64,000 bases of DNA from Defluviimonas salinarum. Lineage in GTDB: Bacteria; Pseudomonadota; Alphaproteobacteria; Rhodobacterales; Rhodobacteraceae. The position numbers and the translations under genes are program-made. Numbering within the stretch: the stretch's first letter is position 1; each line of letters starts with the position of its first letter. Below are positions 1-64,000 of this stretch, piece by piece. A model generated the notes under the pieces. That model did not search any database and was not told where the DNA came from. It worked only from the letters and a program-made list of their open reading frames with translations. The stretch lies in assembly GCF_026013545.1 (NCBI RefSeq), contig NZ_JAPDOG010000002.1:62001-126000 (forward strand), given 5' to 3'.

Positions 1-780
1 TCGAGCGCGTAGTCGACATAGCGCTGGAAGCCCATGCCGTCCTCGAAGACGAAGGGCAGCGTGCCGGTGCGCGCCGGATCGAGGTCGCGCCAGATCCGGC
101 TCCGCCAGGACTTGTGGCCGTTCACCTTGCCCTCGAAGAAGGGCGAGTTGGCGAACAAGGCGGTGGCGACGGGTTGCAGCGCCAGCGCCACCCGCAGCTT
201 CTTGACCATGTCGGCCTCGGAGCCGAAGTCGAGATTCACCTGCACGGTGCAGGTGCGGTACATCATCTGTGTGCCATGCGTACCGACGCGGCCCATGTAG
301 TCGGTCATCAGCCGATAGCGCCCCTTGGGCATCATCGGCATCTGGTCATGGGTCCATTCGGGCGCGGCGCCGAGGCCGATGAACCGCGCGCCGATCTCGT
401 CGGCGACGCTCTGGACGTCGCGCAGATGCGCGTTCACCTCGTCGCAGGTCTGGTGGATCGTCTCCAGCGGCGCGCCCGAAAGCTCGAACTGGCCGCCGGG
501 TTCGAGGCTGATGTTCGCGCCGTCCTTGGTCAGGCCGATGATGTTGCCCTGCTCCTCGATCGGGTCCCAGCCGAAGCGGTCGCGGATGCCTTCCAGCATC
601 GCCTTGATCGAGCGCGGCCCGTCATAGGGCAGGGGCTTCAGCGTGTCCTTGCAATAGCCGAACTTCTCGTGCTCGGTGCCGATGCGCCAGTCGTCCTTGG
701 GCTTGCAACCGGCTTCGAGGTATTCGGCAAGCTGTTCGAACCGTTCGACCGGGCCTCCGCCTGATTGGGGTATGGACATG
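1..780 (-). CDS. gshA: Glutamate--cysteine ligase (N-terminal part, cut by window edge)
   Basis: This enzyme catalyses the first step of glutathione synthesis, joining glutamate to cysteine with ATP. The 260 visible residues are the N-terminal part of a protein usually about 450 long. The motif GTEHEKFGY (residues 34-42) and a later TVQVNLDF stretch are typical of the plant/alphaproteobacterial GCS type rather than the E. coli type. I place the start at the ATG at 780, because the reading from there ([17 protein letters not shown]) matches the family. The gene lies 113 bp downstream of a minus-strand operon headed by rsmE, so it may have its own promoter in that gap. The 3' end lies outside the window. 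Confidence 0.93.
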
Positions 781-893
781 GGGGCCTCGATCTTCTGGCT
801 GACAGGGACGCATAGACCTGAAGTGCCATGCGCGCCGAGTCAAGCCCACCACGCGCGGATTGTCTGTGCGAAAACATGACACTTCGTGATCGC

Positions 894-1403
894 TTACCGA
901 CCCGGCAGCGATCGGTCGGCGCGTTTCCACAGGGGCAGGGTCGCGACTCCCCGGTCGAGCGCGGCGGTGAGCGCGGCCATGTCGATGCCGGGAAGGGCCG
1001 CGAAGGCGTCGTAGAGCTTCTCCGCTCCGGCCGCGTCCACCGGCACCGTCAGAACCTCGCCCGAGGCGGTGCGGAGCCGCCATTGCCTCGTGCCGTGGAA
1101 CTCGGTGAGCCGGACCTCGACCAGATCGGCCAGCGCCACGAAGCCGCCGAAGCTTGGGCCCCAGTAGCCGACCTGCCCCTCGTCGACCTCGACCACGCCC
1201 GGGGCGGCAACGGAGCGCAGGAAGCGCAGCCGACGGAGCGCGATCACCCCCCAGCCAAGGGCGAGTATTGCGCCGATCACCCCGAGCCCCTGCAGGAACC
1301 AGCCGCCGAGCCAGAAGAGCCAGAGCGCGAATAGCCAGGTGGCGGCGGCCGCGATCACCTCGCGCCAGCGATGAAGATGCGCCTTGACCTCGGGCCGGAT
1401 CAT
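894..1403 (-). CDS. Small two-helix membrane protein, unknown function
   Basis: A 169-residue protein starting MIRPEVKAHLHRW. Two adjacent hydrophobic helices (about residues 15-36 and 38-55) form a hairpin followed by a cytoplasmic-looking domain of about 110 residues that ends in basic residues. I do not recognise the family. The start at 1403 is preferred over an upstream ATG because it overlaps the stop of the preceding GNAT gene as ATGA. It is the last of four genes (rsmE, unknown, GNAT, this one) linked by 4-bp overlaps, so it is probably translationally coupled to them. Confidence 0.75.
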   Translation of the reverse strand: MIRPEVKAHLHRWREVIAAAATWLFALWLFWLGGWFLQGLGVIGAILALGWGVIALRRLRFLRSVAAPGVVEVDEGQVGYWGPSFGGFVALADLVEVRLTEFHGTRQWRLRTASGEVLTVPVDAAGAEKLYDAFAALPGIDMAALTAALDRGVATLPLWKRADRSLPGR

Positions 1404-2236
1404 GACACCACCGGTTTGACGTCGAAGATCACAAGCGTCCACTGCCCGATCCGCCGGAAACCAATGGCCCGATAGGCCCGTGACGCCATATCGGAGCCGG
1501 AGAAGAGCGTCGCCCGTGTCACCCCCCGCGCCCGCGCCTCGGCCAGGTGCAGCGCCACGACCCGCCGGGCATGACCGCGCCCGCGAAGGGAAGGAGGGGT
1601 ATAGACGCCGCCGATCTGGACGATATCGGGCAGGAAGGCGTTGAAACCGGAGGTGGCGAGCGGACGGCCACCCGCCATGAGGACCCGGTGAGACCCCGCA
1701 GCGATATAACTCTGGTATGAAGCCCGGGCTTCCTTCTCAGCCTTCACGTGCGGCAAACCATTCGCCTCTACATTGTAGTCGGCGCGCCAGCGGATCATCT
1801 CCTCGGGATCGGCGGCCGCAAGCGTAGCCAGGCTGCCTTCGCCCTCCGGCACCGTCAGGTCGTCGAGGTCGAGCGCGAAATGCGTTTCATCGCGGTCGAG
1901 CGTGGCCGGATATCCTGCAATGCCGAGGGCTGCCAACAGGGGACGCACCTCCTCCATTGGGCCGATCAGGCCGGAAACCGCGCGTCCACGAAGAATGTCG
2001 ATCGCAGCGGCGGGATCGTTTCCCGCCAGGTTCGGCATCACCATTCCCCCGCGTCCGACGGTCAGGACGCCGCCCACCGCGCCGTCCTGTTCGGCGACCC
2101 ACATCGAGGGCGCATAGTCAGCCTCGCCGTCAAGGCCGAACCGGTCGAGATTCGACAGGGGAAACATCGCCCTCTCCACCCGCGCACCGAGGAAGGCGCG
2201 GATCGCTGGAAGGTCTGTCGGGCCTGCACGTCTCAT
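1400..2236 (-). CDS. GNAT-family N-acetyltransferase
   Basis: A 278-residue protein that probably transfers an acyl group from acyl-CoA to an unknown amine. The C-terminal third carries the acetyl-CoA-binding signature of the GNAT fold: a strand ending in GGVYTPPSLRGRGHARR, followed by a helix and the terminal segment AYRAIGFRRIG. The N-terminal half is divergent. The start at 2236 overlaps the stop of the upstream gene (ATGA). It sits in a coupled operon with rsmE and two genes of unknown function, so its substrate cannot be read from context. Confidence 0.82.
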   Translation of the reverse strand: MRRAGPTDLPAIRAFLGARVERAMFPLSNLDRFGLDGEADYAPSMWVAEQDGAVGGVLTVGRGGMVMPNLAGNDPAAAIDILRGRAVSGLIGPMEEVRPLLAALGIAGYPATLDRDETHFALDLDDLTVPEGEGSLATLAAADPEEMIRWRADYNVEANGLPHVKAEKEARASYQSYIAAGSHRVLMAGGRPLATSGFNAFLPDIVQIGGVYTPPSLRGRGHARRVVALHLAEARARGVTRATLFSGSDMASRAYRAIGFRRIGQWTLVIFDVKPVVS

Positions 2237-2940
2237 CCCTCCTCTCTTCCAAGGGGATGCCACGGCTCTGCCGTCCCCTCCGCGTGCGGCTCGCGCCAGT
2301 CATAGGGCGCGCGGATCGGCTCGAATGTCATCTCGGTGAAATCGCGGATCAGTTCCAGGTCATTCCCGCGCCGCCGGTGGAGTCGGCCGCCGAGCGTGTC
2401 GTAGAGCGACAGCGCAGGATCGGGCGGCAGTTCGCGCAGGAAGGCGCGTTCGGCCTTGGCCTTGCCGATCTTCGCGGGGCGCCCGTCCACCGTGCGAAGC
2501 CCGGTCGGGCAGTCCTTGTCGGGTGTGCGCTGGTAGAGCCGCACGAGCCCGTCGTCGCGGCCGATCACGTCGGCGCCTCCGACGGCGACATAGTGCACAT
2601 TGTCGAGAAACCGCCCGCCGCCGCCCCAGGTGCTGCCTTCGGGAAAGAGCGCCAGCGCGGTGAAATAGGGCGGCCGCGACAGCGCGGAATAGGCGCCCTC
2701 GGACACGCCGGACCAGTCACCGTTCAGCGCGAAGTAGAGGAAATGCCGCCCGTCCGGCGAGAGGTCGCAGCGTTCGGGATAGACCTTGTGCTTCAGCCAC
2801 TGGCCGTCCTCGAAAGTGTCGGTGTCGCGGTGCCAGAGGATCAGCCGGAACTGCTTCGACGGCCCCTGCCGCAGGATCACCGCGCGGTCGTTGTCGCGGG
2901 CAAAGTAGAGGTGCAGCCGGACGACCGGATCCTGGGTCAC
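2233..2940 (-). CDS. Conserved hypothetical protein, unknown function
   Basis: A 235-residue soluble-looking protein with no signal peptide or membrane helix. I do not recognise a domain. It has many aromatic and charged residues (HLYFARDND, LSPDGRHFLYFALNG, GGRFLDNVHYVAVGG), and the second of these resembles one blade of a beta-propeller. The start is a GTG at 2940: the sequence TQDPVVRLHLYFARDND begins immediately after the rsmE stop, and the two genes overlap as GTGA. This tight coupling to rsmE and to the GNAT gene downstream is the only functional clue. Confidence 0.75.
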   Translation of the reverse strand: MTQDPVVRLHLYFARDNDRAVILRQGPSKQFRLILWHRDTDTFEDGQWLKHKVYPERCDLSPDGRHFLYFALNGDWSGVSEGAYSALSRPPYFTALALFPEGSTWGGGGRFLDNVHYVAVGGADVIGRDDGLVRLYQRTPDKDCPTGLRTVDGRPAKIGKAKAERAFLRELPPDPALSLYDTLGGRLHRRRGNDLELIRDFTEMTFEPIRAPYDWREPHAEGTAEPWHPLGREEG

Positions 2941-3662
2941 CGCCAGTCCCCCAGATGTGTCTGCCAGAGCGTGATCGCCGCCAGCGCGGCGGTCTCGGCG
3001 CGCAGGATGCGCGGGCCGAGCGCGACCGGGCGGATGTAGGGCAAGGCCCGGAGCCTTGTGCGCTCGGTCTCCGAGAAGCCGCCCTCCGGCCCGATGAGGA
3101 TCGCCCAGGGGCCGGGGGCGAGGCCCGCGAACGTCGTCGCGGCGCCGGCCTCGGATTCGTCGGCCCAGAGGATGCGCCGCGCCGGATCCCAGCCGGCCAG
3201 CACGCGGGAGAGCGGTGCCGCGTCCTCGACCGCAGGCAGAGCGAGCGCGCCGCATTGCTCGGCCGCCTCGCGGACATGCGCCTCGGCCTTGTCGCGGCGG
3301 AAGCGTTCGGAATTGGTGAACTCGGTCAGCACCGGCTGGAGCCGCGCGACGCCCAGCTCCACCGCCTTCTCGACGATGAAATCGGTCCGCGCCTTTTTCA
3401 CCGGCGCGAAGAGGAGCCAGAGATCGGGAAGCACGGTCTGTGCCCGCGTCGCCTCAACGCAGAGCAGTGTCCCGCGCTTCTTCGCGGCCTCGCTGACCTC
3501 GGCCAGCCATTCGCCGTCCTGTCCGTTGAAGAGCAGCACCTGCGTCCCGACGCCCTCGCGCATCACCCCGAAAAGGTAGTGCGCCTGCGCCTCGGTCAGG
3601 AGAACCGATTGCCCCGCCCCGAGCGGCTGGTCTACACAGAGCCTGATCTTCGCCAATGCCAT
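2937..3662 (-). CDS. rsmE: 16S rRNA (uracil-1498-N3)-methyltransferase RsmE
   Basis: This SPOUT-class methyltransferase modifies U1498 of 16S rRNA in the ribosomal decoding centre. The 241-residue length is normal. The C-terminal trefoil-knot signatures are present: ILIGPEGGFSETE and LGPRILRAETA. The N-terminal PUA-like part contains the usual VLLFNGQDGEW. The start at 3662 (MALAKIRL) lies only 12 bp from the divergent ubiA start, so the two promoters must overlap each other's coding sequence. It heads a minus-strand operon whose next gene begins inside its stop codon. Confidence 0.95.
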   Translation of the reverse strand: MALAKIRLCVDQPLGAGQSVLLTEAQAHYLFGVMREGVGTQVLLFNGQDGEWLAEVSEAAKKRGTLLCVEATRAQTVLPDLWLLFAPVKKARTDFIVEKAVELGVARLQPVLTEFTNSERFRRDKAEAHVREAAEQCGALALPAVEDAAPLSRVLAGWDPARRILWADESEAGAATTFAGLAPGPWAILIGPEGGFSETERTRLRALPYIRPVALGPRILRAETAALAAITLWQTHLGDWR

Positions 3663-3674
3663 GAGGCCGACCTT

Positions 3675-4640
3675 ATGAGTGCGCCCGACGAAACGCCAGA
3701 GCCCGCCGGACAGGTCGCCGACGCGGTGAAGGGCAACTGGGTCGACCGCCACGCGCCGGAATTCGCCCGCCCCTATCTGAGGCTCGCGCGCGCCGACCGT
3801 CCGATCGGCACCTGGCTCCTGCTGCTGCCCTGCTGGTGGGGCGTGGCGCTCGCGGCGGCGCAGGATGGCTGGCGGCTCTGGGATCTCTGGATCATCCTCG
3901 GCTGTGCGCTCGGCGCCTGGCTGATGCGCGGGGCGGGCTGCACCTGGAACGACATCACCGACCGCGACTTCGATGCCGCCGTGGCGCGCACGCGGTCGCG
4001 GCCGATCCCCTCGGGGCAGGTCAGTGTGAAACAGGCGCTGGTCTGGATGTTCGCGCAGATGGGGCTCGCCGCGCTCGTGCTCTTTTCCTTCAACTGGGTC
4101 GCGATCCTGCTCGGCCTCTCCTCGCTCGGCCTCGTCGGGATCTATCCCTTCGCCAAGCGCTTCACTTGGTGGCCGCAGCTCTTCCTCGGCCTCGCCTTCA
4201 ACTGGGGCGCCGTCCTCGCCTACGCTGCCCATTCCGGCACTGTCACCTGGGCCGCGGTCCTGCTTTATGCCGCGGGCATCGCCTGGACGCTCTTCTACGA
4301 CACGATCTATGCCCATCAGGACAAGGAGGACGACGTGCTGATCGGCGTGAAGTCCACCGCGCGGCTCTTCGGCGCGGCGACCGGCAAGTGGCTCGGGCTG
4401 TTCCTGATGTCCACCGTGGCGCTGATGACGACGGCGATTCTCGCGGCGATCTTGCCGGCGGCCGGCCCGGTGAAGCTTGCCGTCGCGCTCGCCGGACCCT
4501 GGGCGGTGGGCTGGCATCTTCTCTGGCAGATGCGCCGGCTCGATATCGACGATCCCGCGAACTGCCTGACGATTTTCCGCGCCAATCGCGACACCGGCCT
4601 GATCGCTGCGCTGTTTCTTGCCGTGGCCGCGTTCCTGTGA
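3675..4640 (+). CDS. ubiA: 4-hydroxybenzoate polyprenyltransferase UbiA
   Basis: This integral membrane enzyme attaches the polyprenyl tail to 4-hydroxybenzoate in ubiquinone synthesis. The 321-residue protein has about eight hydrophobic helices. Both Mg-prenyl-diphosphate-binding aspartate motifs are visible: NDITDRDFD (residues 92-100) and YAHQDKEDD (residues 212-220). The start is the ATG at 3675, 12 bp from the divergently transcribed rsmE. A GC-rich imperfect inverted repeat follows in the 65-bp gap before the next gene and may terminate transcription. Confidence 0.96.
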   Translation: MSAPDETPEPAGQVADAVKGNWVDRHAPEFARPYLRLARADRPIGTWLLLLPCWWGVALAAAQDGWRLWDLWIILGCALGAWLMRGAGCTWNDITDRDFDAAVARTRSRPIPSGQVSVKQALVWMFAQMGLAALVLFSFNWVAILLGLSSLGLVGIYPFAKRFTWWPQLFLGLAFNWGAVLAYAAHSGTVTWAAVLLYAAGIAWTLFYDTIYAHQDKEDDVLIGVKSTARLFGAATGKWLGLFLMSTVALMTTAILAAILPAAGPVKLAVALAGPWAVGWHLLWQMRRLDIDDPANCLTIFRANRDTGLIAALFLAVAAFL

Positions 4641-4705
4641 TTGATCCCGCGGGAGGCGGCGCTTAAGGAAGGCGCGTTCCTCCGCGGTCACCCTGGTCCG
4701 ATCCC

Positions 4706-6664
4706 ATGCGCCTTTCGCCGTTGACGCGCCATCTGAACCCGGCCGAAGCCACGCCGAACGCGCTCGCGGCATCGGCCTTCCTCTTGGCCGCCGCGCTGAG
4801 CATCGCGACGGCGAGCTGGACCGCCGCGGTGATCGAGCGGCGTTCGGCCGAGGGCGTGGGCGAGGCGCTCACCACCGCGGGCCACAACTGGGCTGCCGTC
4901 GCCACCGACGGGTTGCAGGTGATCCTCTCCGGCACCGCGCCGACCGAGGCCGCCCGGTTCCGCGCGCTCTCGGTCGCCGGCACGATCGTCGATGCGGACC
5001 GCCTGACCGACGCGATGGACGTGACCCTCGCCGCCGAGCTGGAGGCGCCCGACTTCACCATCGAGATCCTGCGCAACGGCGACGGGATCTCGCTCATTGG
5101 TCTCGTACCCGAAACCGAGGACCGGGAGGCGATAGTTACCGATCTCGGCGAACTGGCCGGGGCGGGGGCGGTGACCGACATGCTCGAAAGCGCCGATCAC
5201 CCGGTGCCCGAGGGCTGGAACGAGGCCGTCCGTTTCGGCATCGAGGCGCTCGCCAGGCTGCCGCGCGCCAAGGTTTCTATCAGCGCCGAGCGCATTTCGA
5301 TCACCGCGATCGGCGACAGCGCCGCACAAAAGGCGCGGCTCGAGGCGGAACTGGCCCGCAAGGCGCCGCGCGGTGTGAAGCTCGTGCTCGACATCTCGGC
5401 GCCACGGCCGGTGATCACACCCTTCACGCTGCGCTTCCTCGTCGACGGCGACGGCGCGCGGTTCGACGCCTGCTCGGCCGACAGCGAGCACACGCGCGAC
5501 CGTATCCTTGCCGCCGCGACCGAGGCCGGGGCGACCGGCAAGATCGCCTGCACGATCGGCCTTGGCGTGCCGACGCCGGCTTGGGGCGATGCCGTCACGA
5601 TGGGCATTGCCGCGTTGGGTCAGCTCGGTGCCGGTTCGATCACCTATTCGGATGCCGACGTTTCGCTCATTGCCTCCGAAACGGTCAGCCCGGAGGCCTT
5701 CGACCGCGTCCTCGGCGAGCTCGAGTCGAACCTGCCCGAGGTGTTTTCGCTCCATGCGGTGCTGACGCCGAAACCCCAGGCCGAGGCCGCCGGCGGCGCG
5801 ATGGAGTTCAGCGCAGTGCTCTCGCCCGAGGGCCGGCTGGAGCTGCGGGGCCGGCTTGGCGACCAGCGCGCCCGCGACGCCGTCGTCAGCTACGCCAACG
5901 CCCGGTTCGGCGCGGCGGATGTGCATGTCGCGACCCGGCTCGACCCGGGCGTGCCCGCGGGCTGGCCGCTGCGCACCCTCTCCGCGCTCGAGGCGCTGGG
6001 CGAGCTCGACAGCGGCAGCGTCACGGTCCGGCCCGAGATCATTCGCCTGACCGGCGTCACCGGCTCCACCACGGCGAGCGATACCGTCGCGCGGATCCTG
6101 TCGGACAAGCTCGGCGAGACCCAGCAATACGACCTCGACATCCGCTACGACGAGGCGCTGGACCCGCTTCTGGGCCTGCCCACGGCCGAGGAATGCGTGG
6201 CCGAGATCAACGCGATGCTCGCCGCGCACAAGATCAACTTCGAGCCGGGCTCGGCTCAGTTCGCGCCCGACGCGGCCAAGACGCTCGACCAGATCGCCGA
6301 GCGGATGAAGGACTGCGCCGATTTCCCGATCGAGATCGGCGGCCATACCGACAGCCAGGGGCGTGAGGAGATGAACCTCGACCTCAGCCAGGACCGCGCC
6401 CAGGCGGTGGTCGCGGCGCTGCAGTCGCGCCGGGTGCTGACCGGCAACCTGACGGCGGTGGGCTTTGGCGAGACGGTGCCGATCGGCGACAACGGCACCG
6501 AGGCGGGCCGCGAGGCGAACCGGCGGATCGAGTTCCGGCTGATCGGCGCCGCGGCGGATACTGCCGTCGACGGAGCCGGCGAGGGGACGGCGGAGGAGGT
6601 CGCGGTCGCGATCCAGACCCCCGACGACAAGACCGTGCGGCCGAAGCCGCGGCCGGAGCAGTAG
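4706..6664 (+). CDS. OmpA-family protein with BON-like repeats, N-terminal membrane anchor
   Basis: A 652-residue envelope protein. One uncleaved-looking helix near the N-terminus (about residues 20-44) anchors it in the inner membrane. It is followed by several repeats of about 70-80 residues resembling BON domains (for example GLQVILSGTAPTEAARF and ISLIGLVPETEDREAI). The C-terminus is an OmpA/MotB peptidoglycan-binding domain with GGHTDSQGREEMNLDLSQ and ANRRIEFRL. By family knowledge it should tie the cell membrane to peptidoglycan. The following small membrane coiled-coil gene is 48 bp downstream and may be co-transcribed. Confidence 0.88.
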   Translation: MRLSPLTRHLNPAEATPNALAASAFLLAAALSIATASWTAAVIERRSAEGVGEALTTAGHNWAAVATDGLQVILSGTAPTEAARFRALSVAGTIVDADRLTDAMDVTLAAELEAPDFTIEILRNGDGISLIGLVPETEDREAIVTDLGELAGAGAVTDMLESADHPVPEGWNEAVRFGIEALARLPRAKVSISAERISITAIGDSAAQKARLEAELARKAPRGVKLVLDISAPRPVITPFTLRFLVDGDGARFDACSADSEHTRDRILAAATEAGATGKIACTIGLGVPTPAWGDAVTMGIAALGQLGAGSITYSDADVSLIASETVSPEAFDRVLGELESNLPEVFSLHAVLTPKPQAEAAGGAMEFSAVLSPEGRLELRGRLGDQRARDAVVSYANARFGAADVHVATRLDPGVPAGWPLRTLSALEALGELDSGSVTVRPEIIRLTGVTGSTTASDTVARILSDKLGETQQYDLDIRYDEALDPLLGLPTAEECVAEINAMLAAHKINFEPGSAQFAPDAAKTLDQIAERMKDCADFPIEIGGHTDSQGREEMNLDLSQDRAQAVVAALQSRRVLTGNLTAVGFGETVPIGDNGTEAGREANRRIEFRLIGAAADTAVDGAGEGTAEEVAVAIQTPDDKTVRPKPRPEQ

Positions 6665-6712
6665 GCACGACGTAGACTTGACCGACAGTTTCGGGCGCGG
6701 CAAAGGGCAGAC

Positions 6713-7039
6713 ATGAACAGAACCGAATTCATCATAGCGACCGCCATCATCTTGTTCGTGGCCTTCGCGCTCGGCTGGTTCGCCTGCTGGCTTCTGCACC
6801 GGCTGAGCCGGGTCACGCAGGCCGACATGGGTGAACTGGAGAAGATGGCGCGCGACCTGCACGACGCCGAGGAAGCCCGCGACAGCGCAGTTGTCACGCT
6901 CGAGGAGCGGGAAGCCGAGCTAGTCAACCAGCTCCACCAGAGTCAGGCGGAGTTGAAGGCGGCGATGGACGGGCTGCGCGACGCCCGCCACGAAGCCGAG
7001 GAGCTGCGCACCTATATCGAGAAGCTGAACGCGGGATAA
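6713..7039 (+). CDS. Short membrane-anchored coiled-coil protein
   Basis: A 108-residue protein with a single N-terminal transmembrane helix (about residues 7-28, ending FACWLLHRL). A highly charged helical tail with heptad-like spacing (ELEKMARDLHDAEEA, REAELVNQLHQSQAEL) should form a coiled coil. I recognise no enzymatic motif and no named family with certainty. It lies just downstream of the OmpA-type gene on the same strand, so an envelope role, for example as a scaffold, is possible but not shown. Confidence 0.78.
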   Translation: MNRTEFIIATAIILFVAFALGWFACWLLHRLSRVTQADMGELEKMARDLHDAEEARDSAVVTLEEREAELVNQLHQSQAELKAAMDGLRDARHEAEELRTYIEKLNAG

Positions 7040-7064
7040 CCGGTCGGACCGCGGTCGCGGCGCT

Positions 7065-7505
7065 TCACCAGCGCCGCAGCGCGTCCTCGTCGTCGTCCTT
7101 CGCGGCGACCCATTCGGCTCCGTCCGGGCCGAACTCCTTCTTCCAGAAGGGGGCGCGGGACTTCAGGTAGTCCATCAGGAACTCCGCCGCGGCGAAGGCG
7201 GCGACGCGGTGGCGCGCCGCGGTCGCGACCATCATGATCGCCTCGCCCGGCACGAGGGCGCCGTGGCGGTGGATCACGAGGACGTCGGCGAGGTTCCAGC
7301 GCGTCCGCGCCTCTTCGGCGATCGCGGCGATCGCCTTCTCGGTCATGCCCGGATAATGCTCGATCTCCATCCGCGCGAGCGTGCCCTTGTCGTCGCGCAC
7401 GACGCCGAGGAAGGTGACCACGGCGCCGACATCGCGCCCGCCCTGTCCGAAGCCCGCGCATTCCGCACCGTAGTCGAAGGGCTCGGCCTGGACCCGGACA
7501 CGCAC
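7065..7505 (-). CDS. moaE: Molybdopterin synthase catalytic subunit MoaE
   Basis: MoaE works with MoaD to insert two sulfurs into precursor Z, giving molybdopterin. The 146-residue protein shows the family signatures GAVVTFLGVVRD, IHRHGALVPGEAIMMV and the active-site lysine segment KSRAPFWKKE. The start codon is GTG at 7505, 2 bp after the moaD stop. It is the last gene of a minus-strand set pgsA-moaD-moaE. The acidic stretch KDDDEDALRRW at the C-terminus is somewhat unusual. Confidence 0.96.
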   Translation of the reverse strand: MRVRVQAEPFDYGAECAGFGQGGRDVGAVVTFLGVVRDDKGTLARMEIEHYPGMTEKAIAAIAEEARTRWNLADVLVIHRHGALVPGEAIMMVATAARHRVAAFAAAEFLMDYLKSRAPFWKKEFGPDGAEWVAAKDDDEDALRRW

Positions 7506-7507
7506 CC

Positions 7508-7756
7508 TCAGCCCCCGGTCATCGGCGGGAAGAACGCGACCTCGCGCACGCCGTCGAGCGGCGCGGAGAACTCCGACAGTTCCTGGTCGAGTGCGACGCG
7601 GAGCGCCGAGACATCGGCGAAGGCCGCCGCGTAGCGGTCCTCGCGCGCTTTCAGCTCCTCGACGAGCTCGGCGACGGTCGCGGCATCGGTGTCGACCCGT
7701 TCGCGCGGGCAGCCGATCCGTTCCCGGACCCAGGCGAAATAGAGCACGTCGATCAT
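7508..7756 (-). CDS. moaD: Molybdopterin synthase sulfur carrier subunit MoaD
   Basis: An 82-residue ubiquitin-like sulfur carrier. It begins MIDVLYFAWVRERIG and ends FFPPMTGG; the terminal Gly-Gly is the thiocarboxylation site that delivers sulfur in molybdopterin synthesis. The start at 7756 overlaps the pgsA stop as ATGA, and moaE follows after 2 bp, so the trio is probably translated as one operon. Confidence 0.96.
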   Translation of the reverse strand: MIDVLYFAWVRERIGCPRERVDTDAATVAELVEELKAREDRYAAAFADVSALRVALDQELSEFSAPLDGVREVAFFPPMTGG

Positions 7757-8418
7757 GCGTCGTCCTTCAGGAACGGCAGCGCCTTGCGGAAATAGTCCCA
7801 TCCGGTGAGGAATGTGAGTACCGCGGCGATCCAGATCAAGGTCAGGCCCGCCATCGTCGCATAGGACGAACAGCCGCGCACCCCGCAGGAGCGGATCGGA
7901 TCGGCGAGGCCGGCGGTCACCAGCTCGGCATATTCCTCCGGCGTCAGGCCGCGCCGGGCGATGCCCTCGAGATGCTCGAGCCCGGTGCCGAGGAACAGCA
8001 CCGCGATTGCCACCATCTGCGCCAGCGTCTTCCACTTGGCGAGCTTGGTGACCTTGAGAAGTCCTGCCGAGGAGCCGAGATACTCGCGCAGGCCCGAGAC
8101 GAAGACCTCGCGGAAAAGGATCAGCGCGGCGGGCAGGATCAGCCAGGGATTCATGCCCGAATAGCCGGTGAGCACCATGATCGCGATCACAACCATCGCC
8201 TTGTCGGCAATCGGATCGAGCATCGCGCCGAGCCGCGATTCCTGGCCCCAGGCGCGGGCGAGGTAGCCGTCGAAGAAATCGGTGATCGCGGCGGTGATGA
8301 ACAGGGCAAGCGCAAACCAATCCGCCCAGGGGCGATGGAAATAGAGGAACATCACCGCGACGCCGGGCGCGGCGAGAAGACGGAGCACCGTCAGGGTGTT
8401 CGGGATCGTCAAATTCAT
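7753..8418 (-). CDS. pgsA: CDP-diacylglycerol--glycerol-3-phosphate 3-phosphatidyltransferase
   Basis: This inner-membrane enzyme makes phosphatidylglycerophosphate, the committed step to phosphatidylglycerol and cardiolipin. The 221-residue protein has the CDP-alcohol phosphotransferase signature DGxxAR-x8-GxxxDxxxD, visible as FFDGYLAR followed by LGAMLDPIAD. Several hydrophobic helices follow. It is the first gene of the pgsA-moaD-moaE set. An insertion of about 35 residues in the middle (including VTAGLADPIRSCGVRGCSS) has three cysteines and looks periplasmic. Confidence 0.95.
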   Translation of the reverse strand: MNLTIPNTLTVLRLLAAPGVAVMFLYFHRPWADWFALALFITAAITDFFDGYLARAWGQESRLGAMLDPIADKAMVVIAIMVLTGYSGMNPWLILPAALILFREVFVSGLREYLGSSAGLLKVTKLAKWKTLAQMVAIAVLFLGTGLEHLEGIARRGLTPEEYAELVTAGLADPIRSCGVRGCSSYATMAGLTLIWIAAVLTFLTGWDYFRKALPFLKDDA

Positions 8419-8768
8419 GGCGGCACCCTAGCCGCAGGCGCGTCGGGGGAAAAGAGGGATAACGCAGGCCATGGCTTTCGCGCGTCAGTCGCGAGGTTGT
8501 GCATAACCATTTGAATTAGGTGAATATGTGTGGGGATTAAAGGATCGGTTCGCCACCTGCCGCGCCGTGCCCTATGGGCGGAGTGAACGGATATGCGTCA
8601 CCGCGCGCGAACCGCGCCGTGACCGGGTCCGAGGCTGGCGCGGCGCCACAGGCATCGCTGTCGCGGAACGCGACAACGCCCTGCTCCCCGGAATGGTGCT
8701 GTGGTAGATTGCTGGAGTCCGTTCCCCGAGTCGTTACGGCCGGGACGGACAGATTTGGAGGGACCAGT
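8419..8768 (+). other. 350-bp intergenic region with AT-rich patch and short hairpin
   Basis: No coding sequence is supportable here. It separates the divergent pgsA and the secreted-protein gene at 8769, so it should hold both promoters. Two things stand out: an AT-rich patch at about 8499-8542 (TTGAATTAGGTGAATATGTG), and a perfect inverted repeat TGTCGCG-GAA-CGCGACA at 8659-8675 that could be an operator. A Shine-Dalgarno-like TTGGAGGG precedes the ATG at 8769. Confidence 0.5.
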
Positions 8769-9353
8769 ATGAAACATACGATTTTGGCCGCCGCCGCACT
8801 GGCCGTGAGCCTGCCGTCAGTCGCCTTCGGCGACGATTACGACCTCGACGCACTCCGTGCCGCGACGGAGAAATACAAGGACGTCAACGTCGCTCTCGGA
8901 GAGGGCTACATTCCCGATCCGAGCGGCCATTGCGTCTCGGCCGCGCACGAGGGGCTGCCGGCGGAATGGGGCGCGATGGGGATCCATTACCTGCGTCCGG
9001 ACCTGCTCGGGATCGTGCAGGGAACCGAGCGCGTGGACGGCACCGGCACCCATACCGACTTCAATCAACCCGCGGTCCTGCTCTACGAACCGCAGGCCGA
9101 CGGGTCGATGGAACTCGTCGGAATCGAGAACCTCGTGTTCGAGAAGTCCTGGATGGAAGCCGGCAACACCGAGGGGCCAGTGCTGAACGGCCGGCCCTGG
9201 GATCACATGGTCGATGATCCGGCGACCGAGGGCGACGAGGCCCACGGCTTCATGCCGCATTTCGACCAGCATGTCTGGCTGTTCCGCGACAACCCGAGCG
9301 GCGAGCTGAATCCGTTCAACCCGAACGTGACTTGCGAGCATCATTCCGGGTAA
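8769..9353 (+). CDS. Secreted protein of unknown function
   Basis: A 194-residue protein with a clear Sec signal peptide (MKHTILAAAALAVSLPSVAFG, cleavage expected after AFG). The mature part is acidic and rich in His, Asp and Trp (VSAAHEGLPAEWGAMGIHY, PHFDQHVWLFRDNPSG) and ends CEHHSG. Two cysteines (in SGHCVSA and NVTCEHH) could form a disulfide. The ATG at 8769 is chosen over upstream starts because it has an SD sequence and makes the signal peptide N-terminal. I do not recognise the family; the histidines suggest metal binding, but this is inference. Confidence 0.8.
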   Translation: MKHTILAAAALAVSLPSVAFGDDYDLDALRAATEKYKDVNVALGEGYIPDPSGHCVSAAHEGLPAEWGAMGIHYLRPDLLGIVQGTERVDGTGTHTDFNQPAVLLYEPQADGSMELVGIENLVFEKSWMEAGNTEGPVLNGRPWDHMVDDPATEGDEAHGFMPHFDQHVWLFRDNPSGELNPFNPNVTCEHHSG

Positions 9354-9364
9354 GATTGCGACGT

Positions 9365-9390
9365 CCGGGCGGCGGCGATGCACCGCCCGG
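9365..9390. terminator. Hairpin between convergent genes
   Basis: A perfect 8-bp inverted repeat, CCGGGCGG at 9365-9372 and CCGCCCGG at 9383-9390 with a 10-nt loop, sits in the 44-bp gap between the convergent secreted-protein gene and uvrC. It probably serves as a bidirectional terminator, although no U-tract follows on either strand. Confidence 0.55.
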
Positions 9391-9397
9391 CCACACC

Positions 9398-11263
9398 CTA
9401 TCCCTGCGCGTGGAAGAAATCGTAGACCGTCTGGGCGATGGTCTCGGAAATGCCGTCGACGGCCTTCAGATCCTCCAAACCGGCTCGGCTCACCGCCTTC
9501 GCCGAGCCGAAATGCTGAAGCAGGGCGCGTTTGCGCGCGGCGCCGATCCCCGGCACTTCGTCCAAAGGCGTCGCGCCCACCGATTTGGCGCGCTTCGCGC
9601 GGTGGGCGCCGATCGCCCAGCGATGCGCCTCGTCGCGCAGCCGCTGGACGAAGTAGAGCACCGGCGAATTGTGCGGCAGCGCGAAGGGGCGCTTGCCGGG
9701 GCGGTGGAACTCCTCCTTGCCGGCGTCGCGGTCGATGCCCTTGGCGACGCCGATCATGGCGATGTCCTCGACCCCCATCTCCGCCATGATCCCGGCCACG
9801 GCCGAGACCTGCCCGGCACCGCCGTCGATCAGCAGGAGGTCGGGCCAGGCCTCGCCCTCGCGGTCCGGATCCTCTTTCAGGAGCCGGGCGAAGCGCCGAG
9901 TCAGCACCTCCTTCATCATGCCGAAATCGTCGCCGGGGGTGAGGTCGGTGCCCTTGATGTTGAACTTGCGATACTGGCCCTTCACGAAGCCTTCCGGCCC
10001 CGCCACGATCATGCCGCCGACCGCGTTCGTGCCCTGGATATGGGAGTTGTCGTAGACCTCGATCCGGCGCGGGGGTGCGTCGAGGTCGAAGGCCTCGGCG
10101 AGGCCTTCAAGGAGCTTCGACTGCGCCGCGCTCTCGCTCATCCGGCGGCCGAGGCTCTCGCGGGCATTGCGGGCGGCGTTCTCCACAAGCTCCGCCTTCT
10201 CGCCCCGCTGCGGCACCGCGATCTCGACCTTGCGGCCGGCGCGGTCGGAGAGAAGCTCGGTCATCAGGTCGGCATCCTCGATCGGATGGCTGAGGAGGAT
10301 GAGGCGCGGCGGCGCCTTGTCGGCGTAGAACTGGCCGAGGAAGGCCTCCAGCACCTCGGCCTCCTCGGCGCCCGAGCCGGTCTTTGGGTAGAAGTCGCGG
10401 TTGCCCCAGCTCTGGTTGGCGCGGATGAAGAAGACCTGCACGCAGGCCTGGCCGCCTTCCATGTGCAGCGCAACCACATCTGCCTCGGTGACGCCGCGCG
10501 GGTTGATCCCCTGCACCTGCTGGACCTGGGTCAGCGCCTTGATCCGGTCGCGCAAAGCTGCGGCGCGCTCGAACTCCAGCGCCTCGGAGGCCGCCGCCAT
10601 CTCCTGGGCGAGCTTAGCCTGGACCTGGGTCGAGCGGCCCTGCAGGAAGCGTTCGGCATCGGCGACGAGCGCGCCGTATTCGGCCTCGTCGACGTACCCT
10701 ACGCAGGGCGCGGCGCAGCGCTTGATCTGGTAAAGGAGGCAGGGCCGGGTGCGGCTGGAGAACATCGCGTCCGAGCAGTTCCGGAGCAGGAACACCTTCT
10801 GCAGCTGGTTCAGCGTCCGGTTCACCGCGCCCGCGCTCGCGAAGGGGCCGTAATAGTCGCCCTTCTCCTTCTTCGCGCCGCGGTGCTTCTTGATCTGGGG
10901 AAAGGGATGTTCCTTCGAGACGAGGATGTTCGGGAACGACTTGTCGTCGCGCAGGAGCACGTTGAAATAGGGCTTGAGCTGTTTGATCAGGTTCTGTTCG
11001 AGCAGCAGCGCCTCGGTCTCGGTACGTGTGGTCAGGAACATCATCGCATGGGTCGCGTGGATCATGCGCTGGATCCGCGCGGAATGGCCCGTGGGGCGGG
11101 CATAGTTCGAAACCCGCGCCTTCAGGTTGCGCGCCTTGCCGACATAGAGCACCCGCCCCTCGGCATCGAGCATCCGGTAGACCCCCGGCTGGGCGGTCAG
11201 GGACTTGAGGTGGGACTGGATCAGGGCATGGCCTGAAAGTTGCCCCAACGTCACTTCAGTCAT
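9398..11263 (-). CDS. uvrC: Excinuclease ABC subunit C
   Basis: UvrC makes the dual incisions in nucleotide excision repair. The 621-residue protein shows the expected order: an N-terminal GIY-YIG nuclease ([20 protein letters not shown], about residues 26-45), a cysteine segment CAAPCVGY, a UVR helix pair around [15 protein letters not shown], the RNase-H-like C-nuclease with [18 protein letters not shown] and [10 protein letters not shown], and terminal helix-hairpin-helix motifs ([18 protein letters not shown]). The start is an ATG at 11263, downstream of an AT-rich gap. Confidence 0.97.
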
Positions 11264-11586
11264 GCGCGTGCGCCTTTCCCTTCCGGCTCCGATTCCCTCC
11301 GCCGGGCTGCAATCTTAACGGCGCGGGATCAAGAGAAAACCTGTCCACTGATTTTGTGGATAACTCTGGTGAAAAGTTTTGGGCGCTCGGAAATTTTCCT
11401 TGTTTTCGGCAGGCTTCATCGGATTGCCTAATTTTTAGGCGCTCTTCAAGAAACTGAAAATAAACAGATTTTTTCGTGATCGCGGCAAATCGCTGATAGC
11501 ATTAGGAGAATCGTAACGCCCCCGTTACCCGGCCGTTACAGGTGGACAAGTCAAGCCCGCGCGCTACGATTTTCTGCTGAGAGTTG
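11264..11586. promoter_or_regulatory. 323-bp AT-rich intergenic region with DnaA box and inverted repeats
   Basis: No gene is visible. This gap lies downstream of the SDR gene and upstream of uvrC on the minus strand and is clearly more AT-rich than its surroundings. It contains a perfect DnaA box TGTGGATAA at 11355-11363 and a weaker match (GGTGGACAA) at 11541-11549. It also has a hairpin GCCTAA-TTT-TTAGGC (11426-11440) and GTAACG-CCCC-CGTTAC at 11513-11528, with another CGTTAC at 11534-11539. It must carry the uvrC promoter; whether it does more is unknown. Confidence 0.55.
11355..11363 (-). promoter_or_regulatory. Perfect DnaA box
   Basis: TGTGGATAA on the plus strand is the exact reverse complement of the consensus DnaA box TTATCCACA. 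It is the only perfect copy I noticed in this gap. It lies within the AT-rich region upstream of uvrC and could link uvrC expression to DnaA, or mark an origin-like locus. Confidence 0.55.
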
Positions 11587-12366
11587 CTAGTCTACACCCA
11601 GAATATCGGGCGTCTTCCAACCGAGATGCTGGCCGCCGTCCGCGCAGAGTAACTGGCCGGTGACCGCGGGCGCGTCGAGGAAATATCCAAGCGCGGCACA
11701 GATATCCTCGGGGTTCGCGCCCCGCGCGAGGATCGATCCGGCGCGCTGGGCGCGGAACTGGGCCTCGGTCTGCTTGGCGCCCTGCAGGGTCGAGCCGGGG
11801 CCGATCGCATTGACCCGGATATCGGGGGCAAGCGCCCGCGCGGCGGTCTGGGTGAAGGCCCAGAGCCCCATCTTGGCGATCGTGTAGGACATGAACTCGG
11901 GCGTGAGCTTGCGCACCCGCTGGTCGAGCATGTTGATCACCATCGCCTGCGCGCGAAGCTCACCGTCGGCGTCGCGCAGCGCCTTCGGCGCCTGGGCCGC
12001 GAAGTCCTGGGTCAGCGCCACCGGCGCGCGCAGGTTCGACTCGATGTGGCGGTCCCAGCTTTGCCGGGTCGCGGTGCGGATGTTGTCGTATTCGAAGATC
12101 GAGGCGTTGTTGACGAGCACGGTGAGCGGCCCGCCGAGCGCCTCGGCGGCGCGGCCCACAAGCGCCCGCGTCTCGGCCTCGATGAGAAGATCGGCCCGGA
12201 GCGGGACGGCCTTCACGCCCAAGGCGCGGGCTTCGTCCGCCAGCGCCTCGGCGGACTCTGCCGAGCTTGCGTAATGGATTGCCAGGTCGTGGCCGCGTCC
12301 GGCGAGGTAGAGCGCCATGGCCCGGCCAAGCCGGTGCGCGGCGCCGGTGACGAGTGCGCGTTTCAT
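11587..12366 (-). CDS. SDR-family reductase, pteridine-reductase (PTR1/FolM) type
   Basis: A 259-residue NAD(P)-dependent short-chain dehydrogenase. The cofactor motif is TGAAHRLG (residues 7-14), in which the Arg is typical of NADPH-dependent pteridine reductases. NNAS is at 86-89. The usual catalytic serine is replaced by Asp148 (in NMLDQ), 13 residues before the catalytic Tyr161 of YTIAK. This Asp/Tyr pair with that spacing is the arrangement of Leishmania PTR1. Reduction of dihydropterin or dihydrofolate is therefore the best guess. The start overlaps the stop of the upstream miniprotein (ATGA). Confidence 0.85.
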   Translation of the reverse strand: MKRALVTGAAHRLGRAMALYLAGRGHDLAIHYASSAESAEALADEARALGVKAVPLRADLLIEAETRALVGRAAEALGGPLTVLVNNASIFEYDNIRTATRQSWDRHIESNLRAPVALTQDFAAQAPKALRDADGELRAQAMVINMLDQRVRKLTPEFMSYTIAKMGLWAFTQTAARALAPDIRVNAIGPGSTLQGAKQTEAQFRAQRAGSILARGANPEDICAALGYFLDAPAVTGQLLCADGGQHLGWKTPDILGVD

Positions 12367-12527
12367 GCCTTGCCTCCACAGTCGCAGGGGCCGCGGCCGA
12401 TCAGCGGCCGGCCGCAGGACGGGCAGCGCGCCGCGCCGCGTCCCGTGCCGATGCGGGGGAACCGCAGCCGGCCGAAGATGGCGAGGATTGCCATGCCGAT
12501 CAGGAAGAACGTGACGACCTTGACCAT
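12363..12527 (-). CDS. 54-residue membrane-anchored zinc-ribbon protein
   Basis: A tiny protein starting MVKVVTFFLIGMAILAIFG: one N-terminal transmembrane helix, then a basic linker and a CPSCGRP...CDCGG cluster whose four cysteines could bind zinc. The start at 12527 is 1 bp from the stop of the sohB-like gene, and its own stop overlaps the SDR start. It is a coupled middle gene of that operon. Function is unknown. Confidence 0.75.
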   Translation of the reverse strand: MVKVVTFFLIGMAILAIFGRLRFPRIGTGRGAARCPSCGRPLIGRGPCDCGGKA

Positions 12528-12528
12528 C

Positions 12529-13332
12529 TCAGAGCCCGTAGCGCGCCCAGAGCGCACGCTCCTCGATCTGGTCGAGCGCCTCGCCGAGGATCCGGCCGCT
12601 GATGCGCTGGAAGATCGACCGCTTCATGCCGTAGGGCACGAGCTTCACCTTCTCGCCGTAAAGCGCCTTCAGCTTCGGCACGAGATGGGCGACGCCGTCG
12701 GCGAGCCCCTCGTCGACCGCTGCCTGACCGACCCAAACGTCGCCGGTGAAGAGGTCCTTCTCACCGGCCAGCCGCGCACCGCGCCGGCCGCCGACCTGGG
12801 CCTTGAAGGCATCGTGGATCGGGGAGAGGATCGCGTGCAGCCGCGCCACGTCCTCGGGCTTTTCCGGGCGGAACGGGTCGAGGAAGCTCTTCGACTCGCC
12901 CGCAGTGTGGACGCGCCGCTCGATCCCGTGGCGGGCGAGGAACTCCGGAAAGCCGAAGCTGGCCGAGATCACGCCGATCGAGCCGAGGACCGAGCTGGCA
13001 TCGACCCAGATGTCGTCCCCCGCCGTCGCCAGCCAGTAGCCGCCCGAGGCCGCCACATCCTCGACGAAGGCATGGACCGGGACCTTCTTCTCCTCCGCCA
13101 GCCGGCGGATGCGGGCGGCGATCAGCGCCGATTGCACCGGCGAGCCGCCCGGCGAATTGATCGCCAGCGCCACGGCGGCGGGCTTGCCGCGCCGGAAAGC
13201 TTTCTCGATCACCGGCGCGAGCGTGGCGTCGTTGAGCCCGGCTGCCATCCGTCCGGCGCCGCCGATGATGCCCTGCAGGCGGATCACCGCGACCTTCGGC
13301 GGCGACTTGAGGAAGGGGAGGAAGCGTTTCAT
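12529..13332 (-). CDS. SohB/SppA-type signal peptide peptidase (S49)
   Basis: A 267-residue serine-lysine peptidase of family S49, which degrades cleaved signal peptides or damaged membrane proteins. The fold landmarks are AINSPGGSP (residues 58-65), the nucleophile Ser96 in AASGGYW, the SSVLGSIGVI strand, and the general-base Lys148 in GESKSF. There is no obvious N-terminal membrane helix, unlike E. coli SppA, so attachment may be peripheral. The start at 13332 (MKRFLPFLK) heads an operon with the zinc-ribbon miniprotein and the SDR reductase. Confidence 0.88.
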   Translation of the reverse strand: MKRFLPFLKSPPKVAVIRLQGIIGGAGRMAAGLNDATLAPVIEKAFRRGKPAAVALAINSPGGSPVQSALIAARIRRLAEEKKVPVHAFVEDVAASGGYWLATAGDDIWVDASSVLGSIGVISASFGFPEFLARHGIERRVHTAGESKSFLDPFRPEKPEDVARLHAILSPIHDAFKAQVGGRRGARLAGEKDLFTGDVWVGQAAVDEGLADGVAHLVPKLKALYGEKVKLVPYGMKRSIFQRISGRILGEALDQIEERALWARYGL

Positions 13333-13458
13333 GGGTTCCGATGTAATCCGCGCGGGGCCGGGGAACAATAGAGGATGCTCGCCCGGTACTTGCCCCGAGG
13401 CCGAGAGCGTCGCCGCCGCGCTTCGGCAAACCGCTCGCGGTGCCACCCTGTCAACGCG

Positions 13459-14343
13459 TCACGCGCCGCCCCAGCCTTTCGCGATCCGCTCCCACGCGGT
13501 GTCGAGCGCCGGGGCGGCGGCGCCCGCGAGCCGGATCATGCGGATGTCGAGCCGCTGGTCCGGCAGCCGGTCGTCAAGCGCGACGAGCCTTCCGTCGGTG
13601 AGCGCCCCGGAGACCATCGAGCGCGGCAGCCAGGCGATGCCGATCCCGGCGAGCGCGTATTCGCAGGCGGCGAGCGTGAGCGCTGTCTCGGCCCGGCGCG
13701 CGAAGCGGATCCGCTCCGGGACCCGTGGCAGGATCGCGCGGTCCATGATCTGGCCGAGGAACACGTCGGCGGGATAGGCGATGAGCGGCCAGTCGCCCGC
13801 GGCCCCGGCGACGCCCGGTGCCGCGACCGGCAGGAACGTATCGGCCCCGAGCGTCACCGCGTCGAAGCCGCGCTCCTCGGGCAGGGCGGGCTCTCCGGGC
13901 AGCGCGTACATCACCGCGAAATCGACCTCGCCCGCGAGCAGCTTCAGCAGGCATTCGTCGCGGTTGCCCGAACGAACCCGCACCGAATGGCCGCCCTGCG
14001 CGGTGAGAAGCGCCACCAGCCGCGGCGAGACCGTGGTGGTGATCGCATGCTGGCAGGCGAGCGAGATCGCGCCGGCCCCGCCGGCGCCCGAGCGCCGGAG
14101 CGTGTCGCGGAGCCGCCTCAGGCCTGCGGCCAGCGCCCGCATCTCGGGTTCCTGCGCCCGTACCGAGGGCAAGAGCGCCACCGGCTTTCGGTTGCGGTCG
14201 AAGAGCTCGGCGCCGATGCTGTCCTCGATCGCGCGGATGCGCCGGGTGAAGGCCGATTGCGTGAGGTGGCGCGCCTCCGCCGCGCGGGCGAAGGAGCCGG
14301 TGTCGAGCACCGCGAGAAGGTCGTCGAGCCAGTCGAGCCGCAT
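13459..14343 (-). CDS. LysR-family transcriptional regulator
   Basis: A 294-residue regulator with an N-terminal winged helix-turn-helix ([20 protein letters not shown] then [19 protein letters not shown]) and a periplasmic-binding-protein-like effector domain. It is divergently transcribed from the CuyA-like lyase gene, 125 bp apart, with a good LysR box between them. It therefore probably regulates that gene in response to its substrate or a related sulfonate or amino acid. Confidence 0.92.
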
Positions 14344-14369
14344 CGGTCAAGTCTAGGCGTTGCAGGTGT

Positions 14370-14390
14370 AACTTGCAATTCGGGAAAGTT
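14370..14390. promoter_or_regulatory. LysR-type operator (T-N11-A)
   Basis: AACTT-N11-AAGTT is a symmetric repeat with the canonical T-N11-A core, located between the divergent LysR gene and the CuyA-like gene. An overlapping inverted repeat TTGCA-N9-TGCAA lies at 14360-14378. Together they look like recognition and activation half-sites for the LysR protein. An SD-like GAAGGAG precedes the ATG at 14469. Confidence 0.6.
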
Positions 14391-14468
14391 GTGACGCGAA
14401 GAACGCATTTGATGGCGGATCGTGCGCCCTGTATGTGTCGAACAGGTCAATTTGAAGGAGCCCGGCCC

Positions 14469-15488
14469 ATGCATCTCGCCCGCTTCCCGCGCCATTTCCT
14501 CGCCCATCTGCCGACGCCGCTCGAACGGCTCGACCGGCTGACGAAGGAACTCGGCGGCCCCGAAATCTGGATCAAGCGCGACGATTGCACCGGTCTTTCG
14601 ACCGGCGGCAACAAGACCCGCAAGCTCGAATTCCTGATGGCCGAGGCCGAGGCGCAGGGCGCCGAGCTGGTGATGACACAAGGTGCGACGCAGTCGAACC
14701 ACGCCCGCCAGACCGCCGCCTTCGCGGCCAAGCTCGGGATGAAGTGCCATATCCTGCTCGAGGACCGGACAGGCTCGAACGACGCCAACTACAACAACAA
14801 CGGCAACGTGCTTCTCGACCACCTGCACGGTGCGACGACCGAGAGGCGGCCCGGCGGCGGCGACATGAATGCCGAGATGGAGGCGGTGGCCGACCGGCTC
14901 CGCGCCGAGGGCAAGAAGGTCTACACGATCCCCGGCGGCGGCTCGAACGCGACCGGCGCGCTCGGCTATGTCAACTGCGCCTTCGAGATCCTGCAACAGG
15001 CCAATGCCGGCGGGCTGAAGATCGACCATATCGTCCATGCCACCGGCTCGGCCGGGACGCAGGCCGGGCTCATCACCGGCCTCAAGGCGATGAACGCGCA
15101 GATCCCGCTTCTCGGGATCGGCGTGCGCGCGCCGAAGCCGAAGCAGGAGGAGAATGTCTTCAACCTCGCCTGCGCCACCGCCGAGAAGCTCGGCTGCGCC
15201 GGGGTCGTGAAGCGCGAGGACGTGGTCGCGAACACCGACTATGTCGGCGCGGGCTACGGCATCCCGACCGAAAGCGGGCTGGAGGCGATCCGGATGTTCG
15301 CCGAACTGGAGGCGATCCTGCTTGACCCGGTCTATTCCTCGAAGGGCGCGGCGGGCTTCATCGACCTGATCCGCAGGGGCCATTTCAAGAAGGGCGAGCG
15401 GGTGGTCTTCCTCCACACCGGCGGCGCGGCGGGGCTTTTCGGCTACGACTTCGCCTTCGATTTCAAGAACCGTTGGCAGGCCGCCTGA
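14469..15488 (+). CDS. cuyA: L-cysteate sulfo-lyase / D-cysteine desulfhydrase-like PLP enzyme
   Basis: A 339-residue PLP enzyme of the ACC-deaminase/D-cysteine desulfhydrase group. The PLP lysine is Lys49 in STGGNKTRK, and the catalytic Ser76 lies in TQSNHARQ. The phosphate-binding loop GSAGTQAG is also present. To my knowledge the closest characterised relative by length and sequence is Ruegeria pomeroyi CuyA, which splits L-cysteate into pyruvate, sulfite and ammonia. D-cysteine desulfhydrase remains possible. The ATG at 14469 has a good SD sequence (GAAGGAG). The gene stands alone beside its LysR regulator; no sulfite exporter or oxidase is adjacent. Confidence 0.8.
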
Positions 15489-15502
15489 TCACCGCTTGGG
15501 GC

Positions 15503-15521
15503 GGGCGGCCTCAGGCCGCCC
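15503..15521. terminator. Strong hairpin overlapping a stop codon
   Basis: The sequence GGGCGGCCT-C-AGGCCGCCC (15503-15521) is a near-perfect palindrome between the convergent cuyA-like gene and the carboxymuconolactone-decarboxylase-like gene. It includes the latter's stop codon at 15511-15513. On the plus strand it is followed by CCGTTT. A bidirectional terminator is likely. Confidence 0.65.
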
Positions 15522-15900
15522 CCGTTTCCTCCAGCACCTTCCGCGCCACGCGGAAGCATTCGAGCGCCTGCGGCACGCCGCAATAGATGCCGACGACATG
15601 GATGATGGCGCGGATCTCGTCCCTAGTGACGCCGTTGTTGATGGCGCCGCGGCAATGCACTTCCCATTCGTGCATCTTGCCGAGCGCGCCGATCATCGCG
15701 AGGTTCATCATCGAGCGCGTCTTCGGCTCGATCACATCGTCGCCCCAGCCGAAGCCCCAGCACCATGCGGTCATCGCCTCCTGGAACGGCCGCGTGAAGT
15801 CGTCGGCGGCGGCGAGGTTTTTCTCGACGTAGTCCGCGCCGAGCGTCGCCTTGCGCTGGGCGAGGCCCTTTTCGAACAGGTCGTCGTCGAATGTGCTCAT
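15511..15900 (-). CDS. Carboxymuconolactone decarboxylase-like protein
   Basis: A 129-residue alpha-helical protein of the CMD family. The typical core WEVHCRGAINNGVTRDEIRAIIH is split here around Cys and His residues, with a second conserved part VGIYCGVPQALECFR. There is no CxxC pair as in AhpD, so a peroxidase role is unlikely; the gamma-CMD type (decarboxylation of a lactone acid) or an unknown reaction is possible. It is the last gene of the minus-strand arm of the RpiR-centred catabolic island, 7 bp after the GST-like gene. Confidence 0.82.
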   Translation of the reverse strand: MSTFDDDLFEKGLAQRKATLGADYVEKNLAAADDFTRPFQEAMTAWCWGFGWGDDVIEPKTRSMMNLAMIGALGKMHEWEVHCRGAINNGVTRDEIRAIIHVVGIYCGVPQALECFRVARKVLEETGAA

Positions 15901-15907
15901 CTCGTCC

Positions 15908-16624
15908 TCATGTCTTGTGGTCCGTTTCTTCGAGCATGGCGCGCAGCGACCGCTCGATCTGTCCGCCGCAATAGTCCCGGCCCGTCCGAGCATCCTCGCG
16001 CGCGATCATCGCGGCGATCTCCGGCAAGGCCGCGATCCGCTGGGAAAGCGCGGCGACGCGGGGCGCGTTCCGGCGCAGCATCCCGCCCAGCAAGGGCAGC
16101 TTCGCGCCCATTGTGTGCCAAAGCGCGGCCGCTGCGAGGTCCGCGAGGCCCGGCGCGCCGGTTCCGAGCATCGTGCCCGCCTCGGCGGTCAGCCCGTGGC
16201 GGCGGCCGGTGTCCTCGAAGATCGCCATCCAGCGCGGCAGGCGGGTCGCGGCGAAGTCGTCCCAGTCAGCCTTTGCCCACATCGTCCTGCCGCAGTTGCA
16301 GGTGATCTCCTCCAGCACGTCGTTGGCGTCGCAGACGAGCTTGTGGGCCAAGGCCGCGCGGGCGGAGTCTTCGGGCAGAAGATCGTGCTTGCGCCCGAGA
16401 TAGAGGAGGATCGCCGGCAACTGCGACAGCCAGAGACCGGCCGCATGATCGTTGAGGAGTGGCGGGGCCATAAACGGCGTCGGCTGCTCCCCGACCGGGA
16501 GCGCCTTGAGCCGGATCAACTCCGCCGTGTCGCCCTCGTCCCACGACGCGCCGGCGTGGGCCAGCACGTAGCGCACGAAATGGCCCCGAAAGGGGAGCGG
16601 CCAGTAATAGAGCGTGTAGTCCAT
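15908..16624 (-). CDS. Glutathione S-transferase-like protein
   Basis: A 238-residue protein with an N-terminal thioredoxin-like GST domain (LYYWPLPFRGHFVRYVLAHAG, then QLPAILLYLGRK) and an all-helical C-terminal domain. The usual catalytic Ser/Cys position is not obvious. It lies 15 bp downstream of the aldehyde dehydrogenase and just upstream of the CMD-like gene. In this setting it might handle a reactive product such as formaldehyde or an unsaturated intermediate, but that is inference. Confidence 0.8.
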   Translation of the reverse strand: MDYTLYYWPLPFRGHFVRYVLAHAGASWDEGDTAELIRLKALPVGEQPTPFMAPPLLNDHAAGLWLSQLPAILLYLGRKHDLLPEDSARAALAHKLVCDANDVLEEITCNCGRTMWAKADWDDFAATRLPRWMAIFEDTGRRHGLTAEAGTMLGTGAPGLADLAAAALWHTMGAKLPLLGGMLRRNAPRVAALSQRIAALPEIAAMIAREDARTGRDYCGGQIERSLRAMLEETDHKT

Positions 16625-16639
16625 CGCCGCCTCCCGGCG

Positions 16640-18088
16640 TTACCGCAGCCTGATCGCGATGTTCTTGGTCTGGACGTAGTTCCACAAGGCCTCGCGCCCC
16701 TTTTCGCGACCGTAGCCGGACTTGCCGTAGCCGCCGAAGGGGGTTTCCACGCCGCCCGCGTACCATTCGTTGACGAAGACCTGGCCGGCGCGGAGCTTCC
16801 GCGCTGCGCGTGTGGCGCGGTCGAGGTCGCGGGTGAAGACGCCGCCGACGAGGCCGTAATCGGTGGCGTTGGCGATGGCGATCGCCTCCTCGTCGCTGCG
16901 GAACTTCAGCACCGAGAGCACCGGGCCGAAGACCTCGTTCCGCGCGATGGCCATGTCGGGGGTGACCTGCAGCACCGTCGGTTCGAGGAAGGCGCCGGGG
17001 CGGTTGAGCTTGCGGCCGCCGGTGACGACGGTCGCGCCCTCGGCCTCGGCGGCGCGGACCATGCCCTCGGCGCGGTCGCGCTGGGCCTCGGAGACCATCG
17101 CGCCCATCGTGGGGCCGAACTCGGGCTGGTCGATGCCGGGGCCCACCTTCAGCGAGGCCGCGAGCCCGGCGATGCGGTCGACGAGTTCGTCATGGATGCG
17201 CTCGGAGGCGATCACCCGGCTCATCGCCGAGCAGACCTGGCCGGCATTGTAGAAGATGCCCCAGCGGACATCCGACAGGAAGGCATCGAGGTCGGCGTCG
17301 TCATGGACGATGGCGGCGGACTTGCCGCCGAGCTCGAGAACGCAAGGCACGACGTTCTTCGCCGCGGCGGTGGCGATGGCGATGCCGGTCGGGACCGAGC
17401 CGGTGAAGACGATCTGGTTGACGCCGGGATGGGCCGAAAGTGCCGCGCCCGCCTCGGCCCCGAGGCCGCAGAGGACGTTGACGGCGCCTTTCGGCAGGCC
17501 CGCCGCCTCGGCGGCGCGGGCGATAAAGGCGTTCGTCAGGGGCGTAAGTTCGGGCGTCTTGATCACGCAGGCATTACCGGTGGCGAGTGCTGCCGAGAGC
17601 GACCGCGCGGTCATCTCCAGGGGATAGTTCCACGGGATGATCTGCGCCGAGACGCCGTAGGGCTCATGGGTGGTGAAGTCGAAATAGCCCGCGCCGAGCG
17701 GGACCGAGCGGCCCTCCACCGTCTCGGCCTGGTTGCCGTAATACTCGAAGTAGCGCGCCGCACCGCGAACCTCGATCTCCGCCTCCCATAGCGGCTTGCC
17801 CTGTTCGAGCGTCAGGAGCCGGGCAATTTCGCTGATATGGTCGAGGAGGTAGCGCCCCATCGCCTGCACCATCCGCCCGCGTTCGACGGGCCGGAGGTCG
17901 GAGAGCGCGCCGCTCTCATGGCAGGCCCGCGCCGCCGCCACGGCACGGTCGACATCCGCGACGTCGGCCAGCGCCTGTTCGGCGAGGGGCGCGCCGGTGC
18001 CGGGGTCGGTGACGCTGATGCGTCCCGCGCCGCCGTCCACCCAGCCACCGTCGATCCAGTTCTGCCAGTAGGCCGCGACGTCACGCAT
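16640..18088 (-). CDS. NAD(P)-dependent aldehyde dehydrogenase
   Basis: A 482-residue member of the betaine-aldehyde/aldehyde dehydrogenase superfamily, oxidising an aldehyde to its acid. The catalytic residues are visible: Asn153 in IPWNYP, the general base Glu252 in LELGGK, and the nucleophile Cys286 in NAGQVCSAM. FGGYGKSGYGREKG near the C-terminus is typical. Its start overlaps the end of the Rieske gene by 8 bp, so it is likely to oxidise an aldehyde produced in the same pathway. Confidence 0.93.
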   Translation of the reverse strand: MRDVAAYWQNWIDGGWVDGGAGRISVTDPGTGAPLAEQALADVADVDRAVAAARACHESGALSDLRPVERGRMVQAMGRYLLDHISEIARLLTLEQGKPLWEAEIEVRGAARYFEYYGNQAETVEGRSVPLGAGYFDFTTHEPYGVSAQIIPWNYPLEMTARSLSAALATGNACVIKTPELTPLTNAFIARAAEAAGLPKGAVNVLCGLGAEAGAALSAHPGVNQIVFTGSVPTGIAIATAAAKNVVPCVLELGGKSAAIVHDDADLDAFLSDVRWGIFYNAGQVCSAMSRVIASERIHDELVDRIAGLAASLKVGPGIDQPEFGPTMGAMVSEAQRDRAEGMVRAAEAEGATVVTGGRKLNRPGAFLEPTVLQVTPDMAIARNEVFGPVLSVLKFRSDEEAIAIANATDYGLVGGVFTRDLDRATRAARKLRAGQVFVNEWYAGGVETPFGGYGKSGYGREKGREALWNYVQTKNIAIRLR

Positions 18089-19169
18089 CGACGGCCTCGC
18101 GCATCCACTGCTGGAGGGTCTGGATGGAGTGTTCCGAGTTGAGACCGCAATCGGGATCGAGCACCAGCGGCCCCGGCCGGTAGCCGCGGCTCTTGAGCCC
18201 CTTCGAAACGCTCTCCACGAGCCGGATATCCTCCTCGACCGTCGTCGCCCGGTCCTGGATCGCGAGCCGCCGGATCACGTCGCTGTCGACGCCGCCGGGC
18301 GTGTACCAGCCGCGCCAGACGGTGCAGTGGTCCACGTCATGGGCCCGCCAGTGGTAGGTATTCAGAACGTTGCCCGGATAGACCTGGAACGAGAACATAG
18401 GCCAGAAGAAGAACGACCGGTACTCGCCGCCGTGCGGCACCGAGGTGTCGATCGCATAGGTCATCTTGGAAAGGTCCTGGCACTCGGTCGTGTGCCGGAG
18501 GACATAGCCCTTGTTCATCGGCTGGATGTCGTAGGTCTCGGGCCGGATCACGCCGGTCGCGAAGGTCGGGTGGTTCAGCGAGCAGTGGTAGCACTCGGAA
18601 TAGTTCTCGACCGAGACCTTCCAGTTGCACTTCTCGGGGATCTCGACCCATTCCAGGGGTTCGAGTTCGGCGATGTTCGGAACATAGTCGCCAAGCTCCT
18701 CGCGGACGCCGGGATACCATTCGTCCATCGGTGCCGCGTTGTCGTCGAGGTTGACGAAGATGAAGCCGTGGAAGGTCTCGGTCCTGACCGAGGTTAGGCA
18801 GATCTTCTTGCGGTCGAAGCCCGGCACCGAATTGACGTTCGGCCCGGCGCGGAGCTCGCCCGACAGCTCGTAGGTCCAGGCGTGGTAGGGGCAAACGACG
18901 ACGCGGGTCGTGCCGGAGCCCTCGACCATCTGGTGCGCCCGGTGCTGGCAGACATTGTAGAAGGTCCGAAGCTCACCGTTGCGGCCGCGGATGCAGAAGA
19001 GGCTTTCGCCCGCAATCTCGAAGGTTAAGTAGTCGCCGGGATTGCGGACCTGGCTTTCATGCCCGGCGAACTGCCATGTGCGGGCGAGAAGGCCGCGCAT
19101 CTCGTTCTCGAAGATCGCGGGGTCGGTATAGTAACGGGCGTCGAGCGAATGGACGAGTGGAGCGTTCAT
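18081..19169 (-). CDS. Rieske non-heme iron oxygenase, quaternary-ammonium type
   Basis: A 362-residue oxygenase alpha subunit. The Rieske [2Fe-2S] ligands are Cys74/His76 (CQH) and Cys93/His96 (CPYH). The mononuclear iron site has His195 and His200 in ECYHCSLNH, with Asp at about 320. The residue bridging neighbouring subunits is Glu192 (SECYHC) where most ring-hydroxylating oxygenases have Asp. That Glu is a hallmark of quaternary-amine oxygenases such as CntA (carnitine) and GbcA (glycine betaine). N-demethylation of a betaine is the best prediction. The ferredoxin-reductase partner is not encoded nearby. Its start overlaps the rpiR stop. Confidence 0.88.
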   Translation of the reverse strand: MNAPLVHSLDARYYTDPAIFENEMRGLLARTWQFAGHESQVRNPGDYLTFEIAGESLFCIRGRNGELRTFYNVCQHRAHQMVEGSGTTRVVVCPYHAWTYELSGELRAGPNVNSVPGFDRKKICLTSVRTETFHGFIFVNLDDNAAPMDEWYPGVREELGDYVPNIAELEPLEWVEIPEKCNWKVSVENYSECYHCSLNHPTFATGVIRPETYDIQPMNKGYVLRHTTECQDLSKMTYAIDTSVPHGGEYRSFFFWPMFSFQVYPGNVLNTYHWRAHDVDHCTVWRGWYTPGGVDSDVIRRLAIQDRATTVEEDIRLVESVSKGLKSRGYRPGPLVLDPDCGLNSEHSIQTLQQWMREAVDA

Positions 19170-20053
19170 TCGGGATCCTCCAGATAGAGACCGAGTTGAT
19201 GGCGGCGTTTGTGAAACTTCTCGACCCGCTCGACGATCTCGGGGCTCGCCACCGCGATCACGAAACTCAGGAGCGTCTCCAATAGCGCGATCGTGGAGAC
19301 CGACGAGGGGAAGAACTGCGGCGTGTCGACCGACACGGTGAAGCGGTGCTGGGCGGCCATGATGATCGGGCTCGCCGGGCTGTCGGAGATGGCGATCACA
19401 GTCATCCCTTGTTCGCGGGCGATCTTCACCGTCTCCACGACCTCGCGGCGGTAGGGATGGCAGGTCATCGCGATCAGAACGTCACGACTGTCCGCCCAGG
19501 CGATGTCGTCGGCGGCATCCGAGCCCGCCTGCGGGATCGCGTGGAACTCCACCATGCCGGTCGAGGCGAGGTAAGTGAAGTTGCGCGCGTTCGCGTTGTT
19601 GACGCCGACACCGAGCGTATAGACCCGGCGCGAGGCCCAGATCGCCTCGGCAGCCGCTTTGAGCGCATCGGAGTCGATCTTGGCGAAGGTTTCCTCGATG
19701 TTGCGGATCGCTGCGCCCACCATCTCGGCATAGAGCCCACCGAGCGCGCCCTGTTTCGAGACGTCTTGCAGCCAGCGTGCCCGGTCGGGAAAGCCCGCCG
19801 GCCCGCTGCGAATCGCCTCGCGGAAGGCGGCGCGGAAATCCTCGTAGCCGTCGAAGCCGACCTGGCGGGCCATGCGCACGAAGGTGTTGGGCTTCACATT
19901 GGCGAATTCGGCGATCTCGCGCACGGTCGAGACGCCCACGCAATGCGGATTCTCAAGTACGTAGCGCGCCGCCTTCTGCGCCTCAGGGGTCAGCGTCTCG
20001 AACTCCTCGGAGAGGCGGTTCAGGACGATTGTTGATACATCTGTGCCATTCAT
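19166..20053 (-). CDS. RpiR-family transcriptional regulator
   Basis: A 295-residue regulator with an N-terminal HTH_6 domain (TPEAQKAARYVLENP, then VSTVREIAEFANVKPNTFVRMAR) and a C-terminal SIS sugar-phosphate-isomerase-like effector domain (VYTLGVGVNNANARNF, DVLIAMTCHPYRREVVE). I prefer the ATG at 20053 (MNGTDVSTIVLNRL) to one 18 codons upstream because it matches the usual RpiR N-terminus. It is the first gene of the leftward arm and faces the rightward catabolic operon across about 70 bp, so it probably controls both. Confidence 0.9.
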   Translation of the reverse strand: MNGTDVSTIVLNRLSEEFETLTPEAQKAARYVLENPHCVGVSTVREIAEFANVKPNTFVRMARQVGFDGYEDFRAAFREAIRSGPAGFPDRARWLQDVSKQGALGGLYAEMVGAAIRNIEETFAKIDSDALKAAAEAIWASRRVYTLGVGVNNANARNFTYLASTGMVEFHAIPQAGSDAADDIAWADSRDVLIAMTCHPYRREVVETVKIAREQGMTVIAISDSPASPIIMAAQHRFTVSVDTPQFFPSSVSTIALLETLLSFVIAVASPEIVERVEKFHKRRHQLGLYLEDPE

Positions 20054-20122
20054 GATTGACGATGGTATAGTTGTCCCATTAGCCTGTCGAGAGGAAACGC
20101 GACTCATCTCGGGAAAATTTCA
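20054..20122. promoter_or_regulatory. Divergent promoter/operator region of the catabolic island
   Basis: This 69-bp gap separates the rpiR start from the flavoprotein start and must carry both promoters. It is less GC-rich than its neighbours around GGTATAGTTGTCCCATTAG. Weak dyads are ATGG-N10-CCAT (20062-20079) and CGAGA-N14-TCTCG (20088-20111). Either could be an RpiR site, but no repeat is strong enough to name. Confidence 0.45.
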
Positions 20123-22582
20123 ATGTCGGAACGCGCTCTGCCCTCCACTGCCCGCGTCGTCATCATTGGCGGCGGGATCATGGGCTGCGGCCTCGCCTAT
20201 CACCTCGCGCATGAGGGCTGGACGGATGTCGTTCTCCTGGAAAAGGCGGAGCTGACCTCGGGCTCCACCTGGCATGCGGCGGGGCAGATCACGCATTCGA
20301 CGTCGAGCTTCGCACTCGGCAAATGCGTGGGCTACAACATCGACCTCTATTCGAAGGTTCTGGAGGCGGAGACCGGGCAGTCGGTGACCTGGCATGGCTG
20401 CGGCTCGCTGCGCCTTGCCTATACCGACGATGAGCTCGACTGGTTGCACCAGACGATCTCGGTCGGCAAGGGGCTTGGCTTCCCGATGGAGATCGTCGGG
20501 CCGGAGCGGATCCGCGAACTGCATCCGTTCTACAATCTCGACGGGGTGAAGGCGGCGCTGCACACGCCCGACGACGGCCATGTCGACCCGGCAGGCGCCG
20601 CCTTCGCGCTCGCCAAGGGCGCGCGCCAGCTCGGCGTGAAGGTGATCCGCCGCTGCCGGGCGACGAACGTGACCAAGCAGGAAAACGGCGAGTGGCTGGT
20701 CGAGACCGAAGAGGGCAACATCATCTGCGAGCACGTCGTCAACGCCGGCGGAACCTATGCGCGGCAGGTGGCGCTCTGGTCGGGCTACGACCTGCCGGCG
20801 ACCTCGATGACGCACCACTACCTCATCACCGACACGGTGCCGGATTTCCAGGCGCTCGACAAGGAGCTCCCCGTTGTCCGCGATGACCGGCTCGTCTCGG
20901 GCTATATAAGGATGGAGCAGAAGAAGGGCCTGATCGGCATCTACGAGAAGGCCAATCCGAACACCGTCTGGGAGGATCACTGCCCCTGGGAGGCGGAGAA
21001 CGAGCTCTTCGAGCCGGACTATGACCGGATCATGCCGTGGCTCGAGAACGCGATGGACCGGATGCCGATCCTCGCCGATCTTGGCATCACCCGCGAAGTT
21101 CACGGCGCGATCTCGCATCCGCCCGACGGCAACCCGATGATCGGTCCGGCGCCGGGCCTGAAGAACTACTGGTGCTGCTGCGGCACCCAGATCGGCATCG
21201 GCTGGGGCCCGGGGCTGACGCGGGAACTGGCGCGCTGGATGGTCCATGGTGCCGCCGACATCAACATGCGCGAGTTCGACCCGCGCCGGTTCGGTCCCTA
21301 TGCCGACCAGGGCTACCAGATCACAAAGGCCAAGGAGGACTATCTCCTGCGCCACGAGATCCCGTTCCCGTTCTTCAACCGTCTCGACGCGCGGCCGGTG
21401 AAGCCTTCCGCACTCTATGACGACCTGAAGGCCGAAGGCGCGGTCTTCGAAGAAGTCTACGGCCACGAACGCCCGCGCTGGTTCGCGCCGGAAGGCACCG
21501 AGGCGAAGGACATCTACGGCTTCCGCCGTACGAAGCTCCATGACATCGTCGGCGCCGAGGTCCGCGCGGTGCGGGAGAAGGCGGGGATCATGGACATCTC
21601 GGCCTTCTCGAAGGTCGAGGTCTCGGGCCCGGACGCGGCGGCCTTCCTCGACCGGCTGGTGCCGAACAAGCTGCCCGCCGTGGGGCGGATCGGCCTCACC
21701 CATCTTCTGAACGACAACGGCCGGATCGAGCTGGAGACGACCGTCGTGCGGCTGGCCGAAGACCGGCTTTACCTCGTCTGTGCGGCTTTCTTCGAACAGC
21801 GGCTGGTCGATTACCTGACCTTCGCGACGGCCGGAGAGAACGTCACCATCACCAACCGCTCGACCGACTGGGGCGCGCTGGCGCTGAACGGCCCTAGAGC
21901 GCGCGATATCCTGGGGGCTTGCACCGGGGCGGACCTCGCCAATGCCGGCTTCAAGTGGATGACGGCGCAGGAGATCGCGGTCGGCGGCCACAGGCTCTGG
22001 GCTTTCCGCATGTCCTATGCGGGCGAGCTCGGCTGGGAGTTCCATGGGGAGCGCGCTGCGATCCTCGGCGCGTTCCGGGCGCTGAAGGCGGCGGGCAAGG
22101 CGCATGGGATGGTCAACTACGGCTCCTTCGCGATGAACGCGATGCGGATGGAGAAGGGCTTCAAGGGGGCTGGGGAACTCACGAACGAGGTGACGCTGCC
22201 CGAGGCCGACGTGATGCGCTTCGTGCGGCTCGACAAGGAGTTCCGCGGCAAGGCGGCGACCGAGGCCGCGGCGGCGAAGCCGCTCCGCTGGGTCTGCGCC
22301 TATCTGGAACTCGCCGATGACGGCCGCTCGGACGGCAATGGCGGCGAGGCGGTGCTCTCGGAGGGCCGCCAGGTCGGCACCGTCAGCTCCATCGCCTTCG
22401 GCCACGGCACCGGCAAGCTCCTCGCCTTCGCCTATGTGAAGGCGGACCATGCCAAGCCGGGCACCGAGCTCGAGGTCGTGATCATGGGCGAGCCGCGCGC
22501 GGCGAAAGTCCTCGGCGCGCCGGTCTACGATCCCGAAAACCTGAAACCCCGAACCGAAGCCCGGGAGGTGGCGGAAGCATGA
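20123..22582 (+). CDS. Dimethylglycine-dehydrogenase-like flavoprotein with GcvT domain
   Basis: An 819-residue two-part oxidoreductase. Residues 1-400 are a DAO-type FAD domain with the dinucleotide motif GGGIMG (16-21). His51 in GSTWHAAG aligns with the covalent flavin-linking histidine of dimethylglycine and sarcosine dehydrogenases. Residues from about 440 onward are a GcvT-like folate-binding region (GIMDISAFSKVEVSGPDA, then MSYAGELGWE). Such enzymes oxidatively remove an N-methyl group and pass the carbon to tetrahydrofolate. With the Rieske oxygenase across the promoter it would do the second demethylation. It is the first gene of the rightward operon; the next gene overlaps by ATGA. 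Confidence 0.9.
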   Translation: MSERALPSTARVVIIGGGIMGCGLAYHLAHEGWTDVVLLEKAELTSGSTWHAAGQITHSTSSFALGKCVGYNIDLYSKVLEAETGQSVTWHGCGSLRLAYTDDELDWLHQTISVGKGLGFPMEIVGPERIRELHPFYNLDGVKAALHTPDDGHVDPAGAAFALAKGARQLGVKVIRRCRATNVTKQENGEWLVETEEGNIICEHVVNAGGTYARQVALWSGYDLPATSMTHHYLITDTVPDFQALDKELPVVRDDRLVSGYIRMEQKKGLIGIYEKANPNTVWEDHCPWEAENELFEPDYDRIMPWLENAMDRMPILADLGITREVHGAISHPPDGNPMIGPAPGLKNYWCCCGTQIGIGWGPGLTRELARWMVHGAADINMREFDPRRFGPYADQGYQITKAKEDYLLRHEIPFPFFNRLDARPVKPSALYDDLKAEGAVFEEVYGHERPRWFAPEGTEAKDIYGFRRTKLHDIVGAEVRAVREKAGIMDISAFSKVEVSGPDAAAFLDRLVPNKLPAVGRIGLTHLLNDNGRIELETTVVRLAEDRLYLVCAAFFEQRLVDYLTFATAGENVTITNRSTDWGALALNGPRARDILGACTGADLANAGFKWMTAQEIAVGGHRLWAFRMSYAGELGWEFHGERAAILGAFRALKAAGKAHGMVNYGSFAMNAMRMEKGFKGAGELTNEVTLPEADVMRFVRLDKEFRGKAATEAAAAKPLRWVCAYLELADDGRSDGNGGEAVLSEGRQVGTVSSIAFGHGTGKLLAFAYVKADHAKPGTELEVVIMGEPRAAKVLGAPVYDPENLKPRTEAREVAEA

Positions 22583-23652
22583 CGAAGATGAAGGCGATGG
22601 TGCTGACGGGCCATGGCGGGCTCGACAAGTACGAATGGCACGAGGACTGGCCGCGGCCGGAGCCGGGGCCGATGGAGGTGCTGATCAGGGTCGGCGCCTG
22701 CGGCCTCAACAATACCGACGTCAACACCCGCTCGGGCTGGTATTCCAAGGCGGTGAGCGAGGCGACGACCGGCGGCGCCTATGCGGCGGTCGGCGAGGCG
22801 GACCCGACCTGGGGCGGTTCGCCGATCACCTTCCCGCGCATCCAGGGCGCCGACGCGGTGGGCGAAGTCGTCGCCGTGGGAGAGGGCGCGGACCCGGCGC
22901 TGGTGGGCAAGAGGGTCATGACCGACGGCTGGCTCCGCGACTGGTCCGAGCCGATGAACATGGACAAGGCCGGGTATTTCGGTTCGGAACGCGACGGCGG
23001 CTTCGCCGAGTACGCCGTGACGGACATGCGCAACGTTGCTGTCGTCGATAGCGGCCTCAGCGATGCGGAACTCGCGACCTTCTCGTGCTCCTACACCACC
23101 GCCGAGGGGATGCTCGCGCGCGCCAATGTGACGGCAGGTGATACCGTGCTCGTCCCCGGCGCCTCGGGCGGGGTCGGCGGCGCGCTGGTCCAGCTCGCCA
23201 AGAGACGCGGCGCGCGGGTCATCGCGATGGCCTCGGAGTCCAAGCACGCAGAGGTCGCGAAGCTCGGCCCCGACCTGATCCTGCCCCGCGCACCGGAGGA
23301 CCTGCGCGCGGCCTTGGGCGACGAGAAGGTTACCGTCGTCGCCGATATCGTCGGCGGGCCGTACTGGCCGACGCTCATCGACATCCTCGAACGCGGCGGG
23401 CGCTACACCTGTTCGGGCGCGATCGCCGGGCCGATGGTGACGTTGGACCTCCGCACCTTCTACCTGCGCGACCTGACCTTCACCGGCTCGACCGTGACCC
23501 CGCCGCATGTCTTCCGCGACGTCGTGGGCTACATCGAGCGCGGCGAGATCAGGCCGGTCCTCGCCGCGACCTATCCCTTGAAGAACCTCCGCGAGGCGCA
23601 GCAGGCCTTCATCGACAAGAAGCACACCGGCAACATCGTGGTCACCCCGTGA
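22579..23652 (+). CDS. MDR-family (zinc-type alcohol dehydrogenase/quinone reductase-like) oxidoreductase
   Basis: A 357-residue medium-chain dehydrogenase/reductase. The N-terminal GroES-like domain contains IQGADAVGEVVAVGEG. The Rossmann motif is GASGGVGGALVQLAKRRGA. An inserted segment (KRVMTDGWLRDWSEPMNMDKA) takes the place of the structural-zinc loop, so a zinc-free NADPH-dependent reductase is as likely as an alcohol dehydrogenase. It overlaps both its neighbours by 4 bp, which places it firmly in the catabolic operon. Confidence 0.85.
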   Translation: MTKMKAMVLTGHGGLDKYEWHEDWPRPEPGPMEVLIRVGACGLNNTDVNTRSGWYSKAVSEATTGGAYAAVGEADPTWGGSPITFPRIQGADAVGEVVAVGEGADPALVGKRVMTDGWLRDWSEPMNMDKAGYFGSERDGGFAEYAVTDMRNVAVVDSGLSDAELATFSCSYTTAEGMLARANVTAGDTVLVPGASGGVGGALVQLAKRRGARVIAMASESKHAEVAKLGPDLILPRAPEDLRAALGDEKVTVVADIVGGPYWPTLIDILERGGRYTCSGAIAGPMVTLDLRTFYLRDLTFTGSTVTPPHVFRDVVGYIERGEIRPVLAATYPLKNLREAQQAFIDKKHTGNIVVTP

Positions 23653-24755
23653 AGATCACCCGCATCCGCGTCTACAAGACCGATCTGCCTTACGTCGGCG
23701 GAACCTATGCCTGGGGTGCGGGCAACGCGATCACCGTGGCCAGGGCCTCGGTCGTGGTGATCGACACCGATGCGGGGCTTCAGGGCTCAGGCGAGTTCAC
23801 GCCCTGCGGCGAGAACTACATGGTCGCCCATTCCGAGGGCGTCGAGGCGGCGGCGCGGCTGATGGCCCCGGCGCTCCTTGGCGAGGACCCGAGGCAGGTC
23901 GCGCGGATCGAGCGGATCATGGACCATGTGATCCAGGACCACGGCTATGCCAAGGCGCCCTTCGACGCGGCGTGCTGGGATATCCTCGGCCAGGCCACCG
24001 GCCAGCCGGTCTGGATGCTGATGGGCGGCAAGCTGACTGAAGCCGCGCCGATGTACCGGGTGGCGCCCCAGAAGGCGGTGGACGAGACCGTCGCCGAGAT
24101 GGAGGTCTACCGCGCCCAAGGGTATCGGCAGTTCCAGATCAAGGTGGGCGCCGACTGGGTCACCGACATCGACCGCATCCGCGCGACCGTGCCGCTTCTG
24201 AAACCGGGCGAGAAGGCGATGGCCGATGCCAACCAGGGCTGGCGCGTCGACAATGCGATCCGGGTGGCGCGCGCGACCCGCGATCTCGACTTCATCCTCG
24301 AACAGCCCTGCCGGACCTACGAGGAATGCCAGCAGGTTCGCCGCGTGGCCGAACAGCCGATGAAGCTCGACGAATGCGTGACCGGGATGGCGGCGGCGCA
24401 GCGCATTGTCGCCGACCGGGGGGCGGAGATCTGCTGTCTCAAGGTCTCCAACCTCGGCGGTCTGTCGAAGGCGAAGCGGGTGCGCGATTTCCTCATCGAC
24501 AACCGTATTCCGGTGGTGAGCGAGGACACCTGGGGCGGCGAGATCACGAGCGCCGTGGTCGCCCATTTTGCCGCCTCCACGCCGGAGGAGTACCTCCAGA
24601 ACACCACCGACCTGATGAACTACAACACCCGCTCGACTGGGCGGGGCGGGCCGACCACGCGGGATGGCCGACTTATCGCCCCGGACGCGCCGGGGCTTGG
24701 TGTAACGCCGGATTTCGCCAGCCTCGGCGCACCGGTCGCGGAGTATGCGGGATGA
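23649..24755 (+). CDS. Enolase-superfamily protein, racemase/epimerase type (first of three)
   Basis: A 368-residue mandelate-racemase/muconate-lactonizing enzyme homologue with the two-domain enolase fold. Metal ligands are Asp193 (DANQG), Glu218 (LEQPC) and Asp241 (KLDEC). The acid/base pair is Lys165 (FQIKVG) and Lys265 (CLKVSNLGG), the 1,1-proton-transfer layout of 4-hydroxyproline betaine 2-epimerase (HpbD). The related cis-3-hydroxyproline dehydratases share it. The start codon is GTG and overlaps the preceding stop (GTGA). The substrate is unknown; the context suggests an N-methylated amino acid. Confidence 0.9.
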   Translation: MKITRIRVYKTDLPYVGGTYAWGAGNAITVARASVVVIDTDAGLQGSGEFTPCGENYMVAHSEGVEAAARLMAPALLGEDPRQVARIERIMDHVIQDHGYAKAPFDAACWDILGQATGQPVWMLMGGKLTEAAPMYRVAPQKAVDETVAEMEVYRAQGYRQFQIKVGADWVTDIDRIRATVPLLKPGEKAMADANQGWRVDNAIRVARATRDLDFILEQPCRTYEECQQVRRVAEQPMKLDECVTGMAAAQRIVADRGAEICCLKVSNLGGLSKAKRVRDFLIDNRIPVVSEDTWGGEITSAVVAHFAASTPEEYLQNTTDLMNYNTRSTGRGGPTTRDGRLIAPDAPGLGVTPDFASLGAPVAEYAG

Positions 24756-25861
24756 AGATCACGCGCATCATGGTCTGGTCGCTCGACCTGCCGCTTGTCC
24801 AGCCCTACTGGCTCTCGGGCGGGCGGCTGAAGTTCGAGCGTCTCGATTCCACCTTCGTCCGACTCGACACCGACGAGGGCGTTTCGGGCTGGGGCGAGGG
24901 CTGCCCCTGGGGCACGACCTACCTGCCTGCGCATGGGCCCGGCATCCGCGCCGGCATCGCGACGCTCGCCCCCGCGATCCTCGGCCGCGATCCGCGCAGC
25001 TTGCGCACGCTCAACGAGGCGATGGACACCCGGCTTCCCGGCCATCTCTACGTCAAGTCGGCGATCGACATGGCGGCCTGGGACATTCTCGGACAGACCG
25101 CCGGAATGCCGCTCTGGCAGCTCTTCGGCGGCGATCGCGCCGAGCCGGTCGCGGTCAATTCATCGATCTCGACAGGGACACCGGAAGAGATGATCGCGCT
25201 CATCCGCAGCGCCAGCCAGAAGGGCTACCGGGTCCATTCCGCCAAACTTGGCGGCCACGACATCGGCGCCGACATTGCCCGGATCGAGGCGATCTCCGCC
25301 GCCCTGCCGAGGGCTGAGAAGGTCACCTACGACATCAACCGCGCCTGGACGCCCGCCGTCGCGGTGCAGGTGCTGAACTCGGTCACCGCGCGCGACTGGG
25401 TGGAGCAGCCCTGCGAGACGCTCGACCAATGCGCCCATGTGGCGGGCCGCGTCGCCAACCCGATCATGCTCGACGAATGCCTGCACACGTTCCAGGACCA
25501 TCTGGAGGCATGGAAGCGCGGCGCCTGCGAGGGCGTGAAGGTCAAGCCGAACCGGGTGGGCGGGCTGACGAAGGCGCTGCAGATCCGCGATTTCGGGGTC
25601 TCGGTCGGCTGGCAGATGCATATCGAGGACCTCGGCGGCTCGGCCTTGGCCGACACCGCCGCGATCCATCTGGCGGCCTCGACGCCCGAGGCCAACCGGC
25701 TCGCGAGCTGGCTTTGCCACTATCACCTCTCCGTCGATCCGGTGCCGGGGCAGGGTGCGCGCAACGACGGCGGCTTCGCGACACCCCCTTCGGCGCCGGG
25801 GCTCGGCGTCACCCCCGAAGTCGAGCGGCTGGGCGACCCGGTCGCGGTTTACGAGGTCTGA
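24752..25861 (+). CDS. Enolase-superfamily protein, racemase/epimerase type (second of three)
   Basis: A 369-residue paralogue of its two neighbours. Metal ligands are Asp194 (YDINRAW), Glu218 (VEQPC) and Asp241 (MLDEC). Catalytic lysines are Lys165 (HSAKLGG) and Lys265 (VKVKPNRVGG), with an extra Lys263 two residues earlier. The residues around the active site (SAKLGG, DINRAW) differ from the other two copies, so the substrate or reaction probably differs. The start overlaps the preceding stop as ATGA, and 3 bp separate it from the third copy. Confidence 0.9.
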   Translation: MKITRIMVWSLDLPLVQPYWLSGGRLKFERLDSTFVRLDTDEGVSGWGEGCPWGTTYLPAHGPGIRAGIATLAPAILGRDPRSLRTLNEAMDTRLPGHLYVKSAIDMAAWDILGQTAGMPLWQLFGGDRAEPVAVNSSISTGTPEEMIALIRSASQKGYRVHSAKLGGHDIGADIARIEAISAALPRAEKVTYDINRAWTPAVAVQVLNSVTARDWVEQPCETLDQCAHVAGRVANPIMLDECLHTFQDHLEAWKRGACEGVKVKPNRVGGLTKALQIRDFGVSVGWQMHIEDLGGSALADTAAIHLAASTPEANRLASWLCHYHLSVDPVPGQGARNDGGFATPPSAPGLGVTPEVERLGDPVAVYEV

Positions 25862-25864
25862 ACC

Positions 25865-26968
25865 ATGAAGATCACCCGGTTGACACTCTGGGACGTGCCG
25901 CTGACGAGCCACGTCGCCTATCACATGGCGGGCGGCAAGACCTGCGACACCGTCACCTCGGTCGTGCTGCGCGTCGACACCGACGCCGGCGTCGAGGGCT
26001 GGGGCGAGGTCTGCCCGATCCCGCACTACCTGCCCGCCTATGCCGAGGGCGTGCGCCCGGCGCTGGAATACCTCGCGCCGGTGCTGATCGGCGCCGATCC
26101 GGTCGGACCGGAGGCCGTCATGAGCCGGGCCGATGCCTGGCTGCAGGGCCATCCCTATGCCAAGTCCGCACTCGACCTCGCGCTCTGGGACATCACCGGC
26201 AAGGTGGCCGGGCTGCCGCTTCACGCGCTTCTCGGCGGGCGGCAGATGGCCGACATGCCGCTTTATCACTCGATCACCTGCATCGCGCCGGAGGAGATGG
26301 CACGGATCGCCAGGGAAGCGCAGCGGGAGGGGATCACCCAGTTCCAGGTCAAGCTCGGCGCCGATGGCGACTGGCAAGCCGATGTGGCGCGGCTGAGGAT
26401 GGTGCGCGAGGCGGTGGGCGAGGGGCCGCTCGTTTACGGTGACTGGAACTGCGGCGCCACACGGCTCGACGCGACACGGGTGGGCCGCTCGGTCGCCGGC
26501 ATGGACGTGATGCTCGAGCAGCCCTGCGCGACGCTGGAGGAATGCGCCGCCGTGCGCGCCGCGACGGGTCTGCCGATGAAGATCGACGAGAACGGGCATG
26601 ACACCGCCTCGCTCCTGAAGGCGTATGAACTCGGCTGCATGGACGCCGTCGCGCTGAAGCTCTCGAAATTCGGCGGGCTCAGCCCGATGCGGCGGGCGCG
26701 CGACCTCTGCCTGCATCTCGGCGCGAAGATGTGCGTCGAGGATACCTGGGGTTCGGACGTCACCACCTCGGCACTCCTCCATCTTGCCGCCGCGACGCCC
26801 GAGCGGATGCTTCTGAACACCTGCGATCTCTCGGGCTATGTCGGCCCGCGCCTCGACCGCGAGGCGCCGGTGCGCAAGGCAGGGCGTATCGCGCCGCCGG
26901 AAGGGCCGGGGCTCGGCGTCGCGCCGGACAGTGACATTCTCGGCCAGCCCATGGCCGTCATCGACTAG
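25865..26968 (+). CDS. Enolase-superfamily protein, racemase/epimerase type (third of three)
   Basis: A 367-residue paralogue. Metal ligands are Asp193 (GDWNCG), Glu218 (LEQPC) and Asp241 (KIDENG). Catalytic lysines are Lys163 (FQVKLGAD) and Lys265 (ALKLSKFGG). The N-terminal capping loop (TSHVAYHMAGGKTCDT), which sets substrate specificity in this superfamily, differs from both other copies. All three genes share the N-terminus MKITR and the same spacing of catalytic residues, so they arose by duplication and diverged. Confidence 0.9.
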   Translation: MKITRLTLWDVPLTSHVAYHMAGGKTCDTVTSVVLRVDTDAGVEGWGEVCPIPHYLPAYAEGVRPALEYLAPVLIGADPVGPEAVMSRADAWLQGHPYAKSALDLALWDITGKVAGLPLHALLGGRQMADMPLYHSITCIAPEEMARIAREAQREGITQFQVKLGADGDWQADVARLRMVREAVGEGPLVYGDWNCGATRLDATRVGRSVAGMDVMLEQPCATLEECAAVRAATGLPMKIDENGHDTASLLKAYELGCMDAVALKLSKFGGLSPMRRARDLCLHLGAKMCVEDTWGSDVTTSALLHLAAATPERMLLNTCDLSGYVGPRLDREAPVRKAGRIAPPEGPGLGVAPDSDILGQPMAVID

Positions 26969-26978
26969 GAGAGTCCCG

Positions 26979-28253
26979 ATGCTCGACAAGACCCCCATGC
27001 AGGCTCTCGCCGACCGTGCCCGCGCGGTGTTGCCGGCCGGCGGTTTCGGCAATTTCGACCCCTCGGTCTTCATCCGCGAGGGCAAGGGTTCCCGCGTCTG
27101 GGACGAGGACGGGCGCGAATATGTCGACTACCTGATCGGTTCCGGCCCGATGCTTCTCGGTCACGGCCATCCCGAGGTGCTGGAGGTGGTGGCGGAGCAG
27201 CTGCCGAAGGGCATGACCTTCTTCGCCAACAACGCCCCCGGCGTCGAACTGGCCGAGGAGATCTGCCGCGCGGTGCCCTGCGCCGAGCAGGTGCGGTTTC
27301 TGTCCTCGGGCGGCGAGGCGGACATGTACGCGATGCGGCTCGCCCGCGCCCATACGGGGCGCGACAAGATCCTGAAGTTCGAGGGCGGCTATCACGGCAT
27401 GTCCGCCGAGGCGCAGATGAGCCTCGCGCCGACGCGGCTGGTGAACTTCCCGCAAGCCGTGCCCGACAGCGCCGGGATCCCCGAGGCGGTCCGGGCCGAG
27501 ATGCTGATCGCGCCGTTCAACGATCCCGAGTATCTCGAAAGCCTGCTGAAGGAGCATGGGGGCGACGTGGCGGGCATCATCGTCGAGCCGCTGCAGCGGA
27601 TCATCCCGCCCGCGCCGGGGTTCCTGCAGGCGGTGCGCGAGCTTTGCGACCGCTACGGCATCGTCCTCATCTTCGACGAGGTCGTGACCGGGTTCCGCTT
27701 CGCCTATGGCGGCGCGCAGGAGGCTTACGGTGTCACGCCCGACCTCTGCACGCTCGGCAAGATCATCGGCGGCGGCTTCCCCCTGGCGGCGGTGGCGGGC
27801 CGCAAGGACATCATGGATCATTTCGACAAGGCCATCGTCGGCGCCGACAAGTGGCTGATGATGCTCGGCACGCTCTCGGGCAACCCGGTCGCCGCCGTGG
27901 CGGGCTTGAAGACGATGGAGATCCTGCGCCGCGACGGCGCCTTTGACACGCTCCGCGCTCATGGCGAGCGGTTGCAGGCGATGCTCGCCCGCCATCTCGA
28001 CGCGGCCGGGATCGCGCACCGGATCGTCGGCCATCCGACGCTCTTTGACGTGGTCTTCACCGACCGGGAGGTGCGGACCTACCGCGACGTGCTGGCGGCG
28101 GATGCGAAGAAGAACGCCGCCTTCAACGCGGTCCTGCGCGCGAACGGGGTCTTCAAGTCGCCCGGCAAGGTCTATCCCAGCTTGGCGCTGACCGAGGCCG
28201 ATTTCGAGCTGACCGAGGCCGCAATCGAAAAGGCCGCCGCCGCGATCGCCTGA
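26979..28253 (+). CDS. Class-III PLP aminotransferase (glutamate-1-semialdehyde aminomutase-like)
   Basis: A 424-residue fold-type I PLP enzyme. The pyridoxal-binding residues are Asp233 in IFDEVVTGFR and the Schiff-base lysine Lys261 in CTLGKIIGGGFP. GGEADMYAMRLARAHTG and FEGGYHG are typical of the HemL/omega-aminotransferase branch. It is unlikely to be the tetrapyrrole enzyme itself, since it sits at the end of the catabolic operon and has a divergent start (MLDKTPMQALADRARAVLPAG). It could deaminate the fully demethylated amine or move an amino group. It converges with the DUF3775 gene, 3 bp apart. Confidence 0.9.
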   Translation: MLDKTPMQALADRARAVLPAGGFGNFDPSVFIREGKGSRVWDEDGREYVDYLIGSGPMLLGHGHPEVLEVVAEQLPKGMTFFANNAPGVELAEEICRAVPCAEQVRFLSSGGEADMYAMRLARAHTGRDKILKFEGGYHGMSAEAQMSLAPTRLVNFPQAVPDSAGIPEAVRAEMLIAPFNDPEYLESLLKEHGGDVAGIIVEPLQRIIPPAPGFLQAVRELCDRYGIVLIFDEVVTGFRFAYGGAQEAYGVTPDLCTLGKIIGGGFPLAAVAGRKDIMDHFDKAIVGADKWLMMLGTLSGNPVAAVAGLKTMEILRRDGAFDTLRAHGERLQAMLARHLDAAGIAHRIVGHPTLFDVVFTDREVRTYRDVLAADAKKNAAFNAVLRANGVFKSPGKVYPSLALTEADFELTEAAIEKAAAAIA

Positions 28254-28256
28254 GGC

Positions 28257-28649
28257 TCAGAGGATGCCCGCTTCGGCATCCTCGACCGAGATGCCGAGCG
28301 CGTCGAGCCCATCTTCGAGATAATCGGCGAGCAGGGGCTCGCCGAGAAGATAGGTCGCGGTCGGCGAGGTCGCCTCGAGCCGGGCGGTGTCGATCGCCTC
28401 TTCAAGCTCGTCCGGCCCGAAGGTCTCGCGCCCGACCCACATCAGCGCGACGAGGCTCGTCTGCTCGTCCTCGTTGAGCGCGGAGATGAAGGCGCGCAGC
28501 TCGCCCTCTGTGGCGTCACCGGCGCGGGCTTCGAGGATCGTGTCGGCATCGCGGACGTCGCCGGAGGAATCCCAGGGGCTGACCTTTGCGTCAAGCTCGC
28601 GCGCGCGGATGATGACATGGGCGACCTTCTCGGGGGCGATCTGAAGCAT
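28257..28649 (-). CDS. DUF3775 family protein
   Basis: A 130-residue acidic soluble protein matching DUF3775 as I know it: it starts MLQIAPEKVAHVIIRAREL and contains FISALNEDEQTSLVALMWVGRE followed by an acidic tail. No catalytic motif is visible and the family has no assigned function. The start at 28649 has an SD-like AAGGAGG just upstream. Its 3' end almost touches the aminotransferase gene on the other strand, with no room for a terminator. Confidence 0.82.
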   Translation of the reverse strand: MLQIAPEKVAHVIIRARELDAKVSPWDSSGDVRDADTILEARAGDATEGELRAFISALNEDEQTSLVALMWVGRETFGPDELEEAIDTARLEATSPTATYLLGEPLLADYLEDGLDALGISVEDAEAGIL

Positions 28650-28832
28650 GGCTCCTCCTTGATGCCGTCGATTGTGCGCCAAACCGGGGTCTCGGGGCAA
28701 TCGGGCAAAGTGGCACTCCGTGGCGGGTACGGCACACCGGCGCGGCCGAAGGACGCATTCGCGCGATCCGCTCTTGCCACCGCCGCGCCGCGCGCGCCTT
28801 GTGTGCCCGATCCGGTTTCTTCGAGAACAATC

Positions 28833-29432
28833 ATGCAGATCACATTCGGGCTGGGGGGCCGGTCCGGTCTTCGCTGGCAGCGCTACCTGCGCGGCCTGGT
28901 CGCCGCCGCTGCCACCCTCGCCGGCGTATTCACCTTCGTCTCGGTCGACCTCGCGCGCCGCGACGCGGTGTTCTCGCCCTCGGTCATGCCGACCTCGCTC
29001 GAGAACGGCGACGGGCTCGAGGTCACGCTGCTGAACGAGTCCGATCATGTCATGGAGAATGCCGACATCTCGTTCCGGCTCTACGACCGGTCCGGCGCGA
29101 TGGTCATCTTCGACGAGAACGGTGACGGAACCGAGGATCAGGCCGATCTGGCCGACCACCATTTCGCGCCCAAGGCCATGACGATCCCGGCGCGGAGCTC
29201 GTTGGTCGGACTGCTTCTGGACGACAGCAGCCACCGCGACTTTAACGGCGTCCAGTTCCTTGCCGTCTGCGCGGTGTTCGACGGGTCATTCTGGGTTGAC
29301 CGGGTCCGCACCACCTACCTGCTGGAGCGCCTGCCCATCGGCGGCTTCGGGCAGGTGCGGCACGCGAAGGACGTGCATTTCCTGAGCGAACCAGACTGCG
29401 GCTTCACCGCCTCGGTCCCCGCGGTGCACTGA
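28833..29432 (+). CDS. Membrane-anchored or exported protein of unknown function
   Basis: A 199-residue protein starting MQITFGLGGRSGLRWQRYLRG. A single hydrophobic segment (about residues 22-40) serves as a signal anchor or uncleaved signal. The exported part looks like a small beta-sandwich, with NGDGLEVTLLNESDHVMENADISF and DGSFWVDRVRTTY. It has an Asp-rich turn DENGDGTEDQ that could bind calcium. I recognise no named family. It is preceded by 183 bp that separate it from the divergent DUF3775 gene. Confidence 0.72.
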   Translation: MQITFGLGGRSGLRWQRYLRGLVAAAATLAGVFTFVSVDLARRDAVFSPSVMPTSLENGDGLEVTLLNESDHVMENADISFRLYDRSGAMVIFDENGDGTEDQADLADHHFAPKAMTIPARSSLVGLLLDDSSHRDFNGVQFLAVCAVFDGSFWVDRVRTTYLLERLPIGGFGQVRHAKDVHFLSEPDCGFTASVPAVH

Positions 29433-29447
29433 CCGCCGCCGCGGCGC

Positions 29448-30626
29448 TCAGTCGGCCGAGGTCTTCGCGAGCGGCACGACCCGCGGCGTCTCGGCCTCGG
29501 GCGCCAGTTCCTCGAAGTCGAAATTGTCGAGCCGGGCGGCGCGTTTGCCGGCGCGCTCGGCCGCCGTCGAGATGCCGTCGAGGTCGTTGCGCGCCTGGTT
29601 GAAATGCACCGAGAGCTTGTCGACCCGCTCCACCACCAGTTCGACGTCGCGGTGAAGCTGGCGCAGCGTGGTGCGGATCGCGCCCGCCTGTTCACGCATC
29701 CGCGCGTCCTTCAGGACCGCGCGCATCGTGTTCAGCGTCGCCATGCAGGTCGTCGGCGAGACGATCCAGACCTTGGCCGTGAAGCCCTCGCGCACCAGTT
29801 CGGGGAAATTCGCGTGCAGTTCGGCATAGACTGCCTCGGAGGGCAGGAACATCAGCGCGCCGTCGGCGGTCTCGCCGTCGAGGATGTATTTCTCGCCGAT
29901 CGCCTTGATGTGGGAGCGGACCGCGATGCGCAGCATCCGCTGTGCCTCGATCAGCTGCGACTGGTTCTCGGCCCGGCGCAGCGCCTCGTAGGCCTCGAGC
30001 GGGAACTTCGAGTCGATGACGATCGGGCCGGGAGGATTCGGCAGGTGGATCAGGCAGTCGGCGCGCTTGCCGTTCGAGAGCGTCGCCTGCATCGAGAAGG
30101 AATCCGCGGGCAGGGCCTTGCGCACGATGTCGTTGAGCTGGATCTCGCCGAAGGCGCCGCGGGTCTGCTTGTTCGAGAGAATGTCCTGCAGCGAGAGCAC
30201 GTCGCCCGAGAGCTTCTCGATATTGGACTGCGCCTTGTCGATGGTCTCGAGCCGCTGCTGCAATTCTCCGAGAGAGCGCGCGGTGCGGGTGGCGCTGCCC
30301 TGCAACGTCTCGGTCATGCCGCGCGAGACCTCGGCGAGCCGCCGCTCCATCAGCTGCAGCACACGGGTCTGCGAGGCCGCCTGCGCCTCGGACACATGGG
30401 TGAGCCCGCCCGAGAGCCGCTCCTGCCCGGCCGACAGCGCCTCGACGCGGTTGCCGAGCCGGTCGAGCGAGTAGAACATCGGCTCCGCCATCCGGGCCGA
30501 GCGCGAGGCAGCGCGGAGCGTGACGATGAGGAGCACGAACAGCGCGAGGACCAGCGCCGCGCCGCCGAGGACGGCGAGCACCATCGGATCGTCAAGCATG
30601 TAGTCCTGTCCGTTCAGCGTGATCAT
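29448..30626 (-). CDS. rmuC: DNA recombination protein RmuC
   Basis: A 392-residue membrane-tethered RmuC homologue. One N-terminal transmembrane helix (about residues 16-37) is followed by a long coiled coil (about 50-150). The conserved RmuC nuclease-like core comes next: [46 protein letters not shown] and [19 protein letters not shown]. RmuC limits inversion and rearrangement at short repeats. Its start overlaps the mutL stop (ATGA), so the two repair genes are coupled. Confidence 0.92.
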
Positions 30627-32464
30627 GTGCGCCCGAAAAGCCTTTCGATATCAGTCAGCTTCAGCTCGACATAGGTCGGCCGGCCGTGGTTGCACTGGCC
30701 GGAAAGCGGCGTCCGCTCCATTTCCCGCAGGAGCGCGTTCATCTCGTCGGCCTGCATCCGCCGGCCCGAGCGGATCGAGCCGTGGCAGGCCATGCGGCTC
30801 AGAACCGCGTCGATCCGGCCCTGCAGGCGCTGGCTGTCGCCTGCGTCGTGAAGCTCGTCGAGGATGTCCTTCAGGAGCGCCGTGGCATTGACCTCGCCGA
30901 GAAGGGCCGGGGTCTCGCGCACCGCGACCGCGCCGCCGCCGAAGGGCTCGATCGTGAGGCCGAGCCCGGCGAGCGTCGCGGCATGGTCGAGGAGCAGCTG
31001 GGCATCGCCCGGCGACAGCTCGACGATCTCGGGGATGAGGAGCGCCTGCGCGGCGACGCCGTTCTCCGAGCGCTGGCGTTTCAGGCGCTCGTAGACCAGC
31101 CGTTCGTGCGCGGCGTGCTGATCGACGATGACGAGGCCGGTGGCGGTCTGGGCGATGATGTAGTTCTCGTGCAGCTGCGCGCGGGCGGCGCCGAGCGGGT
31201 GGTGCTCGGCGGGCTCTTCCACCGGCAGCGGGGCGGCGGGGCGTTCGAACCGGGCGGTGGCCTCGGCGAACTCCGGGGCGAGCGGCGCCTGCGCCGCGTG
31301 GGCCATGCGCAGCGCGGTCTGCGAGGGGCGGTCCATCTGGTAGATGCGGGGCGTGGCGGACGGTTCGGCGCGCATCGCGCCGAGCGTGAGACCGGCGACG
31401 GTCGAGGAGGCACGGTGCCCGGCTTCGGCCAGCGCATGGCGCAGGCCCGAGACGATGAGCCCGCGCGCCACGCCCGGCTCGCGGAAGCGGACCTCGGCCT
31501 TGGCGGGGTGCACGTTGACGTCGACCCGCTCGGGATCGCAGGTGAGGTTCAGAACCGCCGCCGGATGGCGGTCGCGCGAGAGCACGTCCATGTAGGCGGC
31601 CCTGAGCGCACCGATCAGGAGCTTGTCGCGCACCGGACGGCCGTTGACGAAGAGGAACTGCTCGACCGCGGCGCCGCGCGAATAGGTTGGTAGCGCGGCG
31701 AAGCCCGTGAGCCGGATGCCCTCGCGCTCGGCGTCGATGGCAAGCGCGTTGTCGGCGAACTCGGCGCCGATGAGGGTGCGGAGCCGCTGGCCGAGCGCGT
31801 CGAAAAGCTCGCCCTGCTCGGCATCGGCGCGCAGGATCAGCTTGCCCTCGCCGCCGCCGGTCACGTCGCGCAGGGTGAAGCCGACATGCGGCTCGGCCAT
31901 CGCGAGGCGCTGGACGACATCCCTGATCGCCTGCGCCTCGGCTCGGTCGGAGCGCAGGAACTTCAGCCGCGCCGGGGTGGCGTAGAAGAGGTCGCGCAGT
32001 TCCACGACCGTGCCGCGGGTCAGCGCGGCGGGCCGGACCGGGGCGATGCGGCCGCCCGCGACGGCGATGCCCGCCGCCTCGGCGCCCTCGGCGCGCGAGG
32101 TGATCTTGAGCCGCCCGACGGCGCCGAGCGAGGGCAGCGCCTCGCCACGGAAACCGAAGCTGCGGATGTTCAGAAGGTCCGAGCCGTCGATCTTCGAGGT
32201 GGCATGGCGGGAAAGCGCCAGCGGCAATTCATCGGCGGTCATGCCGCAGCCGTCGTCGGCGACGCGGATCAGGGTCTTGCCGCCGTCGCCATAGGCGATG
32301 TCGATCCGCCGCGCCCCGGCGTCGAGCGCGTTCTCGACCAGTTCCTTGACCGCCGAGGCCGGGCGCTCGACCACCTCGCCGGCCGCGATGCGGTTGATTG
32401 CCGCCTCGTCAAGCTGGCGGATTACCGGGCGTCCGGGCAGGATTTTGGGGTTCGGGACGGTCAT
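30623..32464 (-). CDS. mutL: DNA mismatch repair protein MutL (endonuclease type)
   Basis: A 613-residue MutL. The N-terminal GHKL ATPase has [34 protein letters not shown] and [14 protein letters not shown]. The C-terminal domain has [12 protein letters not shown], an exact fit to the metal-dependent nicking motif DQHA-x2-E-x4-E, plus ACHGSIRSG and CNHGRPT. It is therefore probably a nicking MutL as in MutH-less bacteria. The start codon lies inside a perfect inverted repeat and overlaps the stop of a tiny upstream reading frame. The Shine-Dalgarno is weak. It is followed by coupled rmuC. Confidence 0.95.
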
Positions 32465-32482
32465 GCTACCAGAACTAGCATG
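32462..32482 (-). promoter_or_regulatory. Inverted repeat and six-codon leader ORF over the mutL start
   Basis: CATGCTA (32462-32468) and TAGCATG (32476-32482) form a perfect 7-bp stem with a 7-nt loop. In mutL mRNA the 3' arm contains the AUG, so folding would hide the start. The 5' arm contains an AUG that opens a six-codon frame (MLVLVA) whose UGA overlaps the mutL AUG. Ribosomes reading this leader could open the hairpin and re-initiate. Confidence 0.45.
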
Positions 32483-32531
32483 GCTTGCGCCGATTCGACC
32501 AGTTGGCTGATGGGCGAATGCCTGCGGGACG

Positions 32532-33842
32532 CTAGTTCGACGGCTCCAGACCGGCCGGCTGGCCGACCACGACGAAGCGCAGCGCGTCGGGCTTCATCAG
32601 GCGCCTGGCGACCCGCTTGATGTCGTCGGAGGTCACCGCCTCGATATAGGAGTTGCGGTCGCGCAGATAGGTCGTCGGCAGGTCGTCCATCTGCATCCCG
32701 ACGAGGATGCCGGCGATCCGTCCGTTGCCGTCGAAGCGCAGGGGATAGGCGCCTGTGAGATAGGTCTTGGCCGCCTCCAGCTCCTCGTCGCTCACGCCCT
32801 CGGCGGCGATCCGCGCCCATTCGTCGCGCACCACGCCGATCGCCTCTGAGACCTTCTCGTTGGCCGAGGCGAAGCCGCCCTTCCAGGTCCAGCCGAGATC
32901 CATCGGCACGAGATCGGTCGAGATCCCGTAGGTCAGCCCGCGCTTCTCGCGCACCTCCTCCATCAGCCGTGCGCCGAAGCCGTGGCCGCCGATGACCTGG
33001 TTCAGCACGTAGGCTGCAAAGAAATCGGGATCGTGACGCTCGATCCCCTCGTGACCGAAGGCCACGACCGACTGCGGCGAGGCAAAGTCGATCACCGTGA
33101 CCCCGCCCTTGAGCCCGAGCTCCGCCTTCGGTGGCAGGGGCGCCCCGGTCTCCGGCAGATCCCCGAGGAGGTCGTCGAGAAGCGCGCCCAGCTCGGCTTC
33201 GGTGATGTCGCCCACCGCCGAGACGTAGAGCCGGTCGCGGGCCATGACGTTGGCCTTGGCGGCGATGAGGTCGTCGCGGGTGAGCGCGGCCACCGACAGA
33301 AGCGTGCCGTTGCGCGAGGACGCATAGGGATGCGCGCCGAACGCCTGCTGGTCGAATTCCCGCCAGGCGATGGTGTTCGGATCCTTCTCGTCGGACTGGA
33401 TGATCGAGACGACCTGCGCCCGCACCCGGTCGATCGCGTCCTGATCGAAGCGCGGCGCGGTCAGCGCCGTCTTCAGGAGCGCCACCGCCGCGTCGCGGTT
33501 CTCGCTCAGCATCCGCACCGACACCGAGACGCTGTCGTCGTTCGCGTCGAACTCGAACCCGGCCGCCAGCGCCTCGCGCGCCTCGGCGAAGCCCTGGGAA
33601 TCGAGATCGCCCGCCCCCTCCTCGAGCGTCGCCATCATCAGTAGCGTCGCGCCGCGCTTTTCCGGCAGATCCAGGCTCGACCCGCCACGGAAGCGGATCT
33701 CGAGCGCGGTGAAGGGGATCGAATGCTCCTCCACCAGCCAGGCCCTGATGCCTCCAGGCGAGGTGATTTCCTTGATCTCGACCGCGCTGGCGGGCAGGGC
33801 GGCGAGAAGGGCGACGAATGCCGCCGCGAGAAGCCTGATCAT
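32532..33842 (-). CDS. M16-family protein without zinc motif (non-catalytic partner)
   Basis: A 436-residue exported protein with signal peptide [20 protein letters not shown] and the two-domain M16 fold. Where active M16 peptidases have HxxEH this protein reads ATLEEG, so zinc cannot bind and it should be the structural half of a heterodimer. Its start overlaps the stop of the upstream M16 gene, which keeps HxxEH. An active and inactive pair of this kind is common in proteobacteria. Confidence 0.9.
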
Positions 33843-35179
33843 TGCATCACCTCTTCTTCGCCGGTCTTCATCATCCAGCCGGTGACCGAACGGCGGCGGT
33901 CGAAGACCTCCGCGGCGGCGGCCTTCACATCCGCCTCGCTGACCGCATCAACGATATCGGGCCAGGCCTCGACATCGGCGACGGTGAGACCGGTCGTGAG
34001 CGCCTCGCCGTAGCGGCGGGCGAGGCCGCCCACGTCGTCCTTGGCGTAGATCAGGCCGGCCCGCAGCCGCGCCTTTACGCGCTCGAACTGGGCCGGGTCG
34101 ACGCCGTTCTCCTGCACATCGGCCAGAACCGCGTCGAGCGCCGCCTCGGCCTCCGCGAGGGTCACGCCGTCGGCGGGGATCACGGCAAGGTCAAAGCTCG
34201 TGTCGTCGTAGGAACTGCCGTCGTAGCGGGCCGAGGTGTAGATCGCCTGGCGGCTCTCGAACTGAAGCTTGCGGGCGAGGATCGAGGTCTGGCCGTCGCC
34301 GCCGAGCATCGCGGCCAGCACGGTGAGCGCGGCCGCCTTTTCCTGCGCGCCCGGATCACGTTCCGGCGCGAGGTAGCTGCGCGTCACGTAAGGCCGCGAG
34401 ACCCGCGGGTCTGAGAAGCTGAGCCGTCGCTCGGCGAGCTGCGGCGGCTCCTGCGGCCGGACGCGCGGGGCGATGTCGGGGCTCGGGTCGAGCGGGCCGT
34501 AATATGTCTCGGCCAACGCGCGCACGGCCTCCGGGTCGACATCGCCGGCAACGACGAGAACCGCATTGTTGGGCGCGTAATAACGCCCGTACCAGTCGAG
34601 CGCGTCCTGGCGGGTGAGCTTCTCCATCTCGTGGCGCCAGCCGATCACCGGCCGGCCGTAGGGATGGTTGAGGTAGAGCGCGGCGCGGCGCTGTTCACCG
34701 AAGATCGCGCCGGGGTCGCTGTCGATGCGCTGGTTACGCTCCTCGATCACCACCTCGCGCTCGGTCTGCCAGTCGTCCTCGGTGAGCTTGAGGTGGCGCA
34801 TCCGATCCGCCTCCATCTGCATCATCAGTTCGAGCCGGTCGGCGGCGACGCGCTGGTAGTAGCCGGTGAAATCCCAGGAGGTGAAGGCGTTGTCGGCACC
34901 GCCATTGGCCTCGACGATCTTGGAGAACTCGCCGGGCGCGAGCGTGTCGGTGCCCTTGAACATCAGGTGTTCGAGATAATGCGCGATGCCCGAGACGCCG
35001 GGCTCTTCATCGGCGGCGCCGGCGCGATACCAGACCATCTGCACCACGACCGGGGCGCGGTGATCCTCGATCACGACGGCTTCGAGCCCGTTCGGCAGCG
35101 TGAAGGTCGTGACCTCGTCGGCCAGGGCCGGCGCGGCGAATGTCGCGGCAAGGATCGTCCAGCGCAGGGTGCGGAACAT
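33839..35179 (-). CDS. M16 zinc metallopeptidase (catalytic subunit)
   Basis: A 446-residue periplasmic insulinase-family peptidase. The signal peptide is MFRTLRWTILAATFAAPALA. The inverted zinc motif is HYLEH (residues 67-71), with the distal glutamate in EREVVIEERNQR. The C-terminal domain is complete. It presumably cleaves short peptides in the periplasm as a dimer with the downstream non-catalytic partner. The start at 35179 is chosen because it places the signal peptide at the N-terminus. Confidence 0.93.
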   Translation of the reverse strand: MFRTLRWTILAATFAAPALADEVTTFTLPNGLEAVVIEDHRAPVVVQMVWYRAGAADEEPGVSGIAHYLEHLMFKGTDTLAPGEFSKIVEANGGADNAFTSWDFTGYYQRVAADRLELMMQMEADRMRHLKLTEDDWQTEREVVIEERNQRIDSDPGAIFGEQRRAALYLNHPYGRPVIGWRHEMEKLTRQDALDWYGRYYAPNNAVLVVAGDVDPEAVRALAETYYGPLDPSPDIAPRVRPQEPPQLAERRLSFSDPRVSRPYVTRSYLAPERDPGAQEKAAALTVLAAMLGGDGQTSILARKLQFESRQAIYTSARYDGSSYDDTSFDLAVIPADGVTLAEAEAALDAVLADVQENGVDPAQFERVKARLRAGLIYAKDDVGGLARRYGEALTTGLTVADVEAWPDIVDAVSEADVKAAAAEVFDRRRSVTGWMMKTGEEEVMQ

Positions 35180-35228
35180 CTTGGTCTCCCTCGTTACCCT
35201 CTGACAGGTAAGCGCATGGGGGGCAGCG

Positions 35229-35825
35229 TCAAGGGTGCCGGCCGAGCGGCTGGGAGTCCTGGTACTGGTAGGTCGTGGTGCTCCCCGAGGGCGACGCCGT
35301 CGGCGGCGCGGTCTCGGTGCGGGCGCCGGCGGCGCGCCAGCGCGCGAGCTCGGCGTGCTGGTCGAGCGACATCGGCCTGTAGGCCTTGAAATAGACGTTG
35401 ACGTTGAAGGCACGCTCGAGAAGCCGTCCGTCGTGACGCCGGCGGTAGTCGAGATCCTCGGCCGCCAGCACCCGGCGGATGTCGGACGCCGTGCCGTAGC
35501 GCCCGGCGTAGGAAACCAGCGCCCCATTCGAGGCCGGCACGGAGCCGCCGGGCGCCAGCGCCGCCGGATTGCCGCCAAGGGCCGCGACCGCGTCGGCCTC
35601 CGGCGTCGGATCGGTGATATTGCTGCCGCCGGGCGTCGGCTCGGGCAGGCTCGCGAGGTCCTCGGGCATCTGCAGCGGCTTCGACGGCAGGACGGTGAAC
35701 TCGTCGGGGCTGCGGCTTTGCGAACGGATGTTCAGGAGCTTCGGATCTTCACTGCCGCCGCAGGCCGACAGCGCGAGGACCACGCTCGCCAATGCGATCC
35801 CGCAGATGCCACGTCTCGCCGCCAT
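35229..35825 (-). CDS. bamF: Lipoprotein BamF (DUF3035), outer-membrane assembly
   Basis: A 198-residue lipoprotein of the DUF3035 family, which in alphaproteobacteria is the BamF subunit of the beta-barrel assembly complex. The lipobox is LSAC with lipidated Cys22. The conserved core follows: SPDEFTVLPSKPLQMPEDLASLPEPTPGG. I choose the ATG at 35825 over one five codons upstream because AAGGAG lies 6 nt before it. The C-terminal half is low-complexity and proline/threonine-rich. It is next to lspA, whose product processes lipoproteins. Confidence 0.88.
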   Translation of the reverse strand: MAARRGICGIALASVVLALSACGGSEDPKLLNIRSQSRSPDEFTVLPSKPLQMPEDLASLPEPTPGGSNITDPTPEADAVAALGGNPAALAPGGSVPASNGALVSYAGRYGTASDIRRVLAAEDLDYRRRHDGRLLERAFNVNVYFKAYRPMSLDQHAELARWRAAGARTETAPPTASPSGSTTTYQYQDSQPLGRHP

Positions 35826-35877
35826 CGGTCTCTCCTTCACCGTTCCGGGCCCGGTTTAACGCATGTCTTTTCGCCCG

Positions 35878-36348
35878 TCACGTGGTCTTCTCCCGCCCGG
35901 TGAACAGGACGAGCCCGAAGGCGCCGGCAAAGATCGCGATGTCGGCGACGTTGAACGAATAGGGATTGTCGATCCCCGGCACCGACATGTTGAGGAAATC
36001 CGCGACCGCGCCGTAGATCAGCCGGTCGATCACGTTGCCCATCGCACCGCCGATCAGCAGGCCCGCCGAAAGCTGAACGATTCGGCTGTGGCGCTCGCGC
36101 CGGACCCAGAGCCAGACCCAGGCGGCGATCGCCAGCGCGAGCCCGATCAGCACCCAGCGGCCGAGGTCCTCGGAGCTGGAGAAGAGGCCGAAGTTGATGC
36201 CCCGGTTCCACGCCATGCGGAAGTTGAGCCAGGGCGCGAGGACCGCGATCTCCTGCCGCGCGTAGAGATCGAGGACATGGACCACGAGCACCTTCGACGC
36301 CTGATCGAGCGCGAAGGTCGCTGCCGCCGCCTGGATGACCTGCCGCAT
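35878..36348 (-). CDS. lspA: Lipoprotein signal peptidase II
   Basis: A 156-residue inner-membrane aspartic peptidase that removes signal peptides from prolipoproteins. Four hydrophobic helices are visible. The catalytic dyad is Asp117 (AVADF, after GNVIDR) and Asp136 (NVADIAI). The substrate-loop motif NRGINFGL is also present. It follows purH by 6 bp and precedes the lipoprotein gene bamF, an arrangement that suits co-expression. Confidence 0.96.
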
Positions 36349-36354
36349 GATGCC

Positions 36355-37965
36355 TCAGTGCCGGAAATGCCGCTGGCCGGTGAAGACCATCGCGAGCCCC
36401 GCCGCGTCGGCGGCCGCGATCACCTCGTCGTCGCGCATTGAGCCGCCGGGCTGGATCACCGCCGTGGCGCCGGCCTCGGCCGCGGTCAGAAGCCCGTCGG
36501 GGAAGGGGAAGAACGCGTCCGAGGCGACGACCGAGCCCTTCACGGTCGGCTCCGCGAGGCCGAGGGCCTCGGCCATGTCGGCGGATTTGCGCGCGGCGAT
36601 GCGGGTCGAATCGACCCGGCTCATCTGGCCCGCGCCGACGCCGACCGTCGCGCCCGCCTTGACGTAGACGATCGCGTTCGACTTGACGTGCTTGGCGACC
36701 TTCCAGGCGAAGAGCAGGTCCTTCAGTTCCGCCTCGGTCGGCGCGCGCCTGGTCACGACCTTGAGGTCGGCCGCGGTGATCACGCCGTTGTCGCGATCCT
36801 GGACGAGGAAGCCGCCGGCGACCTGGCGGAAGGCGAGGCCGGGCGATCTCGGATCGGGCAGGCCCGCGGTGGTCAGAAGCCGCAGGTTCTTCTTGGCGGC
36901 GAAGACCGCCTTGGCCGCGTCGTCGGCGCCCGGCGCGATCACGACCTCGGTGAAGATCTGGCAGATCTCCTCGGCCGTCGCCGCATCAAGCGGCCGGTTC
37001 AGCGCGACGATGCCGCCGAAGGCCGAGGTGCGGTCGCAGTCATAGGCGGCCTTGTAGGCCTCCAGGAGCGTAGCACCCCGCGCCACGCCGCAGGGATTGG
37101 CGTGCTTGATGATCGCGCAGGCCGGGGCTTCGGCGGGATCGAACTCGGCGACCAGCTCGAACGCCGCGTCGGTGTCGTTGATGTTGTTGTAGGACAAGGA
37201 CTTGCCCTGGTGCTGGGCGGCGGTGGCGACGCCCTCGCGGGTCGAGCCGTCGGTGTAGAAGGCCGCCGACTGGTGCGGGTTTTCGCCGTAGCGCAGAGTC
37301 TGGGCCAGCGTCCCTGCGAAGGCGCGGCGGCGCGGCGCGGCATCGCCGATGGCCGCGGCGAGCCAGGTCGAGACCGCGGCGTCATAGGCCGCCGTGCGGG
37401 CATAGGCGCGTTGGGCGAGCTTGCGGCGGAACCTCGGGCAGGTCCGGCCTTCGTGCTGGTCCATGTCGCCAAGAACCTTGGCATAGTCCTCGGGATCGAC
37501 GACGACCGCGACATGGGCGTGGTTCTTAGCAGCCGCGCGGATCATCGCCGGGCCGCCGATGTCGATGTTCTCGATGCAGGTGTCGTAGTCGGCGCCCTTC
37601 GCCACGGTCGCTTCGAACGGGTAGAGGTTGACGACGAGGAGGTCGATCGGCTCGATCCCGTGGGTCTCCATCGCCGCGACATGGTCGGCATTGTCCCTGA
37701 GCGCCAGGAGCCCGCCGTGCACCTTCGGATGTAGCGTCTTGACGCGGCCATCCATCATCTCGGGGAAGCCCGTCACCTCGGCCACGTCACGGACCTTGAG
37801 CCCCGCCTCGCGCAGCATCGACGCGGTGCCGCCGGTGGACAGGAGCTCCACCCCCCGTTCGGCCAGTCCCTTCGCGAAGTCGAGAAGCCCGGTCTTGTCG
37901 GAGACGGAGATCAGGGCGCGGGCAAGCGGGGCCAGGTCGGCGGTCTGGGCGGTCAAGCGGGGCAT
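36355..37965 (-). CDS. purH: Bifunctional AICAR transformylase/IMP cyclohydrolase
   Basis: A 536-residue enzyme for the last two steps of purine synthesis. The N-terminal IMP cyclohydrolase domain has [22 protein letters not shown] and [14 protein letters not shown]. The C-terminal AICAR transformylase domain has [14 protein letters not shown] and the catalytic region [12 protein letters not shown]. The length is normal. It starts 6 bp after the heparinase-like gene and ends 6 bp before lspA. Confidence 0.97.
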
Positions 37966-37971
37966 CCTCTG

Positions 37972-39717
37972 TTAGGCGGTGACGTCTTCGTCGCGCATCG
38001 TGTCGCGGATCGCCGTTGGGGTATCCTGTGCCTTCGCCAAGGTCCAGCCCAACTGGCAGGCATAATCCATCACATGCGCGGAAAGCACGATCTGCTTGGT
38101 CGCACGCGGCTTCAGCCGCCCGGATTCGAGGTAGACCGAGGGTTCGAGCGTCAGTTCGCCCACGCCGTCATGGCGGAAGATCCAGATCTCGCCCGACTTC
38201 AGCGCCATCGACACCGCGGTGCCGCCAAGGTCGAGCGCGGCGTCCACACCCGGGTGCAGGTGGAACCGCAACTCGAAGGGAACGCCGTGAAACTTCGCCC
38301 GTTCCATCACCGTGTCGAAGCGGCGCCGGTCGGCCACCGTCATCGCGCCGAGCGTGTCCTCGCCGGTGAGCGAGCGGCCATCGCGCGAGAGCATGAGCTG
38401 GCGGATGTGGCTGAGCCCGTGGGTCGGCACGTAGCCGTTGTGCCCGGCGATCAGCCGGTGGCCGTCGCTGTCGTCCTCGGGCTGGGCCCAGACCATGTCG
38501 GGCACGTCGGTGAACTGGCCGGTGCCGGACTCGGTCAGGAGCCCCTTGGCCGTGAAGCGTGACGAGGAATAGCCCTTCACGCAGAGCGTGGAATGCGAGG
38601 GCGTGGCGCGGCCGGCGCGGCGCCATTCCGGGCCGAAGCTCGCGCCGGAGCCGCAATTGACGATCACCGGGCGGCGGCCGGAGGTCAGCTCCATCGCGAG
38701 CGTTGAGGCATGGGCATTGGCCGAGGCGCGGCCCGTCGGCGGCGGCGCGGCATCGACGATGATCGTGGTGCGGCCCGCGCTCATCCGCGCGTAGCCCATC
38801 GCGAGGCCATGCGCGGTCGTCGCGCGCCCCCCCGCCGTCGCAAGCGCCTGGTCGAGCCGGCCTTCGGCCCCGCGGCCGCCACCGTGGAACCGCGCGAGCC
38901 CGCCGTCGGCATGGCGGAGCGCCCTGAGCGTCGGCGCGATCCGCTCGATCGCCGCGAGATGGGCGGCCGGCGGGGTACGGCCGGCATCGTTCAGCGCGGC
39001 CCCGGCCCAGGTGAGGAGCGTGAATACCTCAAGCAGTTCCTCGGGGTTGCGGGTCGGGATCCCGCCCTCGGTGTCGATCTCGCGCTCGCATTCGCGGCCA
39101 AGCGCGACGGCGGCGCGGGCGACGTGACGCTCCATGCCCGACAGCGAGAGGCCGGCGTAGATGAGACCGGTCAGTGCCTCGAACCGCGGCAGGCCGGGCC
39201 GGGCGGCGCGCCAGCGGCGGGAGAGGAAGATCGTCTGGCGGCCAAGGCTGCGGAAATAGGCGTCCGAGGCGGCGCGGTCCTGGTTGTTGAGGAGCAGGAT
39301 CGCGTGGTTGATCCAGCGGATCAGCCGCCGCCCGGTGCGGTCCGGGGTCCAGCCCGGCCCGCCGCCGCGGCCGTAGCGGCGGATCCAGTCGACCACCCAT
39401 TTCTGCGCCCGCTCGCGCGCCGGAAGGTCCGCGACCGCGGCGAGGTCGTCGAGCCAGGCGCAGCCGTGGATCTCCTCCTCGAAGCGCGGGTCGGGCACCG
39501 GCAGGTCCCAGATCGAGGCGGCCTTCGATTCGATCAGGAAACCGGCGAACAGGAAGTTGCCGCCGGTAAGCTGGCGGCCGCGGGCGAAGGAGCCGATCGT
39601 TTTCGGTTCCGGCTGGCTGACGAATCCGCCCGCCGGCCGCGCGAGCGCCGCGAGCCGCGCATGGAGCCGGTTCGCCGCCCCGACCCCGGCCTTGCCTGCG
39701 TTCTTCGTTCCTGCCAC
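37972..39717 (-). CDS. Heparinase II/III-family protein
   Basis: A 581-residue protein with an N-terminal alpha-helical toroid domain (WIRRYGRGGGPGWTPDRTGRR, WINHAILLLNNQD) and a C-terminal beta-sandwich (HASTLAMELTSGRRPVIVNCGSG, GHNGYVPTHGLSH), which is the heparinase II/III architecture. No signal peptide is visible, so cytoplasmic action is implied. The start codon is GTG. The substrate is unknown. Its tight linkage to purH and rsmB recurs in related bacteria as I recall, and does not suggest polysaccharide catabolism. Confidence 0.87.
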   Translation of the reverse strand: MAGTKNAGKAGVGAANRLHARLAALARPAGGFVSQPEPKTIGSFARGRQLTGGNFLFAGFLIESKAASIWDLPVPDPRFEEEIHGCAWLDDLAAVADLPARERAQKWVVDWIRRYGRGGGPGWTPDRTGRRLIRWINHAILLLNNQDRAASDAYFRSLGRQTIFLSRRWRAARPGLPRFEALTGLIYAGLSLSGMERHVARAAVALGRECEREIDTEGGIPTRNPEELLEVFTLLTWAGAALNDAGRTPPAAHLAAIERIAPTLRALRHADGGLARFHGGGRGAEGRLDQALATAGGRATTAHGLAMGYARMSAGRTTIIVDAAPPPTGRASANAHASTLAMELTSGRRPVIVNCGSGASFGPEWRRAGRATPSHSTLCVKGYSSSRFTAKGLLTESGTGQFTDVPDMVWAQPEDDSDGHRLIAGHNGYVPTHGLSHIRQLMLSRDGRSLTGEDTLGAMTVADRRRFDTVMERAKFHGVPFELRFHLHPGVDAALDLGGTAVSMALKSGEIWIFRHDGVGELTLEPSVYLESGRLKPRATKQIVLSAHVMDYACQLGWTLAKAQDTPTAIRDTMRDEDVTA

Positions 39718-39828
39718 GCCTCGACGTCCTTACGATCTTGCCGCGCCTTGCCCCGGGTTGGGTCCCGGGAATCTGCGCCGGCCGAGATTACCGGCAGCCT
39801 CCGCCCGTGTCACCCGGCTAAAGCCGGG

Positions 39829-41109
39829 TCAGTCCCGGCGGCGCAGGCAGGCGATGAAGAAGCCGTCCATGCCGCCGCGGTCGGACCAGTGGTCCGGCCG
39901 GAGCCGCAGCCCGCCCCCGGCGCCGATCCAGCCCGGTTCGACCCCCGGCAGCGCGAGCGCGTCGCGGTCGGCCACGAGCCCGGAATGGCGCTCGATCGCG
40001 GCGGAAACCTGCCGCTCGCCCTCCTCGGGCAGCAGCGAGCAGGTCGCGAAGACCACCCGTCCACCGGGGCGGACGAGCGTCAGCGCGCGGTCGAGAAGCG
40101 CGGCCTGCAGCGCGGCAATCTCCTTCAGGCCCGAGGCGTCGCGGAGGTGCGGCAGGTCGGGATGGCGGCGAATCGTGCCGGTGGCCGAACAGGGCGCGTC
40201 GAGGAGCACCGCGTCAAAATCCGCCGCGCCCTCCCAGGTCAGCGCGTCGGCGACCACGGTTTCGGCGGCGAGCCGGCAGCGGGCGAGGTTCTCCTCGAGC
40301 CGCGCCATGCGGGGGGCGGAGAGGTCGAGTGCGGTGACGCAGGCACCGGCGGCGGCGAGTTGCAGGGTCTTGCCGCCGGGCGCGGCGCAGAGGTCGAGCA
40401 CCCGTTCGCCGGGCCGGGGCGCGAGCGCCTTCGCGGCCAGCGCCGCCGCGGCGTCCTGCACCCACCAGTCGCCCTCGGCGTAACCGGGCAGGTCGGAGAC
40501 CTGCGCCGGGCCGGTCAGCCGCACCGACCCCGTGGGCAGCTTTTCGCCCCCAAGGCGGGCGGCGAGCGCCGCGGCGTCGCCGTCCTTCGGCGTGAGGTCG
40601 AGGGGGGCGCCCCGGGCATGGGCGGCCTCCATCGCCAGCGTCGCGGCCTTGCCGTAGGCCGACATCAGGCGGCCGCGGAGCCAGCCCGGCAGCGGCGCGG
40701 GCGGCTGCTTGGCCCAGGCCTCGGCCGGGGTCTCGGCGGCGCGGCGCAGGACCGCGTTGACCATCGGCGCGAAGGCTTCGGTCTTGCGGCCGGAGCGGCG
40801 GGCGAGGTCGACCGCCTCGCTCACCACGCCGTGGGCGGCCGCGCCCTCGGCGAAGATCTCGGTCACCGCGACGCGCAAGGTGGCCCGGATCGCGGGCGGC
40901 GGCGCCTTGCGCAGGAAGGGCTTCAGCACCGCGTCGGCGCGGTTGAGGTTGCGCAAGGTCGCGAGCGCAAGGCGCTGCGCCCGCGCCCGGTCCGGAGGCG
41001 CGAGGCGCGACAGCGCGCCGGACTGGATCTGGTCGCCGAGCGACTGCCGATCTTCGGTCACGCCGAGGACGAGCCGCGCCGCGCCGCCCCGTGCCGTCTC
41101 CTCCGCCAT
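39829..41109 (-). CDS. rsmB: 16S rRNA (cytosine-967-C5)-methyltransferase-like protein RsmB
   Basis: A 426-residue RNA m5C methyltransferase. The N-terminal third is a NusB-like helical domain. The SAM-binding motif is VLDLCAAPGGKT, and the two catalytic cysteines lie in DAPCSATGT and FATCSLLPEEGE. It is the first gene of the minus-strand run rsmB, heparinase-like, purH, lspA, with 111 bp before the next gene. It is divergent from the sdhAF4-like gene. Confidence 0.93.
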   Translation of the reverse strand: MAEETARGGAARLVLGVTEDRQSLGDQIQSGALSRLAPPDRARAQRLALATLRNLNRADAVLKPFLRKAPPPAIRATLRVAVTEIFAEGAAAHGVVSEAVDLARRSGRKTEAFAPMVNAVLRRAAETPAEAWAKQPPAPLPGWLRGRLMSAYGKAATLAMEAAHARGAPLDLTPKDGDAAALAARLGGEKLPTGSVRLTGPAQVSDLPGYAEGDWWVQDAAAALAAKALAPRPGERVLDLCAAPGGKTLQLAAAGACVTALDLSAPRMARLEENLARCRLAAETVVADALTWEGAADFDAVLLDAPCSATGTIRRHPDLPHLRDASGLKEIAALQAALLDRALTLVRPGGRVVFATCSLLPEEGERQVSAAIERHSGLVADRDALALPGVEPGWIGAGGGLRLRPDHWSDRGGMDGFFIACLRRRD

Positions 41110-41177
41110 CTCGCCTCCGGTTGCCGTCCTGCTGGGGGCGCCGTATATCATGGACCGGAGCGAGACAAGGAACCGCC

Positions 41178-41357
41178 ATGAGCGAGAATGTCCGAGACGA
41201 CCTGCCTGAGGCCGCGAAACGCGCGCTGGCCGAGGCCGAGGAGCGCCGGCGCAAGGAGCTGGCATCCGATCTGCCGCCGGAGCTTGGCGGCCGTGACGGG
41301 CCGGAGCCGGTGCGCTACGGCGACTGGGAAAAGAAGGGAATCGCGGTCGATTTCTGA
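41178..41357 (+). CDS. DUF1674 protein, SdhAF4-like succinate dehydrogenase assembly factor
   Basis: A 59-residue protein ending RYGDWEKKGIAVDF, the hallmark of the DUF1674/SDHAF4 family. In eukaryotes and alphaproteobacteria this family helps mature the flavinylated succinate dehydrogenase subunit. The N-terminal half is a charged helix. The start at 41178 is preceded by AAGGAA. The sdh genes are not in the window. Confidence 0.88.
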   Translation: MSENVRDDLPEAAKRALAEAEERRRKELASDLPPELGGRDGPEPVRYGDWEKKGIAVDF

Positions 41358-41378
41358 GAGCGGCCGGGGGCGCTGCTC

Positions 41379-41421
41379 GTCGTCCATTGGTTCTCGAACC
41401 AATGGCGCCCCAATGGACGAC
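41379..41421. terminator. Three-arm alternative hairpin between convergent genes
   Basis: Arm A GTCGTCCATTGG (41379-41390) can pair with arm C CCAATGGACGAC (41410-41421) over 12 bp. Alternatively its inner part with the next two bases (CCATTGGTT) can pair with arm B AACCAATGG (41397-41405) over 9 bp. The pairings are mutually exclusive. The site lies between the convergent sdhAF4-like gene and dapB, so termination is the simplest role. Confidence 0.5.
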
Positions 41422-41459
41422 CTCCGGGATGCTTGGGGCAAGATGAACGGGCAGGTGGG

Positions 41460-42278
41460 TCAGAGCCCGAGCACGTCGATCATGTCGTATTCGCCGGGCT
41501 TCTGGTCCTGGCCCCAGAGCGCGGCGCGGAGCGCGCCGCGGGCGAAGATCGCGCGGTCGGTGGCGATGTGGCGCAGCACGATGCGTTCGCCGTCGGCAGC
41601 GAAGATCACGTCATGTTCGCCCACAACGTCGCCGCCGCGGATCGCCGAAAACCCGATGTCGCCGCGCTCGCGGGCGCCGGTGATACCGTCGCGGCCACTG
41701 TCGCGGTGGTCGGCCAGCGCGATGCCGCGGCCCTCCGCGGCGGCTTCGCCGAGCATCAGCGCGGTGCCCGAGGGCGCGTCGACCTTCATGCGGTGATGGG
41801 CCTCGACGATCTCGATGTCCCAGTCGGCGTCGAGCGCTTGGGCGACCTGGCGGGTGATCCGGGTCAGGAGGTTCACGCCGAGGCTCATGTTGCCGGCGCG
41901 CACGATCACGGCATGGCGGGAAGCGGCCTTGATCTTTGCCAGATGCTCGGCCTCGAGCCCGGTCGTGCCAATCACATGCACCGCGCGGGCCTGGGCGGCG
42001 AGGGCGGCGAACTCCACCGTTGCCGCAGGCGCGGTGAAGTCGATCACCGCCTGCGCCCTGGCGAAGGCCGCGAGTGCGTCGTCGGTCACGGTGACGCCGA
42101 CCGGCGCGCCGCCCATCGCCTCGCCGAGGTCGCGGCCGATCCAGGCATGGCCCGGCCGTTCGACTGCGCCGACGAGCCGGGCGCGGTCGGAGGCGAGGAT
42201 CAGCCGCACCAGCATCTGGCCCATGCGGCCGGAGGTGCCGGTGACGACGATGCCGGGGGTGTCGTTCGTGTCGCTCAT
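41460..42278 (-). CDS. dapB: 4-hydroxy-tetrahydrodipicolinate reductase
   Basis: A 272-residue NAD(P)H-dependent reductase for the second dedicated step of lysine and diaminopimelate synthesis. The nucleotide motif is GTSGRMG. The catalytic region [15 protein letters not shown] contains the His and Lys that act on the substrate. VIDFTAPA and GTTGL are also typical. It is divergent from rbfA. dapA, encoding the preceding enzyme, is about 7.6 kb away at 49899-50774. Confidence 0.97.
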
Positions 42279-42374
42279 CGGGGCCTCCCTTGTCCTGCCG
42301 TTTCCTTTAGCCCGCGGCGGCGGCCTTGGCAAAGCCCCGTTGCGGGGCGCGTGCGCTTGGCCTAAAGCGGAGGC

Positions 42375-42806
42375 ATGGCACAGAACCGCTTTTCCAAGGC
42401 CTCGGGCCCCTCGAACCGCCAGCTTCGCGTCGGCGAGCTGATCCGCCGCACGCTGTCGGAGGTGCTCTCGCGCGGCGAGGTACACAACGACGCGCTGCGC
42501 GGCATGTCGATCACGGTGGGCGAGGTGCGGGTCTCGGCCGATCTGCGCGTCGCGACCTGCTATGTGCTGCCCCTGGGCGGCAAGGATGCCGAGGTGGCGC
42601 TGAAGGCGCTCGCGCGGTCGCAGGGCGAGCTGCGCCATCATGTGGCGCAGGCGTTGACGCTGAAGTTCGCGCCCGAGCTCCGGTTCCGGCTCGACGAGAC
42701 CTTCGACCGGATGGATGCGACGCGGCGGCTTCTGGCCGACGAGCGGGTGCAGCGCGACATCGCGCGGCGGGATGACGACGAGAATGGCGACGACGATCTG
42801 GGCTAG
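42375..42806 (+). CDS. rbfA: Ribosome-binding factor A
   Basis: A 143-residue KH-fold protein that aids maturation of the 30S subunit. Conserved segments are [28 protein letters not shown]-like [16 protein letters not shown], and [18 protein letters not shown]. The C-terminus is an acidic tail ([11 protein letters not shown]) that overlaps the next gene by about 23-35 bp in another frame. With truB downstream, it forms a translation-related neighbourhood. Confidence 0.95.
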
Positions 42807-43530
42807 GGCCTGCCTCGCGGTCACGCTCGTCTGGCCCGCGGTCGGCTGGGGCGCGACGTGCCGTAACACCGAGCACGAGGGGCTTTCCTACGCGGTATGC
42901 GAGGTCTCGGCCGGTGCCGATCTGCGGCTATTCCTCACCGGCGCGGACGGCAAGCCGATGGCGACCTTCGACCGGTTGCAGACCAGCGTCGAGGCCGAGG
43001 GGCACCGGCTCGTCTTCGCCATGAATGGCGGCATGTACCATCCCGACCGCCGCCCGGTCGGGCTTTACGTCGAGGCCGGGCAGGAGGTCGCGTCGCTGGT
43101 GACCGCCGCCGGGCCGGGGAATTTCGGGCTGCAGCCGAACGGCGTCTTCTGCATCGAGACGGACGGTTTCGCCGTTGTCGAGACGCTGGCCTTCGCCGCG
43201 GCGCCGCCCGCCTGCCGCGATGCGACCCAGTCGGGGCCGATGCTGGTGATCGACGGCGCGCTGCATCCAAGATTCCTGAAAGAGTCGGATTCGCGCTACA
43301 TCCGCAACGGGGTGGGGGTGAGTGCGGACGGCAAGACCGCCTGGTTCGCGATCTCCGACGAGCCGGTCAATTTCGACGAATTCGCCCGGCTCTTCCGCGA
43401 CGCGCTGAAGGTGCCGAACGCGCTTTACTTCGACGGCAAGGTCTCGCGGCTTTATGCGCCCGAGATCGGGCGCGACGACATCGGCTTTCCGATGGGGCCG
43501 ATCGTGGGGCTCGCGGCGCCCGGGCGTTGA
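42784..43530 (+). CDS. Secreted phosphodiester glycosidase family protein
   Basis: A 248-residue exported protein with signal peptide [23 protein letters not shown] and a NAGPA-like (phosphodiester glycosidase, DUF2233) domain: [45 protein letters not shown] and [12 protein letters not shown]. In eukaryotes this fold removes a covering sugar from a phosphodiester; the bacterial substrate is unknown. The start could also be the ATG at 42772. Either way the gene begins inside the 3' end of rbfA, so it is translationally coupled to it. Confidence 0.86.
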
Positions 43531-43582
43531 CGGGCGCGCCCGCATTCGATAGCAGGCGGCCTTCTGTCTTTGGGGGCGATGC

Positions 43583-44485
43583 ATGGCACGCAAGAAGGGT
43601 CGCGACATCTCGGGCTGGCTCGTGGTGGACAAGCCGGCGGGGATGACCTCGACATCGGTCGTCAACAAGGTGCGCTGGGCGCTCGACGCCAGGAAGGCGG
43701 GCCATGCCGGCACGCTCGATCCCGACGCGACCGGGGTGCTGGCGGTGGCGCTCGGCGAGGCGACCAAGACGGTGCCTTTCGTGACCGACGCGCTGAAATG
43801 CTACCGCTTCGCCGTGCGGCTCGGTGCCGCGACCACGACCGACGACGCCGAGGGCGCGGTGATCGAGTCCTCGGACAGGCGCCCGACGGACGACGAGATC
43901 GGCGCTGCTCTGGCGCAGTTCCGGGGCGAGATCATGCAGGTGCCGCCGCAGTTCTCCGCCGTCAAGGTCGAGGGCGAACGCGCCTATGACCTCGCCCGGG
44001 CCGGCGAGGAGATGGAGCTGGCGGCGCGCCCCTTGTGGGTCGAGAGCCTGGAGATCGTCGCCCGCCCCGACGCCGACACGGTCGAGCTGGAAATGGTCTG
44101 CGGCAAGGGCGGCTATGTGCGCTCGATCGCCCGCGACCTCGGCCGCGCGCTCGGCTGCTTCGGCCATGTCGCCTGGCTGCGGCGCGAATGGTCGGGGCCG
44201 TTCGAAGCCGCGGACGGGGTGACGATCGAAAGGATCGACGCGCTCGCGAAGTCGCCGGAGCTTGACGCGCTCCTCCTGCCGCTCGAGGTCGGGCTGGCCG
44301 AACTGCCGGAACTCAAGGCGACGGCGGAGGGCGCGGCGCGCCTGAGGAACGGCAATCCGGGCATGGTTCTCGCCTCTGACGTCGACTGGGGCGAGGAGGC
44401 CTGGGCGAGCTATGAGGGGCGCCCGGTCGCGGTCGGCACCTACAAGTCGGGCGAGCTGCATCCGAGCCGGGTGTTCAACCTCTGA
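43583..44485 (+). CDS. truB: tRNA pseudouridine-55 synthase
   Basis: A 300-residue TruB. The catalytic aspartate is Asp46 in [13 protein letters not shown]. Other conserved parts are [46 protein letters not shown] and [12 protein letters not shown]. It makes the universal pseudouridine in the T-loop of tRNA. It lies 52 bp after the glycosidase gene and is followed by a palindromic element. Confidence 0.96.
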
Positions 44486-44527
44486 TTCCCCGTGCCGCGC
44501 GGCTGTACATCGTGGCGGGACGGGCTA

Positions 44528-44680
44528 GAACGGGATCGGTTCAGAAGGAGACGCGCCGGGGTCAGGCGCCTCCCCTCCCTCCTCGTGGGAAGGGGATGGG
44601 GGCAGCCCCTCTCCCTCCCCCACGAAGGGGGAGGGAACCACCCGGCCTCGCAAGGTCCCGTCTGAACCGGTCACGCTCCA
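44528..44680. repeat. Nested palindromic intergenic element
   Basis: An outer inverted repeat, CGGTTCAGA at 44537-44545 and TCTGAACCG at 44661-44669, encloses a second, larger imperfect palindrome. Its arms are 44573-44603 and 44605-44635, pyrimidine-rich then purine-rich, nearly touching at CAG. No coding capacity is evident. The structure resembles a REP/MITE-like extragenic palindrome and may also terminate truB transcription. Confidence 0.6.
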
Positions 44681-44707
44681 GGTTTAGGGGCAGGGAGGAG
44701 CCGTACA

Positions 44708-45151
44708 TTGCTGATCCAGATCGTCCTCGGAACCGCGCTCATCTTCTTGTCGATCCTTGTCGCGGGGCTCGCCTTCTGGGCGATGGAGGTGCTGCTCGCA
44801 CGGCTGCGCCCCTGGCTCCTGCGCGAGCCGCACCGGCCGAAGCTCGCGCTGATGCTGTCGGTCTCGGTGGTCTGGGTACTCATAGTGGTGACGGCGGGGG
44901 TCTGGATCTGGGCCTTCACGCTCCGTGCGCTCGGGATCTTCGCGACGATGGAAGCCTCGGTCTATTTCTCGCTCGTCGCCTTCACGACGCTCGGGTTCGG
45001 CGACATCCTCCTGCCGCTGGAGTGGCGGCTGCTCGGTGGCATGGCCGCGGCGAACGGGCTTCTGAGCATGGGTCTTCTGACCGCGATGCTGATCGAGGTG
45101 CTGCGCCATGTCCGGCTCAGCCAGATCGAGGACCGGCGGCGGAAGCACTGA
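44708..45151 (+). CDS. Two-pore-helix potassium-channel-like membrane protein
   Basis: A 147-residue membrane protein with three or four hydrophobic segments. The loop between the last two contains TTLGFGD (residues 93-99), a close match to the K+ selectivity filter T-x-G-[YF]-G-D. A Kir/KcsA-like pore module (Ion_trans_2) is therefore likely, working as a tetramer. There is no attached RCK domain. The start is a TTG at 44708 with GGGAGGAG just upstream; no better ATG is available. Confidence 0.82.
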   Translation: MLIQIVLGTALIFLSILVAGLAFWAMEVLLARLRPWLLREPHRPKLALMLSVSVVWVLIVVTAGVWIWAFTLRALGIFATMEASVYFSLVAFTTLGFGDILLPLEWRLLGGMAAANGLLSMGLLTAMLIEVLRHVRLSQIEDRRRKH

Positions 45152-45157
45152 AGCGCA

Positions 45158-46816
45158 TCAGGCGCGGTGGGTGACCTTGCCACCACAGATCGTGAGCGCG
45201 ATCGACATCCCTGCGATCGCCTCGGGCGGGGTCGCCTCGATGTCGCCCGACAGGAGGACGAGATCGGCGGCGAGGCCGGGGCGGAGCATCCCCGTCACCC
45301 GCTCGCGGTGCGCGGCCCAGGCGCCGCCGGCGGTATAGGCGCGCAGGACGTCCGTCAGCCCGACCCGCTCGTCGCGGGCGCCGGGTGCGTCGAAGGCCGT
45401 GCGGGTCAGCGCCGCGCCGATGCCGCGCAGGACCGAGATGTCGGCGACCGGCCAGTCCGAGGCGAAGGCCAGCGGCGCCCCGGCCGTCGCAAGGCTCCGG
45501 CAGAGGAACGCATCCCTTAGCCGCGCCCTGCCGATCATGCCGAGGGTCGGCTCGAGGCCGAAATCCATCGCGCCCGGCACATGCGGCGGCTGCAGCGAGG
45601 CGGTGATGCCGAGCGGCCCCAGCCGCGCGATGTCGGCAGGATCGATCAGCTCGATATGCTCGATCCGGTGACGGCTGTCGCGGACGCCATTGGCCGCCCG
45701 CGCCGCCGCGTAGCCGTCGATCACGGAACGCACCGCGCCGCAGCCCACCGCATGGACGGCGATCTGCAAGCCGCGCCGGTCGATCTCGCTCGCGATTTCG
45801 TTGAAGCGCGGACCGGCGAAGAGCGGCGTGCCGCGGTGACCGGGACGGTCGGGATAGGCGTCGGTCCGGAACGCGGTGCGGCTGTCGATCACACCGTCCA
45901 TGAAGAGCTTGACGAAGCCCGACGACAGCCAGTCGTCGGCGAAATCGCGCGCCATCGCCTCGGCGCGGTCGAGCGCATCGAGGTCCATGTGGGGCTTGAA
46001 ATGGAACGGCACCTTGACCCGTGCGGTGAGCCCGCCCGCTGCCCGGAGCGCGGCGAGAAGGTCGAGCGTGTAGCGATTGCCGTCCATGTTTACGATCGAT
46101 GTGACGCCATGCCGCGCGGCATGGGCGAGCCCGGCCGCGGCCTTGGCGCGGTCGAAGGCCTGGGCGGCGTCGTCCGGCCAGGGATCGGGCTCCTCGCCGG
46201 TGGCGATGCCGAGGTTGAGCCGCGCCTCGCCCGAAAGCGCGATGACCGCGGCGAAGGCCTCGAACTCCCTCAGCTCGCCGGTGGCGAGCCCGTCGGCGCC
46301 CACCACCACCTCGTGGCCATGCGGCATTGCCGCGCCCTTCAGGAGCCCGGCAGCGGTGAGCGCGGCGGTGTTGGCCCAGACCGTGTGAAGGTCGTGCGCG
46401 GTGATCGCGATCGGCCGGTCCGGCAGGATCGCGTCGAGGTCGTGGCGGGTCATCGGCGCTCCGAGCATCGCGTAGTCGCCGCCCTGCGCCATCAGCAGGG
46501 GCCGGTCGGGATGCGCCGCGGCGAAGCCGCGAAAGGCGCGGGCGAGCGCCTCGCGCCCCTCGATGCCGCCGACATGCAGGTGACCGAGCTCGGCGCCGCC
46601 GAGGAGAAGGTGCATGTGGCTCTCGACGAAGCCGGGCAGGAGGGTCGCGCCGTCACAGTCGATCACCTCGGTCTCGGACACGGCGAGCGCCTCGATCTCC
46701 CGCCGCCGGCCGACGGCGAGCACGCGGCCCTGCCCGAGCGCCACCGCCTCGCCGCGCGGATGGGTGGGGTTCATGGTCAGGACGCGGGCACTGGTGAGGA
46801 TCGTCTCGGGGGTCAT
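45158..46816 (-). CDS. Amidohydrolase family protein (YtcJ/NfdA type)
   Basis: A 552-residue metal-dependent hydrolase of the amidohydrolase-3 subfamily. The N-terminal beta-sandwich strand leads into the metal motif ESHMHL. Further ligands lie in GLQIAVHAVGCGA and SRHRIEHIELI, and FASDWPVADI carries the conserved Asp. It probably hydrolyses an N-acyl, urea or formamide bond. On the minus strand it follows an acyl-CoA ligase and a RidA gene, so the three may be one catabolic unit. Confidence 0.88.
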   Translation of the reverse strand: MTPETILTSARVLTMNPTHPRGEAVALGQGRVLAVGRRREIEALAVSETEVIDCDGATLLPGFVESHMHLLLGGAELGHLHVGGIEGREALARAFRGFAAAHPDRPLLMAQGGDYAMLGAPMTRHDLDAILPDRPIAITAHDLHTVWANTAALTAAGLLKGAAMPHGHEVVVGADGLATGELREFEAFAAVIALSGEARLNLGIATGEEPDPWPDDAAQAFDRAKAAAGLAHAARHGVTSIVNMDGNRYTLDLLAALRAAGGLTARVKVPFHFKPHMDLDALDRAEAMARDFADDWLSSGFVKLFMDGVIDSRTAFRTDAYPDRPGHRGTPLFAGPRFNEIASEIDRRGLQIAVHAVGCGAVRSVIDGYAAARAANGVRDSRHRIEHIELIDPADIARLGPLGITASLQPPHVPGAMDFGLEPTLGMIGRARLRDAFLCRSLATAGAPLAFASDWPVADISVLRGIGAALTRTAFDAPGARDERVGLTDVLRAYTAGGAWAAHRERVTGMLRPGLAADLVLLSGDIEATPPEAIAGMSIALTICGGKVTHRA

Positions 46817-46907
46817 GGCGGAGCTCCTCGGGCTCGTGATCGGTTTGCTGTCCCACCGGGGCAGGGTTCGACAGATACCGCCCGCCTGAGGTGGACGGTG
46901 GCGCGTC

Positions 46908-48461
46908 TCAGGCCGTCAGTCCGGCCTTGAGGACGCGCCGCAGAATCTTGCCCGAGGCGGATTTCGGGATGGTCTCGACGAAGGTCACGTCGCGCACCTG
47001 TTTGTAATGGGCGAGCCGGCCTTCGAGGAAGGCGATGATGTCTTCCTTGCCGGCCGTGGACCCGGCCTTGCGGACGATGAAGGCGACGGGAACTTCGCCG
47101 GCCTCGGCGTCCGGCTGCCCGACCACCGCGGCATCGAGGACATCGGGACAGGCGAGCAGTTCCGCCTCGACCTCGGCGGGCGCGACCTGGAAGCCCTTGA
47201 CCTTGATGAGTTCCTTCAGCCGGTCGTGGATGTAGAGGTAGCCGTCCGCGTCGTAGGAGGCGATGTCGCCGGTGCGGAGCCAGCCGTCCGGCAGAAGCGT
47301 TTCGGCCGTGGCCGTCGGGTTGTTGAGGTAGCCCTTCATCACCTGCGGCCCCCTGACCCACAGCTCGCCCTGCTCGCCCGGCGCGGCGTCCTCGCCCGAT
47401 ACCGAGTCGACAATTCGGCATTCTGTGCCAGGTGCGGTCTGGCCGGCGGACCCGGCGCGGCCCCTGCCGAAGCCGGAGATATGGCTGACCGGGCTCATCT
47501 CCGTCATCCCGTAGCCCTGTTCGCACAGGACGCCGAGCCGATGGCTGACGGCGTCCGACAGCGGCGCGCCAAGGGGGGCCGCACCGGAAAAGACGCTTTT
47601 CAGCGCCGAAAGATCGAACTGGTCGACCAGCGGATGCTTGGCGAGAGCGAGAACGACCGGCGGGACGCAGAAGGCCTGTCTGGTGCGGTGGTCCTGGATG
47701 AGCCTGAGGAACAGTTCCAGATCGAAGCGCGGCATCGTGATCACGCCGCCCCCCGCGCCAAGATAAAGGTTGGCGAGCACGGTCATGCCGTAGATGTGGA
47801 AGAAGGGCAGGAAGCCCACTGTCCATTCCCCCGGTTCGACCGGGCGCGAGGCCATGATCTGGTCGATATTGGCGACGAGGTTTCGGTGGGTCAGCATCAC
47901 GCCTTTCGGCAGGCCGGTCGTGCCCGAGGAATAGGGCATGACGAGCACGTCGCTTGCCACGTCGACGGGCACCTGCCCGGCGAGGGGCGGCCCCATCAGT
48001 TCGGCGAGGGGCGTCGTGCCCGGCGCGCCGTCGAGGGTCACGATCTCGCGCAGGCGGGTGCCTTTTGCGGCCTCCGCCGCGACGTCGGCGAGGACCGCGA
48101 CGGTGATCAGGAGCTCGGCTCCGGAATCGGTCAGCTGATGGGTCACTTCGGGCGCCGTGTGGGCCGGGTTGATCGTGGTGATCGTCGCGCCCGCCCATGC
48201 GGTGCCGTGGAAGGCGATCACGAATTCCGGCTGGTTCGGCAGCATGATCGCAACGGTATGACCCGGCCCGATGCCGCGCAAGGCGAGACCGCCGGCCAGC
48301 GCCTCGATCCCCGTCCGCAGCTCCGCCACCGTCATCTTGCGCCCCGAGGCGCCGTCGACCAGCGCGACGCGCTCGGGCGCGCCGATCCCGGAAAGCACGC
48401 GCTGGGTGATGGTCATGTCGCTGGGTTCGATCCCGCCGAACGGGCTTGGATATACCGTCAT
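46908..48461 (-). CDS. AMP-dependent acyl-CoA synthetase (4-coumarate-CoA ligase-like)
   Basis: A 517-residue ANL-superfamily enzyme activating a carboxylic acid as acyl-AMP and then acyl-CoA. The P-loop is PYSSGTTGLPKGV. Other family motifs are YGMTEMSPV, GWLRTGDIA and KELIKVKGFQVAPAEVE. The catalytic lysine lies near the C-terminus in PKSASGKILRR. The start at 48461 (MTVYPSPFGG) is preferred to one seven codons upstream. The resemblance to 4-coumarate ligases suggests an aromatic or medium-chain acid. Confidence 0.9.
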   Translation of the reverse strand: MTVYPSPFGGIEPSDMTITQRVLSGIGAPERVALVDGASGRKMTVAELRTGIEALAGGLALRGIGPGHTVAIMLPNQPEFVIAFHGTAWAGATITTINPAHTAPEVTHQLTDSGAELLITVAVLADVAAEAAKGTRLREIVTLDGAPGTTPLAELMGPPLAGQVPVDVASDVLVMPYSSGTTGLPKGVMLTHRNLVANIDQIMASRPVEPGEWTVGFLPFFHIYGMTVLANLYLGAGGGVITMPRFDLELFLRLIQDHRTRQAFCVPPVVLALAKHPLVDQFDLSALKSVFSGAAPLGAPLSDAVSHRLGVLCEQGYGMTEMSPVSHISGFGRGRAGSAGQTAPGTECRIVDSVSGEDAAPGEQGELWVRGPQVMKGYLNNPTATAETLLPDGWLRTGDIASYDADGYLYIHDRLKELIKVKGFQVAPAEVEAELLACPDVLDAAVVGQPDAEAGEVPVAFIVRKAGSTAGKEDIIAFLEGRLAHYKQVRDVTFVETIPKSASGKILRRVLKAGLTA

Positions 48462-48530
48462 GCTGCGCCCCCCTTTCCGCAAAGGAGGATACCACGGCGG
48501 GGCCGTTGATCGGTAAGGGATTTCTGCCGG

Positions 48531-48947
48531 TCAGCCGAGGTTCTTCGGCCAGTCCGCGATCACCGCGTCGACTTCGAGTTCGACGAGCCATTCGGGGTTC
48601 ACGAACCGGGTCACCGCCATAATCGTGTCGACCGGGCGGACGTCGCGGAAATACTCCTTGCGCACGTCGATCGCCTCGCGCCAGCGGTCGATATCGGTGA
48701 GGATCACGCGGGTGCGGACCACGTCGTGAAGCCCCGACCCGGCGCGGACCAGCGCGTCCTCGATGATCTCGATGCAGCGCCGCGTCTGCGCGCCGACATC
48801 GCCGATGCCGACGGTCTTGCCGTCCGGCCCGACCGGCGCGGTGCCGCCGACCGAGATGTAGGGCCCGACCCGGACAGCGCGGGAAAAGCCCACCACCGCC
48901 TCCATCGGGTTGCCGTTCGAAATCAGTTCGCGGTCATATCCAGCCAT
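48531..48947 (-). CDS. RidA/YjgF family protein
   Basis: A 138-residue RidA-superfamily protein. The conserved arginine is in VVRTRVILTDI, and the C-terminal strand WLVELEVDAVIA is typical. Canonical RidA hydrolyses reactive enamines and imines to ketones; other members act in specific catabolic routes. The start at 48947 gives MAGYDRELISNGNPMEAVVGF, the normal N-terminus. It heads a minus-strand set with the ligase and the amidohydrolase. Confidence 0.9.
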   Translation of the reverse strand: MAGYDRELISNGNPMEAVVGFSRAVRVGPYISVGGTAPVGPDGKTVGIGDVGAQTRRCIEIIEDALVRAGSGLHDVVRTRVILTDIDRWREAIDVRKEYFRDVRPVDTIMAVTRFVNPEWLVELEVDAVIADWPKNLG

Positions 48948-49100
48948 GCTGTCCCCCGGTCGCGCCCCTCGGCAAGGTTTCGCCACTCGTCGGTGCAATA
49001 GTACACGAATCCGGGCTCGATCCGTCATCGGTCGGATATGCCAACAGCCGGTGAAGGAGCAGGCTCGGCGCAGTTATCCCGCTGGATCTGGAGCAAGGAA

Positions 49101-49835
49101 ATGATCCGAACACCCGTTGTCATGGCGTCCCTGGCACTCGCCATTACCCTGTGGCATCCCCTCCCGGCCGAGGCCAAGCCGAGCCTGCCAAAGTTCGACG
49201 CCGCGGATTTTTCGACGCCGAAGGCCAATCCCTACCTGCCGCTCAAGCCCGGCCCCGAGCGGCGGTTCGAGGGTGTCAATCGCAGGACCGGCCAGCGGGA
49301 GAGCTTCGTCCTGCGCATCGTCGGGCCGGGGCCGACGATCCTCGGCGTGGCCACGACGACCCAGCTCGACGAGGCCTATGTCGGGAAATGGCTGGTGGAG
49401 CGGACGCTGGATTATTTCGCCGCGGATGCCGAGGGCAACGTTTGGTATTTCGGCGAGGATGTCGTGAACTTCCGCTATGACAAGACCGGCATGCTGGTCG
49501 GAAAGGACAATCACTCGGCCTGGCGGGCGGGCGTGAACGGCGCCAAGCCGGGGATCACGATGCCGGCGGCGACCTCGCCCGGCCTGTCGCTGTTCCAGGA
49601 ACATGCCCCCGCCGAAGGCGCGATGGACTGGTTCGAGATCGCGGCGCGCGACCTGTCGATCGAGGGACCGGCGGGCACGTTCTCGAGCGTGCTGAAGGTC
49701 TACGAAAGCAGCACCGCCGAGCCCGGCCTGCGCGAATTCAAGTACTACGCGCCCGGGATCGGTTTGATCCGCGCCGACGAGGAGCTGTCACGCCGCCTCG
49801 ACTCGCCCGAGATCGTGGTGGAACTGCAACGCTGA
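49101..49835 (+). CDS. Secreted protein of unknown function
   Basis: A 244-residue protein with signal peptide MIRTPVVMASLALAITLWHPLPAEA. The mature part is a beta-rich domain with NPYLPLKPGPERRFEG, VGKWLVERTLDYFAADAEGNVWYFGEDVVNF and FKYYAPGIGLIRADEE. I know similar bacterial proteins only as hypothetical. The start at 49101 is chosen over 49038 because GGAGCAAGGAA precedes it and it places the signal peptide at the N-terminus. It is divergent from the ridA gene. Confidence 0.8.
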   Translation: MIRTPVVMASLALAITLWHPLPAEAKPSLPKFDAADFSTPKANPYLPLKPGPERRFEGVNRRTGQRESFVLRIVGPGPTILGVATTTQLDEAYVGKWLVERTLDYFAADAEGNVWYFGEDVVNFRYDKTGMLVGKDNHSAWRAGVNGAKPGITMPAATSPGLSLFQEHAPAEGAMDWFEIAARDLSIEGPAGTFSSVLKVYESSTAEPGLREFKYYAPGIGLIRADEELSRRLDSPEIVVELQR

Positions 49836-49850
49836 CGCTGAGGCGCTATG

Positions 49851-49883
49851 CATGACCCGCTTCCCGGAGGGCGGCGGGTCATG
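49851..49883. terminator. Hairpin terminator between convergent genes
   Basis: CATGACCCGC (49851-49860) and GCGGGTCATG (49874-49883) form a perfect 10-bp stem with a 13-nt loop, midway between the convergent secreted-protein gene and dapA. A bidirectional terminator is likely, although no U-tract is present. Confidence 0.65.
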
Positions 49884-49898
49884 CGGACCCTCAGGGGG

Positions 49899-50774
49899 TC
49901 AGTTGATCAGCCCGGCGTGACGCATCGCCGAATCGATCCGGGCCTTGGTCTCGGGCAGGAGCGTCGTCAGCGGCATCCGCACCTCCTCGGCGCAGAGGCC
50001 GAGCTGCGAGAGGCCGTATTTCGCGCCCGCGAGGCCGGGCTCGATGAAGATCGCCTCATGCAGCGGCATCAGCCGGTCCTGGTATTCGAGCGCGCGGGCG
50101 TAGTCGCCCGCAAGCGTCGCCTCCTGGAACTCGGCGCAGAGCCGCGGTGCCACGTTCGCGGTCACCGAGATGCAACCGACGCCGCCGTGCGCGTTGAAAC
50201 CGAGCGCGGTCGCATCCTCGCCCGAGAGCTGGATGAAGTCGCGCCCGCAGGAGGCGCGCTGCTGGCTCACCCGCTCGATCTTGCCGGTCGCGTCCTTGAC
50301 GCCGACGATGCGCGGCAGCCTGGCAAGCTCGCCCATCGTCTCGGGCGTCATGTCGACGACCGAGCGGCCGGGGATGTTGTAGATGATGATCGGCAGCGTG
50401 CAGGCGTCGTGCATCGCCTTGAAATGGGCGTACATTCCGCGCTGCGTCGGCTTGTTGTAGTAGGGCGTGACCACGAGGGCGGCATTCGCGCCGACGGCTT
50501 CGGCGGCGCGGATCAGTTCGATCCCCTCCTCGGTCGAGTTCGACCCGGCGCCGGCGATCACCGGCACCCGGCCGGCGGCGGCCTTCACCACCTCTTCGAT
50601 CACCCGGATATGCTCCTCGTGGCTGAGCGTCGGGCTCTCGCCCGTGGTGCCCACCGGCACGAGGCCGTGCGAGCCCTCGGCGATGTGCCACTCCACGAGT
50701 TTCTTGAGCGTGTCCAGATCCAGCGCGCCGTCCTTGAACGGCGTGACGAGGGCTGGGAAGGACCCTTTGAACAT
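49899..50774 (-). CDS. dapA: 4-hydroxy-tetrahydrodipicolinate synthase
   Basis: A 291-residue TIM-barrel class-I aldolase condensing pyruvate with aspartate semialdehyde in lysine synthesis. The Schiff-base lysine is in VGVKDATG, the catalytic tyrosine in YNIPGRS, and the pyruvate-binding motif is [18 protein letters not shown] is typical. The gene stands alone on the minus strand and is divergent from the lytic transglycosylase. Confidence 0.96.
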
Positions 50775-50920
50775 GACACGCTCCTTTGGTGTGAAGGGCC
50801 GACCGGCCCCGTGAGAATCGCGCGGAACCTATAGCCAAGCGCGGGCCTTGCCAAGTTTCCCTGTTGCGGGCGGCACCGGCCGCGTTATCCTTCCGGCAAA
50901 ACATCGAAGCAGTGACAAAA

Positions 50921-52867
50921 ATGATCCGCGATCTCGTGCGTGCCGCGCCCCTTGCGCTGGCGATGCTACTTCCCCTGACGACGACCGCCCGTGCCGACGA
51001 TCCGGCGGGCCTGAAGGCCGCGCTTGCCTCCGGCGCGTCCGGCGACTGGGCGAAGGCCGCGGCCGAGGCGCGCGCCGCCGGGCCGGTCGCCGCGACGGTG
51101 ATCGAGTGGCAGCGGCTCCGCGACGGCGAGGGCAGCTTCGGCGACTACGTCGACTTCCTTGCCCGCCATCCCGACTGGCCCGGCCTGCCGCTTCTGCGCG
51201 ACAAGGGCGAGACGGTGATCGCCGCCGATCAGGACCCCTCCGCCGTCATCGCCTATTTCGGTGCCGAACCGCCCCGGACCGGATCGGGCAGCCTCGCGCT
51301 CGCTGCCACGTTCCGTGCGTCGGGGCAGGGGGATGTCGCCGAACAGGAAGTGATCCGCGCCTGGCGCAGCCTTCCGTTGACGGATGAGGAGCACAAGCGC
51401 TTCCTCGCCGGATACGGCAAGCTCCTGGCCGACCACCACGACGGCCGTACCGCGGCGATGCTGCGCGCGGGCCGGCTTGCCGATGTGCGGCGGATGCTGG
51501 TCCTGAACAGTGCCAATACCCGCGCGGTGGCCGAGGCGCGGGTCGCGTTGCAGGCGGTGGCGCCCGGTGTCGACGGGCTGGTCGCCAAGGTGCCGGCGGC
51601 GATGGCGGGTTCGACCGGGCTCGCCTATGACCGGTTCCGCTGGCGGATCCGCAAGGACCTCTACGACAGCGCCTCGGAGCTCATGCTCGAACGTTCGGCG
51701 AGCGCCGAAAGCCTCGGCGATCCCGATCAATGGGCCGACTGGCGGCGCAAGCTGGCGCGGCGCGAGATGCGGGTGGGCAGTGCCAAGAGAGCCTACCGGA
51801 TGGCGGCCTCGCATCACCTGACGAGCGGCGCGGACTATGCCGATCTTGAATGGCTCGCCGGCTACATCGCGCTGCGCAAGCTCGGCGATGCCGACACGGC
51901 TCTGGTGCATTTCAATCGCTTCGGAAAGGCGGTGAACGGTCCGATCAGCCGCGCCCGCGCCGGTTACTGGACCGGCCGCGCCTATGAGGCGCTGGGCCGG
52001 ACCGCCGAGGCGCAGGCCGCCTATGCCGAGGGCGCACGCTACCAGACCGCCTTCTACGGCCTTCTTTCCGCCGAGAAGGTCGGCCTGCCGCTCGCCCCCT
52101 CGATGGCCGGCGGCGAGCCCTACCCGGACTGGCGCCAGTCGCGCTTCGCGGGGTCCGATGTGCTGCAGGCGGCGCAGCTCCTGCAGGCGGCGGGCGAACG
52201 CGACCTCGCGCTGCGCTTCATGCTGCATCTCGGCGAAAGCCTCTCGGGCGAGGAGATCGGCGCGCTCGCCGGGCTCGCGCTCGAGTGGAAGGACGCCAAT
52301 GCCGCGCTGCTCCTCGCCAAGGCGGCGGCGGAGAAGGGCGTCGTCTGGCCCTCGGCCTATTTCCCGACGAATGGCATGGAAGGCGTCGACCTGCCGGTCG
52401 CGCGGGAACTGGCGCTGTCGATCGCCCGGCGCGAGAGCGAGTTCAACCCCGCCGTCGTCTCCCATGCCGGGGCGCGGGGGCTGATGCAGGTCATGCCGAA
52501 CACCGCGAAGATGATGGCGAAGAAGATCGGGCTCGGCTACGACGGCGGCAAGCTGACCTCGGACTGGAAGTACAACGCCCGGCTCGGCGCGGCCTATCTC
52601 GACGAGTTGATCGACGAGTTCGGCACCTCGCCGGTTCTGGTCGCGGCGGGCTACAATGCCGGTCCCGGCCGGCCGCGCGGCTGGATCGCCGAGCTTGGCG
52701 ACCCACGCTCCGACAAGGTCGATGTCGTCGACTGGATCGAGCATATCCCCTACCGCGAGACCCAGAACTACATCATGCGCGTGGCCGAAAGCCTGCCCGT
52801 CTACCGCGCCCGGCTCTCGGGCCAGACCGGGCCCCTGCGGTTCAGCGAGGAGCTGAAGGGGCGCTGA
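50921..52867 (+). CDS. slt: Soluble lytic murein transglycosylase (Slt70-like)
   Basis: A 648-residue periplasmic enzyme that cleaves glycan strands to 1,6-anhydro-muropeptides. After a signal peptide (ending TTARA) comes a long alpha-superhelix of about 450 residues. The lysozyme-like catalytic domain follows: the catalytic Glu is in ARRESEFNP, then GARGLMQVMPNTAKMMAKK and AAGYNAGPGRPRGW. The start at 50921 (MIRDLVRAAPLALAM) places the signal peptide correctly. Confidence 0.93.
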   Translation: MIRDLVRAAPLALAMLLPLTTTARADDPAGLKAALASGASGDWAKAAAEARAAGPVAATVIEWQRLRDGEGSFGDYVDFLARHPDWPGLPLLRDKGETVIAADQDPSAVIAYFGAEPPRTGSGSLALAATFRASGQGDVAEQEVIRAWRSLPLTDEEHKRFLAGYGKLLADHHDGRTAAMLRAGRLADVRRMLVLNSANTRAVAEARVALQAVAPGVDGLVAKVPAAMAGSTGLAYDRFRWRIRKDLYDSASELMLERSASAESLGDPDQWADWRRKLARREMRVGSAKRAYRMAASHHLTSGADYADLEWLAGYIALRKLGDADTALVHFNRFGKAVNGPISRARAGYWTGRAYEALGRTAEAQAAYAEGARYQTAFYGLLSAEKVGLPLAPSMAGGEPYPDWRQSRFAGSDVLQAAQLLQAAGERDLALRFMLHLGESLSGEEIGALAGLALEWKDANAALLLAKAAAEKGVVWPSAYFPTNGMEGVDLPVARELALSIARRESEFNPAVVSHAGARGLMQVMPNTAKMMAKKIGLGYDGGKLTSDWKYNARLGAAYLDELIDEFGTSPVLVAAGYNAGPGRPRGWIAELGDPRSDKVDVVDWIEHIPYRETQNYIMRVAESLPVYRARLSGQTGPLRFSEELKGR

Positions 52868-52965
52868 CCGGCGGTCCGCCATGCTCCGTTTGCGCCGTCG
52901 CGGTCGCAATCGGGCATGACAGGACCGGCATTGTCGCATTCGCTCTCCCCGAAAGGGAGAAGCGA

Positions 52966-53934
52966 ATGGCGCATACCGAAACGACCGATCTGGCATCCTT
53001 CAGCATCGCCTGCGCCATCGGCGCCTCGCTCGCCTTTTCGATCAGCGACATCACCGTGCGGTCGTTCAGCGCGAGCCTGCCGCTGGCGGAGGTGGTGCTG
53101 TTCCGTTCCTTCTTCGGCCTCGCCTTCATCCTCATGATCTTCGCGCGCGGCCAAGGCCTTGGCGCGGCTTTGCGCACCCGGCGCCCCTTGGCCCATGCGG
53201 CGCGCGGGCTCTTCGTCGTGATCTCCAACGTCACCTATTTCGCCGGCCTCGCGGCGCTGCCCCTGGCCGAGGCCTCGGCGATCTTCTTCGTCGCGCCGCT
53301 TCTGATCACGGCGCTTTCGGCGGTGATCCTGCGCGAGCATGTCGGCCCTTTGCGCTGGTTGGCGCTTGCCGTCGGCATGGTGGGCGTGCTCCTCATCATC
53401 AAGCCCGGCTCGATCAGCTTCCAGTGGGCGGTCCTGCTGCCGGCGCTCTCGGCGCTGGCCTATGCCGGGATGCACACGATGACCCGCAACATGGGGCTCT
53501 CGGAATCGGCGCTGACCCTGTCGATCTACATCCAGCTCTCCTTCGTCGTCTTCTGCTCGGTGATGGGTCTGGTTTTCGGCCGCGGCGACTGGGCCGGCAC
53601 CGGCCATCCGGCGGCCGAGTTCCTGCTCAGGGCCTGGGTCTGGCCAACCCCCGTCGACTTCGGCCTCTTCGCGCTGGCCGGGGCCGCGAGCGCGACCGGG
53701 GGCTACCTGATCGGCCAGGCCTACCGCTGCAGCGCCGCCGGGCTGGTCGCGCCGTTCGAATACACCGCACTGGTGCTCGCGGCGTTCTGGGGCTTCGCGA
53801 TCTGGGGCGAGGTGCCGGGAGCGGTCTCGGGCTTGGGCATCGCGCTCATTCTCGGCTCGGGCGTCTTCGTCGCGCTGCGCGAGCGGGCGCGGCGGCTGCC
53901 GCCCTCGGCCAAGCGCGCCTCGGGCCGGCGCTGA
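52966..53934 (+). CDS. EamA/DMT-family transporter
   Basis: A 322-residue inner-membrane protein with ten predicted helices in two EamA repeats; the second begins around residue 155. EASAIFFVAPLLITALSAVILREHVG is the characteristic helix-loop region of the family. Members export metabolites such as amino acids; the substrate here is unknown. It converges with another EamA gene, with only 2 bp between the stop codons. Confidence 0.9.
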   Translation: MAHTETTDLASFSIACAIGASLAFSISDITVRSFSASLPLAEVVLFRSFFGLAFILMIFARGQGLGAALRTRRPLAHAARGLFVVISNVTYFAGLAALPLAEASAIFFVAPLLITALSAVILREHVGPLRWLALAVGMVGVLLIIKPGSISFQWAVLLPALSALAYAGMHTMTRNMGLSESALTLSIYIQLSFVVFCSVMGLVFGRGDWAGTGHPAAEFLLRAWVWPTPVDFGLFALAGAASATGGYLIGQAYRCSAAGLVAPFEYTALVLAAFWGFAIWGEVPGAVSGLGIALILGSGVFVALRERARRLPPSAKRASGRR

Positions 53935-53936
53935 CC

Positions 53937-54809
53937 TCAGTCCGCGGCCTTGACCCTTGCCCGCCAGAGCGTGAAGAGACCCGCCGCCACGACGATCACC
54001 GCGCCGATGGCGACATTGGTCTCCAGCGTCTCGCCGAAGACGGTCATGCCGAGCGCCGTGGCGAAGACGAGCTGGAGATAGGCGAAGGGCTGGATCGCGC
54101 TCGCCTCGGCAACCTCGAGCGCCTTGATCATCAGCCAGTGCGCGGAGGCCGCGGTGCAGCACAAAAGCGCCATCCAGGCCCAGTCGCGGGGCACCATCGG
54201 CTCCCAGTGGAAGAGGCCGACGGCGGTCATCACCACGGCGCCGGAAATTCCGGTCCAGAAGAAGCTGACCGAGGCGCGGTCACCCCGCGCGACATAGCGC
54301 GTCAAAAGCCCGTAGAGCGCGAACATGAAGGCCGCGAGAAGCGGGATCAGCGCGGCCGGGGCGAAGACCCGGAAGCCGGGCTCGAGGATGATGAGCACGC
54401 CGAGAAAGCCGATGCCGATCGCGGTCCAGCGCCGCCAGCCGACCTTTTCGCCGAGAACCGGGCCGGACAGTGCGGCGACGAGAAGAGGGTAGCAGGTGAA
54501 GACCGCGTGGCTCTCGACGAGGCCGAGGATCGTGAAGGCGGTGACCATCACGCAGATCTCGGCGGCGAGGAGCACGCCCCGGAAGATCTGCAGGAGCGGG
54601 TAGCGCGGGCGCAGCGCCGCCGCGATGCCGCCGGTTCGCCGCGCCGCCACCGCGATGACGAAGGCGGCGAAGAACCAGTAGCGGATCATCACCACCATGT
54701 AGACGTTGTATTCGCCGGCAAGGTGGCGCGAGATCCCGTCCTGCATCGCGAAGACGAAGGCGGTCGCGGTCATCAGGATCGCGCCGAGGCGGAAGTTCTG
54801 CTCGTTCAT
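53937..54809 (-). CDS. EamA/DMT-family transporter
   Basis: A 290-residue membrane protein with ten predicted helices in two EamA repeats (VESHAVFTCYPLLVAALSGP in the first; EVAEASAIQPFAYLQLVFAT in the second). Its start overlaps the mnmD stop as ATGA. It is similar in fold but not closely related in sequence to the convergent EamA gene, so this is not a recent tandem duplication. Confidence 0.9.
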   Translation of the reverse strand: MNEQNFRLGAILMTATAFVFAMQDGISRHLAGEYNVYMVVMIRYWFFAAFVIAVAARRTGGIAAALRPRYPLLQIFRGVLLAAEICVMVTAFTILGLVESHAVFTCYPLLVAALSGPVLGEKVGWRRWTAIGIGFLGVLIILEPGFRVFAPAALIPLLAAFMFALYGLLTRYVARGDRASVSFFWTGISGAVVMTAVGLFHWEPMVPRDWAWMALLCCTAASAHWLMIKALEVAEASAIQPFAYLQLVFATALGMTVFGETLETNVAIGAVIVVAAGLFTLWRARVKAAD

Positions 54810-55492
54810 GTCGCCCCGCGAAGGAAACCGCGGCTCATGTGCCGCTTGTGGCCGTGGCCCTTGGCCCGCTCTACCTGAAACCCCGCCGAAGCCAAGCCCC
54901 GCCGCACGAAGCCCGCCGCCGTGTAGGTGGCGAAGCTGCCGCCCGGCGCGGTGTGGCGGGCGACTTCCTGCATCAGCGCCTCGGACCAGAGCTCGGGGTT
55001 CTTCGCGGGCGAGAAACCGTCGAGAAACCAGGCATCGGCGCGCCCCGGCCAGCGGGGCAGTGTCTCGCGCGCGTCGCCTTCGACGATCTCGACATCTACC
55101 GGTCCAAGCGCGAAGCGCCGCCGGCCCGCGCTCCAATGTGGCAGAAGCGGGCCGGCGACCGCCTCTGCCTCGGGAAAGGCGGCGAGCGCGCGCGCCATGT
55201 CGGCGGCCGGCATCGGGAAGGCCTCGAAGCTCGTGAAACGGAGCCGTCCCGGCGTTCCCGAGCCTTCCCAGGCAAGGCAGGAGGCGATGAGATTCAGCCC
55301 GGTGCCGAAGCCAAGCTCGGCGATGTGGAACCCGTCCCGCAACCGCTCCGGCAGGTCATTGCCGGCAAGGAAGACGTGGCGCGTCTCGGCCAGCCCGTCG
55401 GCGAGCGAGAAGTAGGGGTCGTCGAAGAGCGTCGAGACCGGCGTGCCGCCGTCCCTCCAGGTTACCCTCTCGCTCTGGTCCTTTGCCGTCAT
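54806..55492 (-). CDS. mnmD: tRNA 5-methylaminomethyl-2-thiouridine methyltransferase MnmD
   Basis: A 228-residue SAM-dependent methyltransferase equivalent to the N-terminal half of E. coli MnmC. It makes the last step to mnm5s2U in tRNA wobble positions. The SAM motif is ELGFGTGLNL, and the family signature WFLDGFSPAKNPELW is present; the N-terminal DDPYFSLADGLAETRHVFL is also typical. The oxidase half is a separate gene starting 44 bp away on the opposite strand. Confidence 0.92.
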   Translation of the reverse strand: MTAKDQSERVTWRDGGTPVSTLFDDPYFSLADGLAETRHVFLAGNDLPERLRDGFHIAELGFGTGLNLIASCLAWEGSGTPGRLRFTSFEAFPMPAADMARALAAFPEAEAVAGPLLPHWSAGRRRFALGPVDVEIVEGDARETLPRWPGRADAWFLDGFSPAKNPELWSEALMQEVARHTAPGGSFATYTAAGFVRRGLASAGFQVERAKGHGHKRHMSRGFLRGAT

Positions 55493-55536
55493 CTGGCTTA
55501 CCCCTTTCGCCGGCAGTTAGGCGAAGGGCGGGGGCA

Positions 55537-56577
55537 ATGGCAATCGCGGATGTGACGGTGATGGGAGCGGGGATCTTCGGGCTTTCGGTCGCCTGGGCCT
55601 GCCTCAAGCGCGGCGCGAAGGTCCGGGTGATCGACCCCTACCGGCCCGGCGCCGGGGCGAGCGGCGGCACCGTCGGCGCGCTCGCGCCGCATACGCCGGA
55701 GAACTGGAATGCCAAGAAAGCCTTCCAGTTCGGGAGCCTGATCATGGCCGAGGCGTTCTGGGCCGAGGTCGACGCGGTCTCGGGCCGGTCCTCGGGCTAC
55801 GGGCGCACCGGGCGGCTGCAACCCCTCGCCGATGCGGAGGCCATCACGCTGGCGCGGGCGCGCGAGGTCTCGGCGCGCGATCTCTGGCAGGGTCGGGCCG
55901 AGTGGCGGGTGATCGCGGCCGGGTCCGATCGCTGGGCGCCGGACGCGCCGAGCGGCTATCTCGTCCACGACACGCTGACCGCGCGGCTGCATCCAAGGCA
56001 GGCCGTCGAAAGCCTCGCCGCCGCGCTTGCCGCTCGGGGGGCGGCGATCCTGCACGACCCCGCGCCGCCCGAGGGCGCCGTGGTCTGGGCCACCGGCTAT
56101 CGCGGCCTTCTCGACCTTGCGCGCGAGCTTGGCGCCCCGGTCGGAACCGGCGTGAAGGGCCAGTCGGCGCTCCTGGCCCTCGATGCGCGCGACCTGCCGC
56201 AGATCTTCGCCGACGGCATCCATATCGTGCCCCATGCCGACGGCACGATCGGCATCGGATCGACCACCGAGCGCGAGTTCGACCGCGCCGAGAGCACAGA
56301 CGCGCAGCTTGACGCGGTGATCGCGAAGGCCGAGGCGGCGCTGCCGGTCCTGTGCCACGCAAAGGTGATCGAACGCTGGGCCGGAGTGCGGCCGCGCGCG
56401 AGAAGCCGGGCGCCGATGCTCGGGGGCTGGCCGGACCGGCCGGGCCACTACATCGCCAACGGCGGTTTCAAGATCGGCTTCGGAGTGGCGCCGAAGGTGG
56501 CCGAGGTGATGGCCGACCTCGTGCTCGACGGCCGCGACGCAATCCCGGCAGGCTTCCGCGTCGAGGACAATCTCTAG
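55537..56577 (+). CDS. FAD-dependent oxidoreductase, probable unfused MnmC2-like or glycine-oxidase-like enzyme
   Basis: A 346-residue DAO-family flavoprotein. The dinucleotide motif is VMGAGIFGLSVAWACLKRG, and the second FAD contact ASGGTVGALAPHTPENW resembles that of MnmC oxidase domains. The C-terminal GVRPRARSRAPMLG and NGGFKIGFGVAPKVAE are standard for the family. Because it is divergent from mnmD by 44 bp, it is the best candidate for the cmnm5s2U-to-nm5s2U oxidase. A ThiO-like amine oxidase is the alternative. Its stop codon shares the tetramer CTAG with that of the convergent FMN reductase gene. Confidence 0.82.
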   Translation: MAIADVTVMGAGIFGLSVAWACLKRGAKVRVIDPYRPGAGASGGTVGALAPHTPENWNAKKAFQFGSLIMAEAFWAEVDAVSGRSSGYGRTGRLQPLADAEAITLARAREVSARDLWQGRAEWRVIAAGSDRWAPDAPSGYLVHDTLTARLHPRQAVESLAAALAARGAAILHDPAPPEGAVVWATGYRGLLDLARELGAPVGTGVKGQSALLALDARDLPQIFADGIHIVPHADGTIGIGSTTEREFDRAESTDAQLDAVIAKAEAALPVLCHAKVIERWAGVRPRARSRAPMLGGWPDRPGHYIANGGFKIGFGVAPKVAEVMADLVLDGRDAIPAGFRVEDNL

Positions 56578-57119
56578 GCGGCGCGCAGCGCCTCGGACCT
56601 GAGCGCCGTCATCAGCTTTCCGAGTGTCGTGAGCGACCGTTCATTGGTCAGCCGTCCATCCTCGTCGAAGGCGTTCCGCGCATCGGCGATCATCACTTCC
56701 GGGCCGGTCAGAAGCCGGGGCCGGAACGGCGTCATCGCGAGGCGCAGCGAGGATTGCGCCCGCGCGCCCCCGGCGCGGCCCGCCGCCGCCGAAACGATGG
56801 CCACCGGCTTGTCCTCCCAGGGATTGCCCTCGGTGCGGCTGACCCAGTCGAGCGCGTTCTTCAGAACCCCCGACAGGGCGCTGTTGTATTCCGGTGTCGA
56901 GATCACCACCGCGTCGGTTTCGTTGATCTGTCCCGCAAGCCGCGTCACGGCGGAAGGGGTGCCCTCGGCCTCCAGATCGCCGTCATAGAGCGGCAGCCGG
57001 AGGTCGGCCTCGGCGAAGTCGCCGGGTCCGAAGAGCCGCGCTGCCTCGCGCACGAGCTTGCGGTTGGTCGAGCCTGAGCGCAGCGCGCCGGCGATTCCGA
57101 GCAGGGTGGGGCGGGTCAT
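56574..57119 (-). CDS. NADPH-dependent FMN reductase
   Basis: A 181-residue flavodoxin-like reductase. The FMN phosphate loop is GALRSGSTNRKL, and STPEYNSALSGVLKNALDWVSR is the conserved flavin-binding segment. It supplies reduced flavin or reduces quinones or chromate-like acceptors. The gene is convergent with the flavoprotein gene: the two stop codons overlap in CTAG. Confidence 0.92.
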   Translation of the reverse strand: MTRPTLLGIAGALRSGSTNRKLVREAARLFGPGDFAEADLRLPLYDGDLEAEGTPSAVTRLAGQINETDAVVISTPEYNSALSGVLKNALDWVSRTEGNPWEDKPVAIVSAAAGRAGGARAQSSLRLAMTPFRPRLLTGPEVMIADARNAFDEDGRLTNERSLTTLGKLMTALRSEALRAA

Positions 57120-57202
57120 CGGGCCTCCGTCAGTATGCGTCCGAAGAGATGGGCGCTGCCGGCATCCGTCTCAATGCGCATGGCTGAACAGGGTCTGTGA
57201 CC

Positions 57203-58051
57203 TCAGCCAAGCAGCCTGGTGAAGGTGAACGACGTCGGGCGGTCATAGCCCTCATGCGCGGTCTCGCCTGTCCTCTCGAAGCCCATCGCCTCGAAGGCGG
57301 CATGGTTGGCGGCGAGCTCGACCCGGCTTTGCAGCTCCAGCCGCCCAAGCCCGAGTGCCCGCGCCCGCTCCTCGGCGAGCAACATGAGCTGCCGTGCGAG
57401 GCCCGCGCCGCGGAAAACGTCGGCCACGGCGAGCTTGCCGACATAGAGCCGCTCGGGCTCAGGCGTGAGGAAGAGGCAGGCGACCGGCGCGCCGGCATCG
57501 TCGAGCACCCAGATCTCACCCGCTCGGGCCTGCCGGGCGACGCCCTCGACGGTCAGGCGGTGCAGCGAGGAGGGCGGATCGATCACGCCCTCCATGTAGG
57601 CGAAGGCGGCATGGAGCAGGTTGAGGACGGGCGCCATGTCCTCGTCTCCGGTCAGTCGCCGCGGCGTACGGTGGACCGGGAGCCCGTCGCAAAGCTTGAC
57701 CCAGGGCAGGCGCTCGTTCCAGTGGACGTGGCGGGTCGGCGCGGAGCTCGACGGATCGTCGAGTGTCGCGGCATAGAGGTCGATCTCTTGCCGCCGGGTT
57801 GGGCTCTGATAGGCCATCGGCGTACCGCAAGTGGCGCAGAAGAAGCGCCGCACGCCGGGCGAGCTTTCACGCTCGGCCGGAGGCGTCCCGGTCCAGCGAA
57901 AACCGGAATGGCTAACGCCGAGAAAGCTCGTGAACGGCGAGGCCGTCGCGCGCCGGCAGCTTTCGCAGTGGCAATGCGCCTGCCAGTTCGGTGCGCCTTC
58001 GAAGCTGAACCGCACCGCGCCGCAAAGGCAGTGTCCCGAGCCGCCGTCCAT
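57203..58051 (-). CDS. GFA-domain/GNAT-acetyltransferase fusion protein
   Basis: A 282-residue two-domain protein. Residues 1-110 are a GFA (glutathione-dependent formaldehyde-activating, CENP-V-like) fold whose zinc cysteines are Cys8, Cys10, Cys27, Cys29, Cys32, Cys72 and Cys75 (CLCGAV, CHCESC, CATCGTP). Residues from about 125 on are a GNAT domain with VGKLAVADVFRGAGLARQL and AFEAMGFERTGE. No frameshift or stop separates them. Functions of both halves are unassigned; coupling of thiol or formaldehyde chemistry to acylation is speculative. Confidence 0.87.
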   Translation of the reverse strand: MDGGSGHCLCGAVRFSFEGAPNWQAHCHCESCRRATASPFTSFLGVSHSGFRWTGTPPAERESSPGVRRFFCATCGTPMAYQSPTRRQEIDLYAATLDDPSSSAPTRHVHWNERLPWVKLCDGLPVHRTPRRLTGDEDMAPVLNLLHAAFAYMEGVIDPPSSLHRLTVEGVARQARAGEIWVLDDAGAPVACLFLTPEPERLYVGKLAVADVFRGAGLARQLMLLAEERARALGLGRLELQSRVELAANHAAFEAMGFERTGETAHEGYDRPTSFTFTRLLG

Positions 58052-58243
58052 CGTGTTCTCCTCGACCGGCGGCCAGTCTGCGCGCCGGGATATGGCCGGT
58101 CAAGGTCGCGGAAACGGCGCGCTATTTTCGATATCTTGTGGAAAACCCGCCTGCGCCCTCCATATGCAGGGTTCCGGCATTGACTCGCAGCGCCGTCGGC
58201 CCAAGGATGGCAGATCCGTAGGAATCATTCGAAGGCGCCGACG

Positions 58244-61200
58244 TTGCGTTTCACCCGACTCAGACTGAACGGCTTCAAGAGCTTCGTGGACCCCACGGAT
58301 CTCCTGATCCATGAGGGGCTGACCGGGGTCGTCGGGCCGAACGGCTGCGGCAAGTCGAACCTTCTCGAGGCGCTGCGCTGGGTGATGGGCGAGAACCGTC
58401 CCTCGGCGATGCGCGGCGGCGGGATGGAGGACGTGATCTTCGCCGGGGCCGCGACGCGCCCCGCGCGCAATTTCGCCGAAGTCTCGCTGACGATCGACAA
58501 TTCCGAGCGGCTGGCGCCGGCCGGGTTCAACGATCTCGACCAGCTCGACATCACCCGCCGCATCACCCGCGACGCAGGCTCGGCCTACAAGGCCAACACC
58601 AAGGACGTGCGAGCGCGCGACGTGCAGATGCTGTTCGCCGACGCCTCGACCGGCTCGCATTCGCCGGCGCTGGTGCGGCAGGGCCAGATCTCGGAGCTGA
58701 TCAACGCCAAGCCGAAGAACCGCCGCCGCATCCTCGAGGAGGCGGCGGGCATCTCCGGCCTCTACCAGCGCCGCCACGAGGCCGAGCTGAAGCTCGCCGC
58801 GACCGAGCAGAACCTTCTCAGGGTCGAGGACGTGGTCGAGAACCTCGCGACGCAGCTCGCCCAGCTTGCCCGGCAGGCGCGGCAGGCGGCGCGCTACCGC
58901 GAGATCGGCGAGGAACTGCGGCGCGCCGAGGGGATGCTCCTCTACCGCCGGTGGCGCGAGGCCGACCAGGCTCGCGCCACCGCCGAGGCCGACCTGACCG
59001 AGCGCACGAAGCTTGCCGCGCAGGGCGAGACGGCGGCACGCGCCGCGACCAAGGCCCGTGCGGCGCGCGAGGACGCGCTGCCGCCCCTGCGCGAGGAGGA
59101 GGCGATCGCCGCCGCCGTGCTGCAACGCCTGCAGGTCCAGCGCGACACGCTGAAGGACCAGGAGGCGCGCGCGCTCCAGACCATCGAGACGCTGAAGGGC
59201 CGGATCGAGCAGCTTGCCCGCGACATGGAGCGCGAGGCGGGGCTCAACCGCGACGCGGGCGAGACGATCCAGCGGCTCGACTGGGAGCAGGCGCAGATCG
59301 CCAAGGCGGCCGAGGGGCAGGATGCAAGGCTCGCCGAGGCGGTCGAGGCGGCGCAGGATGCCGCCCGCGTGCTCTCGGACCGCGAGACCACGCATTCGGA
59401 ACTGACCGAGGATGTGGCCCGGCTCTCGGCCCGGCACCAGTCGGCGCACCGGCTTCTGTCCGACAGCCGCGCCACGCTGGAGAAGAACGAGGCCGAGGCA
59501 GCTCGCGCCAAGGCCGCCGCGGCGGAGGCCGAGGCGGCGCTGACCCGCGCCACCGCCGATCACGAGGCCGCCGAGGAAGCGCAGGAGGAGGCCGCCGCCG
59601 CCGCCGAGGCCGCCGAGGAGGCGCTGATCGCCGCCGACGAGGCGCGGGGCGACGCCCAGGCGCGCGAGACCGAAGCCCGCGCGGTGATGTCGGAGGCCGA
59701 GGGCGAGGCCGGGGCGCTCAAGGCCGAGGCGGCGGCGCTGCAGAAGCTCGTCGAGCGCGAGGCGGCGACCGGCAAGCAGCTCCTCGACCGGGTCGAGGTG
59801 AAGAAGGGCTACGAGAAGGCGCTGGGCGCCGCGCTCGCCGATGATCTCCGCGCGCCCGAGATCGCCGACGAGGCAGCCTCGGGCTGGGCGGTGCTGCCGG
59901 GTTACGGCCAGCCCCAGTCCCTGCCCGAGGGCGTGGCGGCACTCTCGAACCATGTCACCGTGCCCGAGGTTCTGGCCCGCCGCATCGGCCAGATCGGGCT
60001 TGTGGACAAGGCCGACGGCGCGCGGCTCCAGCCGCTCCTGAAGCCGGGCCAGCGGCTGGTGACGGTCGAGGGCGATCTCTGGCGCTGGGACGGGTTCCGC
60101 GCCGGGGCCGAGGACGCGCCGACCGCGGCCGCGCTCCGGCTCCAGCAGCTCAACCGGCTCACCGACCTCAAGCGCGACCTCGAGGAGGTCAACGGCCGTG
60201 CCGAGGGCGCGCGGCAGGCGCATGACCTCCTGATCCGTCGCCTTGCCGATGCGACCGAGGCCGACCGCCGCGCCCGTGACGCGCGCCGCGAGGCGGACCG
60301 GCGCGTGGCCGAGGCCTCGCGCGCGCTGTCGAAGGCCGAGGCAGACCGCTCGATCGCCGGCGGCAAACTCGAAAGTGCTCGCCTTGCCGTCGCCCGGCAT
60401 GAGGAGGAAGCGCTCGGCGCCCGTACGCGGCTCCGCGAGGCGGAAGTCGGGGTGCGGTCGCTGCCGAACCTCGACGCCGCGCGCCAAGAGGTCGAGGATG
60501 TCAAGCTGACCGTCGAGGCGGCGCGGATGACGATGATGGCCAAGCGCTCGGCCCATGACGAGATCCGCCGCGAGGGCGAGGCGCGGACCAGGCGCCGGCA
60601 GGAGATCACCAAGGAGATCTCGGGCTGGAAGCACCGGCTCGAGACCGCCGAGAAGCGGTCGGCCGAGCTTGCCGAGCGCAAGGTCGCCTCGGAGGCCGAG
60701 TTGAAGGACGCCTCCGCCGCGCCGGCCGAGATCGCGGCCAAGCGCGAGGAACTGTCCGAGGCGATCGAGGCCGCCGAGGCCCGACGCATCGGCGCCGCTG
60801 ACCGGCTCGCCGAGGGCGAGTCGCTCCTGCGACAGGCCACCGATGCCGAGCGCGAGGCCGAGCGCACCGCCTCCGAGGCGCGCGAGGCCCGCGCCCGCGC
60901 CGAGGCCCGCGCCGAGGCCGCGCGCGACACCGTCGCCCATGCCGCCGAACGGATCCGCGAGGAGACCGAGAAGGAGCCGGCGGCGCTCTTGCAAAGTCTC
61001 GACGCCGATCCCGACCGGATGCCCGCGGCAGAGGCGCTCGACGCCGATGTGCAGCGGCTGAGGCGCCAGCGCGACGGGCTCGGTGCGGTCAACCTGCGCG
61101 CCGAGGAGGACGCCAAGGAGGTGCAGGCCGAGCACGACAACCTGGTCATGGAGAAGGCCGACCTCGAGGAGGCGATCAAGAAGCTCCGCGGCGGCATCGC

Positions 61201-61699
61201 CGGGCTGAACCGCGAGGGCCGCGAGCGGCTGCTGACCGCGTTCGAGCAGGTGAACGCCAATTTCCGGCTGCTCTTCACCCATCTCTTCGGCGGCGGCGAG
61301 GCCAATCTGGTGCTGGTCGAGAGCGACGATCCCTTGGAAGCTGGGCTCGAGATCATGTGCCAGCCGCCGGGCAAGAAGCTTGCGACTTTGTCGCTTCTTT
61401 CGGGCGGCGAGCAGACGCTGACGGCCTTGGCGCTAATCTTCGCGGTCTTCCTTGCCAACCCGGCGCCGATCTGCGTCCTCGACGAGGTCGACGCGCCCTT
61501 GGACGACGCCAACGTCACCCGGTTCTGCGACCTCCTCGACGAGATGACCCGGCGCACCGACACCCGCTTCCTGATCATCACCCACCACGCGGTGACGATG
61601 GCGCGGATGGACCGGCTCTTCGGCGTGACGATGCAGGAACAGGGGGTGAGCCAGCTCGTCTCGGTCGACCTCAAGAAGGCCGAGGCGCTGGTGGCATGA
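58244..61699 (+). CDS. smc: Chromosome segregation protein SMC
   Basis: A 1151-residue SMC ATPase that organises and segregates the chromosome. The Walker A is GPNGCGKSN (residues 31-39), at the N-terminus. Two long Ala/Glu/Arg-rich coiled coils flank a hinge at about residues 500-620. The C-terminal head has the signature LSGGEQTLTALAL and Walker B ICVLDEVDAPLDDANV. The start is a TTG at 58244, giving MRFTRLRLNGFKSFVDP, the normal SMC beginning; no ATG is close by. The strong codon bias produces a 1060-codon open frame on the opposite strand. Confidence 0.96.
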   Translation: MRFTRLRLNGFKSFVDPTDLLIHEGLTGVVGPNGCGKSNLLEALRWVMGENRPSAMRGGGMEDVIFAGAATRPARNFAEVSLTIDNSERLAPAGFNDLDQLDITRRITRDAGSAYKANTKDVRARDVQMLFADASTGSHSPALVRQGQISELINAKPKNRRRILEEAAGISGLYQRRHEAELKLAATEQNLLRVEDVVENLATQLAQLARQARQAARYREIGEELRRAEGMLLYRRWREADQARATAEADLTERTKLAAQGETAARAATKARAAREDALPPLREEEAIAAAVLQRLQVQRDTLKDQEARALQTIETLKGRIEQLARDMEREAGLNRDAGETIQRLDWEQAQIAKAAEGQDARLAEAVEAAQDAARVLSDRETTHSELTEDVARLSARHQSAHRLLSDSRATLEKNEAEAARAKAAAAEAEAALTRATADHEAAEEAQEEAAAAAEAAEEALIAADEARGDAQARETEARAVMSEAEGEAGALKAEAAALQKLVEREAATGKQLLDRVEVKKGYEKALGAALADDLRAPEIADEAASGWAVLPGYGQPQSLPEGVAALSNHVTVPEVLARRIGQIGLVDKADGARLQPLLKPGQRLVTVEGDLWRWDGFRAGAEDAPTAAALRLQQLNRLTDLKRDLEEVNGRAEGARQAHDLLIRRLADATEADRRARDARREADRRVAEASRALSKAEADRSIAGGKLESARLAVARHEEEALGARTRLREAEVGVRSLPNLDAARQEVEDVKLTVEAARMTMMAKRSAHDEIRREGEARTRRRQEITKEISGWKHRLETAEKRSAELAERKVASEAELKDASAAPAEIAAKREELSEAIEAAEARRIGAADRLAEGESLLRQATDAEREAERTASEAREARARAEARAEAARDTVAHAAERIREETEKEPAALLQSLDADPDRMPAAEALDADVQRLRRQRDGLGAVNLRAEEDAKEVQAEHDNLVMEKADLEEAIKKLRGGIAGLNREGRERLLTAFEQVNANFRLLFTHLFGGGEANLVLVESDDPLEAGLEIMCQPPGKKLATLSLLSGGEQTLTALALIFAVFLANPAPICVLDEVDAPLDDANVTRFCDLLDEMTRRTDTRFLIITHHAVTMARMDRLFGVTMQEQGVSQLVSVDLKKAEALVA

Positions 61700-61933
61700 G
61701 GGTGCCCGGCCGCGGACCTGTAGCCAAATCGGAACAGCCCTGCGGTTTCTTCCGCAACGGGTTGAATTTGACTACATTCCCGCGTTCTTTGTGGGCTCTA
61801 CAGGCGCAGTCGACCCGAAAGAACGCTTCGGGTCACAAATTCGTCCGAATTGACGGTGTAGTAGGGCAAAGACTGCCGGAATCGTGGCGCGGGGCGGATT
61901 GTTCCGCTGGTTATTTTGTGGAGGCGAACAGGC
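61700..61933 (+). promoter_or_regulatory. 234-bp region between smc and the Hint-domain gene
   Basis: No gene is seen. A perfect inverted repeat GACCCGAA-N7-TTCGGGTC lies at 61812-61834 and could be a terminator or an operator. The region is less GC-rich than its surroundings. A good SD sequence (TGTGGAGG) sits 9 nt before the ATG at 61934, so the promoter of the Hint gene should lie here. Confidence 0.45.
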
Positions 61934-63007
61934 ATGGTAACTTCAGCGACTTTTTGGGCGCGGTCCGACAGTATCACGGCGAACAACGCGACCCTGAACC
62001 CGATCAAGTCGAGCGGCGGTGCCGGCGCTTTTCCGGCGACTGAGATCTATTTCGAAAGCGGCACGATCGGTACGAACACGACGGGCGATCTGACTCTCGA
62101 GAACGGAAGTGGTGGTTTCGACCCCGACACGACGGTCTGGATCGGGGGGGTGGAGTATCAGTTCCAATATGACCTGACCGGCACGCTGCCCAGCAACTCT
62201 CAGGTTCCCGCCGCACTCGTGGGCAAGGAGGTCAGCGTGATCACCGTGCTCAACTATCCGACGAGCGGAGTGAATACTGAACTCTTCTTCGTGACCGACG
62301 GCTCGGGGACGCAGACGTTGATGAACGATATTGGCAATGGTGCGATTCCGCTGACTGGCGTCACCACCACGCCCAACCCGGTCTGCTTCCTGCGCGGCAC
62401 GCTGATCGCGACGCCGAAGGGCGAGGTTCCGGTCGAGGCGCTGAAGGCCGGGGACGAGGTGCTCACTGCCTCCGGCGCCACCGCCACCGTGCGGTTCGCC
62501 GCCGCGCGCGAGCTGACGCTGATGGAGCTTCTGCTCAACCCGGACATGCGGCCGGTCTGCATCCCGCAGGGCGCGATGGGCGAGGGGCTGCCGCGCGCCG
62601 ATCTCTGGGTCTCGCCGCAGCACCGGGTGCTGGTGCGCGGCTGGGAGCCGGAGATGCTCTTCGGCCAGGACGAGGTGCTGGTCGCCGCGAAGCATCTGAA
62701 GTTCGCGCCGACCCTGCGCCGTCCGGCGCGTCCCGAGACGGTGGAATATTTCCACCTGATGCTCGACAGCCACGACATCGTGCTGTCGAACGGGATCGAG
62801 ACCGAGAGCCTCTTCCCCGGCGACACCGCGATCGCCAGCCTGACCGAGGACGGCCGGGCCGAGATGGCGCGGGTGTTCCCCGACTATGCCGGCGACTGGA
62901 CGCTCTACGGACCCACCGCACGGCGTACGCTGACGGCGCGCGAGGCCGAGGCGCTCTGGACGAAGATGGCGCCGCTGGGCGCGGGCGAGGTCAAGGCCGT
63001 CGCCTGA
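61934..63007 (+). CDS. Hint (Hedgehog/intein)-domain protein
   Basis: A 357-residue protein of two parts. Residues 1-148 are Ser/Thr/Gly/Asn-rich, beta-predicted and not recognisable (SSGGAGAFPATEIYFESG, GDLTLENGSGGFDPDTTVW). From Cys151 a bacterial Hint domain begins: CFLRGTLIATPKGEVPVE, then VSPQHRVLVRGWEPE and VEYFHLMLDSHDIVLSNG. Cys151 is in the position of the self-splicing nucleophile. There is no signal peptide; type I export is possible. Such proteins are common in Rhodobacteraceae but their role is not established. Confidence 0.88.
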   Translation: MVTSATFWARSDSITANNATLNPIKSSGGAGAFPATEIYFESGTIGTNTTGDLTLENGSGGFDPDTTVWIGGVEYQFQYDLTGTLPSNSQVPAALVGKEVSVITVLNYPTSGVNTELFFVTDGSGTQTLMNDIGNGAIPLTGVTTTPNPVCFLRGTLIATPKGEVPVEALKAGDEVLTASGATATVRFAAARELTLMELLLNPDMRPVCIPQGAMGEGLPRADLWVSPQHRVLVRGWEPEMLFGQDEVLVAAKHLKFAPTLRRPARPETVEYFHLMLDSHDIVLSNGIETESLFPGDTAIASLTEDGRAEMARVFPDYAGDWTLYGPTARRTLTAREAEALWTKMAPLGAGEVKAVA

Positions 63008-63073
63008 GCGACCTTTCGCAGTGAATGAGACAGGGCCGGCATCGCCGGCCCTTCTCCGTTTCCGGGGACGCCA

Positions 63074-64000
63074 TCAAAGCTGACCGAGAAGTGCCCGTGT
63101 CGGCCAGGCGTCGGCCGGCAGGCCGAGGCGGATCTGCTCCTTCTGCACCGCCTCGCGGGTCTTCTCGCCGAGGATGCCGTCGATACCGCCCACGTCATGG
63201 CCGCGGGCCTGCAGCTTCTTCTGCAGCGTCTTCATCTCGCCCCCCGACAGGCCCGGCTCCGGATTGCCGGGGTCGAAGACCGGCGCGCCTTCGAGGCGGG
63301 TGGCGAAATAGGCGGCCGTGGTGACGTAGACGAAGCTCTTGTTCCATTCGAAATAGACGCGGAAATTGGGGTACGCAATGAAGGCCGGCCCCTTGCGCCC
63401 CATCGGCAGCAGGATCGACCCGTTCAATCCCTTCGCCAGCGGCGCCGAGCGGCCCTTCACCCCCATCCGCGACCACTCTGCCACCGAAAGCTGATGGTTG
63501 AGCCCGGTCCGCGACCAGTCGACCCCCTCGGGCACCACCACCTCCTGCAGCCAGGGCTCTCCTGGCCGCCAGCCGAGGCCACGAAGCATCTTCGCCCCCG
63601 ACATCAGCGCATCCGGCGCGGAGGTCTTGAGCGAAACATGGCCGTCGCCATCGCCATCGACGCCGTTCCTGAGGATGTCCTCGGGCAGCATCTGCACCTG
63701 GCCGATCTCGCCCGCCCAGGCGCCGCGGGTGCCAGCCGGGTCGAAATCGCCGCGCTCATAAAGTTCCAGCGCGGCGAAGACCTGCGGTCGGAAAAGTTCG
63801 GGCCGGCGGCAGTCGTGGGAGAGCGTCACGAGCGCGTTCAGCGTGTTGAAATCGCCCTGCACCGCGCCGTAATCGGTCTCGAGCGCCCAGAAGGCGAGAA
63901 GGACACCGGGAGAGACGCCGTAGTCGCGGGCGATGCGCTGGAAGGTGGAGGCGTATTTCTGCGCGTTGCGCTGGCCGTTGACGATCCGGTTCTTGCTGAT
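63074..64000 (-). CDS. Lytic murein transglycosylase, MltB type (5' end beyond window)
   Basis: The visible 308 residues are the C-terminal part of an MltB-family (SLT_2) peptidoglycan lyase. The catalytic glutamate is in FWALETDYGAVQGDFNTL, and GEIGQVQMLPEDI is the second conserved segment. The last 60 residues are a PG_binding_1 repeat (MKTLQKKLQARGHDVGG, DGILGEKTREAV) that anchors it to the wall. The frame is open to the right edge, so the N-terminus and any signal peptide are missing. Confidence 0.92.
   Translation of the reverse strand: MSKNRIVNGQRNAQKYASTFQRIARDYGVSPGVLLAFWALETDYGAVQGDFNTLNALVTLSHDCRRPELFRPQVFAALELYERGDFDPAGTRGAWAGEIGQVQMLPEDILRNGVDGDGDGHVSLKTSAPDALMSGAKMLRGLGWRPGEPWLQEVVVPEGVDWSRTGLNHQLSVAEWSRMGVKGRSAPLAKGLNGSILLPMGRKGPAFIAYPNFRVYFEWNKSFVYVTTAAYFATRLEGAPVFDPGNPEPGLSGGEMKTLQKKLQARGHDVGGIDGILGEKTREAVQKEQIRLGLPADAWPTRALLGQL

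Follow-up and report, generated by a model that had tools for sequence, protein, structure and literature searches.

A conserved gene island of Alphaproteobacteria with the make-up of a putative betaine-consuming pathway

What does a compact, two-armed gene cluster around a single RpiR regulator do in Defluviimonas salinarum, and is its gene set peculiar to this genome? The cluster lies in a stretch of 64,000 nucleotides of contig NZ_JAPDOG010000002.1 (hereafter, the window). A sequence-only reading had proposed an 11-gene locus for the stepwise demethylation of a chiral betaine, with partners matching no operon that could be named.

Gene content and divergent promoter

All 11 ORFs were confirmed at 15511-28253, arranged in two arms around one RpiR regulator as had been described. 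Pfam supports the domains in the ten genes scanned; the class-III aminotransferase was scored by NCBIfam instead. The features are:

15511..15900, (-): CMD, carboxymuconolactone-decarboxylase-family protein (PF02627, 70.6 bits)
15908..16624, (-): GST of the Atu5508 family (NF052468, 342.9 bits, cut-off 245)
16640..18088, (-): ALDH, accessory (PF00171, Aldedh, 519 bits)
18081..19169, (-): Rieske oxygenase alpha subunit (RO), betaine type, core (Rieske and Ring_hydroxyl_A)
19166..20053, (-): RpiR/MurR-family regulator, core (HTH_6 PF01418 and SIS PF01380)
20051..20088, no strand: conserved block where the two arms diverge, probably a promoter/operator (shared 9-mer, column conservation)
20123..22582, (+): DMGDH-like flavoprotein with a GcvT folate domain, core (DAO 217.3 bits, GCV_T 216.8 bits)
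22579..23652, (+): MDR oxidoreductase, accessory, tied to E2 (ADH_N PF08240 and ADH_zinc_N PF00107)
23649..24755, (+): E1, MLE-type enolase-superfamily enzyme with C3LHypD-like loops, accessory (MR_MLE pair; 2RDX, 701 bits)
24752..25861, (+): E2, MLE-type enolase-superfamily enzyme, accessory (MR_MLE pair; 2QDD, 658 bits)
25865..26968, (+): E3, MLE-type enolase-superfamily enzyme, near-core (MR_MLE pair; 4MGG, 286 bits)
26979..28253, (+): class-III aminotransferase of the glutamate-1-semialdehyde-aminomutase (GSAM) type, core (NF000818, 5I92); 26979 is the more likely start

Most genes had been said to overlap by 4-8 bp. Five of the nine within-arm junctions are indeed overlaps, four of them by 4 bp and one by 8 bp, whereas the remaining four are gaps of 3, 7, 10 and 15 bp. 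The flanking genes scanned, UvrC, MutL and PurH among them, are ordinary chromosome. In the part of the flanks covered, no gene for a reductase, ETF or transporter could be made out next to the cluster. The neighbouring CuyA and LysR genes were considered as island members and dropped, the query CuyA being labelled in no other printed locus.

The RpiR ORF is open to 20107. A start at 20053, which leaves a divergent gap of 69 bp, is more likely because the block upstream is conserved, with 20051-20053 being the RpiR start codon. The block at 20051-20088 is conserved by alignment columns, and a shared 9-mer search found CATGATTGA in 57 of 71 upstream regions. As the left flank (20033-20053) is RpiR coding sequence, only 20054-20088 counts as non-coding evidence. 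From this pattern the block is probably a promoter/operator; a search for an RpiR operator palindrome found no perfect repeat common to more than 7 of the 71 upstream regions (shuffle maximum 2).

Conservation across relatives

Rieske orthologues (at least 63% identity) occur in 45 of 248 family genomes. From 156 loci, 80 were judged after removal of 39 with short flanks, 21 with a Rieske identity <60%, 11 duplicates and 5 without a Rieske call; one locus set is the best 80 of at least 587, and genes were called by a simple custom hexamer-score script, which can miss some. Beside the Rieske orthologue, the judged loci carry DMGDH (77), RpiR (74), E3 (70), CMD (63), MDR (58), E2 (55) and ALDH (32). 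The aminotransferase is present in at least 62, a lower bound because flanks of about 10 kb truncate the longer right arms distally. The same neighbours recur in more distant Alphaproteobacteria, which argues that the island is more than chance. The conservation in relatives on which the earlier proposal depended was thus found, and the core consists of Rieske, RpiR, DMGDH and aminotransferase. All gene families named in that proposal are present in the window, yet GST (1/80) lies outside the conserved island and was dropped from the pathway as a local addition.

Some copies carry further genes that would suit as partners in betaine use. Of the 80 loci, 3 have a BCCT betaine transporter and 19 a gene of the formaldehyde-activating GFA family. 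A Mesorhizobium plasmid copy carries genes for ETF alpha/beta, an FAD-dependent oxidoreductase and an ABC transporter, and in a Nitratireductor copy (L190) a flavin reductase (Pyr_redox_2 and Reductase_C) adjoins the aminotransferase. In R. pomeroyi SZCCDBG043 (L197), genes resembling those of a four-subunit sarcosine oxidase, their names judged by eye, adjoin CMD.

Core enzymes and the proposed pathway

A glutamate at the bridging position marks quaternary-amine Rieske oxygenases, and the oxygenase had been described as carrying it. Here E192 occupies the bridging position and is, together with H195, H200 and D314, invariant in 18 aligned sequences. The best solved match, over the full length, is the carnitine monooxygenase CntA (6Y8J, 217 bits), followed by the uncharacterised 3N0Q (120.6 bits) and stachydrine demethylase (119.9 and 119.6 bits), all of which score above every named ring dioxygenase among the matches listed. 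A fold search with the predicted structure (mean pLDDT 70.5) placed 13 CntA chains at the top and four stachydrine demethylase chains next, with 30-32% identity to CntA in the fold alignment. By sequence, predicted fold and bridging glutamate, the oxygenase is closest to the quaternary-ammonium (CntA/Stc2) class and is predicted to act on a quaternary amine.

The DMGDH-like flavoprotein has the domain order DAO, FAO_M, GCV_T and GCV_T_C of the dimethylglycine dehydrogenase family, and its closest solved relatives are dimethylglycine dehydrogenases (4PAB, 512.7 bits, and 5L46; range 507-513 bits), which bears out the flavoprotein with a GcvT half described earlier. Neither enzyme clustered with an unrelated substrate class; such clustering had been named beforehand as counting against the betaine proposal. 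The aminotransferase matches 5I92 at 318.5 bits and stays below the cut-offs of the GSAM models (384.6 against 398 for NF000818, 360.5 against 527.3 for a second model). Four of five divergent aminotransferases scanned are of another class-III type, PRK06062, so transamination fits better than a mutase reaction. CMD scores 122.7 bits against TIGR02425 (PcaC), under the cut-off of 155.7.

With moderate confidence, we propose that the island encodes a modular pathway by which a quaternary-ammonium carboxylate, i.e. a betaine, is consumed; gene content, conservation, residue patterns and module structure are what we observed, and from them we infer the reactions, their order and the substrate. 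The Rieske oxygenase would hydroxylate one N-methyl group, giving formaldehyde and a tertiary amine, and the DMGDH-like flavoprotein would oxidise a further N-methyl group to methylene-THF with electrons passing to ETF. Once the last methyl group is removed, the GSAM-type aminotransferase would take off the amine nitrogen, and ALDH, where present, would oxidise the aldehyde from transamination. The enolase-type enzymes may remove a proton from the carbon alpha to the carboxylate, so epimerising or dehydrating related stereoisomers or hydroxylated analogues ahead of the demethylations or in between them; E1, E2, E3 and MDR would widen the substrate range, and in relatives DddQ would join this optional module. 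RpiR may act at the divergent promoter common to both arms, sensing the substrate or a product. Such a pathway, which suggests an uncharacterised route for using nitrogen osmolytes, assumes that DMGDH performs more than one demethylation. The chirality of the substrate and the figure of two demethylations in the sequence-only reading are conjectural. Counting against it, the nearest solved Rieske, CntA, differs in reaction, the aminotransferase is ill-suited to a simple glycine-betaine route, ALDH is found in only 32 of the 80 loci, CMD (63/80) has no role in the scheme, and the covered flanks of the window's cluster gave no reductase, ETF or transporter gene. No description of the island as a betaine pathway was found in the open-licence literature, which is weak evidence of novelty. 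A homarine route was also considered, with no fitting literature match.

CntA splits a C-N bond, releasing trimethylamine instead of removing a methyl group; it has its own reductase and is not known to have a DMGDH/aminotransferase core. CntA/YeaW and the window's Rieske share the betaine-type class, CntA being the nearest solved relative, but differ in their partner genes. A CntA-like scheme would have the oxygenase hydroxylate the carbon next to the nitrogen and free trimethylamine, ALDH oxidise the resulting aldehyde, and DMGDH and aminotransferase act on another substrate. It would suit the close match to CntA in sequence and predicted fold, as well as an ALDH that directly follows the oxygenase in the window and recurs in 32 of the 80 loci. 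We nevertheless consider it unlikely, as DMGDH sits beside the oxygenase in 77 loci against 32 for ALDH, the formaldehyde-type GFA gene recurs in 19 loci, and inspection of the clusters by eye noticed no trimethylamine-oxidising gene. Lower still is the chance of an alternative glycine-betaine route, in which the Rieske oxygenase yields dimethylglycine, DMGDH yields sarcosine and the other genes are passengers. The closeness of DMGDH to true dimethylglycine dehydrogenases and the sarcosine-oxidase-like genes next to CMD in L197 (by eye) would fit this route; however, the Rieske is far under the cut-off of the GbcA model NF058607 (162.7 against 670 bits, residues 7-205 only), no sarcosine-oxidase-like family is among those recurring in at least four loci, and the aminotransferase is core.

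Enolase-type enzymes and the dddQ cluster

Epimerisation of the substrate had been placed at the start of the betaine pathway. At least one racemase-type enzyme is present in 77 of the 80 close loci, a count that favours this proposal, and in close relatives an enolase-type enzyme may be essential rather than optional; we dropped the view of these enzymes as plain add-ons as too strong for close relatives. Three judged loci (L077, L112 and L204) have no racemase-type enzyme, and the fetched stretches of the distant cores L118, L120 and L126 and of the same-genus L231 have no enolase, which means that not every form of the island requires epimerisation. L119 likewise has no enolase, but sits at a contig end.

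E1, E2 and E3 retain the two catalytic lysines of HpbD as well as its metal ligands and fall in the same enolase-superfamily subgroup as the HpbD structures, while the HpbD pair forms a separate branch (length 1.07, support 100, in a tree rooted on HpbD by choice). The loop motifs, counted over the four commonest patterns per group, are EDTWGG / TDLMNY in E1, EDTWGS / CDLSGY in E3 and LASWLCHYH in E2; neither E1 nor E3 has DDAWGG or AWLAQPY, the motifs of HpbD. At the position of the HpbD loop Trp that faces the ammonium group, which we take to be W320, only E2 has Trp, with Thr in E1, Cys in E3 and Thr in 4MGG. The loop pattern of 4MGG (EDTWG/ECTWG and Thr/Cys-Asp), presumably a cis-3-hydroxyproline dehydratase (C3LHypD), recurs in E1 and E3. 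Judged by their motifs, the loops of E1 and E3 are of the cis-3-hydroxyproline dehydratase/epimerase rather than the HpbD type. Because of these loops and the confinement of the HpbD Trp to E2, epimerisation as the first step is unproven. The best NCBIfam model for E1-E3 is C3LHypD, NF043002 (407, 309.5 and 352.1 bits, all under the cut-off of 500).

In the HpbD/Stc2 pathway, an enolase-superfamily enzyme, a Rieske oxygenase and a flavin demethylase act on a betaine, the same logic as in the window. The specificity loops differ, however, aminotransferase, ALDH and CMD replace proline catabolism, and the window's Rieske is nearer CntA than Stc2. That the island is itself a hydroxyproline- or proline-betaine pathway of this type would accord with the shared enolase subgroup and with the fold search, which ranks stachydrine demethylase right after CntA. 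Given the HpbD pair on its own branch, E1 and E3 without HpbD motifs and, by eye, nothing resembling proline catabolism among the recurring unlabelled families printed, we regard it as highly improbable. A combined function is known for LhpJ, which does both epimerisation and dehydration, according to the portion of PMC5144071 used here.

The partner set does match a nameable operon, contrary to the sequence-only reading: the window island is a DddQ-free form of the roseobacter dddQ cluster of Ruegeria and Roseovarius. In Ruegeria pomeroyi and Roseovarius nubinhibens (L197, L144), Rieske, RpiR, DMGDH, E3 and aminotransferase have the same order with DddQ inside, and the flanking gene order and linked MDR given in sections of PMC3338564 are common to the window. 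No MDR is labelled in L197, so this locus may not match the arrangement of strain DSS-3. In the window, in contrast, no cupin gene lies between MDR and E1, which overlap by 4 bp there; elsewhere in the genome, three DMSP_lyase-family (PF16867) matches map to other contigs. Across the judged loci, DddQ is present in 36, directly after MDR in 31, and absent from 44. The cluster copies match solved enzymes (R. pomeroyi against DMSP lyase 5CU1, 434.8 bits; R. lacuscaerulensis against DddQ 4LA2, 284.5 bits). Within the sections of the dddQ-cluster literature consulted, the Rieske/DMGDH/aminotransferase core is not described.

These accessory genes move in pairs. On the Rieske tree MDR and E2 change jointly, as do DddQ and E1, with DddQ gained and lost together with E1. 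E2 is present in 54 of the 58 loci with MDR, and the independent-pairs test, which allows for kinship on a quick Rieske tree, supports this link (median p 0.008). Fisher tests, which ignore kinship, link DddQ to MDR (p 0.005) and E2 (p 7e-5), but both links lose significance in the independent-pairs test (median p 0.25 for MDR, 0.125 for E2). No association was found between DddQ and ALDH (Fisher p 0.65, kinship ignored; independent pairs median p 1), DddQ and AspRac (Fisher p 0.051, kinship ignored; independent pairs 0.625), or AspRac and ALDH (p 0.62).

The published parts of the dddQ work used here report that dddQ mutants make less DMS from DMSP (97% less in R. pomeroyi, 20% less in R. nubinhibens), that DMSP induces dddQ, and that one DddQ has a Km for DMSP of 22 mM (PMC5395565); most DddQ tested in E. 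coli showed greater activity on DMSOP than on DMSP when both were supplied (PMC10686828, in part). One could therefore read the cluster as a sulfonium (DMSP/DMSOP) locus, with Rieske and GcvT-bearing flavoprotein acting on sulfur-methyl compounds and DddQ as its hallmark. DddQ of the solved kind inside such clusters (36/80), the loss of DMS output in the mutants and the induction would agree with this. Its absence from 44 loci and the window, an oxygenase nearest N-betaine enzymes, an aminotransferase without a role on DMSP, and the findings on the dddQ-linked MDR gene and an E. coli yhdH mutant in the sections of PMC3338564 used speak against it, and we find it quite improbable.

Returning to the N-betaine pathway, the new point is a DMSP lyase nested in a probable island of this kind; the loss of DMS output in dddQ mutants counts against it. 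It raises the question of the real role of DddQ, a known source of the climate-active gas DMS, in the marine relatives that carry it. A speculative and rather doubtful extension is that DddQ is an optional island member tied to E1 and not originally a stand-alone DMSP lyase. The natural island substrates would be 3-onio-propionates (beta-alanine-betaine type and alpha-substituted relatives), whose sulfur analogue is DMSP/DMSOP. Removal of the alpha proton would be a chemistry common to DddQ and E1, and making DMS from DMSP would be a secondary or later role of an enzyme that acts on such onium carboxylates. The lower DMS in dddQ mutants and the induction by DMSP, as given in the consulted part of PMC5395565, count against this extension. 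Should DddQ be part of an N-betaine demethylation island of which DddQ-free forms exist, the question of its native substrate could be put to the test with a few compounds and deletion mutants. The island also supplies genomic context for the solved enolase-superfamily structures 2RDX (near E1) and 2QDD (near E2), whose entries bear family names only.

Anatomy and distribution of the island

The island is real and conserved. In the window it comprises 11 genes in two divergent arms; Pfam supports all 10 of the genes scanned with it, and the class-III aminotransferase (AT) was scored with NCBIfam instead. The features are as follows.

13459-15488: CuyA and a divergent LysR gene, immediately left of the island
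15511-28253: the island
Minus-strand arm (-): carboxymuconolactone-decarboxylase-family protein (CMD), GST, ALDH, Rieske oxygenase alpha subunit (RO), RpiR regulator
20051-20088: block of strong conservation where RpiR and DMGDH start divergently, likely an operator/promoter
Plus-strand arm (+): dimethylglycine-dehydrogenase-like flavoprotein with a GcvT folate domain (DMGDH), MDR oxidoreductase (MDR), enolase-superfamily enzymes E1, E2 and E3, AT

Within the arms, neighbouring genes overlap by 4 or 8 bp at five of the nine junctions and are separated by 3-15 bp at the other four. On the flanks, the genes that were scanned, including UvrC, MutL and PurH, are ordinary chromosome. CuyA scored 554.5 bits against the D-cysteate sulfo-lyase model NF052482 (cut-off 450), and the LysR/CuyA pair is labelled in none of the other loci listed.

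Counting the window's own genome each time, RO was found at ≥63% identity in 45 of 248 family genomes, at ≥60% in 10 of 385 genomes class-wide (a further 12 at 41-57%), and at ≥73% in 7 of 22 genomes of the genus. In the family, the next match has 52% identity and the remaining listed matches ≤39%, so that a clear gap separates orthologues from paralogues among these 248 genomes. A scan of named genomes, from which the best 80 of 587 related loci were retained, placed the island in Ruegeria, Roseovarius, Shimia, Roseibium, Nitratireductor, Mesorhizobium and other genera, the closest among the matches listed being Defluviimonas sp. WL0050 (RO 96%). Plasmids also carry it, with RO at 60-80% identity in 4 of 72,556 plasmid records. 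One record titled Oceanobacillus sp. HTM 045 (L170) holds a typical alphaproteobacterial copy under a Firmicute label, probably through contamination.

Core and optional modules

Using RO as bait, 80 of 156 loci could be judged. DMGDH adjoins RO in 77 of these, RpiR in 74, E3 in 70, CMD in 63 and AT in at least 62, followed by MDR (58), E2 (55), the DMSP lyase DddQ (36), E1 (34) and ALDH (32). Rarer neighbours are GFA (19), a DsbA-like protein (6), BCCT (3) and GST (1). Genes resembling arylmalonate decarboxylase and sulfotransferase occur in 24 of the 80 each, never apart and on the Rieske arm (e.g. L157:12218-13783), and E2 is present in all 24. At least one enolase-type enzyme was found in 77 judged loci and was missing from three (L077, L112, L204); the distant loci L118, L120 and L126 keep RO, RpiR, DMGDH and AT, with no enolase within the fetched stretch.

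Module states vary even within the genus. L228 and L229 have RO-RpiR-DMGDH-E3-AT, L229 together with ALDH; L231 has MDR and lacks every enolase; L230 carries MDR-E1-E2-E3, like the window; and L232 carries MDR-DddQ-E1-E2-E3. The window accordingly carries the core plus E3 and a single optional module, MDR-E1-E2, without DddQ. In L230 and L232, RpiR is only 48-50% identical although RO is at 85-91%, suggesting that the regulator has been swapped.

Several further genes were noted beside or within the island, some by eye. A small cupin-like protein of ~94 residues (by eye) lies between E1 and E2 in L036 (16811-17095) and occurs in 13 other loci. Phenylacetate-degradation-like genes (by eye) adjoin the island in eight loci, including L035:3083-8757. 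On a Ruegeria plasmid (L219:14276-24694) a phosphonate C-P lyase operon adjoins it, and the aminotransferase there is just 26% identical to the window's AT. In R. pomeroyi SZCCDBG043 (L197:11663-16715), heterotetrameric-sarcosine-oxidase-like genes (by eye) directly follow CMD.

A candidate betaine route

RO matched carnitine monooxygenase CntA best (217 bits over the full length), followed by the uncharacterised 3N0Q (120.6) and stachydrine demethylase (119.9 and 119.6), with named ring dioxygenases below (≤108.5). Its structure was also predicted (mean pLDDT 70.5, with low values at 193-219 and 329-362); in a fold search with this model 13 CntA chains likewise ranked at the top (TM ~0.73), four chains of stachydrine demethylase came next, and 3N0Q and ring dioxygenases followed. 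E192 of the NYSECYH motif is unchanged in 18 relatives; a Glu at this position we take to be a mark of betaine oxygenases. CntA-type cleavage by RO is the main rival to successive demethylation. DMGDH, the partner of RO in 77 of the 80 loci, is nearest to dimethylglycine dehydrogenases.

The best reading is an RO-DMGDH-AT-ALDH betaine route, the anatomy being its observed part. RO would demethylate a betaine, DMGDH would use folate and ETF to demethylate the tertiary amine so formed, AT would take off the amine and ALDH would oxidise the aldehyde; the enolases and MDR, with DddQ in relatives, may broaden the substrate range. AT and ALDH together suggest a substrate with its nitrogen on a primary carbon, e.g. 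beta-alanine betaine or gamma-butyrobetaine. On a Mesorhizobium plasmid, genes for ETF alpha, ETF beta, an FAD-dependent oxidoreductase and an ABC transporter accompany the island; in a Roseovarius plasmid copy an ABC transporter comes directly after AT, and in a Nitratireductor copy a flavin reductase adjoins AT. These are the redox and uptake partners required by the proposed scheme. No earlier description of the pathway was found in the open-licence papers searched; its novelty is that of a variant of betaine catabolism, not of a new kind.

The enolases were compared as 187 cluster enzymes, including the window's three, with four solved ones. Of the solved structures, 2PMQ/4E8G are presumably the betaine epimerase HpbD and 4MGG the cis-3-hydroxyproline dehydratase C3LHypD. 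Single exceptions apart, the patterns listed retain the two catalytic lysines as well as the metal ligands. E1, E3 and two E2 groups form distinct lineages in a quick tree of 67 rows. The E1 and E3 loops are mostly EDTWG or ECTWG, with Thr/Cys and then Asp at the Trp position of the HpbD structures; a Trp is retained in E2. Given this loop pattern and the example of Labrenzia LhpJ, which both epimerises and dehydrates (PMC5144071), E1, E2 and E3 may be epimerases or dehydratases.

DddQ within the island

The chief interest lies in DddQ being nested in the island, which turns its native substrate into a directly testable question. Against the solved DMSP lyase 5CU1 the R. pomeroyi SZCCDBG043 copy scored 434.8 bits, and an R. 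lacuscaerulensis copy scored 284.5 bits against DddQ 4LA2; by sequence, the cluster cupin is DddQ. In the 36 judged loci with DddQ, it comes immediately after MDR in 31, with E1 next in 25. On a quick RO tree 19 DddQ changes are required. Among 11 independent pairs differing in DddQ, E1 changed in the same direction in a mean of 6.1 and in the opposite direction in 0.1 (median p 0.031); MDR and E2 agreed in a mean of 7.5 of 8 pairs, with 0 opposite (median p 0.008). By the same test DddQ-MDR and DddQ-E2 were not significant (median p 0.25 and 0.125), and DddQ-ALDH gave nothing (median p 1).

PMC3338564 describes a linked MDR gene of a non-acuI type at R. pomeroyi DSS-3 dddQ and R. nubinhibens dddQ1/dddQ2; an E. 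coli mutant given the R. nubinhibens MDR gene did not regain resistance to acrylate. According to PMC5395565, dddQ mutants lose 97% of DMS output in R. pomeroyi and 20% in R. nubinhibens, and DMSP induces dddQ; both points count against a non-DMSP role.

The window's genome has three DMSP_lyase matches, all on other contigs. One is a long DddQ-like cupin in a second cluster (L132:720-14623). Its neighbours there are two Rieske-like genes, genes for a GcvT-like protein and a class-III aminotransferase, and an ABC transporter (by eye); here again, a DMSP_lyase-type cupin lies alongside Rieske/GcvT/aminotransferase genes. In the same genome, a DddQ-like cupin with 44% identity to the reference set sits in an ABC-transporter-like operon (L133:7116-13036, by eye).
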